Made by a program: the position numbers and the translations under genes. The notes below the pieces were generated by a model that was given only the letters and a program-made list of their open reading frames with translations, did no database searches and was not told the origin of the DNA. From assembly GCF_036370855.1 (NCBI RefSeq), contig NC_088101.1, positions 40,904,544 to 40,968,543 on the forward strand: a stretch of 64,000 bases of DNA, read 5' to 3'. Of this stretch, positions 1 to 64,000 are shown one piece after another (position 1 is the first letter of the stretch; every line of letters begins with the position of its first letter). The stretch comes from Dromaius novaehollandiae (lineage: Eukaryota; Chordata; Aves; Casuariiformes; Dromaiidae).

Positions 1-1349
1 TCAATCACTCAGGTATGCACTGAACTTAAGTACTGTTGATTGAAAATGAGTCTCAGATTATAGAGTGGAGTGATCAAGGTAAAACTATATCTGTAATTTA
101 TGTAACATCCTCCCTTTTCAAAGACTTAATGCAAACACACTTTTAAATGTTATTTCAGTGAAATCACTCTTCCAATGAATGTGGGTGTATATCTATAATC
201 TGGACCTGTGCTGTGTTGCAGCATGTGTGCTGCCACTGCTGCGCGTCCACATTAGCAAGGCACTGAATCAAAGCCAGGACAGCCTACAAAGACGTAGAGG
301 TCATCAGTGCAAGCTTAGTACCACACTGGCATAGTTACATGGCTTTTAGTTTGTTTGGAGCCTAGGCAAAGCAAATTCACACCTGGAAGAAGCGTGAGGC
401 AGAGTGAGTACATGTCAGCCAGGTTTAATTTGAGTAAATATACTGTGTGGGCAACTTTTCATAGCTTTTGTTTTTGAGGTACTGCTTACATGCATGTTAT
501 TTCCTAGATTGACGTAATTGATCCAGTTTATCATTTCTTTCCCCTGCCAGCAGGATATGGACCTCTGATGCATCATGTATGCACACTGTCCATGCCAAAA
601 TAAAATGTCAGAAGCTACCTTCAGGATGAGGAGAGCAGAACTGTTTCTGTCATAAATACTAAGCTATTAGATGAGTTTAATGGTATGAAAGCCTGGCCAC
701 CTGAGGTTGAGATTAGACAAGAGTCTAATCACAGTGCTGACGTGCAGTAAATCTAGGCTTGCACCAGTGACTGAAGCCTCTAAATTTGCCTGTGTAGCAA
801 AGAGAGAATGGGATCTCCACTACCCAGCACCTTAAGAACATCTGGGTTAGCCAGCGAAAATGCCAAAGAGAAGGGTGCATCTGAAACAATCTAAATAACA
901 TAGCCATGTTAAACAACTATTAAAACAAGCCATGGTTCATGTCAGAATTGTTTTGATTGTTCTCTTCAAATAAAAAACAAAAACCAAAAGAATCCCACCA
1001 GCAAAAACCCCCCAAACCAGTTATTTTTCTGCCAAATGTATTACCTGCTCGGCACTGGGATACAGAAATAATATTAAATTCTTCATATAAATTAGTTTAT
1101 ATTTTGCACATTTTGAAACAAATTCAGTCTTTTTCTTTTTTTTTTAAAGTCTCAATGCTTTTTACTTGTTTTACCTTTTTATCTGTTGCATAAAATGTTT
1201 GGATGTGTTAATTTGTGATGCCATACATAATTTGCTAAGTGCTGCCAGCATTTATTAAATCTGAACCATAGGAATGGTTCAAGCTACAGTAAAATAAGAG
1301 CCCCAGTGTTGTGAAAATGGCTGTAACGGTTCTGTTGTTTCATTTCCAG
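1..1349 (+). other. Presumed intron of the AtuA-like gene
   Basis: The first supported exon needs an upstream exon ending in phase 1. No convincing one was found here, so the stretch is read as intron. It is AT-rich, without recognised repeats. Confidence 0.5.
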
Positions 1350-1389
1350 CACCCGGTCTCACTGGAGTTGTTGGAGGGCGTCCTAGAGT
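1350..1389 (+). CDS. AtuA-like gene, first exon visible in the window
   Basis: A 40-nt exon lies between acceptor TTTCCAG and donor GTAAGT. It encodes PGLTGVVGGRPR with split codons at both ends. The Gly-rich segment corresponds to the end of the main AtuA domain. It is short, and is supported mainly by exact phase joining to the next exon, where the split codon gives Val. Confidence 0.75.
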
Positions 1390-4300
1390 GTAAGTTTACT
1401 TTTGATTGTGAAGTTGTTTTAATGTATGATGATAGTGTTTCCACTGCTCACCACTACAATTAAAAAAAAAAAAAAAAACTAAGAAGTCTTTCAGTTGCAT
1501 ATTATGCTTAATAACTAATAACAAGATGGTAGTGAATGCTACAAGATACACATCCAATAGCAAACTTCTCTGTTGAAGAAGTGACTGGATATGAGTCACT
1601 TAAGTCTGGTCATCTCGCAGCAGTATCTTTGCTTAATGAACTATAGGGAAGGCTTTAGATGCAACTGTGTGGCAGGGCATTAGCCAAGAATATGTTAACA
1701 CGTGAAGGTTTCTGGACCAGATTTCGTTTGAACCTGTTCAGTTTGGAATACAAGCACAGCAAACTTGTGTCTGTACCCACCCATTTCACCTAGAATTGGC
1801 TTTTTTATGAGGTCAGTACACACACAGAATTGTCCTTACAAAATGTCTCTTTTTGCAGTGTTAGCATGAACCCGTTAAATAACTGAGCCAAAATTTTGAG
1901 CATATGAAAAATCCTGTTTTGGTTCAGTATTTTTCTAACATGGCTAAAATCTGCTGGTGATTCGTATGTTCACCTTTCCATATTTACTCATGGGAACATC
2001 TGAAACTTTTTTATCCCTAAGCAAATATGCAAGATATGTCTGTCCTCTGCACGTGGAGATAGGGGAGGACTGCAGATGCACTTCCACTAGCTCTGTGTAA
2101 CTAGCTTAGATGTCAATGTTGAGCTTATCACAGTGCCATAGACTTCAGCTTCCGTGTAAGTGCATCCTTTTCCAAGAAAATACTTTGCTACTCTTCCTCC
2201 TTTCTTTTTCCCCCACCTCCCAAGATTTATTTGATTTTTTTTTTCAAAACTATTACCATGAGATGTGTACTGAAAAGTGAAACTGTTTATCCATTTGATT
2301 GTAACAGAAGAAAGTTACAGGTAGGAATAATGCAATTGATTTGATGTGACAGACAAAAGGAGTAGTAAGGACAGTAGTTTTGACATTAAAATTAAATTCT
2401 TTGCCTTTACTGCTAACATATGACCAGAATAAAAATGATGTATTTAGAAGTGCAGTTTATTTTATATGATACTTTTTTCATTCTGTCATGGATTCAGTCT
2501 TTCACGTGCCATTTTATCTCCAAATACATAAGGCAGTTAAGGGTTAAAAAAAATTAACCGAAAACAAATGCACATTTTGGTTGGCCATTCCTGATGTTTA
2601 CGTAGATACCACTTAAAGTTTCCTCTTTTCTTTTTCTCTATGGTTGTGTGTGTGGTTTGTTTGTTCGTTTTACAGAATCTTGTTTTCTTAATAATAAAGT
2701 TTAAGTAAAGCTTCATGATAATGAAGCTTTAAAGTTGTTTTGAAAACCCCTGCTAACCACAGCTAAATAGCTTTTAAGTTCCCGATTTTTTTTCCAGTGT
2801 CTGAATAATCTAAAGATGCATGAGCTGATGTTTTCATTAATTTCTGACTAAATGGATTTATGCTGGTTGTTTTGTGTGTTTAGGTCTCCAGTTTTGAAAC
2901 CATTCTTCTTCCTTTATCCCAAAATCAATGTCCAGGTAAGAGCTACTCCTTAAAGCCTGTTCTGTTCCCTTTGAAGTCATTTGCAAAAACTATGCTGACT
3001 TTTGGATTTTTCAGTGACTTTTTGAGCCTCAAAATTGCGATGTGTACTAGTAAGTTTCTTTGCAAAGTATTTGCCAGAAACTAATGTTACTTGCACAGAC
3101 TGTTTTACAACAGTTGAATGTGCAAGCTCTGCAGTTTAATTTCTGTGAAGTGTCCGATATGAATTTTAAAATATTTCACGTGAAATGATTACAAAAACTT
3201 AACTTCTGTTTACAGGTTTATAGAATTACCTTCTTGAACTTTCTTGAACTTTTTGCAAAGTGTTTGCAAGGAATGGTAGTGGAAATTATAATACTTTTTA
3301 AATTAAGGTACTTCCTTAAAGAGAAGGCACTTGGTTTTGGGAGGTTTGAATTTTAATCTTGTGAACCGGGGCAAATATTTGAATCTTTTTTTGTTTCTCA
3401 GTCTACTGTTTGTGTATGTTACTGGAAGTAACTATTAAAATCAATGAGTTTCTCTTAATGTGAAACCTGTGTGGATCAGAGAAGAGTTGGATGTTTTCCT
3501 TCCAATTTTCCTGTCTGTAAAAGTGGGAGTAGTGATTTCTGCTCTTATTTATATTGCAAAAAACTATAGAAATACTAATCTCTGTGAGACACTCAAGTAC
3601 TGTTGTGATGAGTACTGTGGAAGAGCCTGTGAATCAGATCGATCTGTGTGGCCCTACTCAGTTCATAACAGTAGTTTCTCTCAGTCTGAGGAGTTAGAGT
3701 TCAGATGACTGGACAGTCCTAGGTGAGAAATGACAATGTAAAATGACACGTTAAGCTAGAGCCCTACTTCTTTTCCGTTTTGGATGTACCTCTGTGCAGA
3801 CTGAAGTCTTCAAGATAAACCTGAGGAAGAAAATAGTTTTATTCAACGTATAAAAAGTTTGGGTTTCTAAGTGTTGATGTTGCTGCTTTTTTGATTGTCA
3901 TCACTTACTGAGTTTATCCTTTGGAGACTGCAGACAAAACCGCAAAACTTCCTTTTCTGTGGCCTTTAATTGACTTTTAGCAAGCAATAAAAGGATATTG
4001 CATACATTTCATGCCAAGTCGTCCTAATAATTATGCAAGAGCTTTGTCACTGATTCGCTGTCAAGAAATGACCAAAGGCCAGAATGTCAGTCTAAGACCA
4101 CAGGTATTGTGACAGATTTCAGCTTAGTGTGGTGAAGGGGAGCCTGAGGAGCAAAGGCAGGAAGTGAAAAGAAAAGAACAAAAAAACCCAAGCTTAGTAA
4201 AACAATTATCAGCAATCAATTTAAGTGTTTTGAGCGCTTCAGAAAGGCCTGTTTCATTTTCTTTTTTTTTTTTTAACGTACATACAGTGCCTAGCACAAG

Positions 4301-7300
4301 GAAGCCCAAATATTACATTTTTCAGTGAGTGATATTCTGCATTAATGGGAAATAATGTAAGATTAAGTTTACAAGAAAGATGCTGTGCAGTTATTAAAAT
4401 CAAGTTTATAATCCATGCATGGTAGAGAAGCATTACAAAAACCTTAATCATCCCTTAAAGAACTTCAAATACTTATCATTCTTATTGCCACTTATATTTT
4501 GCTTTATATAAATGGCTTGTCTTTGCCAAGTTTAATATGAAATTATCATCTTTATGAACATTTAGCCTGTTGCTGTTTAGTTCATCAAATTAAGTGTAAA
4601 TATGTTAATTAGCACTGTGTTCCAGACTTGGTAAAATGCCTATTGAGATTAAATAGTAACTTAATTTAGCAGGGGAATCAAGCAGAGTGTCTCACTTTTT
4701 TCAATATAGAAAATCAAAATCCTTGCTCTAGCTAACTAATCTGATGGATTGATATATTACTAACAAAATTTTGTGTGACCTACTGCTGTTAAAGTTCAGT
4801 AATATTAATGGTCATTTAAAAGTGAGGTCTAAGTGATTCAAGTCTTTGACTGAAAATTTTAAACGTGTTAAGAACAACAGTCTAGCTAGAGATTACAGAG
4901 TAAATAAGGTATGAAATAACTGCCTTTCTAGGTTTGGAGTTCAGTTACAGAAAGTCTAGTTACTGCTAAAATAAACCTGGTTGAGCATTCAAGCTAAAAC
5001 CAAAAATACTGTGTAAGGAGATTTTCAGATATATTAATATTGCCACAGTGGATTCTTTTTTGTGTTTGATGACACCTTTCTGGATGTCAGTTTGGGTTCA
5101 ATATCTAACTTGTGTGTTGTTTTTCACTGCTCTTTTGCAATGGCCTCAGTTTTGTCATAGATCACCAATCATTTTGCATTTGCAAATGTTAGGTATTTTT
5201 CCATGTGTGCTTTTTCATATTCAAAAGGTAACTTAAAACAACTTTCACTGAGGAGAAGAATCCTAGCAAACCTACTTAAGGCAGGAACAGTTTTTTTCAA
5301 ATATTTTATAAATTTTATTTTCCCCATGCACAAGCATTGGAGGCTTTTATCTCTATTACATATTCTCTAAAACGATCTTGTGAAAGATGGCCAAGATGAA
5401 TAAAATTATCTTGCGTTTGTTGAGGACTGAGAATGAATACTGATAACTATGGCAGCTAAATTGGTGTACACTAGTTGGTTATGGCAGCATAACCTGGTCG
5501 TGTGTCTGAGTCCTTAATATTAAAGAGTTCTCCAATGGAAATGAAATGAAGCAGCTAATTTTTCTGAGTGAATGAATCTGAGCAGAGGAATCTTTACATA
5601 TATAAATATTCTGTGTGAATAGCTCAATCAGATAATGATATAATACACTTGAATGCGTAGTTTTCTAGATTTCTTTGTGGGACCAAGGGTTCTTCTTGTA
5701 TTCTGTTGTGCAAGACAATCTGCAGGGCATTTTTGTTTGGTTTGCATTTTAATTGAGATATAAAACCAAAATATCTAGGATTAATACCATTTTCCAGTGC
5801 TCCCCCAGCCACCTACTTTCCTGACTCTTTGAGGTCATACCTGTTTAATGAGGCGGGGGGGAGAAATTTCTCCTTTTAGAAAGGGAAGAAGGATGTGCCA
5901 CATATGTGGAGACCATAGGGTGATTGTTTTCTTTTGGGGAAAAATGCCAAAATATGGTGGCCACTGAAATAAAATATGCAAAGCTTAATTACCCAGAACT
6001 CTGCAAATAGCTTTTTGTACCAGATGGATTTACTCCAGAGCTAAAAGTGAATGGCCAAAACACTAGCAGTGACTATTCTGGCCCGTAATGTATTCATTTT
6101 ATATTTTCCTTATAAAAGAGCATTTGTAACAACAGTCAATTTGCCTTAATACATCTACAGGAAAAGACCGAAACTCAGTATTCACTTACAAAGCAAAGTA
6201 GTACATCATCCAGGGCTGACTTTTGTTTCTGAGGTTGATAGTGACCCTGCATGTGATTGTTTGAAGACATCTAGAAGAACTGATAAGCTGTGTACTTAGC
6301 AAATAGATGCTCTCTTTGTTTTCCACAAGGAATCACCTCTAAAACTTGCTTTCACTGAGTGTATTTCAAGGTGAATTTAGGATCCAAAAAGAAATTTGTC
6401 ATTGATATGGACAGTGACATTAAAAAGAAAAATGGGTTAAATCATCTAGGAGCTAGAAGCTGTCAAGTTTTAGGATTTAGGATTTCAACTTTCAGGGTTT
6501 ACTGATAAGAGTTGTGAGGCAAAATTCTGTATAATACTGCTTCTCTTAAAGAAGAAAATAGGGAGGAGATTTGTCTTCCTTTAAAACGCACCAAACTGGA
6601 TAGAACATTTCTTTGATCTACTCCAACAGTATGTTTGGTTTATTCTGTTAAAAGAACACACAGTTTTTTATGTTTTCCTCCCTATATGAAGATTATTGTT
6701 GTTGTTATTATTACTATTTAAAGGGGGGGGACATTATCCATAAAACTGTTACTGAAAATTTGCCAGATTAATATTTAATTAGAAATATGCTTTATTATAC
6801 ACATGTTGCACTGGATTTCTCTAATTTGACAGTTTGAAAATTGGTATTTTTTCAGATCAACCTATTTTTAAATGGACAGCATGTTGAGACATTTGAGGAA
6901 GATCTCACATTTACATCAGAAGAAGTTTTTTCCTGTGATCCACCTAAGATTAACAGTGAATTGAAAGGTATGTTCATCTTTTATTTGTTAAGGTTATCAC
7001 TTGCTGTTTATGTTGGATTTTATCCATGAATTATATTTTACCTCTTTGTGCTACACGTTATCAGCTCCTTTGCAAAATACTTACACTACTTTTCTTGGAA
7101 AGGAAGGAGTTTAAACCTAGCATTGAACAGTATAAAATGTAATGGAGCTTGTAACAACTATTTAAATAAACGATTGTTCAAAGCAACCAAATCTTAGACA
7201 CAACTGAAAACACAACACTGGTTTGAAACTGAAACGTAACTTAAAAGTATGTTGCAAATTTACTTTGTTAATCCTGGAAGTAAGTGGTCTTACTTTATAT

Positions 7301-10300
7301 TAAAATAATTGTATTCAGAATGGAAAATAGACTTACAAAATACTTAAAATATAGATAATTAAAATTGGGCCATATTCCCGGCCATATTCCATAAATCAGC
7401 CTTCACAAAAGAAACAAAAATGGTACCAATCTGGTACTAGTGACACTTGAAGAAAACATACTACGCTGATGATCCAGCATGACAATTCCTGTGCTGCTGT
7501 TGGACTTTTCTAATCGAATTCTCTGAAGAAGGAAGAAAAGAAACTTAAACGGAGCAAACCAGTGAGCTGAACTGTGCAGATCAAAACATTTACAATAAAA
7601 AAGAAGTGTTCAATCTTAATACTTTGTAGAAGTCAAATACTAGGTTAAGGATTATAGAAAGTACTAGACATCTAAAGCTTTTCATGTCCTTTCTAAAACA
7701 TACTATGTTGCTTAATATATAGCACACTTCATAATTCTCTTTTGGTCAGAACAGAATTTTTAATATCTTACTCCTGCTCACCAGAGAAATGAGAGAATTA
7801 ATTTAAAACTCTGGATAGATATTTTCAAATCTAAATGAGGTGACTTAATTAAAGATTACTTGTTAGAGTTATTTCTAAAAATAATACTTATGCTAAGAGA
7901 ATACTTCAGGTACTTGAGTCAGTGTATGCTTTAAAAGAAAATAATGATGCGAAGGCATTGAAATACTAAGATTTATTCTGGGTTCCGATTGTAGGTGATG
8001 TAGTATTTCTCAAAACTGGTAATAGAGTATTTCTCAAAACCATTTATAGAATAATGTAACTACTAATTCTAAGTTATTGGGGAATATTCTGTATCATGTA
8101 GGGTAATTTTTTAATACACATATGGCTGTGAAGTGTTTGTCGCTCTTTGAAAGTTATTGATATTGAATGCCTAATTGCCATAAGTGATTTCATTTTCCCC
8201 TATCCTTTCAAACATATTTTTAATGTATGATTACTTATATGTCACACAGAAGCTGGTTAAACCCTTAAGTATGTATTTATCTCTTGCTTATGTCTGTTGC
8301 AAATCTAATCTCATAGCAGAATCTATCTGATACCTGGGAGTTCCAGGGAAGGGCATAGAGGATTTAACTAAGACTGAAAAAACAGCAAACTGGACAAGTT
8401 AAGAAATAGGAAGTCATTTTTCTGTTTATTAAAGGGATTAGCAAAGCTCCTAACTTTTTCAAGGTGACTATAATGCTAAATATAGGTGAAACAAAAAGCT
8501 ATTAGACTACTTGTTGCTCTCAAATGCCTTCTTATCATTAGAGGAAACGTTCTGAGATGCCTGACATCCGCGTTTTAAGTACTGCATTCTTCAGGCGTTA
8601 TTCAGGCAAAACTCCACTTTTGCGGGTCAACAGAAATCCTCTGGTTGTTTCCCCTGAGAAAGACCTCTAAACTTTTGCCCTTAGTTGTAAATAGAATTGT
8701 TTTCTGGATGTGATTAAAAGCTTACCTACTTCTGTGGCTTAATGCATGGACACTATGTATGAGAAACAGACAAATGGGTTAGACTGTAAAAGGAGTAACT
8801 TCTGCTGAAACATTTTCTGTCAGCATTTAGTAAGGGGGGAAGTATTTTTTTTTTTTTTTTTATGTTTCATGGTTATCTCAAGTGTGAGGGACTGTTAGTT
8901 GTCTTTGAACTGATAAGAAAAATATGTGAAAATGGATTTCAGAAATGCTGCTAGAAGTGGTTCTGGGAGGGTGGAATTTGAATTCACCGTTTGCCCTAGC
9001 TTCAAAGAGAATTCTTTTGTAGATTTGTTTGAGATGTTTATTAAATGAAAACAGCTTCCTGATAAACAGATGATGAAGGATAAATAATTAGGGTAATAAT
9101 AAATGAGAACACCAGAACACTTTCTAGAGCTGGTTTTGTAAGGGGACACTGTCAAAGACTGTGTAAAATGTTGTTTGATGGAGAAAAGACCCCTACAGCT
9201 TATACAGTTTAAACTTTGTCATATTTCAGCCTTTAAAGAAACACTACATTTTTTCTTGACTCGCGAATAGAACAAAATTATTAAAAAATATATGATTTTT
9301 ATGGTGGTGTCGATTTAGGCAAAATGAGCAATGATCTTCAGCTGGACTGTTTCAGATGCTCTTTTGATGGGAGTGTTGTTTATTCACAAATAATATTTCC
9401 CAATTAAATAAATAGACCCTGCAATATTTTCTGGCAAGTTTTGTGGCCCATTTCTGCTTGCATTTTTCCTGGAAGTGAATGTGGCTAGGCTGCATGATCA
9501 TCAAGCTCAAAATAAATGACAAGCATGTGCCATAGGCTGAATTGTTTTTGAAAATATAAGGAAAAAACCTTTCAGAAGGTTGTCAGCAAGTTTTTGTTAA
9601 AAGTGTTGTTTGGCCATGCTAAGAGGTCTTACAAGTGTTTCATTTGAAAATGGTGCAGTAGTTTCTTCATGTTTTACAGCAGAGATTTTTAAAGTCAGAA
9701 AGAATTTTAGAAGGAATTCCTACAATCTGCAAAAATCTGCTGAAAATGGGCAATCTGCTCAAAATGGGCAAATCTTATTCTGAAAAGTAACACTTCTCAT
9801 GTATTCAGTAAACATTTGCTTGTGTTTCAGAGCTAACACACTCTGAATCATGAGTCTGTACTAAAATGCCTCACCTAAACTGCTGAGAGACCCAGCAAGA
9901 CTTCCCCGAAAGTGCTTTGGGTGGCTGCCACCCACAGGTGTTGCACCAGGACTTGTGACAGAAAGCAGGGAGATTGTTGCTTCTCTGCTCTGAATGTTCC
10001 CCCTACTGGTGTCAAAGTAGCAAAGAGAGAGGAAAAGCTGCTAAGCTGCTAACTTGTGTAGGGAAACATGAGAAAACCACAGGGAGGGGGAACAGGGGAG
10101 GAAGTGGTAACTGAATGGATGAGAAGTCTACCCGTGAGTGTAAATCAGTCTGTTAGAGATGCTGGGACTGAAAAGTAAGTGGGCTAGTGGAGCCCTGGGT
10201 GCCAGGAGGGCTGATAGGGCCGCAGGGAAATAGGAACAGAAACACAACTAGCTGGAAATCACTAGATTCTCTTCGCCCAAAAACTGGAATATAACCTAGG

Positions 10301-13300
10301 TTTTGAATTTCGCTAATATGCTACTACTGGCAAATACGGAAACTCTGCAGCAAAAAGAGCACTTCATCTCTCGCTATGGGGAACAGGAACTAGATCATGA
10401 CAATCTGCTGCTGTTATTAATCTACAGTTGCACAATTTGAAGAGGTCTGTGCTGTGAAACGAAAGCATCAAAACTTGCTTAACCATGTAGATGACAGTAT
10501 AGTTCCAGAAGACTGAATTTTGGCGTTTGGGTCAGAGTGGGTTTACTGTTTGCTTCCACGTAAATATGTGTGTGTAGACACACGCGCGCACACGCACGCA
10601 CACACACGCACGCACACACGCACACACACACACACACACACACTAGGGTAAATAGTAGGAGCTCATGAATCATAGTTTCTTATGTAATTCTACAATATTT
10701 ACAAAGTTAGTCATTTTTTTTAAATCTTGGGATTTTTCTATGGAACCAAGTAAATAATCTTTATAGTAGTGAGTATGAGACACACACATTATCTTCAGAG
10801 GGGAGTTGTGACCGTTTTCTACAGACAGCATCTAGTTATCGGGACGGTAGCAACCACATGTATTTTTCACGAGCACTGGAAGCAGAGAGATGTGTCTTAA
10901 TGGGACAAAAGTTGTCAGCTGGTCAAGAAATGAGAAATGGCTGCTGTGTCTGCTTTAGAAATAATAGACTGCTAACACCAAGATGAATTCAAGGGTGGTG
11001 GAAGAGGTGATGGCTGGCACAGCATTCAGCTGTACAAAGGTAAAAGGGGGTTAAGAAATAGAGCAGGATAAATCAATTTTGTAATTTGGCCCCCAGGCTG
11101 ATTTAACATCTGGTAGGTATATAGGAAGAAAGCTTTGGGAAGTTTCATGGGAGTACTACAAACAATGCAGGAAGTACAGACTGAAAAGATAACTACTTCT
11201 TCAAAGCATACCATTACTTGTTGCTGTTATTAAAATGTACTCATTTTCATATTGTATAGATCTGCCAAGTGGTCCACATACTTACCGCTTAGAAGACCTT
11301 GCCTATACTAGAAGTGGAGACAAAGGCAACTCTGCAAATATAGGTATTCTTCTTTTTCTTTCCTTCTAAAGTGATGGAAGATTTTCAAGTAAGAGCTAGG
11401 CACCAAGTGCTCTTCTTAATTTTTTGGAAATCTCTCACATCACTTGCTTTTTCTTTCCTTTTTTTTTTTTTTTTTTTCCCTTATTGCCTTGATGCTGAAA
11501 GAAAAATTAATCTGTGTAAACCCAGGATCTTACTAATGGAATATTTGTAGTTTTCTGTTCAGCAGCTGTTGAAATCTGAGGTACTAAAAAAATACTTGCA
11601 AATCATGCTACAAATTTGCAAAGTCAAGCTCTTCAAAGTTAAGCAATGTCTTTCTAAGGTTTCCTTTATGTCTTAGTTGCTACTTACTTGTGCATATGTG
11701 TTATCTAATGCAATCTCTTGATTGTCTGATCATGTATAATATATATGAACTTCATAACATATATATGCTAAAACATCAATAGTGCTAGGAAATAAAAAAG
11801 TTTTTCTTACCTGTAAGAGATTATTTTTCGTTACATTGTTAATCCAAATGGTGTATTTCAGTGTGCAGTCTCTTTACATTGATTATGGTGCTTCTTGCAT
11901 TGTTTAATAATTCCTTCTATTCCTTATTCTGCATGCAACAAATGGCTCTCTTACTTGTTGGAAGATGAGAGCGTGTGGTGTTCAAAGCTCATTATGAATT
12001 AAAGGTGCGTTTGGGATTTGATTTGCTAATAGCTGTCATGCTAAAACTGATAAATTTTGTTCATTTATATCTAAGGAATATAGTTTTCTTGCCTTTGTCT
12101 GTGAAACTGGTTTTTGGGTTGAAGAATGAAGGACTTCTGATTATTTTTGTTCAAACTATAGTTGACCTTTATTGCAATGTAGCATTGCCAAATTGTGAAT
12201 GATAGTTAATAGACTTCCTTAGATATAGAGAAATTATTGCTTTATTAAAGAACAACAACAAAACACTTGATCTGTAAGATTAATTTAAACTTTGAAATCC
12301 AAAGATACAAAGATCCTTGCATTGGGAACCAAATTCCTATGAGACGCAAATCTCCTGCTTTCCTGATCCTGCTGTGAAGCCCTGGCTTCAACATGAAGTT
12401 ACATAACGCTTATTAAAGCCTACTTATAGCAAAAACAATGTAACTGGGATTTCTCCCATTTACAACAGAATCCAGTGCAAGAAGTGGGGCAAGAACCAAA
12501 GCTTCAGTTACTGTGCCCCAACTGATCTGATCATGCTTTATTATGGTTAATTGCAATTACTTGTCTAAATCACATGAGCTGTTTAGGGAAGAGAACTGCA
12601 CGTGGATTGTTTGTTGTTGTGACTTTGTTGTTGTTCTTTAGGTATGTCTCAGTGGCAGAGACTGTTTGCAGTCAGAAGAACGTCCAGTATCAGTCTGGGA
12701 GCATTTCTTCATGTCATGTTCTGCATTACCTCTCTGCTGACAGATGGAAAGCTGTCATGCTATTTTATTTGGGCGTTCATTAAAGTGGAGCCATATGTAC
12801 AGTTTCAGATGAGAGGATGTTCTGAAATCAGTTTGTAAAGAAGAAGTACAAATTGGTTTTAATAGCTTATATTCCAACTAACACCTACTGTACCTGACAG
12901 GTGTGATAGCACGGCATCCCCTCTACTATCCATACCTAAAGAAAACTTTAACTGCTCAGGCCTTGGAGAACTACTTCCAACACCTTTTAGAGCGAGAACA
13001 ACCTGAAGAAAAACTAGTAACAAGGTGAGTAGCTTGCTGCTCAGTCCACAGTTGCACATAGATACATGATGGTATCAGAAATCTTTTTCAAGTACGTTAA
13101 CATAAATATTGCAAACCTGCCTGTGTTGTCTTTAATACTTCTTTATGTATCTTCCTTTGCATTTTTAAATAACAACTTGAGCAGTAGTCCTTAAAAAAGA
13201 AAATGGATACATGAACCTGGTTTTCTCTTTTGAAGCTGAACAAAGGCAGTGATTCAGTTTATTGGAGGCATTGTGAGTTCTCCATATCAGCATATTAATG

Positions 13301-16300
13301 TTATGGATACTTTGTTTTGTTCCAGTACAGATATGCCTCCACAAAATAGAAATAACTTTTAAAGTAATTTGAGAAATGGTTCAAAAATGAGGGAAAAATA
13401 CATTTGGAGACTGCAGGAGCTTTAGTAACTGAGGCTTCCCAAGCCTCAGAGCCACTGTAGAGCCACCACAGAACTGGGAGTTCAAAATCCCTAAAATACC
13501 ACCTGAAAGGCATACACAAAGCCGTTGTCAATTGGAGCCCAAAACTGCCTCATCTTCTGTTAGAAACCTGCTTCATCCTGTCACTGTCTCTGCAGAAGGC
13601 TTTAATTTTTATAAAGTTTACTCACTTCAGAGTAGAGAATGTATTCCTTTGACTTCCCCCCCTCAGTCTCACTCTTGCTACATTCACCAAGCCAGAATTT
13701 AAAGGAAAAGAACACATCTAGTTTCCCTTTTCAAAATTTGAGAAGAGAATGTGTGTCCTAAACAGGACACATTTACCTGGTATTCATCTAGAGTATCCTC
13801 TGCCAGTAAACAGCATACATGACATTTTCATCCTCATGACCGATGCTTGGGGTCCTTTTTGGGGACTGGCGAATGTTCTTGTAGTATGGGGTAATAGGGC
13901 TCATCCTCTTAAGGTTTAAAAACCTGTTGACTGTCTTATTGGTATACAATTCTAATGTTGCAACAGGCTATTCAGTCTTCAGTATTTCTAAAACCTGTGT
14001 TGATATAAAGTCAATTATACTGCAAAGATGGAGAGTCCATCAAAATCATTATATGTTTTCATGCTGGTGCTGGATAAACTGTTAAGTGTCTCTTTTGGTT
14101 CTTTAAAGTGTCTAGCTCAGAATGGTGCAACTCCAAGCTCAGAGAGACCTTGGGGCTATTTTAACGCCTATTCTTTCTGAGTTGCAAGTACTGTTCTTTA
14201 TCTCAGTAAACTGCTCAATGCAGATCTTGCCCACTCTTTTGTAAGTGCTAACAAACCTTTGTATCTAATAAATTCTAATATCAAGAAGTGTAATTGAATT
14301 CCTCTGAAACAGAGCAGAGAAGGGCAAAAAGTTAAGTGTCATGCCTTGTAATGATACTTCTAGAAGTTGATTTATTTTAGTTCCTTAATTCTGTTTATGT
14401 TCATAAATAAAAGTTGAAGTTTGCTGTGTCTGGCTAAAGCCAATTTATTTTAATTAATTAGATTATCTGTTCCTGAGTTTTGCTTCTTTTAATGATGTGA
14501 TAATGGAGCTCTGTGAGTGAATTGAAAAACTACTGGGGAAAAGAATAGATCCTTTTGTGGAAATGTTTAGGATTATAAGGATTATGCTCATGTGCTTCAG
14601 ATTGTGCAGTTTCTTTTTAAAATACTTGTTTAATTTTTAGTTTTTATTGTCATGAAAAGAGCTATCTTACTCTTTCACTTCCTTTCATTTCCTTTACCTA
14701 AAATGAGAGTGATTAAAAAAATATATATATATTCTTTCTGGTACTAAAAACATACCAGCAATGGCTCTGCCTCACCACCGACCAGAGGTTAGCAGCCAGT
14801 TGCCTTTCATTCTTCTTCCTTGAGGTTATCAAAATAAGTAAGTATGCCACATGGAGAGAAAAGATGGGGGCTTTTTGATAGATATGACTGAAAACTCAGA
14901 AGCTTCCAGGTTTTCAGGTAACACAGTAATGAAAGATTTTCTTTCAAAAAATCTGTGAAATAGGTGGCGAAAAAAGCAATGTAGAGTACATTCTTCTTGA
15001 GCTAATGGCAGTTTTTCTCTTGTGCGTAGCAGTGATGTGCAAGCCCAACAGGAAAAGTCAGACCAATCTAAGGGAAGGCAAGGAAGAGAGAATTGTATTC
15101 AGGCAGAAACTTGTTCTAAGTTTAAAAAAGGATGCCGGCCATGTTTTTTCTGTGTATACACATACAAAGGTTCTGACTGTTACTGCCATTAAAAATAGCA
15201 TTGATTCTGTAGTGAGATGTAGGGTAGATGTAAGATCATACTGCATGTGAAAGTTTTTTGGTTTGTTTTGTTTTGTTGTTTTTTTAAGGCATTTTGACCT
15301 CCATCTTGTTAATAGTAGGTTATCCGTCTGGTGTTTTGTATACAATGGCTTATAAATTCACATCTGATAATTTTAAAGAAGTGTTAGAAATCAAATATGG
15401 TTGGAAAAGGAAAGATTTTTCTCTCTTTAATTAAAAAAAGCTAAAAATAAAATACTTGGCTAGCTTATTATATACCATTTGCTGTATTGATCAGAAACTT
15501 GTTCATAATCTCTTGTCAGGACTTCAGTTATACCCATCTTCCATCATCATTAATTCTACAGTTATATATTTCCATGTTATAAGCTTAAGAAAACGAATAA
15601 GAAACTTTTTATTTATGGTCATAGGCCACTTACTTGAGAAGGATAGGAAAGTTATTCTGTCTTGCTGGTTTCTTTTTCTGTCTTTGAAATAAAGTTATCT
15701 TCTTTTCCTTCTGAGAGCATTCCACTGCTCAGAAATCTAATATGACAGCTGATTTCTTTTTATGGGATGCTTCTACTAAGAGTTGAAGGACAAGAAAGCA
15801 ATGCTGCTTATGTGGACACAGATACTTCTAAATTGTTTTTTGTACATATATTTATTATGAAAAAAAATAGCCTAATGTACTTCCCTACAGTACATCTCTC
15901 ATGCAAACATCTTTTGTTAGCCTACGGGTTAATTTTCTGCTTTCTTCTGACAGGAAGAATTCCATCTTTCTCTTGATAGAAATGCACTGAACAATTTTAA
16001 CTACGTTGTAATTTCCATGTATTTTTAACAGGAAATTCACAGGGAAACCTGGCTTTTATTGAATACGTACGGACAGCACTTTAAAGGAAGTAGTTAAGCA
16101 GGCACCCCATTGTGCATAAGCATAAAAGTTCAGCTAGAAAAGTGAATTTTACTTGTTTTATTGGTTTCTGTCACAGCCTTAGTATTCTTTGAAGGGTTTT
16201 TATTTGTTTTTTTTTTTGCTTTTTAAAAGCAGCTCTTAAGACTTTTGATTGAATTGTGCAATTAAATTTTATTTTCTTACTTATTTCAGATCTCAGTTAA

Positions 16301-19300
16301 TTACACTTATTTAAATTGTTTAATTATTCTGGGTAAACACATGGCAACATCTTGGATGACACATTGTTGCTGCTTAAGACTATCATGATTGTTATAGTGT
16401 TTTTGGGGGGGGGAGTGTGTGTTTTATGTGCACAAATATTTTTGGACATCCAGTGCTTCAAATAGGCCTTAAAATATTGAAAATACTGCGCTTTGTGTAT
16501 TTTTTGTAATTTTTAGCTAGAATCTGTTACTGTAAATGTTTCCTCAAAGTAATTGAGGTGAATGTGCCATTCTTCAATATTCCAAATTAAGATCTGTTAT
16601 TTATATTACTAACTCCCTCTACCAGAACTGTTGCAGGAGGCGAAATGACATTCTTCCACTCTTTGTCATTTGCATCTGCTTTGATATGCTGCTCTTCAGT
16701 TTCTCTCCTGATTCAAAATGATTGATTTTCCTGTAACTTATTTTGAGAACTGAGGTATTAGCTTCTGGAATACATATTCTGTTAGTCTAATTCTGCTGGA
16801 GAGTTCTGCCAGTTGTGAAATCTTCCATTGTCTGGAAGTATTCACCAGTTTTTCAAGGGAAAATTTACTGTCTAGTGTCTTGATAGACCTCCAGCTCTCA
16901 TGGTGTATGGTTATTAGTAATTGATATCGAGAGTTTTTTGGTTTAAAATTCTGTGGGGTTCTGATTTTGCTTTGTGGTTGATTATGCTATTAAATTAATG
17001 AAATTATGTAGATGACATTAAAATCACTTATTTCTTGATATTCTCATTGTCTGTTAGCACTGTTAGATTAATCAAACTTTCCTACCTTCCCAATACAATT
17101 ACCTTTAAGCATGATGTTATGATAACGTTAATATTTTGTAACGACACTTAAACAACTAAATTTCAAGGATGCTTTATTTTGGCGTAAATGATTTTGAGGA
17201 GAGATGGGCTGTTGTTTTTTCCAGTTAGCTCATTTATGCCTTTGGCAGGAGGGACAAAAAGAAAACCTGTAGGTCTTCTATGTATTTGTTATCTGCTTAT
17301 TCTGTGTCAGTGTTTTGGGGTTTCTGTATGCTTCATTACCTTACGTATGACAACACCTTACAGCAGACAAAATTCCACTCCATTTCAGGCCTGTGTATGA
17401 AACCGTTCTGTTTTGAAGTCATTGAGTCCTACACGGTATCTTTCTGATTCATAGCCTCATTGTAGTTCTTAATGGAAATACCTGGTCTTTGCAGGCTTTC
17501 CTACACTAAGCCTGTTCTTCTGTAAACTTTGCATGAGTTGCTTCTTTCATCCTGTGTAGTATTATGCTACAGAAAACTAGCACTGCTTTGCTTTGGTTGC
17601 AGTTAATGAGGTCAAGGCTTCATTATCATCATCCATATCATGAATGCTATGACAGGGATCCTGTGTGTGTTTTGGTCAGGAAGGATCCTGTTCCCCAAAT
17701 TTATCGAACAACTGTCTCTTTTTCAGTTCAATTTTGATGGTGTTAAGAACTTCAGCATCTATGCTTCAGTTTCTTGAGTTATTGTTCCAGTTTTTTAATT
17801 TTAGCCGGAACTTCTGATACTTTTGTTGGATTAGTAGTAATACTAAGTTCAGGTTCTTTCACATCCAAATCTAGGTATTGAATAATTTAGGATTCCTTAA
17901 TGGACTTCCTATTTGTTTTCCTGCTTTACCTCAATTATAAATGTACAGTGCTGCACCTCAGTGCTTTTGCTGGTCTTAAGCAAAGGTGACAGGAGGAGTT
18001 GAAGGTAGTACTTTGTACAACCCTCTCTTCATGAAGATGAAGCAAACTACAATTTTGATAGGAAAATAACTGTTTGACTAATCCTTTATACTATCTGAAG
18101 GCTCCTAGTAGGGGCCACACTTCAGTAGTGATAACCAAGGTGCTAAGAAGTTTATTGCTGGCCACAAAGCAAAAACAAATAGGAAAAAAAAAAGCAACCA
18201 CCCACCCACCCCTGGGGGGACCTCTCTTTGTTATTGCAGAATATGGTGGAGATGACTACCTATGGGCATAAAACTTCCATCAGAATGTAATGATAAGCTT
18301 GGAGTAGATTCATGTCATCTTTTCAAAAAGCAGCGACCACCAGCTTGTAAAAGGAGGAAGGCTCATTCACAATGGAGTCTACTGAAAACTCCTTCATCCA
18401 CTTAGGATTTGCAAGGCAGTATATCGGAAGTGCCAGATTGCTAACTAGATTCATAAAGATGTATCATAGCATTCTATATTCCAATGTAGAAACATAAGGA
18501 CAAGGGAAGTTTTATAGCTGCTTCCAAAGTATGGTTGACAGAATGCTAACACAGATTTTTTCCCTAATAACAATTAGCAAAGTTAATCCTGAAGTAGAAT
18601 GCAGTAATAAAAGAGCAGGCAGAAAATAAAAAATCATGGCCTAGGAGTCAAGTGCAGAGGGCAAGGCACTCCGTGAATACTGCTTGCAGGAACATATCGA
18701 GAACTAAAGTGTTTGCCAGGCCATATAGCAGAATCATAGCTTGACCACATCCGCTTCCAGTAGTGATTCCAGTCATCTGTCCAAGGTACAAGGGCATAGT
18801 GAGCAGTGAATATCAGCAACAGCTGTAATTTTTGCAATGTCAAAACAGGACTGAAAAGGATAAACCTCAAAGTGACAAAATCAATAATACAAAACTGAAG
18901 GTGAAAGGAGCACTGCAAGAAATTCCAGCTGTTTTAGAGGATGGATTTGAAGAATCTTTCACAAGCAGCTAAGATCAGATAGATGACTAAAGAAAAATAG
19001 TGTTGGAGAAATTGTGATTTAAACTGTAGCAGTCAAATATCTGTAGACATAGCAAGAATTAAACATGCTCTTTTTCAGTTACTCTTCATGTCTTGCTGAT
19101 AAACTAATGAAATTCTTTCCTAAGGAAATAAAGGAAAGCCATCAAGTGCTTAGACAAAATACTGGGAGAAAACAAAAAACATAGAAACACAAGAAGAGTA
19201 CAAGGAGGAAGACAAAGCACTGAAAAACTGGGACAGGCAAATGGAAATATGCTATAGGCCTATTTATTGAATTTGAAACAGTTTTATTAGGAAACCACAG

Positions 19301-21349
19301 AGCCATTTGCCAAACTTCTACAAAAGTTTCCAAATTGGAAATGCACCAATCAAAAGTAAGGATGGAAAAGTGCTTACTGTGGCAGCGGAAGAGAAATAAA
19401 GAAGGTCTGTTACACTAAAATGGAATTGTTTTATCTTAACAAAGTAAAGTGCTTTAATCCAGTAAAGTGTTGAAATGTAGCTTAAATTTTGTTGTTGTTG
19501 TTAGAACCAACTGCAGAGAATTTTATAAAAGTTTGATCGAGTGACTCTCATGATTGTTTCTCAGTAAGAAACAGCATGGTTTTCTGATCAGATGGCAGCT
19601 ATTGTTAGCAAAAGGGAGTTCTGAGAATTAAATGATTGTATTTTTCAGTAAAAGAACTAGAAGATACTAAAATACTGCCGACTGTGATCTTTGTTCATAT
19701 TGGATCTTGAACCTCTTGCCTACTGAGCTTTCTTTATGGTTTTTAACTCTTAAAAAACTTAGAAAATTACCTCAGTTAGAAATTAGCGAGTTTTGCGGTT
19801 GAGTAAGGAGAGGGAGATTACGTTTTGATCCTGCCTTAATACAATTAAGGAGTTTGATTTGGGGCAAGGGGGAGGAACAAGGGGAAAGGCCATGGGTTAA
19901 ATTTCAGTTGAACTGTATGCTTGACTCAGCAGTGGGGGACACCATTACAAGCTTAAAATCTTTGCACGCTGCCTCTGGCTTGGTGTTCTGCACAAGGCTT
20001 TTTTTTTTTTTTTTAATCTACTAAAAAACAACTTGTAAATTTTATTTTTCAGATATGAGTTGCCAGGAATCCACGGATTAAATTTTGTTCTGAAGAATTC
20101 CCTTGGTGGTGGTGGCATAGCATCCCTAAGAAGTGACCCACAGGCATGTATCTAAGCATTGATTTAATGTAGTTATCTTTTATAACTATGTATTGCATGG
20201 TCTCTTTATAACCAGCTTTTCTGCTGGAACTGTAAGCAGTAGTTCTGTATATACACATTATCTACTGCATTGTTTGAAGGTTTAAAAACTATGTAGTGAA
20301 GTACAGAGTTGATTTAGAATATTTATTGGAAAAGGTGTGTGGGGGTGTGTGGGGGGGTATGTGTAAAAGGTAACCGATTAGAAGACTTACGAGTTGGATG
20401 TCCTTTCCAATGTGCTAGCTATGTTTTCAGATGTACCATTTAAATCAGCTTCTCAAAAATGCTGTCAAATTTTGGAAAATAAGAATTTACTAGACAGTTT
20501 TGATTATGTGTTTCCTTGTACATATAGCAGCCACCAACTGCGAACTCCATTTGAATTTACAAGAGTTCTGCAAAGCCACATCAAGCTAAGCCTATGATTA
20601 ATAATAGTTAAATTATAGCTAATTAATATAAATACAAAAGAGGAAAAAAAAGATGCATAGGAGATCTTTTGTGTTGACCACATTATTTGGATCTGAAACT
20701 AAAAGATTTTTGTGAGTGTACGTTTCAGGTATTAAATATTTGAAACATCTCTTAAACCTGAAGATCTCTTAACATGGCAATGCTTTGGCTACAATGAAGT
20801 GTAATTCTGCCACCATAGGCTGAGAAATGCTTTAATTTGCGAATAACCTCAGCATGGTCAACAAGACTATTCACAAAGTAAGATAATGCTCACTGTGACT
20901 CAGATGGTAGAACTGAAACTGAAAAATTATTTTTCATTAGATAAGAAACAGATTGAAGAAACTCTGCTCAATCTAATTAGGATCAAATGCTTGAAAACCC
21001 TAACCGTATAGTTTTCCTTACTTAAGTATTTTGATTTACAAGTGAGAAATCCAAATGAATGGAAAAGGTAAATATTACTTGTGTGAATATACAATCCAAG
21101 GCTTAAGAAAACTTACCCAAAATTTTTATATATGTGTATGTATAAAACATAATGAATGCTTGTTGCTTGTGCTGATTATGGGAAAAAATCCTGTTTAAGA
21201 ATTTAAAAAATGAATTTAAAAAGGTGGTATATTTAGATAGTAAGATTGTGTGTGTGTGTTCGTTTTTCTCACAGGGCAAAGCACTTGGACAGATGTTGTT
21301 GGATTTCCAGATAAAGAATGTTCCTGATTTAAAATCACTGATAGAATAA
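1350..21349 (+). CDS. AtuA-like protein (acyclic terpene utilisation family, DUF1446), 3' part, spliced
   Basis: Seven exons (1350-1389, 2884-2935, 6856-6967, 11260-11343, 12901-13024, 20053-20143, 21275-21349) join in phase and give about 191 C-terminal residues ending in TAA. The product holds the end of the main AtuA domain (GVVGGRPRVSPVLKPFFF) and then the whole C-terminal ferredoxin-fold domain. Its family hallmarks are LAYTRSGDKGNSANIGVIAR, YELPGIHGLNFVLKNSLGGG and the ASLRSDPQGKALGQMLLDF region. In Pseudomonas, atuA belongs to the operon for citronellol and geraniol breakdown, but the biochemical role of AtuA is unsettled. I do not know its role in animals. No signal peptide or membrane segment is visible in this part. 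The N-terminal part (several hundred residues in the family) lies before the window. The exons show no internal stop or frameshift, so the gene looks functional. Family assignment is strong; substrate and pathway are unknown. Confidence 0.85.
1462..1478 (+). repeat. Poly(A) tract
   Basis: A run of about 17 A lies in the intron after the first visible exon of the AtuA-like gene. I could not attach it to a named retroelement. Confidence 0.8.
2884..2935 (+). CDS. AtuA-like gene exon
   Basis: The exon follows a TTTAG acceptor and ends before GTAAGA. It encodes SPVLKPFFFLYPKINVQ after the split Val codon and ends in phase 0. The hydrophobic strand fits the end of the AtuA main domain, before the linker. 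Confidence 0.8.
2936..6855 (+). other. Intron of the AtuA-like gene
   Basis: A 3.9-kb AT-rich intron lies between two phase-0 exon ends. An 82-codon open frame at 3460-3708 shows no family similarity, and no repeat family was recognised. Confidence 0.7.
6856..6967 (+). CDS. AtuA-like gene exon
   Basis: The acceptor is TTTTTTCAG and the donor is GTATGT. The exon encodes 37 residues beginning INLFLNGQHVETF and ending NSELK plus one base of a split codon. This is the acidic linker joining the main domain to the C-terminal domain. Confidence 0.8.
6968..11259 (+). other. Intron of the AtuA-like gene
   Basis: A 4.3-kb AT-rich intron. It contains a poly(T) run near 8846-8860 and an imperfect CA repeat at 10577-10643. 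No other structure was recognised. Confidence 0.7.
10577..10643 (+). repeat. Imperfect (CA)n microsatellite with CG interruptions
   Basis: CA dinucleotides are interrupted by CG steps in the 5' half and become pure CA in the last 25 bases. It lies in an intron of the AtuA-like gene. Confidence 0.95.
11260..11343 (+). CDS. AtuA-like gene exon with the SGDKGNSANIG hallmark
   Basis: The acceptor is TTGTATAG and the donor is GTATTC. The exon encodes DLPSGPHTYRLEDLAYTRSG and continues through DKGNSANI. The motif RSGDKG-x-x-ANIG is the start of the AtuA C-terminal domain and is the strongest family evidence in the gene. Confidence 0.92.
11344..12900 (+). other. Intron of the AtuA-like gene
   Basis: A 1.56-kb intron with a poly(T) tract near 11459-11477. 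Small open frames at 12574-12838 are not needed, because the flanking exons join directly within the ANIGVIAR motif. Confidence 0.75.
12901..13024 (+). CDS. AtuA-like gene exon
   Basis: The acceptor is CCTGACAG and the donor is GTGAGT. The exon encodes GVIARHPLYYPYLKKTLTAQ through EKLVT and ends two bases into a split Arg codon. It continues the ANIGVIAR motif without gap, so no exon is missing between 11343 and 12901. Confidence 0.92.
13025..20052 (+). other. Large intron of the AtuA-like gene
   Basis: A 7.0-kb intron. The flanking exons join through one Arg codon and match the family without gap, so no exon is expected inside. The stretch is AT-rich, with a poly(T) run near 19999-20014 just before the acceptor. 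Confidence 0.75.
20053..20143 (+). CDS. AtuA-like gene exon with a GC splice donor
   Basis: The acceptor is TATTTTTCAG. The exon encodes the split Arg and YELPGIHGLNFVLKNSLGGG, then GIASLRSDPQ. It ends CAG before GCATGT, so the donor is GC, not GT. The GT four bases further on would break the frame with the last exon, while the GC donor preserves the family motif SLRSDPQGKALGQ across the junction. Confidence 0.88.
20144..21274 (+). other. GC-AG intron of the AtuA-like gene
   Basis: The intron begins GCATGT after exon-final CAG and ends CTCACAG. GC-AG introns are a known minority class of U2-type introns. A short TG repeat lies near 21247-21260, just before the acceptor. Confidence 0.8.
21275..21349 (+). 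CDS. AtuA-like gene, last coding exon
   Basis: The acceptor is TTTCTCACAG. The exon encodes GKALGQMLLDFQIKNVPDLK, then SLIE and TAA. The sequence matches the conserved end of the AtuA C-terminal domain (QGKALAQRLLDF type). A poly(A) signal follows 55 bases later. Confidence 0.9.
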   Translation, partial: GKALGQMLLDFQIKNVPDLKSLIE

Positions 21350-21404
21350 CAGGTGTTTGATACAGATATTCTTAACACTTTGAGTAGTATAAAAGTATGT
21401 TATA

Positions 21405-21410
21405 AATAAA
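21405..21410 (+). terminator. Poly(A) signal of the AtuA-like gene
   Basis: This canonical AATAAA lies 55 bases after the stop codon, giving a very short 3' UTR. No closer signal was seen. Confidence 0.65.
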
Positions 21411-24400
21411 AACTGGCTTCTAGAGCCAGATATTAAAAAGTTACAGAGGGGAAATTATAGTGACAGTTTTCTCTGAGGCTTAGCTATATGGCACAGATTA
21501 GCAAATGTTTTGAGTAATACCAGACTAATAGCTTTGTCTGTGACTGATAACATTTCCTGTCTAGATAATACATTGGATGAAGAATTAATTTATTTCCTGT
21601 AAAATAAAATTAGTCAAATTGCAACATAACACTTAATTAGAAGACAAGAAGATAACTTTCATCTTGGAACAAAGGGTTATCTCTTGTTCAGTCCATCTCT
21701 CTTTTCCTTCTTTAAATCTTTATTTGAAAATTAAATGGACCAATATATTTGAATTCTTGTGTCAACTGTATTTGCCCTGTGCCTAGGATCAGCTACCTGC
21801 TGGATCACCTGCTGTGTATCACTATGAAGTCAGCACTGTCTGGTACTGAAGAGCAATTTTTCCCAATAGGACCATAAAAATGTAGTAATTGGTATTGCCA
21901 TATTGTGACTGATAGTAAATACTGACCTTTGATTATACACCAAACTTCCAGAGCTTTTTCTAATTAAAACCTTTTTTATTATTACTATTTTCTACATCTC
22001 TTACTAATTAATCCATCAGTTGAAAAGCACTAAACAATAATTAATTGGAATTTTTGGCATGGGAATAAATTTCAAAGTGAGGATGGGAGAATGGTGTGAG
22101 TGAGAGTGTCTACTGCCTCTCCTTTGTGATGGTACAGTCCTAGCAGGGAGAAGGGGGACCAGGGTGGTGGAGGGGTGCCTTGTTTTGTTTCATCACTGTT
22201 ACATCCTCATTTTGTATCAGAGTCCCACCTGGATTAAGCTGATTTAACTGTTACTTGCATTGTGCTTCCTACAGAAAGGTCCACACACCTTTCACAGGAA
22301 GGTCTGTCTCCTGCTGTGAAGGAAGACTATTTTGAATGCGGTGCATTATGTCTCTATTCTGACTCCCAGTTATCATCTCCCTAGTTCCCTTTCTCCATCC
22401 ATCCTTCTCTGTTCCTGGGAAGTATCACCACCACATACAAATCAGGATGCTCCTGAGCAAACATCTTCATCTGACTAAGCAGAGACTCAGAGACCTGTAC
22501 CATACTTTCTGGATTAGTATCAAGATGATGGAAACTCTGGCCCGGTAACTGTATTTCTTCTGCAGTAAGCCATATAAATATTACTCTGACTGTACAGGCA
22601 TTTTATATTCAGAAATATATCTTTTGCAGTATTTTTGGGAGATCATGTTAATTGTTCAGTGCTGGCAGAATGAAGCATTGCTAATATTGGATAAAATGAT
22701 GAAAGTAAGTATTTTTTAAACTTCACCAAACTTCCCTGGCAGTGTTCCTAAGTCTTGATCTTTGCTACCATTACTATTAATTTCCTAGCCTCTTGTTAAT
22801 GAGGACTATACACTGAATTGTTCGCATCTTTTATGTGGTTTTGTTCACTTGACTTGAAGGTATCATAAGTGAAATCTCTATGCAAGTTGGCAGCAATTTT
22901 CCATTGAATTCAGTGGAACTATGATTTAGCCGCACATCTTCATTTGTTATGTAAACGTTATTCTCTTAGTCATCAGTACTGTCTGTGTATACAGCATGGT
23001 TCAGTGTGGTTGTCACAAAAAAAGTTGTGACTTCATCCCAGAAAAATACCAACTTCATAATTTTAAAGGGGAAGTGGCATGCTATTGCCATCATGTTTAC
23101 ATTCATTCTTCATTAGACAACTGTTGTTAATAATTTGAAAGCTTATTTGTTTAGTAAAACATAGAAAGGTATTGGGAGGAATTAAAAAAACAGTGATAGA
23201 CCTCAGTAGCAAGCCTAAAAGGATAAAAAGGTTACACTAAATATATGCAGTTTACTCAATATGCTGTTCAAGTGACTCTGTAAATGTGTATGCAACTATT
23301 TTGGAATTAAAGTAAACATTTATAAAGTACAGATTTGTTTTAGTCATTTAAACTGTTTCTGCCACTGGAAGAAAGTGATACTTGGTTTAAAGCTTCTTGA
23401 AACTGTGTTTCGGGGTTGTTTTACTTGTCTGGAATTTTCTGCATTGCCTTGTTAGTTCCCTTTTTCCTTGAGATTTTGTTAAATGCAAAAACTGAGAGAG
23501 TTGACTGATACTATTTTCTAGAGAGACAGTCATTTATAACTCCACAATGGAAGCATAATTTGCCTTAAAAAGTTTTAGAGTGTTCAAATGGATTGGAGAT
23601 GGGAATATAAAGAGATTATTTTTATTTCTGGAATTGCCCTTTTGGGTGCTATGAAACTGTCCTTCACAAGCATGTCTTCTGTCCTTTTTTTTTCTTTTCG
23701 GTGCATCAGCTTGCACCAAATAGCATTGCTTTTCAGATATTATTCTTGCAAAATGTATCCTCCAAAAGTCCCTATCCAAAGATTTTATCCTCCTTAAGCT
23801 CCTTAATGTATTTTAAATTCATGAACCTGTACTTGTTCCAGCAATCCCAGTTGACCCGAAAGCTTGTTAAAGCTGCATTTATTTATTAATCTACAGTAGA
23901 GATTGAGTAATTGAAAAGAGTTTGGTAAAACATAAATTGTACTTGCAGGTGAGCAAGTATGTAGCATTGTACATAGGAAGTACTTACCATTGGTTTAACT
24001 CATTTGTTAAACCAGGGCTGTTGCTCATGTAGACAAGAACTTTCCTTTCCAGTTGCTCTTCCTTTCTGCATTTTCCCTTTTGTGTTAGCTGGGAGGGCAG
24101 GATGGAAATAATAATGACTAGTTCGTCAGATAATGATCCATCTAATATACTAGAGATTCAGTATAATGGAAACTGGCTTATACCCCTTACCTGGGATTTT
24201 TTCTTGCTGTGGCTCGTCTCCACTGCAAAACAAAGGCTGTAAATTCTTTTACTTCTCTAAACTTTCTTACTGCATCTTACCTCTCAAAATAAATTACAGG
24301 TTCTATCATGAAATTATTCCATAGCAGCTAACAGTCTAAACAAATACTTCAGCAGCATTTGTTGTATCATATTTATCCAATGAAAATGTTTTCCACTAAA

Positions 24401-26400
24401 ATACGTGTTTTTTATTTCCTTCTGAGCAGAGGAAAACATAATTTTAAGTGTACTGCTTAAATTTAGTTTGCATCATGGCAGTTTGAAAGTAATAGGAGTG
24501 CAGCCCTTGAAGCTTGAAAGAAGCTGATGTACAATTGCAGATTGCCTTTCAAGAATCTGAATGGTTTCATTCAGAAGTTAATTTGTTGTTCTATCAAGTG
24601 CTTTGGATGCTGGTCTCTAATGCTTACAACAGTTTTAAGGTAGTGAAGGATTAACTGGCTGGATTTCATGTGCTGCAATTGGATACGTGTTTTAGTTGGA
24701 GGAGTGAAGCTGTTTCACAGCTTGTCTCTGTCACGTAATGCCTTTCTTGCTTGTTCCACTGGGTTTCTGGACCTCCAGGAGGGAGAAACAAGGCTCGTTA
24801 GTGCTTCAGATGTTACCCTGATGTGTAGGAGGAAGTTTCCACTGCAGAAATGTCACACCTGTCAGTTTGAAACCCTCCCAGGCAGTAAGACTTTGAGCCT
24901 CCTCCTCCTCTTTGGGATTCCACTTTTCTTCTTTGGTTTCATCCCAGGTTTCCTTTATGGATTTACTTGTAATGGACCCTGGTGATTTGGGGATTAAACT
25001 TAACTGGCATTAAGAGAGCAAACACAGGATGCCTCCAAGAAGATCCAATTTGGAAATGTTTGCTTCTGCCAGGGAGTTCAGCTGAATCCTTTACCTTCTG
25101 AACTGTGGAACTGAAGTATCTAATGTTAGAAGTATCTAACACTTACCTATTTCAACAAAGACCATCCAGACATGCCCGTGGCAGCTTTGGAAAAGGAGAG
25201 AGAGGAGTTTTGAGATAGCAGCACAGGACACAACCAGCACTTACAGGTGGGAGAGAAAAACCTTTTTGTGCCAGAACTGAGATTGTGCCCAGAGCCTTTT
25301 GTGGAGTCTGATAACCTTCTGGCTGTGGCGCAGCGCTCCAGCTCTGGGCCAGCCACTGTGACCATCACCAAATGGCTGGGACCCTTTACACTGGCCAGTT
25401 TTTTTAAATCTTTTCTTTTTCTCCTTTCCCAGTTCCTTAAAAATGCATTGATGAGAAAAGAAAAAAGCCTCCCCTCCCCAGGTTGGTATTTACTAATAGC
25501 ATGAGTAGAAGTTTCAAATCTTCCAAAGGTGTTTAAACATCTGGGACTTGAAAAGATGCTATTTTAATAATGTGTGGCTGGTGGCTGATCTGCAGAAGTC
25601 CTACCAGCATCACAAAAGGTATTACCTCTTTTATAAGTGACATGATTTTGAAGTAGGGGGCTTGAGGCAGCTAAGCCTCTGTTACATAAAAATTTGGCTG
25701 AGACTCTCCACATAAAATCCGAAATGCCTGATCATTGGTAAGAAGTGCTGAGGCTCTTGCCTATAATCAGTGCCACACAAGACGTTACTGTGAGCCTCAG
25801 TATCCCTTTGCAAATTAGGCAAGGTGAGGCTTGTTTCTCTAAAATCTTCCTCGGCTACCCAGAAAATTGCTCCTTCTGCTCTGAGCAGGAGGAAATAGGA
25901 AGGCAATGCTGGTTTTCATTTCTAGTGAGGGAGCAGTGGTGGAATGTGCTCTCCTGATATTTTCCTCATTGAGAAATGGAAAAACTGCTCTGGGTTTTTA
26001 TGTCTCATATTTCCCATATGCAAGATGTATTGAGTTTTCAGATGCTATTCACCAAACCTTGGTTCAATATCCAAGGTGGCAGGAGGCTCTGGCCGGCTCA
26101 GTCCTTCGTGTCCCCTTTGCTTTTCCATTCATACCAGAGCTGTTCCCCAGTGGGAGAGAAGGGATGTTGAACCGTCTCTCTGGTGCGCTGGAGTGAGCCA
26201 AGGGCTCTGGCAGCCTGTGGGTTTTCTAGGGATCTTGTCCTCAAATCTTAACACTGGCCCTCAGCTTTAAAGCAACTGAGGAGGGAAAACCAACTTGGTG
26301 TTTCAACATGGTTTGCCTGTGGAGAGGTGCCAAGCTGTTACGCAGTACTGCTCCTCTTTTGCTGCTTTTTTTTTTTTCTTTGTGCTTGACCGTGTGTGTA
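21411..26400. other. Intergenic region between the AtuA-like gene and LRAT
   Basis: No supported gene was found. Base composition becomes somewhat richer in G+C after about 24650. Open frames of 60-105 codons there (for example 24668-24985) overlap one another on both strands and resemble no family I know. Confidence 0.55.
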
Positions 26401-26510
26401 TTCTTGTGTTTGCCTGAACGTCCACAACCTGCAGGAAGTTGGATCATCGGAGCTGGCAACTTCAGAAAGAGTCTGCAGTCCGAGGAAGATGCTCCAAAAG
26501 ACTATTCCCA

Positions 26511-26525
26511 CCCCCCCCCCCCCCC
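26511..26525 (+). repeat. Poly(C) tract (15 C) at the edge of the LRAT CpG island
   Basis: Fifteen consecutive C lie just upstream of the sharp rise in CpG density leading into LRAT. A tract of the same length sits at the edge of the RBM46 island (42262-42276). Confidence 0.95.
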
Positions 26526-26730
26526 AAGCCACTCCGGGTTTCAAACGGAGGCGAAAGTTTCCCACTACAGCCAGAGCGAAAGCACAGAGGCAGCAGTGTC
26601 TGCGGCGCGAACAAAAGCGGAGCGGGACGGGACAGCGGCGGGGACCGGCGGCGGGCCGCAGCCCCGGGGCGGCGGAGAAAGGGCAGAGCGGCCCCCTGCC
26701 CCGCCGCGCTCCCGGTCCGTCGCCTTGCAG

Positions 26731-26736
26731 GTAAGA
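26731..26736 (+). promoter_or_regulatory. LRAT: Candidate splice donor of a noncoding LRAT first exon
   Basis: CAG followed by GTAAGA forms a near-consensus donor about 650 bases before the LRAT start codon, inside the CpG island. To my knowledge human LRAT has a noncoding first exon, so this could end its counterpart. The matching acceptor was not identified. Confidence 0.3.
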
Positions 26737-27304
26737 TGAATGTCCGCCCCATCCATCATCCCGCAGCCCCGGGGAGGCCGGAATTTGCTCGGCTACTGAA
26801 ACTTATTAGCCTCAGACGGGGAGGCTTTGTTGCCCTGACAGAGCTGCTCTTTTGTGGGCTTTGTTGCCAGGATTTATGCATTTACATAATGGATTAGCAT
26901 GAGACAAAACGGGAAGGAACGGCTCTCCGCGTTTTCCCACTCCTTCTTGGCCGGCGGATTTTTAGGACAAGTTAATTCGCAGGCGGCGCCCGCCGCTCTC
27001 CCGTGCTCTCCTCAACGCGCCCTTCCTTCGCGAAAGATACCGACCCGCTACGAGGCGCCGGCCTTGCCCCGGGCAGCGCCCTCGCTCCCCTCCGCGCCGT
27101 GCCGCCGGGGAGCCCGAGCACAGGGGCAGAAGTAAGCGGCAGCCGCGCCGCCGCCGCCGCCTCGCTCCCCGCGCAGGTGAGGCGCCGGGCCGGGCCGCGC
27201 TGCGCCGCAGCCGCGGGGCCGCCGCGCCCCGCTGAGGGCCGGGCCGGGGCGGAGCGGGCGCTCCCCGCTCCCCGCACGCCGCTCGCCCAGGGGGCCGGCC
27301 GGGC

Positions 27305-27340
27305 GCCCGCCCCGCCCCGCCCGGTCGCCTAGAAAAGCGG
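27305..27340 (+). promoter_or_regulatory. LRAT: Possible LRAT core promoter (GC boxes and degenerate TATA-like element)
   Basis: GC boxes at about 27309-27322 precede CTAGAAAAG at 27329-27337, about 50 bases upstream of the ATG. A TATA-type core element has been described for mammalian LRAT. This one is degenerate, so the call is tentative. Confidence 0.3.
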
Positions 27341-27387
27341 GGCCGGGGCGCGGGGGTGCGCGGCGGTCCGAGCGGCGCCCCCGCACC

Positions 27388-27927
27388 ATGAAGAACCCGG
27401 TGCCGCAGGCGGCCTCGCTGCTGCTCGAGAAGCTGCTGCTGCTCGTCCACGTCCGGCCCCTGCCCGCCGGCGCCGACGGGGAGCCGCCGCCCGCCGCCGG
27501 CTACTACGACAGCAGCTGCTTCAAGCGCGGCGACCTGCTGGAGGTGCCGCGCACCCTCTTCGTCCACTTCGGCATCTACCTGGGCGACAACCGCGTCGCC
27601 CACCTGATGCCCGACATCCTGCCCGCCTTCACCGACGACCGCCGCCAGATCCAGCGAGTGGTGACCAACAAGCGGCTCATCCTGGGCGTCATCGCCAAGG
27701 TGGCCAGCATCCGCGTGGACACCGTGGAGGACTTCGCCTACGGCGGCAGCATCCTGGTGAACCACATGGACCGGCTCTTCAAGGACCAGGTGCTGGGCAG
27801 CGAGGAGGCGGCGCGCCGCGCGGAGAAGCTGGTGGGCGCCACGGCCTACAGCCTGCTCTGGAACAACTGCGAGCACTTCGTCACCTACTGCCGCTACGGC
27901 GCCGCGGTCAGCTTCCAGACCGACAAG
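27388..27927 (+). CDS. LRAT: LRAT coding exon 1 (residues 1-180)
   Basis: The exon starts [20 protein letters not shown] and ends SFQTDK before GTACTG. It carries all three catalytic residues and is extremely G+C-rich, unlike the second exon, because it lies in the CpG island. Confidence 0.97.
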
Positions 27928-28829
27928 GTACTGCCCGCGGCCGGCGGGGGCCGGCCATCGGTTTGGGGCGGCGCGCGGGGGTGTGTGTGTGGGGGGGAGG
28001 GGGCTGCGCCATGCGGCGCGGAGCTGCCCGCGCGGCCCCGGCGGCGCCTGGCGGGGCGAGCGCGCGGCCGCCCAACGGCCCAACGGCCGCGCCAACGGCC
28101 GCCGCTGGGTGTCCCGAGGCGGCGCTGCACTTTGCCGCGGCGGGCGGCTCGCTCCCCGAGGGCGGGTCGGTGGGTGCCGAGGCCGGGCTGCCCCGCGGGC
28201 CGCCGGCCCCCCAGGCCAGGTGGGCTGCGGTGTCCCCGCGGTGCCTCCCGCCGACCCGGCGTCAGACCAAGCGGCCCTTTACAGGGGCTGCAGGGCACTA
28301 AAACAAGGGCCGGTCTACTTAGAAATGACGGTAACTCGGTCCCTGTGGACTCGAATTGGCAAGAAAAGTGAAGCTGAATTCGTAAGGCAACAGTCCGCTC
28401 GCTCTTAAAGTACCCTTGGGCTATGCAGTCCCCAGCACTGTGCTGTTGGAGCAGGAATAAAGCTCGTGTCATGAGCGGGTGCTGGACTGAATGCAAAGGG
28501 CTGTATACCTATTTCCACTTTGTACTGTGCTCAAGGTAGCCCATGGGAGGGCTGTAGTAGTAACAGGCAGCCTCTAATAGAGAGGGGCTGTCCGAAGCTG
28601 GCTGGCTTTTTAAAGCTTTCTTTTTCTTTTTTTTTTAAGCTTTTCTCTTTAACCTTGACCTTTTGCTCTTTTGCAGTTCTGTGAAACTGTGAAGATGATT
28701 ATTCGGGACCAGAGGAGTGTTCTTGCTTCAGTGCTCGTGGGATTAGCATCAATAGTCTGCCTAGGTTTGGCGCCCTCCACCACACTCCCCACTATTTTTA
28801 TTCCCTTCTTTCTGTGGATGGCTGGCTAA
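27388..28829 (+). CDS. LRAT: Lecithin retinol acyltransferase (LRAT), complete, two coding exons
   Basis: Exons 27388-27927 and 28677-28829 join in phase 0 and encode 230 residues, the length of human LRAT. The enzyme moves the sn-1 acyl chain of phosphatidylcholine to all-trans retinol, making retinyl esters in the ER membrane for vitamin A storage and for the visual cycle. It belongs to the NlpC/P60-like LRAT family. Catalytic His60 ([17 protein letters not shown]), His72 and the nucleophile Cys161 ([13 protein letters not shown]) are all at the expected positions. An N-terminal hydrophobic stretch (about 9-22) and a C-terminal membrane anchor (about 197-228, ending FFLWMAG) are present. 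The ATG follows GCACC and lies inside the CpG island. The gene shows no defect. LRAT is known to be induced by retinoic acid. RBM46 lies downstream on the same strand, as in human. Confidence 0.98.
27928..28676 (+). other. LRAT: LRAT intron
   Basis: A 749-nt GT-AG intron. It is CpG-rich in its 5' half, with a short TG/G-run near 27978-28000. It ends in a long pyrimidine tract and TTTTGCAG. Confidence 0.93.
28677..28829 (+). CDS. LRAT: LRAT coding exon 2 (residues 181-230)
   Basis: The exon encodes [20 protein letters not shown], then a hydrophobic membrane-anchor segment ending FFLWMAG and TAA. The C-terminal helix anchors LRAT in the ER. Confidence 0.97.
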
Positions 28830-31800
28830 CAGCCTTCCAGGAAGCCTGTGGCCAGCATCTGTACATAGGATGTATACTACTGTATTTATAAAAGCACAGA
28901 TTACTCATCAGCGTTGTGTAAAGCAAAATTTCTTAACCTTGTGTGCCATTTTTAAATACAACTTTGTCTAGAACACAGTGCACAAGGAGTAGCTTACTGT
29001 GTAAGCCAAATAATAGATTTCCTGAAAATCTCAGTTGGTACATTTTAACACACCTCTAAAGCCATGCAAAAGTAGGGGTGCAGTGCAGTTCTGCTGCTTG
29101 CCTTTAGCCTTAAGTGATTCTGATAGTTTGTCATGTTCTTTAATTTCTTAGCTGTGTACCTGGATGTCATAACTATTAAAAAAATTAATGATGGGGTACC
29201 ATAAAGTGATGGATATTGAGAACAAACTATGTACTTCTTAATTTCATACATGTAGTTTATATTCAGAAGTTACTGTTTCTATTCCTAAAATGTCCTTTAA
29301 TGGAGATAGGGTCAATTTAGTTGCTTCTTTCTCATTGAAGGAAAAAAAAAAAAAAAAAAAAACCTCCAGCCTTAGCATTGTGTGCTGTAGTAATGCATCT
29401 GGCTGGATCGGCTACTGTCCTTTGAGTTCCCTTCTGGGAAACATTCACAAATCTTTTTCATGTTAATTTTGTAGACACTTGCTACTGTATTTAACAACCT
29501 TTTGATTGGATTAGTGGTAGGGAAAGTCTGCAATTTCTCAGCCTTTTGCTTGCTAATAATAGCTGTCAGTATAGCTAATATAAATGACTATAGGGAGGGG
29601 GTTAGGAGATACAGGAGGAAACCAATTTCCTTTGTGAAAGCTGGTAACATAAAAACTATGGCAAATTCCTAGTGTTCCAGGGCACATGGAGTGAGGACGA
29701 GAATGGAAGCCAATTTAGTTCTTATTGTCCCTCAGTAATGGGACCCATGTGGGTGCCTTAAAGCATCAGGGATCCCTGAAGCAGTTCTTGTGGTTGCTAT
29801 ATTGTCATTTTGGGTTCCACTTAAAACACCGATGCCTCTCTGCGAAAGAAGACATCTTTCTTCACTTGTGAAAAAGCATTCACTTACAAGCTAGCAGTTG
29901 GTGCTAAAAAAAAATAAAAATTATCTTGATTGTTGAGGCCTTTTTATCAAAGTATAAACTGATTTGAAATCAACTTCATCTAGTCAATTGTTTGAGTGAC
30001 TATTGGGTTTTTTGGGATTTTTTCCTTCTTTTCTCAGCAATGTCTCAATGTATGCAAAGAAATTGTTCAGTTCCTGGAATGTCTTGTATGGTATACATGC
30101 ACTTACATGTTCATGCACTATGCTTGCCTTGCTTTCTAGTCATAGGCAAACACAATGGTGTCTTCACTAAGGACTGAACCTCAGATTTACTTCTTTCTAT
30201 GTATGGTTTTCAGTATTCTGTAATCAGCTCTGCTACTGAAGTTTCCGTTTTTTCCATTTTTAGAGTAAGACTCACTTTAACTGTACTATTGAACTCCCTC
30301 TCCTTCCCCTAGACCCCACAGCTGTTTGAAGATTGGATTCTTGAACTGTGAGTCTACTTGGCTGTCTTTAATAATGTTTCTTCTTCTGGCTGTTCCACTA
30401 TAACCGACAAAGAATGTAAAGACTGGGGTGAAATTCCAATCTCATAGAGAATAACAGCACTACTGCTGCTGTCATCAACAGAGGGGATTTCAGCCCAGCT
30501 TTCAGTATTGGTTCAGTTTGCAGCCCAGCTCCAAAGCAGTTGGATATCAATTACTGTTGGATCCTTATAAACAACTTATGTTCTGCTTTCAAAGATTGCA
30601 ATGGTCTGTGTATCTGTCTCGGGTAAACTTTTAAGGTGTTTTTTAATTAACATGAATTGCTTTTTCATAGTACATGCATCAGTAATACTTGCATAAATTC
30701 CAATGTGTTTTTTTTACTTGCTGTACATGAGGTATGAACTGTAGTCATTGCTGTAATTATATAAATAGAATTTATTCATTTTAAAATGTCTACCTGCCTC
30801 TTGAAACTGAGTATAATGTTATAGCCTTTCTCTAACGTATCCCAGTAGGGCACGAGGGATCCATTAGCATGCAGTTACATGGTGTCTGATTACAGGTGGG
30901 CTTTTCTTTTCCCCTTTATTTACTTGAGATTTATAAGAATTCCAGTAAGCTGTATGAGTCATTTATACAATAAACAATGGGGTCATGACTAGTAACCAAA
31001 TCATGAGTAGTATTGTTGGAAGGCAGAGACTCGTTCCTGCTCTAGCTTCAGAAGTATCAAAGGACCAATACTGCTGCTTTGCTAATGATGTTGAGAAGGA
31101 AGCATCCAAGTTAGGTTGGGGGACAAAGTTGGAACTTTGATAAGTGTCAGTATGACAGAAATGAAACCAGTTCCTTACAGACTTCCAGCTGCATTAGTGA
31201 AAGGAAATCCTCTGAAGTGTGAACTTCAAGAAGCTTAATAAATACCATGAAACAGTCTAGAATGTCCTAGTATGTCCTTTCATTAGCAGTAAGCACTAGA
31301 GGTAAATGGGGAGAACTTGAGCTGTAGGTGTAGAATTTTTTCCTACCAGCTCTCATTCTAGCAGAGACCTGGAAATTTTGTTAGTTGAAATCAAGCATGA
31401 GTCAAATCAGTCATACTCAGAGGAAAAAGCAAGTCTAACAGGCAGGAATTCTCATGTTCAGCTCAGCGGGTGATGTTTTTGCTCTGAAATATTTTGGTAA
31501 ATGTCAATGTCAACTTTTTTCTGTAATGAGTTGAGTAAAAATAACTACTTGCTCTAGGTGGAGCATTGCATTTCAGACAAGCTTAACTATGATGCCGTTG
31601 AAGTGAAGGAGCTAGTTATAACGGAAAAAACACTGGAAACTGGAGCAGTACAGCTGCTTGGAAATGGGTATGTTTAGAAGTGACTGTTCATTGGTAACTG
31701 TAAGTAGTGGTGATGGGGACTGTAAATCTAGAGCTGCACTTCATTATAGTAGTAGGGCTGTTGGGAAAAATTGTTTGGTTAAACCTGAATATATAATGGA

Positions 31801-32327
31801 GGAATATAACCATCACCACTGTGCCACTGGGAAATGCAAGTAGTGAAGACATCAAGCTAGAAGGATAGATGTTTCACTTCTGCTTTCCAAAGAAAACAAA
31901 TAAAATGACCATTTACAACACTAGTAATGTTTTTATAAAACCTGTTTTAAAGAAAAAAAAAATGTTGCTAAATGAAGAGATTAGAACACTGAGCTTTCTG
32001 TCTGTATTTATTTTAGCTTGGAGTGTAAATAATGATTCATTTTGTGGCTGAAGAGTCATCATCTGCTTGATTTCACCTTTTCGTTCTCCTGTGCTGAAGG
32101 AGAATGTCACATATAAATAGCACTGAGGCTTTTAATGAAAACAAAATCATAGCATTACTAGTTAAAGTCTGAGGGTGAGGGGAAGAGGGAATTAAACTTG
32201 TATGTGACTTGACATCATCCAGACAGGTTTTAGAAAGCAAGCTGTGGCAACAAGAAACATTAGAACCGTGATCTTTACAAATGATACGGTGTTGTATTAT
32301 ATATTGCATGTTCTCACATTAAATAAA
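28830..32327 (+). other. LRAT: Probable LRAT 3' UTR and flank
   Basis: AATAAA hexamers occur at 29913-29918, 30969-30974, 31237-31242, 31899-31904 and 32322-32327. Mammalian LRAT mRNA has a long 3' UTR, so any of these could be the end; the sequence alone does not decide. A 21-base A run lies at 29342-29362. No other gene was seen. Confidence 0.45.
29342..29362 (+). repeat. Poly(A) tract
   Basis: About 21 consecutive A lie downstream of the LRAT stop codon. Confidence 0.9.
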
Positions 32328-32817
32328 GTATCACGCAACACTGAATGATACAGCACTGTGTTAGGCAGTCACTAGAATCTCTTTTTTTCCATTAAAATTA
32401 AAAAATGTTCTCAGGTGACTGTAGGAGCCAGTTGCTACTTACACTTTATGATAGCTTAGGACTTGATCCCTCTAAGCAGTTAGGAACAGATCATTAGGAA
32501 CAGATTTACTCATGTGAAATTGCAATACAGAAACTTACTGGTTTGTCGCTCTTTGCTGTAGCATGTTGCACTTTCCCATAACCCTTACAGGAATCTTTTC
32601 AGAATGCTGTGCTGACAAAATAAACCATCTCCTCCATTGTAGGAATATATCACTAAGAATATTTGAGGATGCTTTTTGGTAGTGATTCCTTAAAACTAGA
32701 TTCTGAGCTCTGCACCATGGCATAACTTAACTGCTGAAGTAAAGGGTACATTTAGGATAGGGTCCTAATTGCTTAAGAAATGGCAGGATCTATAGGAGAC
32801 TTAAAATTACATTGACT

Positions 32818-32878
32818 GCAGAATAGCCACTAGGATAGCCACTGCAGGATAGGATAGGATAGCCACTGCAGGATAGTC
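32818..32878 (+). repeat. Short GGATAGCCACTGCA minisatellite
   Basis: The unit GGATAGCCACTGCAGGATA occurs twice, with a GGATA pentamer array between the copies and a degenerate AATAGCCAC unit before them. The pattern suggests slippage. Confidence 0.85.
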
Positions 32879-35632
32879 GCAAAGAAGCGACTCAGGTTAG
32901 ATCAACGGTTTGCTACTTCGGTGTACTGTTGTTTTAGGCAAAGCAATAGACCCACTGTACCTCTTTAACAATTGCCTTTAGTTTCTCTTTTTTATTCTTT
33001 CCCATTTCTGTAGCTGGGATGATAATAATCTCCCTATGCTCTGGCCAGCTGCAAGACTTGATTAATATTTGCATAACATTCTGGGTTCCATGCGTTAGAT
33101 GTACTGAATAAATACAAAGCATGGTTCCTTACCAGAAGACAATTTTTTGCCTGTGAAATCATAGTACTCCGTGAGGCTAAGGAGAGATACTACTTTATGT
33201 AATTAAGACTACATGCAAATGAAGACTTATACTCTGCTAAACTTGTCGGGCTACCTAAAGCTTCTGCACAGTCTTAGGCCCAACACAGATTTGGACCTGC
33301 AATCCTTGCAATTTTGTGAACCTGCACATTACCATTTAGCGCAGCATAGAAACACAGGGAAGGATGGGTCTGCTACTGCCACAAAGTAGGAAAAATAAAT
33401 TAGTAATTAATTTTAATCAAAAGTGAAGAAATGTGGGTGTGAATATAACGAGGGGTCTGTACCCCTGGTGAAAAGATTAGCGTTAGATATTAAACGGATT
33501 AACTTGTGCTATTTCTGTCTGCAGACAAGATTGTACTTAATTTCAAGCAAATGCTCAGGAGGAGGGAGGCACCTGGTTTCAACCACATTCAAACAGAGTC
33601 TGTCTAATTGATGTGGTAGCACACAGTGTAAGCAGCTTGGAGCTAATGATGACGTGGTTGCCTCCAGAACCAGAAATAGTGTAACTGTGTGAAATATAGA
33701 ACTGCACTTAGCCCTAGGGGACCAAGGCTACTTGGTTCAGCATTATGCTATCACAGCTCTGTTGCTTTTGGAACGTGAACTAGTATCATCTCATGATCCT
33801 GCCCTGTGTTTTGAAGTCAAACCAACTTGCCTGAAGCAAAAGCTTAGGTGTCTGTGCTTTCAGTCATGCAGATATTCCCAAAACTGTTAAGTCCCATCCC
33901 AAGCCTCATATTATTCATTTACACAGGTTCCAGCTCAGCCAGTTTCTGAGTCCTTCCTGAGGTATCTAACTTGTCCCAGGCTTTAGAAGAGGAGCCTGAA
34001 TGCCTAACCAAGGGCTGAGAAACACTCCAGACTGGAAGGTGTGTAAGTTTGCAATGCCTCAAGCATACTTGAAGATGTAGTCCCTGCTACCCGTAGTCAC
34101 ATACCCATGTTCCATTCCTTGGTCTTACACAAAGTTCGAGGTGTACATAAAACTCGGCTCCTTTGCAATTCTAAATGTGTCATAAACTAGGATATGGTCT
34201 TGAGAAACAGAGGCAGAAGTAACATCTCTTTAACTAGTACACCAGCCATTTAGCAGTGACAATCACATGGTAAAGATATCCTTTTTTTCTTTAACTGTTA
34301 CTCCCAGTTTTTGAGAGCACGTAGCACTGCTTCAGGCACATCGTATGTAGGAACCATTTTATTCTTCTTCTAAAATAGCTAGTTGTGCAATTTGATCATT
34401 TATTTAGCAGACAGGGATTGGACTGGGGAGAGTCTTTTCAAAAACTTGCCTGGAGAAAGCAGTATAATTTGTTTTGTAATAATTCTGCTTGGCTAATATA
34501 TTGAAATTCCAGTGAGGAATGGAGCATTTCTATTTCTGATGTTTTTGATGAATTCCAGTAAATCTAACACTGTTAAAGCATGGACAATTGCATAGGAAGT
34601 AGACCCGATGCATAGTCATGAAATGTGTTTCAAAGTTATAATGAGGTTTTTATGACTTGTAGAGTTTTTTACAGGCAAACTTAAAATACCCACCCAAACC
34701 AGTTATAGAAATTACTTTCCCTCAGTAACTTTGTTGCTTGCATTTTTGAGTTTGGGGAGTATTTGTGTGAAAGAGCTCTCTCAGACGGTACTCAGTCCTG
34801 CAATTAAATGCAAACCTTTGCAACAACAGTCTGTTGTTATGGGAAGGACGCTCAATTAGTGACATATTAATTGTAAACTTACTGTATAATTGAGCAGGAA
34901 GAGAAAACAGGATAAGAGCGAGATACCTGTTTGTAGACAAAATATTTGATCCTAATTAAAAAGTTAGGTAAATTATATAAAAAAAATCCAAAAGAGAAGA
35001 ACAACACTCACTTTGCTAGCACCATGTATTTAAAATTACCCTATTAGGACAGATTCTCAGCAATTCGCCAGATCCACCATCAAGTGCATAGTACTCCAAT
35101 CTTCTTTATTACAACAGCGTCATTAAATTGCCTTTCTTCCAGTTGAAATCAACAGGAGCTTTGTCACTGACTTCACAGGGAGCAAGATTAGATATGAAAT
35201 ACTCCATCCCATTCCCTGACCTCCCCAATATCTTGTACCTGTGGAAATTCAGTAATGATGTTCAGAAATGAACTGCCTGATCACTATGAACCTTACATTG
35301 ATTTATGATTTAAAGACTTTTACAGGCTTTAAATCATGTAGCTTTTTTATTTTTTGTAGTTTTTCAAATCTATTCAGACAGCTGTCTACAGGCAGTTCCT
35401 TCTGTCCTGTCACCTGTATTTCTACCTAATTTTTTGCTGGTTTAGGCAATGCACTCTTCAACTGGCTTCTGAAGATATTTTTCTGTGAAAAAAAACTACT
35501 CCCATTAATTTTAGAGGAAACTTGGACTCTCAATGCAGAGCTACAGCAAGTGTGTCCTTTAGAGCCAGACACTGTTAACTTAACTACCTTTGAGAGCCTG
35601 GAAGCCTAAAGATGAGGGCCAAATTTTTCAGC

Positions 35633-35745
35633 AATATAAGAATATAGGAATGTACTTGGCAATATCCAAAGGTCAGTTTAGCCCCATATCTTTCTCCACC
35701 AATGAGCAATAGTGAGTGCTTAGGGACAGGGTATGCATACAGAGA
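35633..35745 (+). repeat. Diverged copy of a dispersed repeat (copy A)
   Basis: This copy can be aligned by eye with 45885-46000: CCAAAGGTCAGTTTAG, then GCAATAGTGAGTGCTTAGGG and CATACAGAG. The pattern (accession-like start near CCAAAGGTC, then GATGCTTAGGGA) resembles an old interspersed repeat common in bird and reptile genomes. The family name is not certain. Confidence 0.5.
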
Positions 35746-36522
35746 GAGTCTTTTTTGGTAGAGTCTCAAAATTTTAAGTAAGCAACAACTCATGAACTTC
35801 CTGTTTTGAAGGCTGCATTCATTTCATCATGTTTAATACTCACCAGTGGACTCACCCTCCATGAACTTGTCTTACTCCATTTTTAACTTATCTGTTTGGC
35901 CTCTGAAACATTCTGTGGCAAGACTGTTTTATATGAAAAAGCACTTTATTTTAAATTGGCTGCCTGACGATTGGCTGACGATTAGCTGCTTCCCCCTCCC
36001 CTCACATACTGCAAGGAACCATGAATAGTCATTTTGCATTCATTTTCTCTATTTATAGTCTTACAACTCTCAGATATTCCTGGTGTGGAACTGAAATTTA
36101 CTGTTTTGCAGTTTTACAAATTTGTGCTGGAATTTTTCTAAAAAGTCCTGCTAACTTGGCACTATACTTCTGGTACCATGGCTGCCTTCAGGAATGTATT
36201 ACACATGGCACCTATCAGCCCAACAATTTCATATTCTTTAGAATTCTTGAATGACCCAGTCTTGTCAACTTGTTACTTTGATTTTACTATTCTGTCCTAA
36301 AATGGCTTCTAATGACACCCTCAGTTTATGGCTGGTGTGAGGATAGATTCCACACTAAAAAATAATGGGTTTACATTGAGAATTTCTCTGAACACTTTTA
36401 TATTGAATATTACTGCAAAAAAAAATTAATTTTTTGCTATGGCCTAATTTTCCTCACAAGGCCCTTTTCATATCATTATTGTCTGTCAGTTCCTTGACTA
36501 TCTGGCAAATGCCTGGCTTTTG

Positions 36523-36545
36523 ATTTTTTTTTTTTTTTTTTTTTT
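36523..36545 (+). repeat. Poly(T) tract
   Basis: More than 20 consecutive T. It could be the poly(A) tail of a minus-strand retrocopy, but no such copy was recognised beside it. Confidence 0.85.
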
Positions 36546-36992
36546 CTGAGGGTAGCAAGGCTTTTTTTATTATTATCTTTTATAATCAATCCTGAGAATC
36601 TTTTTTTGGCCACTGTCCTTGTGGTTTTCTACTAACTTGTTTATGCAGAGTGCTTATGTTCCTTGTTTGGATATGAGTTCCTCTTGTTGACAGGTGTCAC
36701 TTCTACTAAGTCTTTGCTTACGTTAGCTCCAGGGACATAGCAAGCTGCCTTCAAGTTGACAATGTGCGAGCGTCCTACAGCCTACTCTTCTTACCACTGG
36801 GGGAACAGCAAGGAGGGCAGTTTCTGCAGAGTGTCAGTATAGACACAAGCATTGCGTATCCAAAATCAGTTAAGAGCTCAACGTGGTTCAGCCTATATTG
36901 CATAACCTCCCATGTGCTGGGGAGTTGCATACCTACTTCAAAATAAAAGCAGCCATGTTTGACATTCTTTCTTTTAAGATAACATACTCCCA

Positions 36993-37030
36993 CCTAGTGG
37001 CTATCCAAGAACCTAGTGGCTATCCAAGAA
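36993..37030 (+). repeat. Perfect 19-bp tandem duplication
   Basis: CCTAGTGGCTATCCAAGAA occurs twice, head to tail, with no mismatch, so it looks recent. Confidence 0.95.
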
Positions 37031-39401
37031 ATAATGTAGGAATCAATTTCTTTACCAGTAGCACATCCTTTCTTACAGCACATTTGGCAAAATATGCTGT
37101 CTTTTCACTAAATTGAGGACAGTTAACTCTTATACTTGCACTAAAGGAATCGGTAAAACGGATGGTTACTAAGATGGAGTAACCGATCAGTAGGTTTAAA
37201 AGTGTTTATTTTGCTTTCCTGTTTCACTGCTGTAATACCTTATCAGGAACAGTTAACCTGTAGAAAACTCCAATTTTGTTTATAGTTTTCTGTAGTGTAG
37301 TGGCTCTCATTTTATTTTTTTTATTAGTTTTGATCATGTCACTAGGCTTTGTATGAGACAATAGCTAGGCACAAAAGAGCATTTAAAAATCATTCCTTCA
37401 GCTTTACTTGAAAAATACTGTTAAAATAAAGCAGGGATAAGTCATGGGATTCTTTGTGTGTTAAACATACAAACAGAAGAACCTCAGAAAAACAGGTTAC
37501 GTTGATTTAGACTTTCTTAATTGCATGTCTAAACACTCCTTAAAGCCTCAGGAAAAAAATCTAAAGAACATTACAAGGAAGCATGGTAAGTTGTTTAACT
37601 ATAATTGGCATTGACAGTCCTGAGTTTCCTGAGCTTCCTGACTTAACAGCTAGTTAGCAGCACACAGCAGCTGTGTTATGAATTAAAAGGGTGTGAGCTT
37701 GATAAATCAATGTCTTTTAGGATTCTCAAAATAAACTGGAATTCAAAGCAGAGTATGAACGGCCTAAAGAAATAGTGGCACCCTTTCCATTCTCTAAACT
37801 ACAGTTAAGATAATTTACATATTTAGGAACTATTCAGTATCATCTATTGATGTATTTGAATATTTAAGTAAAAATAAAATCCTGTTCTCAACTGTTCCAC
37901 TCAATATAGTTTATCTACCGAAGGATTAAAGAAGGTGCAGAATGTAATGGGATACAAAAATCTTTAGGCTCGTTGATAAACTTTCAGGTAATATCTAGGA
38001 CAGATCAGATATGACCAAAAACTTCACAGTTTGATGCCTATTTGGTTCCAGTGCTGAAAATGATATAAAACTTGCACAAAACTACTATAAATTGAAATAA
38101 TTTCTCACAATTTTTACAGAGAAATCAAAAACTGAGCAGTAATTGAGAGTGAACTGTCTCCGATCTTTCCAGTCCTCAGACAAGCAGTGAGACATCAGTG
38201 GTAAAATAAAAGGAAGTCTATTCTGTAGCCATTTGTTCTTCACATAGTTGCAGAAATAAAAGTTTGGTCTCAAGGTTCTTAGGGCAGTAGTAACTTTCAG
38301 AAGTACTAAAAAAGTAAAACCTCTTTAATTGCTGCTGTGGACATGCACAGGATATATTGCCATTTCAGAATTCATTTAAAATGTCCGCCTAAAAAGTAGA
38401 CAGAAAAGCACTTTATGACCATATAAAATCAAAAAAATAACAGTATTTATGGGCAGGAGACTCTATCATCCCTGGCCTTTTTCTCCTTACTTTCTTTCCA
38501 TCTATTTTCTGACATTTATTTCTTCCACCATTCCTTTGCAGTGTTATTTTTTTTCAGTAACTGATCTGTTCCTTCCCTTCCACAGGTTAGCTGTACTGCC
38601 AGAAAACCTCTGTTTCTCTTAGTGATTAAAAGTATGGCTTGGTCACACAGAGTATAGATCTTTAAGAGTTAGATATAGGTGGCAGTAAGCAGTAGTTCTG
38701 AAGGACATTCGGGCAAAGACAAGTAAGCAGGTTTTATATGTTGTTATGCACATTTTACATCACTACACTCAGCAGCTGATTTAAATCACTTAAGTGAAAT
38801 TCCTATTATTCCTATTAGTATAACTGAACAGAGAATGTGTTTCAGGATTCATTTTTTCATATTATTTGCACATCTGAATGTTAAAATCATATGGCATATT
38901 TTCTGTATGTGTGCCCCAAAGTGGTTTACAAAGCAAAGAGAGCACTTCCGTATGATGTTTTCTTCACAATTAATTTTCTTTACAGTAATGCTTATTTCAG
39001 CAATATCTGATTTTGAGATTTTATAATTAAAAAAGATCCCTATTCTTTTAAGGAAGAAAACTGAACAAGAACAAATGGTACCTTTTAAGAAGAAAGATCC
39101 TTCAGGCACTAAAATGCCTTGTTAGGAGAATCCTACTAAACTGGCATTGCAACTACTTAATAAAATGGAACCTGAAATAAAATGGATTGATTGACTGAAA
39201 TGAAGCCCTTCTAGACAGCTTACTATAATTAGATTTATTATCATATTATGTCTAGGTTTTCTACAGAGACCTTTGTGTAAACTTCAAAGGATGTCTGCTT
39301 CCTTTTAAAGTATTTGCACTACCTACATATCAAACCTATCACTGTGCAGAAATACTACATACCCTCTTTTCCTGCTCCAGGCCATAGTAAAACTTACTCT
39401 G

Positions 39402-39468
39402 ACAAAAAAAAAAAGAAAAAAGAAAAAAGAAAAGAAAAAAAGAAAAAAAGAAAAAAAAAAGAAAAAGG
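39402..39468 (+). repeat. Purine-only A/G simple repeat
   Basis: About 65 bases of A with single G every four to ten bases. Such polypurine tracts can adopt unusual DNA structure. Confidence 0.9.
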
Positions 39469-42239
39469 CAGCTTATGTTTCTATTAAAACATATTACAAC
39501 TGCAGTAATAGTCCACTCCAGGAATATATGTGCTGGGGCTTGCTAGCATTCCAATGAAACAGAAGTTAAAAAACATCAAGGACTTCTGCATTACAGCAAC
39601 TGTCTGGTGCAGCCCTGTGAAATAAAATATGTTAGAAAAAGATCTTTTTCACATTTTCAAATTTACTCAAAGGAATAAATGTCATAATCTTACCAAGACT
39701 GCCATTATTCCTCATCCCTCAGATCTGTGACAGTTTTGAGCAGACATTTGTGAAGAAACTAACTCAGTGTCTCTTAGAGATTAATAGGAACAGTATAAAG
39801 CTTTAGGGTTAGTAGCATATCATCTCCAAGTAATTTTTCTAGGCAGAATTTGTGCCAAGTACTTTTATCCAAAGAATATACAACTCTTGTAAAATGATCC
39901 TTTCAACTATGTTTCTATTTATCAGGATTTACAAATTAAGCAAATATGTACTAGGGTGCTGATTCAAGAAAGCACTAAAGAAGTAAGTACTCTGATAAAA
40001 AAATGAACATTCTTCTGAGCCTGGTCTTCTCTTCCCATCCTCTAGTAAGCCTTCATTAGGAATAAGTCAGTTAAAATATGGCATTTGTTTGGAAGAGTGG
40101 TGAGTATATATGTATTAAAAAGTAATTATAATTGACAGAAACTGTTATTTTGTTTCAAACAGTTGTCACTCCTAGAAATGGCAGTGAAAATGTAATCGGC
40201 CTCCTCCGTTTCAGTTTTCTGATAAGTGAGTGGGATACATCTTTTGAATACACAGTACGATCAAGTACTATATGAGAGAAATGGGAAGAAATGAAAAGAA
40301 TTTGCTGGCAAAAGTGCCTTTCTAGAGGAGGGAGGAATAGAGATGGCTTATACCCTACAATTATTCTAACTTATCTGATACAATTACACATTGTATAAAA
40401 TCTTACAATTAACTAGATCTAATTTTTTTAAATAGAAGATAGATTCAGGAGTTTGCTTGCTGAGGATTCTTCTAGTTCTAATACAAGAAAAGCAGCATTT
40501 CAGTGAGTGTTGAGCTGAAATTTTTGTTTTAGCCCTGAGAACCTTTCACGTATGCAAACTGTTTTTCAACTAATAAAAAATATTTCCCTATAAACCTTGC
40601 CTTGCTTATTATTAGAAAAGGCATAAAAATCCTCAGCTCAGACCTTCTTCATCATGTCTGACAAGTTGCAGCAAAATCTACAGGTTAGAAATAGTTGTTC
40701 TTAGTAAAATCTAATTATGCTGAACAATTAGACTACTGGAGAGAAAAAAACAGCTAGCACCTGTGGGCAAGGGGGTAGTGAAAACAGTAATATCCAATTA
40801 GCACCTGTGCAACAAAGGGAGAAAAGGATCATTAATTTCTTTTAGAGAGACAGGCAGCAAGAAAAACAAAGTCCTTAGTTTTTAGGTTTGACTTTGACGT
40901 TTACTAGGAGATAATAAGGTAGACATTGAATACTCTTCTGGTTATTTTGATTTTCTCCTTTATTTATGTCATTTCATAAAGTGAAAAACCTGACTGCAAA
41001 TTTTAATGATTTCTAGGGAGCTGCTGCTGTTAAATACTGGAACAAGTTAAAATTTCCAGTTGAACAGCTGTTGAGCTTCTATATCCTACAGTAGCAAAGA
41101 GTAATTTGTACTCCAGAAATGGCTGTATAGGGTAACCCATCCAGTGAGATGTCACATATATAAAATACAAAGAAAATACTAGAGTTTTCTTAAATTAGAA
41201 TTTAAGAGACTTGTCTGCATACTTCCAGTACTTTCAGTTAGCAGTAAGATCTGAAACACATGGAATTTTTTGCCAGGAAGTAAGCAGTCTCCAAGGTAAC
41301 AGGGACACTGAATTGCAGTCAAAATGCCACAAACTTCATTTATTGTAACATACCCCTAAGTCATAGGGGCATCACAGCTGAATTAGATGTGGTTTGGAAA
41401 AAAAAAAAACAAAAAACTGTGGACACCTGAAATGAAAAGGGGGTGAAGTTTAATCTTAAAGATGATAGCTTAATGGAGACATAATTTGTAAATTTGTAAA
41501 ATACACAATTAATACACTTTAATAAAAACAGCATAATCTTTCCCTTTGAAAAAAAAGTAAGCAAACTTAACTAGGTAAAATGTCTAATATGCTGTACTAA
41601 ACAAGTTTAGAGTGATACATATCTAAAATTAGATTGCTAAAAACTTTATTTACAATAAAGATGAATTTGCATGGTCCCTAAAATAAAATTTCTGGGAGTC
41701 TCTGGATTATCACAAACTACAGTTGAACATTTAATTCTTGGTGGGGGGGGGAAATCTTCAGTATAAGTAATTTTTGTCTTGCATTTGCTAGATGAAGACA
41801 ACAGGCCATAATGTTTCAATAGCAGCAAATTACAGAACTTGAAAACTAATCCCGTACTTTTTAATCGACTCCTGGTGCATTTGATGCGTGCCCAAAGTGC
41901 TGCAGCTGCACACCTGTGACCCCTGAGCAATGCTGTCAGCCTTCGGGAGCAGGATTAAAACCACAAGGCCTGAGAGCCGCGCTGACCCCAGCGGCGCCTG
42001 TTCCCATTACTGAGCTAAGGTAATGTTTGTTTCTAAGACATGGAAGCACTAATTAAAAAAGTGGAAAGCAAAAGGAGACCTATTCTGCTTAGCTATTCAT
42101 GTTCAACGGGAGCCTGCACGACAGCTAACACTCCCTCAAACACGAGCACGCACCAGATCATCCCCCAGGCGCAAATCACTTTCAGAGGGTGGATGTAAGC
42201 CAAAGGATACAAAAATTACCATTCTGCTTGCGTAAAGCT

Positions 42240-43010
42240 AACAGAGAGGCTAGCAAACGTTCCCCCCCCCCCCCCCGCCGCCCTTTTGAAGGGAAGGGGG
42301 AGGAAAGCGCGGCTAGCACCGGGCACTCCCCCCCACCCCGCGGCGGGTCACGCGGCGCCGCCAGCGCTCAACGGTCCAAACGGCTTCGGCGGCCCCCCGC
42401 CGCGCGCTCCGCCCGGCACCGCCGCGTCACGCGCACTGGCAGCACTCCCTGCTAACGGCCGCGCATTTTAAAATAGCTCCTGTGCGAGGCCTCGGCCGTC
42501 GCGTTGCTCTGATTGGTTAGGATCATCCGTCAGTTGTGCCTCGGCCGGCTGGTGATTGGCTGGTTGGGGCGGAGAGAGGGAAACGCGCAGCGGCGGTGTG
42601 AAGCGGCCGAGGTGGTGGGTGGCGGTGGCGCCGGCGCCGCGTGGGGCGGTTTTTTGCGCCTTGCTTTCCCGGTGTGGCGCAGAGCTGCTGCAGGACAGCG
42701 GGGACTCGTACTGCGGCCTTGCCCTTCTGCGGGAGGCGGCAGCGGTGGCTTCAGGTCGTCGCCGCGCAGTGGGGAAAGGTGAAGGCGGCGGGGTGGGACG
42801 CGACGGCGTGAGGAGAAGGGATGGTGGCGGCGCCGTCAACGTGCAAGTCGACGCGAATAACGCTGAGTGTTTCCGGGGCTGCCGTTGTTCACTCTTATTG
42901 CTCCCGCGGTCCCGTGTGGCCGGCCTGCCTCTTCAGGCTGTCGTCTCGGCCTGGCGCCCGTCCCAGGCCCGCCCGCTTCGTCTCCTGGTCGCTTGTCCTA
43001 ACTCTCTGGC
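42240..43010 (+). promoter_or_regulatory. RBM46: CpG island promoter of RBM46 with two inverted CCAAT boxes
   Basis: A CpG-rich block lies in AT-rich DNA about 2.7 kb before the RBM46 start codon. Two GATTGG elements (42511-42516 and 42554-42559, about 43 bp apart) are inverted CCAAT boxes of the kind bound by NF-Y. An E2F-like TTTTTGCGCC follows at 42651-42660. A possible donor (AAAG followed by GTGAAG near 42780) could end a noncoding first exon. No TATA box was seen. The transcription start is inferred to lie near 42600-42700. Confidence 0.65.
42262..42276 (+). repeat. Poly(C) tract (15 C) at the edge of the RBM46 CpG island
   Basis: Fifteen consecutive C mark the 5' boundary of the G+C-rich promoter region. 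Confidence 0.95.
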
Positions 43011-45682
43011 GCCTCCTCTCTTTTCCGCTTTCGGTCGTTTGCTTCGACACCCTCATCAACTCTCATAATTTTAATTTGGCGTTCCATTGCTGCTCTTACA
43101 GATAAGTCCTTCTTGGCTGGCTGGCTGAGCTGGATGAGAGAAAGAGGAACTTAACTTATCTCTACCTCACTCCAGACTTTGTCGTGGTCCTTCCATATTT
43201 TGTTAGCTCTGAATCTGCTGAGAAATTTCTCGATTACTGCATCTCTGTGTGTGCAGCCTGCAGGCTGTGAAACACGGTAAATATAGCTAATTTCCTGAGA
43301 AGAGATGGAGCACCATTTGTAGCATGTGGAAGTCATGCTGTTGTCTGTAGCTGTTGACTTCCAGGACTTCGTTGTGCTCTGTCCAGTTTCCTTGCTAGAA
43401 TCTCCTTTTGATGAAGTCAGGGGTCGTTTGGGGATTGGTTGTTTTAAGGACCTATGATGGGCATCACATGAACGTCGTCTTTTCCCCCAAATGGCTCACA
43501 TAGATTCCTGTCCCAAAATGAGTAGCTTCTTGATAGAAAAAGAAATGTTTATTTTTTCCACAAAAAAAACCCTTCGTTTTCTAGGTTGGAAAATAATTGT
43601 AGTTGTGTTTACTCTGTTACTGTCCTAATAATGGTTGTATAGAGTCTGTTGTAATGTCATATGAAGACTGTTATGAGAAGAATGTGTTTGTATACAGGAA
43701 CAGCTTCTACAGTACAGTGTTTCAAAGTACATTTAAAGTGACTCTAAGCTACTGGGCAAAAGAATATCCACCTCTAGACAGAAGTATCACTGTATATAAC
43801 ATGCACAAAAATAGCAGTGGAAGGGGCTTCTTTATCCTTAAGTTCAGTCCAACCCTAAGTATTTACAGCATATAATACCTTAAAAACCTGAAAACCTTTA
43901 TATAAAAAGATAGGGGAATAATATTTGTAAGTTAACTACTAAGTATGGCTTTTTTTTTAGTAGCAGTTCTTGTTTTCTTTAGAAGAAGGGAGTTAATAAT
44001 CAGCTGTCACATGAAATAAACTATAGATAATGGTGCTGATTTGGGTAGCCAAGGTAGATAAGAGAGTTTAGCCTCAGTTTGTACAAAACCACCAGAAGCC
44101 TTAAGGAGGATGAAGAAGAGAAGGTGGCTGTAGTTCCAGTCTGTAAAAGAAAAGATAGTTGTAGCTACTTTTGAAGTCTTTTTCCCTTTCCTTTGGTAAC
44201 ATCCATCAGCTCAGTGCAGCAATGGAGTTAGTTTGGGTTTGGTGCAGTGCTTGAACTAACTGGGCTTTTGGGACCTTGAGTCCCAAGGGATCCCTATTGA
44301 AGAGACACCTGAATGTTTATGCACCGTTTACTCTCTGGTTTAGTGTTCTTTGTACTCTGCTTTCCAGATTTTTTAATTGAGGTCTTAACTAAGAAGCTTT
44401 GGCTTCATTGTTCAGCAAATAGAATGTTTTCTTGTCAACACACTGTATGTGGAATTGAAGTTGGTATTAAATGTTTTTCTTGCAGAAAATAAATTGTTGA
44501 GGTTTGAGGGTGTTATTTATTAGGGTCTGACATTGAAGACAAAGCAAGCTGAACATGCAGAGGGCAGTAAAGAACAAACAGGAGTTGTAGCTTCTGTTTC
44601 TGGTGGTGATTCTTACTTGGAATATTTGTTTTGGAGAATGAGGAGCATGGCAGTTGGTCTTACCATGTTATCAGATTAGCAAACCTCAGGGGTTGGACTG
44701 TTTTAAGTCAATGTGTTTACTGTTTGTGCAGGTGATCATGCCCAGTGTTGAGGAAGATTGCTTCTGGCTAAGTTTTTGGACCTTTAAGGCAAAAAAATCT
44801 TGGGAAAAGAAGAAATAAGATGGGGAAGGAAAAAAAGAGAAGCAGTGAGAAAATTAGGTTTTAAGTTACTTCTTTTTTTTTTTTTTTTTAAGGGACTTTA
44901 CTAGCAGGCTTGATAATAGCTTATGGGTTCGTTGGTATTGTTCCCATCACGTAGATGACAGAAACGCAAAGCTGTGGTAGGGGGTCTTGGCATACCAGGA
45001 AATAGCAGATGGAGCAGTAGTAACTGTAATAATAAACCTTTTTCTTTGTGGACATTGCAAAAGTGAATAAAGGCATCAAAGTAAGGATGCCCAGAGGTGG
45101 GTTTACCTCAACTCCTTAGTTTTGTCAGCCCGTTCTGCCTAGTTTTATTATATATTGGTTTTAGTTAAGTTGTATTGTTTCTGAGTTCTTTGAACTGTTT
45201 GCACTAGTTAGGCATGGACTTCATGCATTTCTTAAGTATTTTTTTGGACTCAAATACAGTTTTAAAATTACTGGTATTTCTATAAAACATAGTAATAAGA
45301 AAGTGGAACTTATTACTTTGAACAGTGTAAAAGTGTATACAACTGTGGTAACACATGATGATTTATGAAAGAATGAATTCTTTAGTATACTTGAAAGACA
45401 ACATACTTATAAAATAGCTGTGAGACCACTGAAGAGTAAGTTCCATATTATGAAAGTTCTAATATGGAATCTATAATTGCTGATTAATGTTTTGAAAGCA
45501 AGTACATAGATAACAGTAGTTGGATGTAGGGTTGGAGGCTTTATGCTAAGCTTAAAGTCATAGTAAATAGTCACATATAGCATAAATTGTTTTTCTGTGC
45601 TTTGGTAGCTTCTGTATGTAAATAGTAACTTAGAATTCTTTTAATTTAAAATACCTGCAATGTTCTGTTGAAGCTGTTGCAG
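43011..45682 (+). other. RBM46: Probable first intron of RBM46
   Basis: AT-rich DNA between the promoter island and the first coding exon. A poly(T) run lies near 44873-44889 and a weak CR1-like fragment at 43817-43860. No other feature was recognised. Confidence 0.55.
43817..43860 (-). repeat. Possible degenerate CR1 LINE fragment
   Basis: GTGGAAGGGGCTTC, followed by AGTTCAGTCCAACCC, recalls the CR1 3'-region signature (GGTTGGAAGGGACC, then GTCCAACCC) read on the antisense strand. The match is short and judged by eye. Confidence 0.3.
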
Positions 45683-45684
45683 CT

Positions 45685-45835
45685 ATGCATGAGGAAAGTA
45701 CAGATGTAACAAACGGATTTGGCAGAGTCAGAAGTGGTACTCAGAATGAAGCTGCCTTACTGGCTCTGATGGAGAAGACTGGATACAGCATGGTTCAAGA
45801 AAATGGGCAAAGAAAATTTGGTGGTCCACCACCAG
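45685..45835 (+). CDS. RBM46: RBM46 first coding exon (residues 1-50)
   Basis: The acceptor GTTGCAG precedes CTATG. The exon encodes [18 protein letters not shown] through RKFGGPPP plus one base, and the donor is GTGAGC. It carries the N-terminal [14 protein letters not shown] motif shared by the family. Confidence 0.96.
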
Positions 45836-48800
45836 GTGAGCATTTCTTTAGAGATTATGAAGTTAGAGTTTATTTTATATAAAGATAGCTATACTCTGTC
45901 AGACCAAAAGTTCGTGTAGTCCCAGATCCTGTATTTTGAGAGTGATCAGTAGCAGATGCTTAGGGAAAGAGTGTAAGAAACAGTACATACAGAGTTTTGG
46001 TATGCATTTACAATTTCAGCAGTTTGAGATTTCTTGTGCCAGAACTATGTTGAACAGCTCTTGATGGACTTAAGAAGTCACAGCCAGTAAGAGTAGTTAA
46101 AGTTGTCAGGGGCAAAGCAAATGTGAAATTGAAAATGCTGTGTGTGTTCATGTGATCGAGAACATGCATGGAAATGTTTAGTGACACTGTCACTTAAAAC
46201 AGATCAGTGGTAGCAGGTAGACCTTACCCTAAACTAGTATGTCTGTGTTTACCACCTGCATTGGCATGTGCGTTTGTTGGCAAATTTGCTCTCTGAGATA
46301 ACACTGATGAAGATAATCTAACTCTTTTCATTTTCAGAGTTGACTGTTATGTTCTCCAAATCTAACATAACTTAAAAAAAAATTCTGAGAAAAAAACTTA
46401 ATAAATGTTGAGCTTCTGGAGCTTATAACCTTAATTGGAAAGTATAAGACATGGAAATGAAAACAGTGAATTTTCATTGCTTTTTTTGGGTCCTGTGCTT
46501 AGATTGTTGCAGAAGTAAAAATGTGATTAGATACATAAGTCATTAGGAGAATTACATGGAAAAAAAATTGAGATGAATTGCATCTCTCTCACCAGTGGAG
46601 TACTACAGTTAAAATGCTGGTTAAAGTTTGGTCTACTCGAACTGCTGCAAAAAGGGAATCCAACAATCTGTCATCCAGCAATGAATAAGGTACCCTGTGA
46701 AGGAAACTCATTGGTCAGTTGGTAACTGTTGGGGTAATGGTACTTTGGTGAACTGATTCTGTGTTTTCTTTGTTGAATACACACCCAGCATTGGAAAATA
46801 CCATATACCAGGTTGTCCTTAAGTCAGGAGTCAAAACTGTAGTCCCGGTTGGCAGTAATGTGCTGTAGGAGCTCAGATAGTTTACAAAGAAATTGTATAT
46901 TCTTTTCTGCCTTTGGTATATACGATGAATTTATATGCAGCTTTAAAAGTAGAAGGTAGTTTCTTTTCAATGGTAGTTGGCTTTTACCTGGAATCAGTGT
47001 TAATTAGTTACCAGTCTGAGGATGATGGTAGAAATTTGATTCGGGTTAATAAATTAACATTGTCATTTAATTCCATGACTTCCTTACAGTATTAAGCATA
47101 GCCTCCTCCATTTTTTCTTGACTGAGCTGTGTGCTGCTGCTTTTCTTTGGAGTTCCTAAAAGATGTGGTGTTGGGTTAGGCATTTTTATTTGGGCAAGTG
47201 ACTGGCAAGTAGTAAGTGATGGCAGCACTAGGTTACAAGCTGCATTATTTGTCTTGTCCTCTCAGTCCTGTTATGATATAGAGATTGAATGTTGTGTAAA
47301 AGTGTTGTATGAACAGTGTGTTGTGTGGAGAGGGGAAAAAAAAAAAACCTTCTTCAGAACTAGGTAAGTCCCAACACTTTGGCTCCAAATGAATGTTAAT
47401 TCTGATCACTTTAGTAGATGCCCTGTGTACCATGTAGTTCTTAATACGCAGCTTGTAGAAGAAAAGTTGTTCTGCAAGAAGGCAAAAATTGCCCAATGAT
47501 TCTGTTTTTTAAAAAATATTTCAGGATTAAATTACTTGCTCTTTGATGATGCTTACATGAAGGAAAAAGCTGTAAGGAAGTTACAAATGTCCACTTAAAT
47601 ATAATTTATTCTGAACTTCAAGCCATAGTAGAATATTTAATCATCTTGTTGTAACTTGTCGGGTGTCATTGTTCTTCCTTCGCCTCCTTACGCTTTGTCG
47701 TTTCATACTAACACTTATTTTTCAAACTTTATATTCCTTCTTTTCTGCCAGCTTTGTACTCCTTTCTTTCTCTCCTGCTAAGAACCTTTCTTGTCAAAGC
47801 TTTAGAAAAGTTTATTAGTTGTTTATCTGCATCTCAAACTTCTGCCTGAATCATTTGCCTAATTTATTTATTTTTTTTTTAAAATGCATATTAGAGTGCC
47901 ATATTTGCTCTGCAGACCTTATTCTCATGTTTTTAAATGTATGTGTGCATTTTTACATTCTGGTGAATATATTTTTCAACATACATGGCAGGGATATAAA
48001 ATGAAGAGTATATGAATGTCTGCTTGGCTTAATGGCAGAAACATGGATCTGCTTGTAACTTTCAGATGTGAACTATGGACTCACTTGTTTTGTAGCTACT
48101 TTTTACCTACTGTCCATCTCCAGCTGGTGGAAAACTGTGGTTAGTTGTTTTTAGGAAGAAAGGTGTTCTCTCTGTTTTGCTACTGAAGAAGTGATAGCTC
48201 CATATCCTGCCTTCCTTAGGGAAGCCTGTTCTGGTGGATGAAAGGAGAAGGTGGAACCAAAACATTTGGACTTTCTGAATGATGTGAAGGAAAAAAAATA
48301 CTGCCACTGGGGACTCTGACCAAAATTTCTTAAAATGTGGGAAAGGAATGCAGAGAAACAATTGCAACTTTTTAATGTTAGAGTAGAAAATCAATTTAAA
48401 GTCTTCCTTTAGCAATTCATTTAATTATCACATATCAGTTGTATTAATAACTGACATGTAATTTTAAGGGGAAAAAAATCTTTGAAACATAGAGACTTAC
48501 AGCAAGCCTGTCAGTGTTTTAAATAATGCTAGTTTCAATGGGCTGTCACATAAATTGAAATGAAAGAGGGAAGTAAAAAGGGGGGGGAAGAGAATGTCAG
48601 CCAGCGATTTAATTTTTAAGCATAGCAATAGCAAGATTTAAATACTGAATGAGAATATCCCAGTCCTAAACTAATGCTAAGAATAAATCCTGTACTGCCC
48701 TCAAAACTGTATGAGCAAAGTGCATTTGTTTGGCATTTGTACTAAGATTGTTGTTGGACAATTTATTTTAAGGTTGGGAAGGTCCTCCTCCACCTCGTGG

Positions 48801-51287
48801 ATGTGAAGTTTTTGTGGGTAAGATTCCTCGTGATATGTATGAAGATGAATTAGTTCCTGTTTTTGAGAGAGCTGGGAAGATCTATGAGTTCAGACTGATG
48901 ATGGAATTCAGTGGCGAGAATCGAGGCTATGCCTTTGTGATGTACACTACTAAAGAAGAGGCCCAACTAGCCATCAGGATTCTTAATAATTATGAAATTC
49001 GTCCAGGGAAATTTATTGGTGTCTGCGTAAGCTTGGACAACTGCAGACTATTTATTGGAGCAATTCCAAAAGAAAAGAAGAAGGAAGAAATACTGGATGA
49101 AATGAAAAAAGTTACAGAAGGAGTGGTGGATGTCATTGTTTATCCAAATGCCACTGATAAAACTAAAAATCGTGGCTTTGCTTTTGTTGAATATGAATCT
49201 CACAGAGCAGCCGCAATGGCTAGAAGGCGGCTAATCCCAGGTAAACCTTTTTTTTTCTTTTAATTAATCAGAATGTTGGGGGAGTGTTTATCTCCTTTTT
49301 TTTTGTCATTCCTTTTTTCATTGCTTTCTAGTATCTTGAAAGTTACAAAATTATGCGGTACTGCCTTTCAGCTAAAGAATATTTCTGTTTGATTCATGAA
49401 TAAACAGTTCCTTTTTTCTTTTTGTTTTTTAAGTTCAAATGTTAAGCAGTTTTGAGAACGAATGAACAGACATCTGCTTTATAAACACAGGTTACTGTAA
49501 TTTATGCCAAGATACGTATTTGCTTGGGCACACATCCAGTTTTCATTTGCATGCATTAGTCCCTGTATATGAATGCTTTTAAAGTTGAGCTTAAAAATAT
49601 AATGGTTGGAATGTGTCCCTTATATTCTTTGAGTAGAATGAGTGATGTTATTGGTGTTCCATATCTTAGTGTTTGAAAGTCAGTTTTTAACCTTTTATTA
49701 AAAAATCATTTTAAGAGTTTAACAAGTAGAAGAAGACTTTCTTTACAGCTTACTTTATGTCTTTTGAGGAAGGGAAAGTAGAAAGGATTGAAAATAGGAG
49801 GGAATAGATAAATATGCAATTTAAAGGTAAATAATAGAAAAGAAAGGAAATAAAATGTAACAGGAAAGAAGTAAAACAGTATTGTTGAAGCAAAGGAGGT
49901 AAGCATAATTAAAAGAGATAGTACAGCATTGATCTCACTGAAGTGAATCACTGAATGTAAAACTAGTTCTGTAACGCTCAAACTGTTGGCTTGATATGAG
50001 TAACAAGGTGTGTGTGTGTGTGTGTGTGTTTTAGTGGATGTTTTGAGTGTCCATTGGAAAATACGGTAAGGCTCATGCTAATGCATATACATGTAGATTA
50101 CTTTTTACAGGTGTTATGCTGATTTATTTTTACGTGTTAATCTTATTAAAGTTGGCGTGTTTACCAACTAGTAAAATCTCATGCTTGCAACTGCTCTATG
50201 TGTGTACGCGTGTTTGATTGAGCCTATGTTTTGACAAGTAATGGTGCTTAATGAACCTAAAGGATACTGATATGAACTTTTCTAATTTTTGCAAAGTCTT
50301 ACTTTGTTTAATAACTTTAAGTAACAGGGTTTTTTCATACTTTGTTAAGTGGATGCAGGCAGCAAAACTCACAGTTTCATGTAGTCTGTACCATGCTTGT
50401 TTGCTTTTTTATTTTTTTTTTTCTGGAGGTACTTTGTAAGATCTAGATACCATTTGGTTTTTCCCTTGCATCTTTCTTACTGGCCTAATGCTTCTTTGCT
50501 GTAGGAACGTTCCAACTCTGGGGTCATACTATTCAAGTAGACTGGGCAGACCCAGAGAAAGAAGTTGATGAAGAAACAATGCAGAGAGTTAAAGTGTTGT
50601 ATGTAAGAAATTTAATGATATCTACTACAGAAGACACAATTAAAGCCGAATTCAACAAGTTCAAGCCAGGAGTAGTTGAACGTGTAAAGAAGCTGAGAGA
50701 CTATGCTTTTGTTCATTTTTTCAACAGAGAGGATGCAGTTGCTGCTATGTCTGTAATGAATGGAAAGTGCATTGATGGAGCTAGTATTGAGGTAACACTG
50801 GCAAAGCCAGTTAACAAAGAAAGTACTTGGAGGCAACATCTTAATGGTCAGATTAGTCCCAGTTCTGAAAATCTCTTAGGGTTTTCTAATAAAGAAGATG
50901 GTCATCAAAAATCCTTAGGAAAAGCAGCAAGTTTTTCAGTTCGTCTCAATGGCCAGCACAGTCCAAACCCCCCCGAAATTGAAAGGTGTACGTACCCATT
51001 TTTTCCAGGAACAAAACTTACTCCAATTAGCATGTATTCTTTAAAATCCAGTCACTTCAGTTCTGCAGTAATGCATCTGGATTATTATTGCAATAAAAAT
51101 AACTGGGCACCACCAGAATACTACTTGTATTCAGCCACAAGTCAGGATGGGAAAATACTCTTAGTGTACAAGATAGTTATTCCTAGTATTGCGAATGGTT
51201 CCCAGAGTTATTTCATGCCAGACAAACTCTGTACAACATTAGAAGATGCAAAGGAGTTGGCAGCACAGTTTACACTTCTACATCTAG
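45685..51287 (+). CDS. RBM46: RNA-binding motif protein 46 (RBM46), residues 1-467, last exon not in view
   Basis: Exons 45685-45835, 48773-49240 and 50505-51287 join in phase and encode 467 residues plus a split codon. Human RBM46 has 533 residues and the part matched here ends at the same place, so about 66 C-terminal residues are missing. RBM46 is a germline RNA-binding protein needed for meiotic entry, acting with YTHDC2 and MEIOC. Three RRMs are visible: RRM1 (RNP2 VFVGKI 63-68, RNP1 RGYAFVMY 101-108), RRM2 (LFIGAI 143-148, RGFAFVEY 184-191) and RRM3 (LYVRNL 238-243, RDYAFVHF 271-278). A DND1-type double-stranded-RNA-binding-like domain follows at about 379-467. The start ATG lies two bases after an acceptor. 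The N-terminal motif [10 protein letters not shown] is typical of the A1CF/SYNCRIP/RBM46 group. No defect was seen. Confidence 0.97.
45836..48772 (+). other. RBM46: RBM46 intron
   Basis: A 2.9-kb intron ending ATTTTAAG. It contains copy B of the dispersed repeat (45885-46000) and a 13-base A run near 47336-47347. Confidence 0.85.
45885..46000 (+). repeat. Diverged copy of a dispersed repeat (copy B)
   Basis: It shares with 35633-35745 the block CCAAAAGTTCGTGTAG, then CAGATGCTTAGGGA and ACATACAGAG, in the same order and orientation. It starts 50 bases after the RBM46 splice donor. Confidence 0.5.
48773..49240 (+). CDS. RBM46: RBM46 exon (RRM1 and RRM2)
   Basis: The exon encodes from the split Gly51 to the split Gly207, covering all of RRM1 and RRM2. 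The acceptor is TTTTAAG and the donor is GTAAAC, followed by a T-rich run. One residue (MARRRL) differs from the human MARRKL. Confidence 0.97.
49241..50504 (+). other. RBM46: RBM46 intron with a (GT)n repeat
   Basis: A 1.26-kb intron. A (GT)n microsatellite occupies 50008-50029. No other structure was recognised. Confidence 0.9.
50008..50029 (+). repeat. (GT)n microsatellite
   Basis: About eleven GT units without interruption, in an RBM46 intron. Confidence 0.95.
50505..51287 (+). CDS. RBM46: RBM46 exon (RRM3 and dsRNA-binding-like domain)
   Basis: The acceptor is TTGCTGTAG and the donor is GTAAGC. The exon encodes from the second part of Gly207 ([20 protein letters not shown]) to TLLHL plus one base. 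It holds RRM3 and the DND1-type domain ([13 protein letters not shown] through [15 protein letters not shown]). The exon ends in phase 1, which the next exon must match. Confidence 0.97.
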
Positions 51288-52738
51288 GTAAGCATAAATG
51301 CTTTTAATTAGTTCTTAAGAACTGAAGCTAGAAAAGTTACTTTAAAACTATGCTTTATGTGTCCATCTGATGTCCTGTGTACCTTGCATACCTAGCTCAG
51401 TATGGAACATCAGGGTGAGAGCACTGAAGGAACACAGTGTCAGCATTTATACTGTTCCAATGTGGGGGCATTTTTGCTTTCATTTATCTACCTTAATATT
51501 TATAAGGAAGAACTAGATGGCATGTTAAGTGACAGAGGTGGGTATAAGGTCATCTACATGATGCTGAATATTAATTTGAAAAGCTGTGTATATTCTTGAT
51601 TTAATGCTTGAGAGGTATACCAGAAGCGGCTGGTGCATATTCAGATGAATAAATAGTTGTGGTAAACTGGTTTGATTTTTCTTTATAGACATTCTCAAGG
51701 TTATAGCAGAATTTCATTAGAGGGCTCTACTGAAGGTAACTTTGGGTAAAGACCGTTGTCATTTAGTATGTGTGGTTGTTATTTATGTTAAAGAGAAAAT
51801 AAGCAGGAGAAAGTAGGACAGTTATTCTTAATTACTTTGAAGTCTAACATCTTCATTTATATATATTCTACTTCTTAAAATTAATATGTGACTGCTAGAA
51901 AAGGGACGATTTGATTATTATAATAAAGTCTGTTCTTCTCATAACTGAGGATGCACATCTCTGCAGTTCTGACAGTACGTGTTATCCCTGTTGCTTTGTA
52001 AGTTGATATACATAAATAATATAACATGTAACACTTTTCCCATCTGGTTACTGTCTGGTATTTTCCACTTCTGTAATACTGTAGTAGAAGGCAGAACTGA
52101 CTTCTAATGCCAGGTAGTTTCATTAGTAAATGTAGTCATCATCTGATAAAATCCATCCTAAAGGAAACTAGATTCTTGGTACTCAGATTTGAAGGCTGTT
52201 GTGGAACCACACCATAATGGTTTGAAACCTCCTTAGGTTTCCAGACAGAGTTTTGGATAATTTATTCGATTTGTTCTTTTGAATAACTTTCCTTCTGCTT
52301 AATTAGCTCTCCCTTTTTGGCCCTTAGGTCATAGTATATTCGAAAAAGAGATAGAACTGATCTTTATAATTTTGCAAGTATTGGAAACCGTCACTTCATT
52401 TTTCTGATCTGCTGAGTAGCGTTCTTGTGCATCTGTTGAATGGTTTCTTTGAGCATGACAAGGACTGTACATGATGTATTCTGAAGTCTTACCAGTGTTT
52501 TGCATAGCAACATTAATATTGCTCTATCATTACAGTTCCAGTGAGTCCTAGAGTCAAAGCAGTTCTTTTCTGTGTATATTGCAGTAGAAATGGTGGGCTG
52601 CTCAGCTATTACAAGCTAGTTTCTTGTCTCATTGTCTGTAGCAGTTTTTTGGTGGTGGTGGTGGTTTTTTTTTTCGTTTGGGGGTTTTTTTTTTAGTTTT
52701 TATGACAATTCAGAAGAGGAACAATGCCAAAGTTGTTT

Positions 52739-52773
52739 GGGGGGGGGAGGAGGGTTTCTCCCCCCCCCCCCCC
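52739..52773 (+). repeat. G-run/C-run inverted tract
   Basis: Nine G, AGGAGGG and a short TTTCT spacer are followed by fourteen C. The two arms can pair as a hairpin. The G arm is also a possible quadruplex former and the C arm a possible i-motif. Confidence 0.85.
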
Positions 52774-54490
52774 ACATTTGTTTGTGTTTTGCTGTGGTGA
52801 TAAGCAAGTTGTTTTCAAATCTCTTTAATATCTAGGAAGTTCAGGCAGGTTATGGTTTTGTGCACTATTATTTTTGTGCATTAACAGATCACTGCATTTT
52901 TTTCCACTTTTCTAGTTTTAAGTAAAATATGTGTTAGAATGTCGGCCTTCTAAGGCATGGGCTTCCAGTTTGAAAGGAGTGACGTTCTCAGTGAGAAGTA
53001 TCTGCTCGGTGTGGTCCAAGCAGTGTTTCTGGCATCAGACTTGGTGATCCTGTGTAGTGTAGCTCTGGAATATAAGCACAATGTAATCATACAATGCAAT
53101 AACAGCAAGTTATCCTTTCCTGATTTGCTCTGCATACCCGGGACCACAACCACTTTAAAAATGACACTGCTAAAGAAAACAGAATGTGTCTGGCTTTGAT
53201 CTCTGAGGTCAGCATGAGCTCTCGCCATCTCTTCTTGAGATGTCTTCTGCTACTGGGTAAGGTTTTCAGTTTGTTGATACTGCTGTGGAAATGGAAGAAA
53301 GAGAAATGAGAACAGATAAGAAACTGTTTTTTTCAGATGGTTTTACTTGTTAACATTGGCCGTGGAACTAAATTTTCAGGGAAATGGAAGCAGAAAAATC
53401 AAGTGGGGCATTTTCTTTTTTTTTTCTTTCTTTCTTTTCCCTGTTATTGTTTTGTTGGCTTGGAAAAGCTCCAGCTGGTAAAAATCTGATAAAATAGTGT
53501 TGCCATCTTTCTCATACTAATAGTGCTACTCTACGCTTGTTCTGGAAGTCTCTTAATGCTTATATTGTGTGAGGTTTTTCTTTTGGTTGGAGCTGGTAGT
53601 GGACTTACTTAAGGCTTGACTGTGATGCCTTTTCTTGCAATGTAGAACTGAAATTCGAACAAACGTTTTCCTCATGTTCAGAAGCTTACTTCTCCTTGTT
53701 TTTGTTTCTGCATGTCCAAAAGTTCTTGGAGGAAGAAGAATCTCCAAAATACAAAACCTAATGACTTTTCTCTACTTCAACAGCAGTATGTTTTATTTGC
53801 ATTAGTTTGTCACTTCCAAAAAGGTGATACTTTCAGATAGTCAGAGCACAGTGAATTCTTTATTTTTAATAATAAAACAGTAAAGTATGTGTGCTTGGTT
53901 TTGTATGCATTTATCTAATGCATAAGGTTAATCATCTTTTTCCATTTTTTTCGTAGCTAGCGAAATTAGGGTCGTATCGTTATAACCTGTGTAATTCTGA
54001 ACCAAAGTATTAAAAACAATGCTAAACTTGTAATAGTGATGGGGGGTTCTTACTGTTTAAAGAAGATGGGTGGCAGCTTCAGATTCTGTGCCCAGCTATG
54101 CGTATCCCTGCCCATATTGTCTCTTCCAGCTAGCATTATCTAAGATAAATACATTTTCTCTTCCATACTGCTTTGAGAAAGAATTGCCAAAACAGTTACA
54201 AGGAAATAGTTGAGTAAGAATGATTATTCACAACTGTGGTCAAAATGGGAATATAAAGAAGCTTTTTTGTTGTTGCTTTGTTTTTTTAAAGAAAGTATGT
54301 TTGAGCTTTTCATCTTTTCAGTTATAGTTGTAAGTACTATAGGAAAGACATTTTAAGGTGAATTTAAGTTAATAGTATCTCTCTTAAAGTTTGGTAGCAC
54401 TTCAAAGGCTGTGAATTCTTACCTACTGGGATTTCCAAATCCCAGGTTCAGATTTTAAAAGCATGCCCTAGTATTTGTAATGCTGTCTTA

Positions 54491-54530
54491 TTATCTTTGA
54501 ACTACAAAAGTTATCTTTGAACTACAAAAG
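54491..54530 (+). repeat. Perfect 20-bp tandem duplication
   Basis: TTATCTTTGAACTACAAAAG occurs twice, head to tail, with no mismatch. Confidence 0.95.
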
Positions 54531-57500
54531 TTATTTTTATTTTGGTGGCTTCTGTGCATTCTTGGTACTGGGGATTTGCCCTAGCACAGAGCATGCAGAG
54601 CCCTGTTTCAAAGCAGGCATGTATGACTGACTTTTGAAAGATACAGCTTTTTCATGTTGATAAACATGTTGGTGTTCAGCATTGTCCTGATGCCTTAATG
54701 ACTCTAGAAACAGAAAAGTTTTTCCTTACCTAATCTGCAGAGGGTGTTTTTGTTCTAACTTGATACGGTATTTTGAAAGAACTGTCTGAAGCAAAAGAAG
54801 AGTTGCTGGATGTAATAGAGGATCCCTCCTACTCGCTGAAGTGGTTTGGCATGTTTGATGACTGATGCTGCATGGACACATATGTGTTCCTATAAGTAGC
54901 AGTGATACTGAGAAAAGCATCAGTATGTTTTTTCTTGGAAGCAATTTGCTATAAACATGAGTGGACAAAGATGAGACTGATTATTTGCTACTGGTAAGTA
55001 ATATCTCTTACAGGAGCTTAACATTTCTGCCCACTTAATTTTTTGTGATGTGTATGTTTTTTCTTTTAAAATCAAAAAAGTAAATTAAGGTAAGTGGATG
55101 AGAAGGGGATGCTTTGAGAGAATTTGAAAATTTAACTGCGTAGGCAAAATTGTTACCAAGCAGAATGAAAAATGAGAAACTTCTTTCTAATACTCTGTGC
55201 CATGCTAAAGTCCAGAGAGCATCTAGTGTGCAAGAGTGTGACTTTGTCAGAGGGTATAAAGGTGAGTAGCAGAACATAATTCTTGCAGTGTTTTAGGAAC
55301 AAAGTGAGAAGGAAAGCTGCCTGCAAAATCTAAGATAATAAAATGTGTGCTTCAGACATTCTTTCCTTTATGACAGAGACTTTTTATTATTTTAGTAGTT
55401 GCATTTTCTTTTTTTGTACTGTTTAATCTCTGCTGACTGGTATTAGTAGGGAAGACAGTCAAGGCTTTGACTCCCTCCCATATAGGTATTGTGTTTGAAT
55501 GGTGTGTAGCATTAAAGTCTCTTTCTTCCTCGCTGCTGTTGAAACTTGAACTTCAATCTGCTTACCTGTGCTGTTACTTATATTGGGCGATCACAGACTC
55601 TCCTGCTATAAATCATCTGCTTGATTTGATCTTGACAGAGAAACCATTGGGTACAGTCAGTATTCTCTTGATCCTTTTTTCCCTATGCCTTGTTTTGATT
55701 TATTTAGACAAGTTTGTTAGGTTCTGCTTTCATAAGGTTTCTGCCTCTTAAAGGTAAAATACATAGTCCAATAAACTTTATTGACTTTTGAAGGCCAGAG
55801 AGGACAGTCTTTATCTAGTCTTATTTCTTCCAAAAGTATACATAAAATTTCCACAAGCTACATCTTAAGATCTCTTGAATTGATATGGAGATGTATTAGA
55901 CTCTCTTGATTTATTTACTCTTTCCTTGTTCAAATATGAGGTTGGTGGTGGTGGGGAGACATGGACTTTTTCAGAAAGTTGTAAATGTTTTTGCAGTGTA
56001 GACAGCATTTTAATAGCTTATCACAGCTCTTTTCTTTTGAGATGTGGCAGTTAGTGACCTTCTTAGTTAAAAGGAGTCAGAAATATTGTCAGTGTTTTGA
56101 TGTTGTGTAGTAGCACTAAATATGAAAGCAAGCATCTTGGGGTCAGCAAGTTCTCAACAGGTCAGTGCGTGGTATACCTGTTAGGAAAGGCTGGAAACCT
56201 GCTGCAATGCTGTGTTCCCAAAGATGTGTCTGAAAAACCACATATTCTACTGGTTTTGCGATTACAGAGTAACGAGCAATCAGTTTAACACTGCACTGTT
56301 ACAAACAATAGTTTTCAAGGTGCTTTGATCAGTGCTTCACATGGAGAGGATGATTTGTTTGAGAAAAGACAATTTGTTGATACTTACCTCTTACCATGTG
56401 TACATTTTGGGTTATGCAAGAGGATTCTGCAAACTTGTATTAATATAAAGGAACAGAGACTTCTTTATTATTCTTTCAGATTTTTTTTGGTGATCTAAGC
56501 AGCTATTTCTATGCAAACACTTCTTTTTATATAAACAATTCTATCTTGTACAATGTAAGTTGAATGTATAAAACAAGAGGGTTTTTTTGCCAGCTAAATT
56601 CTGTGCCAGACAGAGTTTGGAGATGATTAAACTGAACAGAAAGGCTCTTTTTCATGATAATTTCAGATGTCGTTTATATATAGTCAGTAGAAAAAGCAGA
56701 AGTGTAATTGCAGGAATAAAGGTTTCTACAGACAAACATAAGGTACATATAATCACCGAATACTGTGTCTGGAACTTCAGTATGTTTCTCTTGGTTATTA
56801 CAGGTAGTGTATTTTTGTATCTGTATATTGTTACACTGCAAATAGAGCTAAAATTATTTTCTCTTTTTGAATACATTGGTACAGCAGTATCTATTTTTTC
56901 CTCAACACAGTAAACAAAATATCTAGAATCCATTGTATTCTCCTCAGTAATGTTACAGTTATTAATCTCCTTTATCTAATATAAAACACACTGGATTTTT
57001 CTTTTTGTGCTACTTATTTTTGTATTCCGTTTTACTTAACAGAATACTTGGCTGATACCACCCACATGCAGTAGTCCTAAACAGTCCGTGGTACAACAGT
57101 TTACCACTTGGTGTCACCAGAATATTTTGAAAATGATGCTCAGAGAAAACAAAAACGTATGATTTCACAGAAAGACGGATGAGCTATGTTTTAAAGTTAG
57201 TATAGAAATTGTGAACAGAACAAGGAGAGAAAAAAATCAGGCTTGTTTAAATATATACCGATTACATGCCTAACTGCCAGTTTATGTGAAAAACGGAGCA
57301 GGACTACTTGTTGAAGTTCCTGAGGAAGGTGAACGTTTAAGGAGGTGGTGGGGAACAGAATAGGAAAAAAGCTGGATGTGCAGTAAAAGCAATAATTGGC
57401 TTTAGCATTGATTTCCGTCTCTTTTCAATACAGATAGTCCTTTAGCAGTTACACAGCAACTTGATGTTACTTGCAGAAGATGCTTGGCTGTTAAATGTAG

Positions 57501-58963
57501 TGTCCAGTTAGAAAAGTATGCAACACTTCCTACCCTCACCTCTTCAGACTGGGCTGTAAGCTGGCTAGACACGAGGCAGCTCTAATTTGGAGACCATGGT
57601 TGTTAGCTAGCACTGAATCTGTATCCCGCCTTTGGTCCAGAAGCTGTATTAGTGCAGTGCCAGTCCTCAGCTAAGTCTGCTGAGAGGCAGCACGTGTATC
57701 ACTTGGGCACGCTGCTCCACCAGTGTAGCTCTGCAGCTTTGAGCTGCAGGCAAGAGCCCCAGAAGTGGTGGAGACATGCTCTGATTGTAGGTGAATTTCT
57801 GCCTCCTTCCCTCAGTGAAAGTAAACATCTGAACACTGAAAATGCAGAATGTTCTTCTGAGAATTTGTTTTCACTCCTTGCTGGAGGAACTCCCCTGGTT
57901 TACGGAAATTCAGTTTTGTTACTTGCGTTTGTTAGCTTATGGATTAAAGTAGTTTATTTAAAAATGTGCTTGTAAAATTTTAGGAATAGAGTGTATACGT
58001 ATTTGAATATAATTGCATGTTAAATTATATCCAGATCAAATTGCCAAATATTTGTTAAATTGTTGGTTAAAGAATACTTTTACAGATTAGATTTGCCAGC
58101 TCACAGTTTCAAGATAATGTACAATTTTCAGTTGGAGAACAAACTGTTTTTATAAATATATATAAATCATTATTTATTGTAAAAATCACTGTAATTATGT
58201 AATTGTACTCACTGTTAGATTTTCATTAAAGCAGGCAGAGGCTATGACCAATCTCCTAAAGTGAAAAATTGTGCACTAAATTTCCTTGTGATAGTACGCT
58301 GGCTTCCTTTCAGTTCATGTAATTGCATAGAGAGGCATTTACTTTTAAAATGGAGTCAGTTGTAATAGTGGGTGCAAATCAAATTTGAACTTCAGAGCTG
58401 AGTTTTGTGTTTTCCAGTAGTTGCTTTACCTGGTTGCGAACTGTGGGCATTGATTAAAAGAACAGATTTTTTTTTTTTTTTTTGTCCTGCATGTGCTGTA
58501 GGCACATTCCTGGGGAGGAGGTGAGGGAGATTGAGGAGGGTGCCCAGGTTGTAGCTTGTCCCCTCCTGCTTTCTTGTTTGTGTGATGTCTTTGGAAGGCT
58601 GAGGACAGTCCCTTCAGTTTCCTTGTGTGAGGATAAAAGGGGTGAAGCTTTCATAGTCCTGTGCTAAATCCAAATTATAGCAGGACTCTGTTTCACCTAG
58701 ACACCCAAAACTGGAAGTTTTTTTAGGGATTCAGTCAGTTTAGGTGGGAAAACAATATGTATTTTTTAATTAAGATGATGTGAGTCTTAGAGTATGGTGA
58801 TAGTTTCTCCCTTCATGCCACAGTGTTATTCCTACTGTATTCTGGGGAGAGATACCTGAACTATAATTCAGGATATGTTTAGCAAGTTCTTGTGTTTACA
58901 GGAATCCAAGAGTTTACATCATTATTTAGCTGAGGGTTTTTTGAGTCAAGTGACAGGTGTCGT

Positions 58964-58983
58964 CCCCCCCCCCCCCCCCCCCC
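58964..58983 (+). repeat. Poly(C) tract (20 C)
   Basis: Twenty consecutive C lie in otherwise AT-rich intronic DNA. Confidence 0.95.
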
Positions 58984-59109
58984 GCAACTGAAACTAAATT
59001 TAGGTATGAAAAAATATTTGCACCATTCTTAGTCCAAGTGAAAAATTAGTCCATTGTTTTAAGTAGCTAAAAAACTATGAGCAATCATCCTTGCTTGATA
59101 ACAAAGCAT

Positions 59110-59130
59110 CATATATATATATATATATAT
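59110..59130 (+). repeat. (AT)n microsatellite
   Basis: About ten AT units lie 130 bases after the C20 tract. Confidence 0.95.
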
Positions 59131-61349
59131 TGCAAAACATGAAGACCAAAACAGAACATGCAGAAGTTTATTTATACTGTTCATTCTGCAAAATAAATGA
59201 CCACTTTGTTTTGTTATTTCTATCATAATAGCAATAACATGGGCTTTTTATCTTCATATAATTCTATGAAAAACTGAGAGCTTTTATTTTTTGATTGAGT
59301 TAAATATTTTAGTTCTTGCATAATCTCTTAAACCATTTTAGAAATGAAGTAATCACATTCTAGTAGTTGTTTCTGTTGTTGAATGTTACCTTCAGTAGCC
59401 CATCTGATTTCAATGGAATGTTGTATAGAGGAAAGTAAATTGATAATAAGTAGAGGCAATCAAACAGTGGTTCTTGACTGTTATAAACTATCCTTTATAT
59501 TTATCATAAAACTTACTTTAAAGTAAAAAAGTCTTTCTCTAACTTTCTTGCATAGGTCTGCACTGATGTTCCCCCTAGGAGTAACAGAGATAGAAAAATT
59601 GAAACTTCAGCAAACTGCTCTATTAAGAATGTACTGAGAATCACGTTATTTCTCTTTGGAAGAGAGAGTTATAATTTTGGCAGGTCTTTATAGTACAAGA
59701 AGTCGTCTTGTATCTTGATTTCTTTAACACTTTGTCCAGGTGTCCCCCTCCTTAATCCTGTGTTGCAAGGTCTACCAAGGATTGTTGGATAGCTTCACAG
59801 CAGTTACTGTTGTTTTGTTTTGTTTTTTCTTACTAGTTCTAAAAGTCAGATTTCTTGAAACAGAGTGCCTCGCAAATGAATCCGGTGAGCATAGAGAGAA
59901 CTGGATATCCTAAACTGACCTGTATCAATTAAGTAAACTTCGTTACCTGCTAGGTGAATATTCACCATTTGATTTCTACAGTGTCAAGTCTTTGATGTTA
60001 TGAAATACCTTTTTTCTATGCAGCATGTGATTATCCTTCTTTTAGTGCTGATGCAAAGTCATCTCTTTAATTCATAATTTGAAATTTCTTTTGGGGAGAG
60101 GAAAGTCTGTCAGCACCTGTGTACCCATACAGCTTATCAGAAGATGCAGAACGTCTTCTTAGTCCTTCAGATACCACCCTGTGTAGCAAAGGCTGAGTCT
60201 GGGAGTTCTCTCCCAACTGAGTCTGACTTAAGGGTAGTGGGGAAGGTGAGGGAAGAAAGGAAAATGTTTCAGTGAAGTTTTTTCAGTTTCAGGGAGCTGC
60301 AAGGTTTTAGACATGTATTCCACAGCATCTTTGTTCCCTTGCACAGGCTTCCATGTGGCAGTATGGGAACAGCTTGTTGAGAAATTAATTCTTACATGGA
60401 AGAGAATGTTTAAAAATAGAAGAAAAACTAAAGGTACTGAGGCATCTGAATCAAAGACAATCATTTTATCCACTAATTGTAGCATATAAATTACAGTTTA
60501 TTCCAGTTCATTGCTTCAATATTGTTCATTTTATATGTTCTGAAACAGTCTGTGTGTTTTATGAATTCACTTGTTTAAGTTTCTTAAATACTGCATGCAA
60601 TAGCAATTCACAATCAAGGATAAAATTTGTAAAAACTAAATCAGGAGTCTGTACTCAGCATCTGGTTTTCAGAGCAAAGGTATCAGTAGAAATTACTGTT
60701 TTGGAATTTGGACATTCTCCTTAATGGTGTCACATTCAAGAGTGAAATGTTTGTTTTACTGTTTCATAGTAGGATTTTCTTAACTTCAACACGGTCTTGG
60801 TTGGCCTTACCAAAATTCACTGTATTGATGTTGGAACAATTACAGCTAAGTACTAAATGTTTTCTATAGACCATAGTAGTTATTTAAGCATTATGCTAAT
60901 TTTCATCATTATTCAGTATCTTTTCAGCTTCTCTGTGAAGCTTTGATTTCTAAGAGTCATTTCACCTCACTAGACTCTTACCAAAAAAGTCAAATAATGC
61001 AGTTTATTCTTAAAATCAGAAACTGCAGTTTGTTGCACTTCAGTGAGTAGTTTTAACTTTGAAGTTAAATTTAAAAAAATACAGGACTTGCTGTTTGTTT
61101 AGCAAACATAATTGTTGGGGGTGTTTTGTGGCTTTAGGAGGGCTCAGAGTGCAGCCTAAGGTGTTCCTTTACAGTGTAAATTCGGAAGCTTTAAATATTT
61201 ATCAGATAACTTTTCTACATTTGTGCTTTTTTTAATCACCATCTCTGAGCAAGCTGATAGCTTTGTTGTTCCTGAAAGCAGCATAGTGCAATAGTAGAGG
61301 TGAATAAACACGGCAAGATTGTGTTTGGTGCAGTTTTCTTTCCCTCCAG

Positions 61350-61442
61350 GACTTACCTCAGCTGCACTGGTTGGGCTGTTAGAGAAGCTGGTCCCAGGGG
61401 TGTTTCCGCCTGTGTGCGCACTCAAGGAGGCTCTTGGAAATG
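61350..61442 (+). CDS. Candidate in-frame cassette exon of RBM46
   Basis: A strong acceptor (TTTTCTTTCCCTCCAG) and the donor GTCAGT bound 93 nt with phase 1 at both ends, which is the phase RBM46 needs after 51287. Joined to the exon before, it would add GLTSAALVGLLEKLVPGVFP and PVCALKEALGN. The peptide is amphipathic and free of stops, and the stretch is richer in G+C than its surroundings. I do not know this peptide from other RBM46 proteins. Without the donor, the frame runs on to TGA at 61577-61579 and would give an alternative C-terminus. Chance is possible. Confidence 0.35.
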
Positions 61443-64000
61443 GTCAGTTCAGTCTCTTGTTTTCAAAGGAGACCAAGGCTCCACCGCTGCCGCCCTGCTG
61501 CTGGATCACCACTTCAGTAGCGCCACACAGAGAAAGGCTATGGTTTTTGCTTCTAAGAGAATCCCAGTCTGATCTCTGACTTAGTTGTATTTGCAGCATG
61601 GGTTTAAGCTTGTGTTCAGAACTGGAGTTGTTATTACACTGATGCCTTGAACTTTCTCTGGATAGTCAATTTCATGCAAAAGAAAAAGACTAAGGTTTTA
61701 TATCTTCTTTAAAGAAGTGTTATTCTTAGCTTTCTGCATTTTATTGCAGAAAGATAAATGCTGTCTTTTCTGGACTATGCTATTGTGGATGAATTTAAGT
61801 TATGTGCGGTTGTCTGTCACTTCTGAGGACTCTCTCATTTTTTTAAAAGGGGATTACCATCTTTTCTGAGTGTCAGGAGTGGTTTTTCTTTTCCCCCTCT
61901 TTTTTTTTTTTAAAAAAAGCTTATAAGGCAGTTTGAAAATAGTATTAAATCCATGCTCAGTGTTAACTTTACTGCTGGAAGCTTCTAATCTGAGTCACCC
62001 AGCATTTGTCCTGAAGATGCAGTTATTTTTCTGTCTCTGCTGCTTACAGACAGGAAACAAAATTGTAAGTCTGGGCCTGTATAGGAGAACTTGGAGAAAA
62101 ATGGGTAAGAAAGATTTAAGTGTTGGACCAAGTTTATCCATAAAATGACTGAGTTCAGTGGAGTCAGTAGCTTCAAAATACCACTGAATTTAGTGCCCCT
62201 TTCTGCTCAGTTGATGACCACACTGAAGACAGGGATTGTCTGTGAATTGTGTGTAGCAGAACTTGGTACTTCCCTTGATATCAGGTGCTAAATATATATA
62301 ATACAAAAGACTACTATTACATGTAACAAATTAATAAAACTTGTAATTTTAATGAATAAGACAGTGATCTAATACACACATTGCAGTTGTCCTTATTATT
62401 GTGAAGTTTGGTTAAAAGAATTAAAGGCTGAGAAAATACTGATCTTCAATACCAAAGAATTTTTTTTTTTTAAAGTGTAAGGCTTTTATACACTTATTTA
62501 ATGTGCTATATATTTTTGTAGGTTTGAAACTGGAGGAAAACAAAACATTTATTTCTCCTTTTTAACTAGGTCCTTTCTGATCTTGCTTGAATGTTGACTA
62601 AACATTTTCTCAGTTACTTGAGTTAGTATTGGGGGGGAAAGAGGAAGGGGAAGAAGGCAGCATCTGCCAAAACTTGTAAAAGCTTTCATTAGGCCTTTGT
62701 CTTAAGTTCCTTAATAGTTGAAGATCTTACTGGAATTGAGAATGCAGTATGCTTTTGAAATAAAAATTTTTGTTTCCCCCCCTTCTCCATAGCCAACTGT
62801 ACGCCCTATTTGGCTTGAATTGTCCTGAAGAGCGTTGCCCTGAAGAGCATAGTTGAGCAGTTGGAGAGTTTGGAACTTGTTACTTTGGATCTTGCCATAA
62901 AAGGAAGTAGAACACCACAATGACACACAATTACTGGAAATACAACTTACATGTTTATTGGCTAATAATTTCGCAAAGAGCATGTGTATTTTAAGCTTTT
63001 CGCTTTAAAGATTAGTGAAATTAAATGTTAAATTTAGTTAATGTTCGATTAAATTTGTTTTGAAGATATAATTTGTTTAAAAATATTTTATTACCTATAG
63101 TAGTTTATAAACAGTAGCTTATCTTTAGCGTTGAAATAATTTACTCCAATTCCTACCCTTGTACTTTGAGTCTTGGGCAGAATTTTTTCGTTCATATTGT
63201 AAGTGATAAATCTTAAGCAGACCTTTAAAAAAATCCCCACTGGCTACTCTGCCTTTTCAGATTTGCTTCTGTAACTTAAAACAAAATTTTACAGGAAGAC
63301 CGTATTCAATAAAGTCTTTGCTTCTGGTATAGCATTACATCTACAAAGGACTGGTAGGTTGAAGGGCTTTATATCAACATACCAACAGGCTATGCCAGAA
63401 GCATTACTGTAGTCTTTGGGGTTTACTGCATTAGGTAATTCTTGGAGACAGAAATGGACAAAAAAAAATCTGAATGCCTATGAATTCCTTGTACCTTTAC
63501 GAACAGCAAGGAAATGCAACTTACTGAGCTGTCAGCACCTCCCTGCTGCAGCACACGGGCGCTCCCTGCCTTGCAGGCCGCGTTGTCCCTCGGCACCAGC
63601 AGTTCCACTTGCCTGCAGTGGCCATGTTGAACAGCAGCTTGCTCACTCTCCAATCAGGCCATATTCTTCTGAAAAAAACCATCATTTAATGGAAAAACTA
63701 TTTTCAGTTTCAAGTTTAAAGTTTGTAAATCGGGTATGTGTAATTCATTCTGAGTAAGCTATCTTTATTTCTGTAGCTTGACTGTTTAGCACTTCTCAGT
63801 AAAATGCTTTATTTATTGAATGACAGAAAATAAAGGTCAGTATTTTTTTTCCTGAGATGAATACAGTGGACCAACCTCCTTTTTTAAAATTGGTTTATAG
63901 TTTCCATTTCTGGCCAAAGTATGGGCCAAGTGGCGTATGTTAAGAGTCTAATGGCCTGACCTATGCAAGTGTTGGTTGTAAGCTGTTTTGTCTGAAGAGC

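Follow-up and report, generated by a model that had tools for sequence, protein, structure and literature searches.

The window analysed here is a 64,000-nucleotide stretch of emu (Dromaius novaehollandiae) contig NC_088101.1, in which position 1 is contig position 40904544 and the end is 40968543. It contains the 3' part of an AtuA-family gene, followed by a coding exon of LRAT and by exons with RRM and DND1_DSRM domains, while exons of fibrinogen beta, alpha and gamma lie upstream of the AtuA-family gene. Combining tblastn, phase and splice signals, we obtained a 20-exon gene model extending from -46438 (contig position 40858105) to 21349 in window numbering; the gene starts ~46 kb upstream of the window and spans 68 kb, with 19 introns. 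The features are:

-46438..-46273, -45914..-45814, -45279..-45210, -44284..-44154, -41539..-41451, + strand: AtuA-family exons 1 to 5 (splice model)
-38963..-38864, -38026..-37983, -36781..-36704, -26030..-25834, + strand: AtuA-family exons 6 to 9 (splice model)
-23494..-23430, -20434..-20328, -17191..-17083, -10259..-10160, + strand: AtuA-family exons 10 to 13 (splice model)
1350..1389, + strand: AtuA-family exon 14 (APGLTGVVGGRPRV); splice model, aligns with bacterial MAPGITG..GGRPK; weak by tblastn alone (E 7.7)
2884..2935, + strand: AtuA-family exon 15 (SPVLKPFFFLYPKINVQ); splice model, aligns to bacterial RPKxxPVVKLFSFL; no tblastn match of its own
6856..6967, + strand: AtuA-family exon 16, variable linker between PF07287 and PF23544; splice scan and model, start aligns with bacterial VPVEIEFNGE
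11260..11343, + strand: AtuA-family exon 17, start of the AtuA ferredoxin-like domain (LAYTRSGDKGNSANIG); six-frame scan, tblastn, splice model, Pfam
12901..13024, + strand: AtuA-family exon 18 (GVIARHPLYYPYLKK...); tblastn, splice model, Pfam
20053..20143, + strand: AtuA-family exon 19 (RYELPGIHGLNFVLKNSLGGGGIASLRSDPQ), followed by a GC donor; six-frame scan, PF23544 genome search, tblastn, splice model
21275..21349, + strand: AtuA-family exon 20, last coding exon with the stop (GKALGQMLLDFQIK...); splice model, weak by tblastn alone (E 2.7)
21405..21410, + strand: AATAAA, possible polyadenylation signal, starting 56 bases past the last base of the stop
27181..28368, + strand: coding exon of LRAT, a retinol acyltransferase (PF04970, 7.6e-39)
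48772..51304: exons with RRM and DND1_DSRM domains, downstream of LRAT

The gene model was built on the window together with 80 kb of upstream and 20 kb of downstream DNA. AtuA proteins of Nitratireductor, Sphingobium and Achromobacter served as tblastn queries and gave exon matches from -46330 to 21337, and a six-frame scan of the window located the reported AtuA motifs at 11310 and 20060. A scan for phase and splice sites revealed the small exons 7 (44 nt) and 10 (65 nt), and a scored splice scan revealed exon 16 (112 nt); alignment, together with phase and splice sites, positioned exons 15 and 16. Exon 16 is the weakest exon by similarity. Its adopted form ranked third among the candidates, behind a shorter form whose acceptor lies 24 bases further in; we preferred the longer form because its extra residues align with bacterial sequence. 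The top-ranked candidate, 5161-5227, was rejected, its residues being unlike the bacterial linker.

The spliced coding sequence comprises 1,935 bases including the stop and encodes 644 residues without an internal stop. All 19 acceptors are AG and 18 of the 19 donors are GT; the sole exception is the GC that opens intron 19 at 20144. Exon 1 is contained in a CpG island and GCCACC directly precedes the ATG, and the AATAAA at 21405 is the first of 10 AATAAA/ATTAAA matches up to 26000. Scanning the window against Rfam and for tRNAs gave no matches. The initial annotation had described a spliced and intact gene of seven exons at 1350-21349. The uninterrupted frame bears this out, and the seven exons do splice together without a shift in phase; their acceptors are AG and their donors GT, apart from the GC after 20143. 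The extent, on the other hand, had to be enlarged, as these are exons 14-20, the last seven of 20, with exons 1-13 upstream of the window; the in-window residues, with the split first codon included, number 192 instead of 191. Contamination by bacterial DNA, against which the introns had been invoked, is indeed excluded, but the count of seven introns was wrong, since the gene has 19, of which six lie wholly inside the window.

Pfam searches of the 644-residue protein matched PF07287 (AtuA) at 450 bits (1.1e-134, profile positions 1-434 of 437, cut-off 22.8 bits) and PF23544 (AtuA_ferredoxin) at 121.4 bits (3e-35, profile positions 2-113 of 113, cut-off 27 bits). The C-terminal AtuA domain recognized from the window is real, as the in-window part matches PF23544 at 3.7e-36, far beyond chance; the accompanying expectation of a PF07287 match holds for the full protein but not for this in-window part. 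In profile searches of the whole genome (a 1.47 Gb assembly of 271 contigs, with match counts as lower bounds), at least four exon-sized matches to PF07287 were found on the same contig, all upstream of the window, and at least one match to PF23544, inside the window. The initial annotation had thus been made on the tail of a larger gene. As far as these searches show, the AtuA-family gene is single-copy in the genome. No NCBIfam family was found for the full-length protein.

Among prokaryotes, PF07287 is present in 56 of 299 sampled genomes of Pseudomonadota, the phylum of Alkanindiges. For comparison, the best 80 of 237 confirmed prokaryotic relatives were taken as loci; two of 84 loci (L018 and L027) yielded no ORF by the pattern used. 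The vertebrate protein shares 45-52% identity over ~600 residues with the closest bacterial one-chain AtuA proteins, with those of Alkanindiges (L021) and Alcanivorax (L020) at ~51-52%, while more distant one-chain relatives (L108, L109 and L100) share 42, 34 and 31%, respectively. In an alignment of 32 of the 80 bacterial loci, it agrees with 102 of the 107 invariant columns and with 59 of the 66 that are nearly invariant; when bacterial rows were left out one at a time, each agreed with at least 107 of 110 invariant columns. The five changes at invariant columns (A61 to T, A150 to V, F244 to L, I269 to V and S437 to F) are mostly mild. Phylogenetic analysis of 51 of 121 sequences, retained after removal of similar ones and with the vertebrate protein as the only eukaryotic member, placed it inside a 29-row clade (support 99/95), at an unresolved fork and beside no particular bacterium. 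Its branch, at 0.91, is the longest of the clade, and the substrate of the vertebrate protein may therefore have shifted.

The assignment to the AtuA family stands, but members of the family also occur outside terpene-degrading bacteria. One paper lists Arabidopsis At1g01770 under DUF1446/IPR010839, and two putative AtuA proteins are reported from the fungus Phacidium in the part of the literature consulted. These plant and fungal members make an old eukaryotic presence of the family, with losses, plausible. Rather than the undescribed system proposed earlier, the intact full-length gene appears to be a so far undescribed vertebrate representative of an enzyme family already known; none of the matches listed among open-licence literature titles described a function of AtuA in animals. 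The vertebrate protein, on which the domains were scanned, shares both Pfam domains and their order with the bacterial one-chain proteins of Alkanindiges and Alcanivorax; what the vertebrate gene adds is 19 introns and a presequence-like N-terminus of 39 residues. This extension contains seven Arg and a single acidic residue, with a hydrophobic moment of up to 0.50. Such an Arg-rich N-terminus suits a mitochondrial presequence, and the enzyme is probably imported into mitochondria, judging by these sequence features.

Whereas the AtuA genes of bacterial operons of the acyclic terpene utilisation type lie with carboxylase, hydratase and dehydrogenase genes, the vertebrate gene occupies a fibrinogen-LRAT neighbourhood. 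The best PDB matches of the fibrinogen beta and gamma exons are 1ei3/1m1j, which we take to be chicken fibrinogen, and the sole match of the alpha exon at the cut-off used is 1fzd. The LRAT open frame starts ~6 kb past the AtuA-family stop. LRAT and the AtuA-family product would both act on terpenoid compounds, and the closeness of their genes may be due to chance. The gene with the RRM and DND1_DSRM domains is presumably RBM46, and a GC-rich stretch at 42-44 kb may be the promoter of this RBM46-like gene. The same gene order is found on human 4q31-q32, and to our knowledge no AtuA gene lies between FGG and LRAT in human. A search of the open-licence literature for FGG-LRAT synteny found nothing.

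This fibrinogen and LRAT setting marks a vertebrate block and not a contaminant. A family best known from bacteria and found as a single copy in the genome might suggest bacterial contamination, a recent horizontal transfer or a pseudogene in decay. Any of these is extremely improbable: the 19 introns over 68 kb have proper splice sites, the frame has no internal stop, the flanks are fibrinogen genes on one side and the LRAT and RRM genes on the other, and the protein forms a long separate branch in its clade. Contamination and recent transfer were rejected on the introns, the vertebrate flanking genes and the position in the tree.

We examined the bacterial gene context of AtuA across the 80 loci. 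A carboxylase subunit (CT or BC) occurs within the locus DNA in 70 of them; a CT gene is found in 62, and in 59 it lies on the same strand as AtuA and at most 3 kb away. No carboxylase was found in the locus DNA of the other 10, three of which are from Neomarinimicrobiota. The latter (L074, L079 and L097) contain mutase-like genes and weak matches (24-25% identity) to 3-hydroxyacyl-CoA dehydrogenase, a gene content that suggests another supply route for the AtuA substrate. The Alkanindiges CT matches geranyl-CoA carboxylase (GCC) beta at 6e-249 versus methylcrotonyl-CoA carboxylase (MCC) beta at 3.5e-145, and that of Nevskia is overall nearer to MCC beta (3.2e-156 versus 5.3e-127 for GCC beta). 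According to published work (PMC4673880), geranyl-CoA is kept out of MCC by a Phe, in whose place GCC has Gly; applied to known structures, this rule gives F for MCC 3u9r and also for 9tps, and G for GCC 5ikl. In the 80 AtuA loci, 55 carboxyltransferase (CT) stretches were recovered by pattern, and the gate residue is Gly in 53, Ala in two and Phe in none, although the 55 stretches are not independent because many come from Acinetobacter and relatives. The open gates near AtuA indicate that the bacterial substrates are probably larger than methylcrotonyl-CoA, as far as the gate sequences tell. By the PMC4673880 rule, vertebrate MCC is expected to have Phe at the gate, and the AtuA enzyme would then lack an obvious supplier. 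The gate residue could also help to re-annotate 'MCC-like' carboxyltransferase genes near AtuA (loci L020-L099).

To find solved relatives, we searched the PDB by sequence and by fold. The spliced protein itself gave no match up to E 1, whereas a bacterial profile reached CmlA (9ERQ/9EVF) at E 8.8e-7, the only solved relative found by sequence. A structure was predicted for a bacterial orthologue of the vertebrate protein, and the N-terminal fold of this model matches CmlA in the same two entries, at 16-17% identity in the structure alignments; CmlA is a 456-residue chain, and the match covers model residues 1-453 only, leaving out the C-terminal domain. In one of the CmlA entries, the protein is bound to ADP and pyruvate. 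Apart from 9EVF, the Foldseek matches at E ≤0.001 were three aspartokinase chains with TM-scores of at most 0.21, and these were disregarded. No description of the CmlA structure was found in the matches listed among open-licence literature titles. In eight Pseudomonadota genomes (G022, G030, G034, G057, G065, G137, G143 and G169) only weak matches to PF07287 occur (E 8.9e-14 to 4.8e-10), in two pieces and in open frames of 454-477 residues; these proteins may be CmlA-like relatives.

For this animal we infer a reaction, a substrate and a pathway: the protein is probably, in our judgement, a one-chain mitochondrial AtuA-family C-C lyase acting on 3-hydroxy-3-alkylglutaryl-CoA, through which an isoprenoid beta-methyl branch is removed. 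A 3-methyl-enoyl-CoA larger than methylcrotonyl-CoA would be gamma-carboxylated and hydrated to this substrate, a tertiary alcohol beyond the reach of ordinary beta-oxidation. AtuA would then break the bond to the free carboxymethyl arm and release a two-carbon acid. This acid would be acetate; the ADP in the solved relative hints at the use of a nucleotide, in which case it would be acetyl phosphate. The remaining 3-oxoacyl-CoA would be left for thiolase, and the net effect would be the loss of the beta-methyl branch from an isoprenoid acid. That vertebrates such as emu have a complete mitochondrial route of this kind, lost elsewhere, with an ATP-coupled AtuA releasing acetyl phosphate, seems to us quite unlikely.

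The term 'lyase' in the naming of AtuA is speculation. A reaction of the proposed type is described for ThnQ/ThnS, AtuA-like lyases of anaerobic naphthalene degradation: according to a passage in a review that cites unpublished work (PMC12016498), they split a C-C bond at a tertiary hydroxylated carbon, which yields a 3-oxoacyl-CoA. The likeness is one of description and not of sequence, and ThnQ/ThnS are two gene products of anaerobic bacteria with a cyclic substrate. HMG-CoA lyase (HMGCL, LiuE), likened here by description too, likewise cleaves a 3-hydroxy-3-alkylglutaryl-CoA; however, it gives acetyl-CoA and a 3-oxo acid (acetoacetate, as a passage of the same review has it), whereas AtuA as proposed would give the acetate unit and a 3-oxoacyl-CoA.

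The same reaction might instead serve leucine breakdown, where the enzyme would release acetate and offer an alternative to HMG-CoA lyase; its substrate would then be small, either HMG-CoA or a different methyl-branched acyl-CoA, and would come from ordinary MCC and a hydratase. Both MCC and AUH can be expected in vertebrates, so that a supplier would be at hand without a new carboxylase and the reaction type would be unchanged. We nevertheless hold this to be rather unlikely, given the open pocket in the CTs near the bacterial relatives (53 Gly, two Ala and no Phe among 55) and a role that HMG-CoA lyase already fills. It is very unlikely that the protein is instead a nucleotide-using enzyme of C5 dicarboxylic acid metabolism (itaconate, mesaconate, citramalate), similar to citramalate lyase. 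In favour of this reading, the one solved relative that the sequence searches found bears the name citramalate lyase subunit A and has an entry with ADP and pyruvate, and a passage in PMC4682846 places an enterobacterial DUF1446 gene downstream of methylaspartate ammonia-lyase. Yet the vertebrate protein groups with one-chain AtuA at 45-52% identity, many of these being in carboxylase loci, and CmlA, missed by the single-sequence search, was reached only by profile and by fold. Judging by its name and ligand, CmlA acts on a free acid, in contrast to the CoA thioester proposed for the vertebrate enzyme. A structural, regulatory or moonlighting role without such catalysis would fit an animal function that is undescribed among the listed open-licence titles, but the retention of 102 of the 107 invariant residues, with mostly mild changes at the other five, makes it highly improbable.

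The interval between the fibrinogen cluster and LRAT provides a simple map address where any vertebrate genome can be checked for presence or loss of the AtuA-family gene. Because AtuA is structurally linked to citramalate lyase, its unsettled role could be tested using one purified protein and three substrates. Acetyl phosphate, if it were the product, is a metabolite hardly considered in animals. If the proposed cleavage of 3-hydroxy-3-alkylglutaryl-CoA is true, part of vertebrate metabolism would have an isoprenoid-breakdown enzyme so far described in bacteria.
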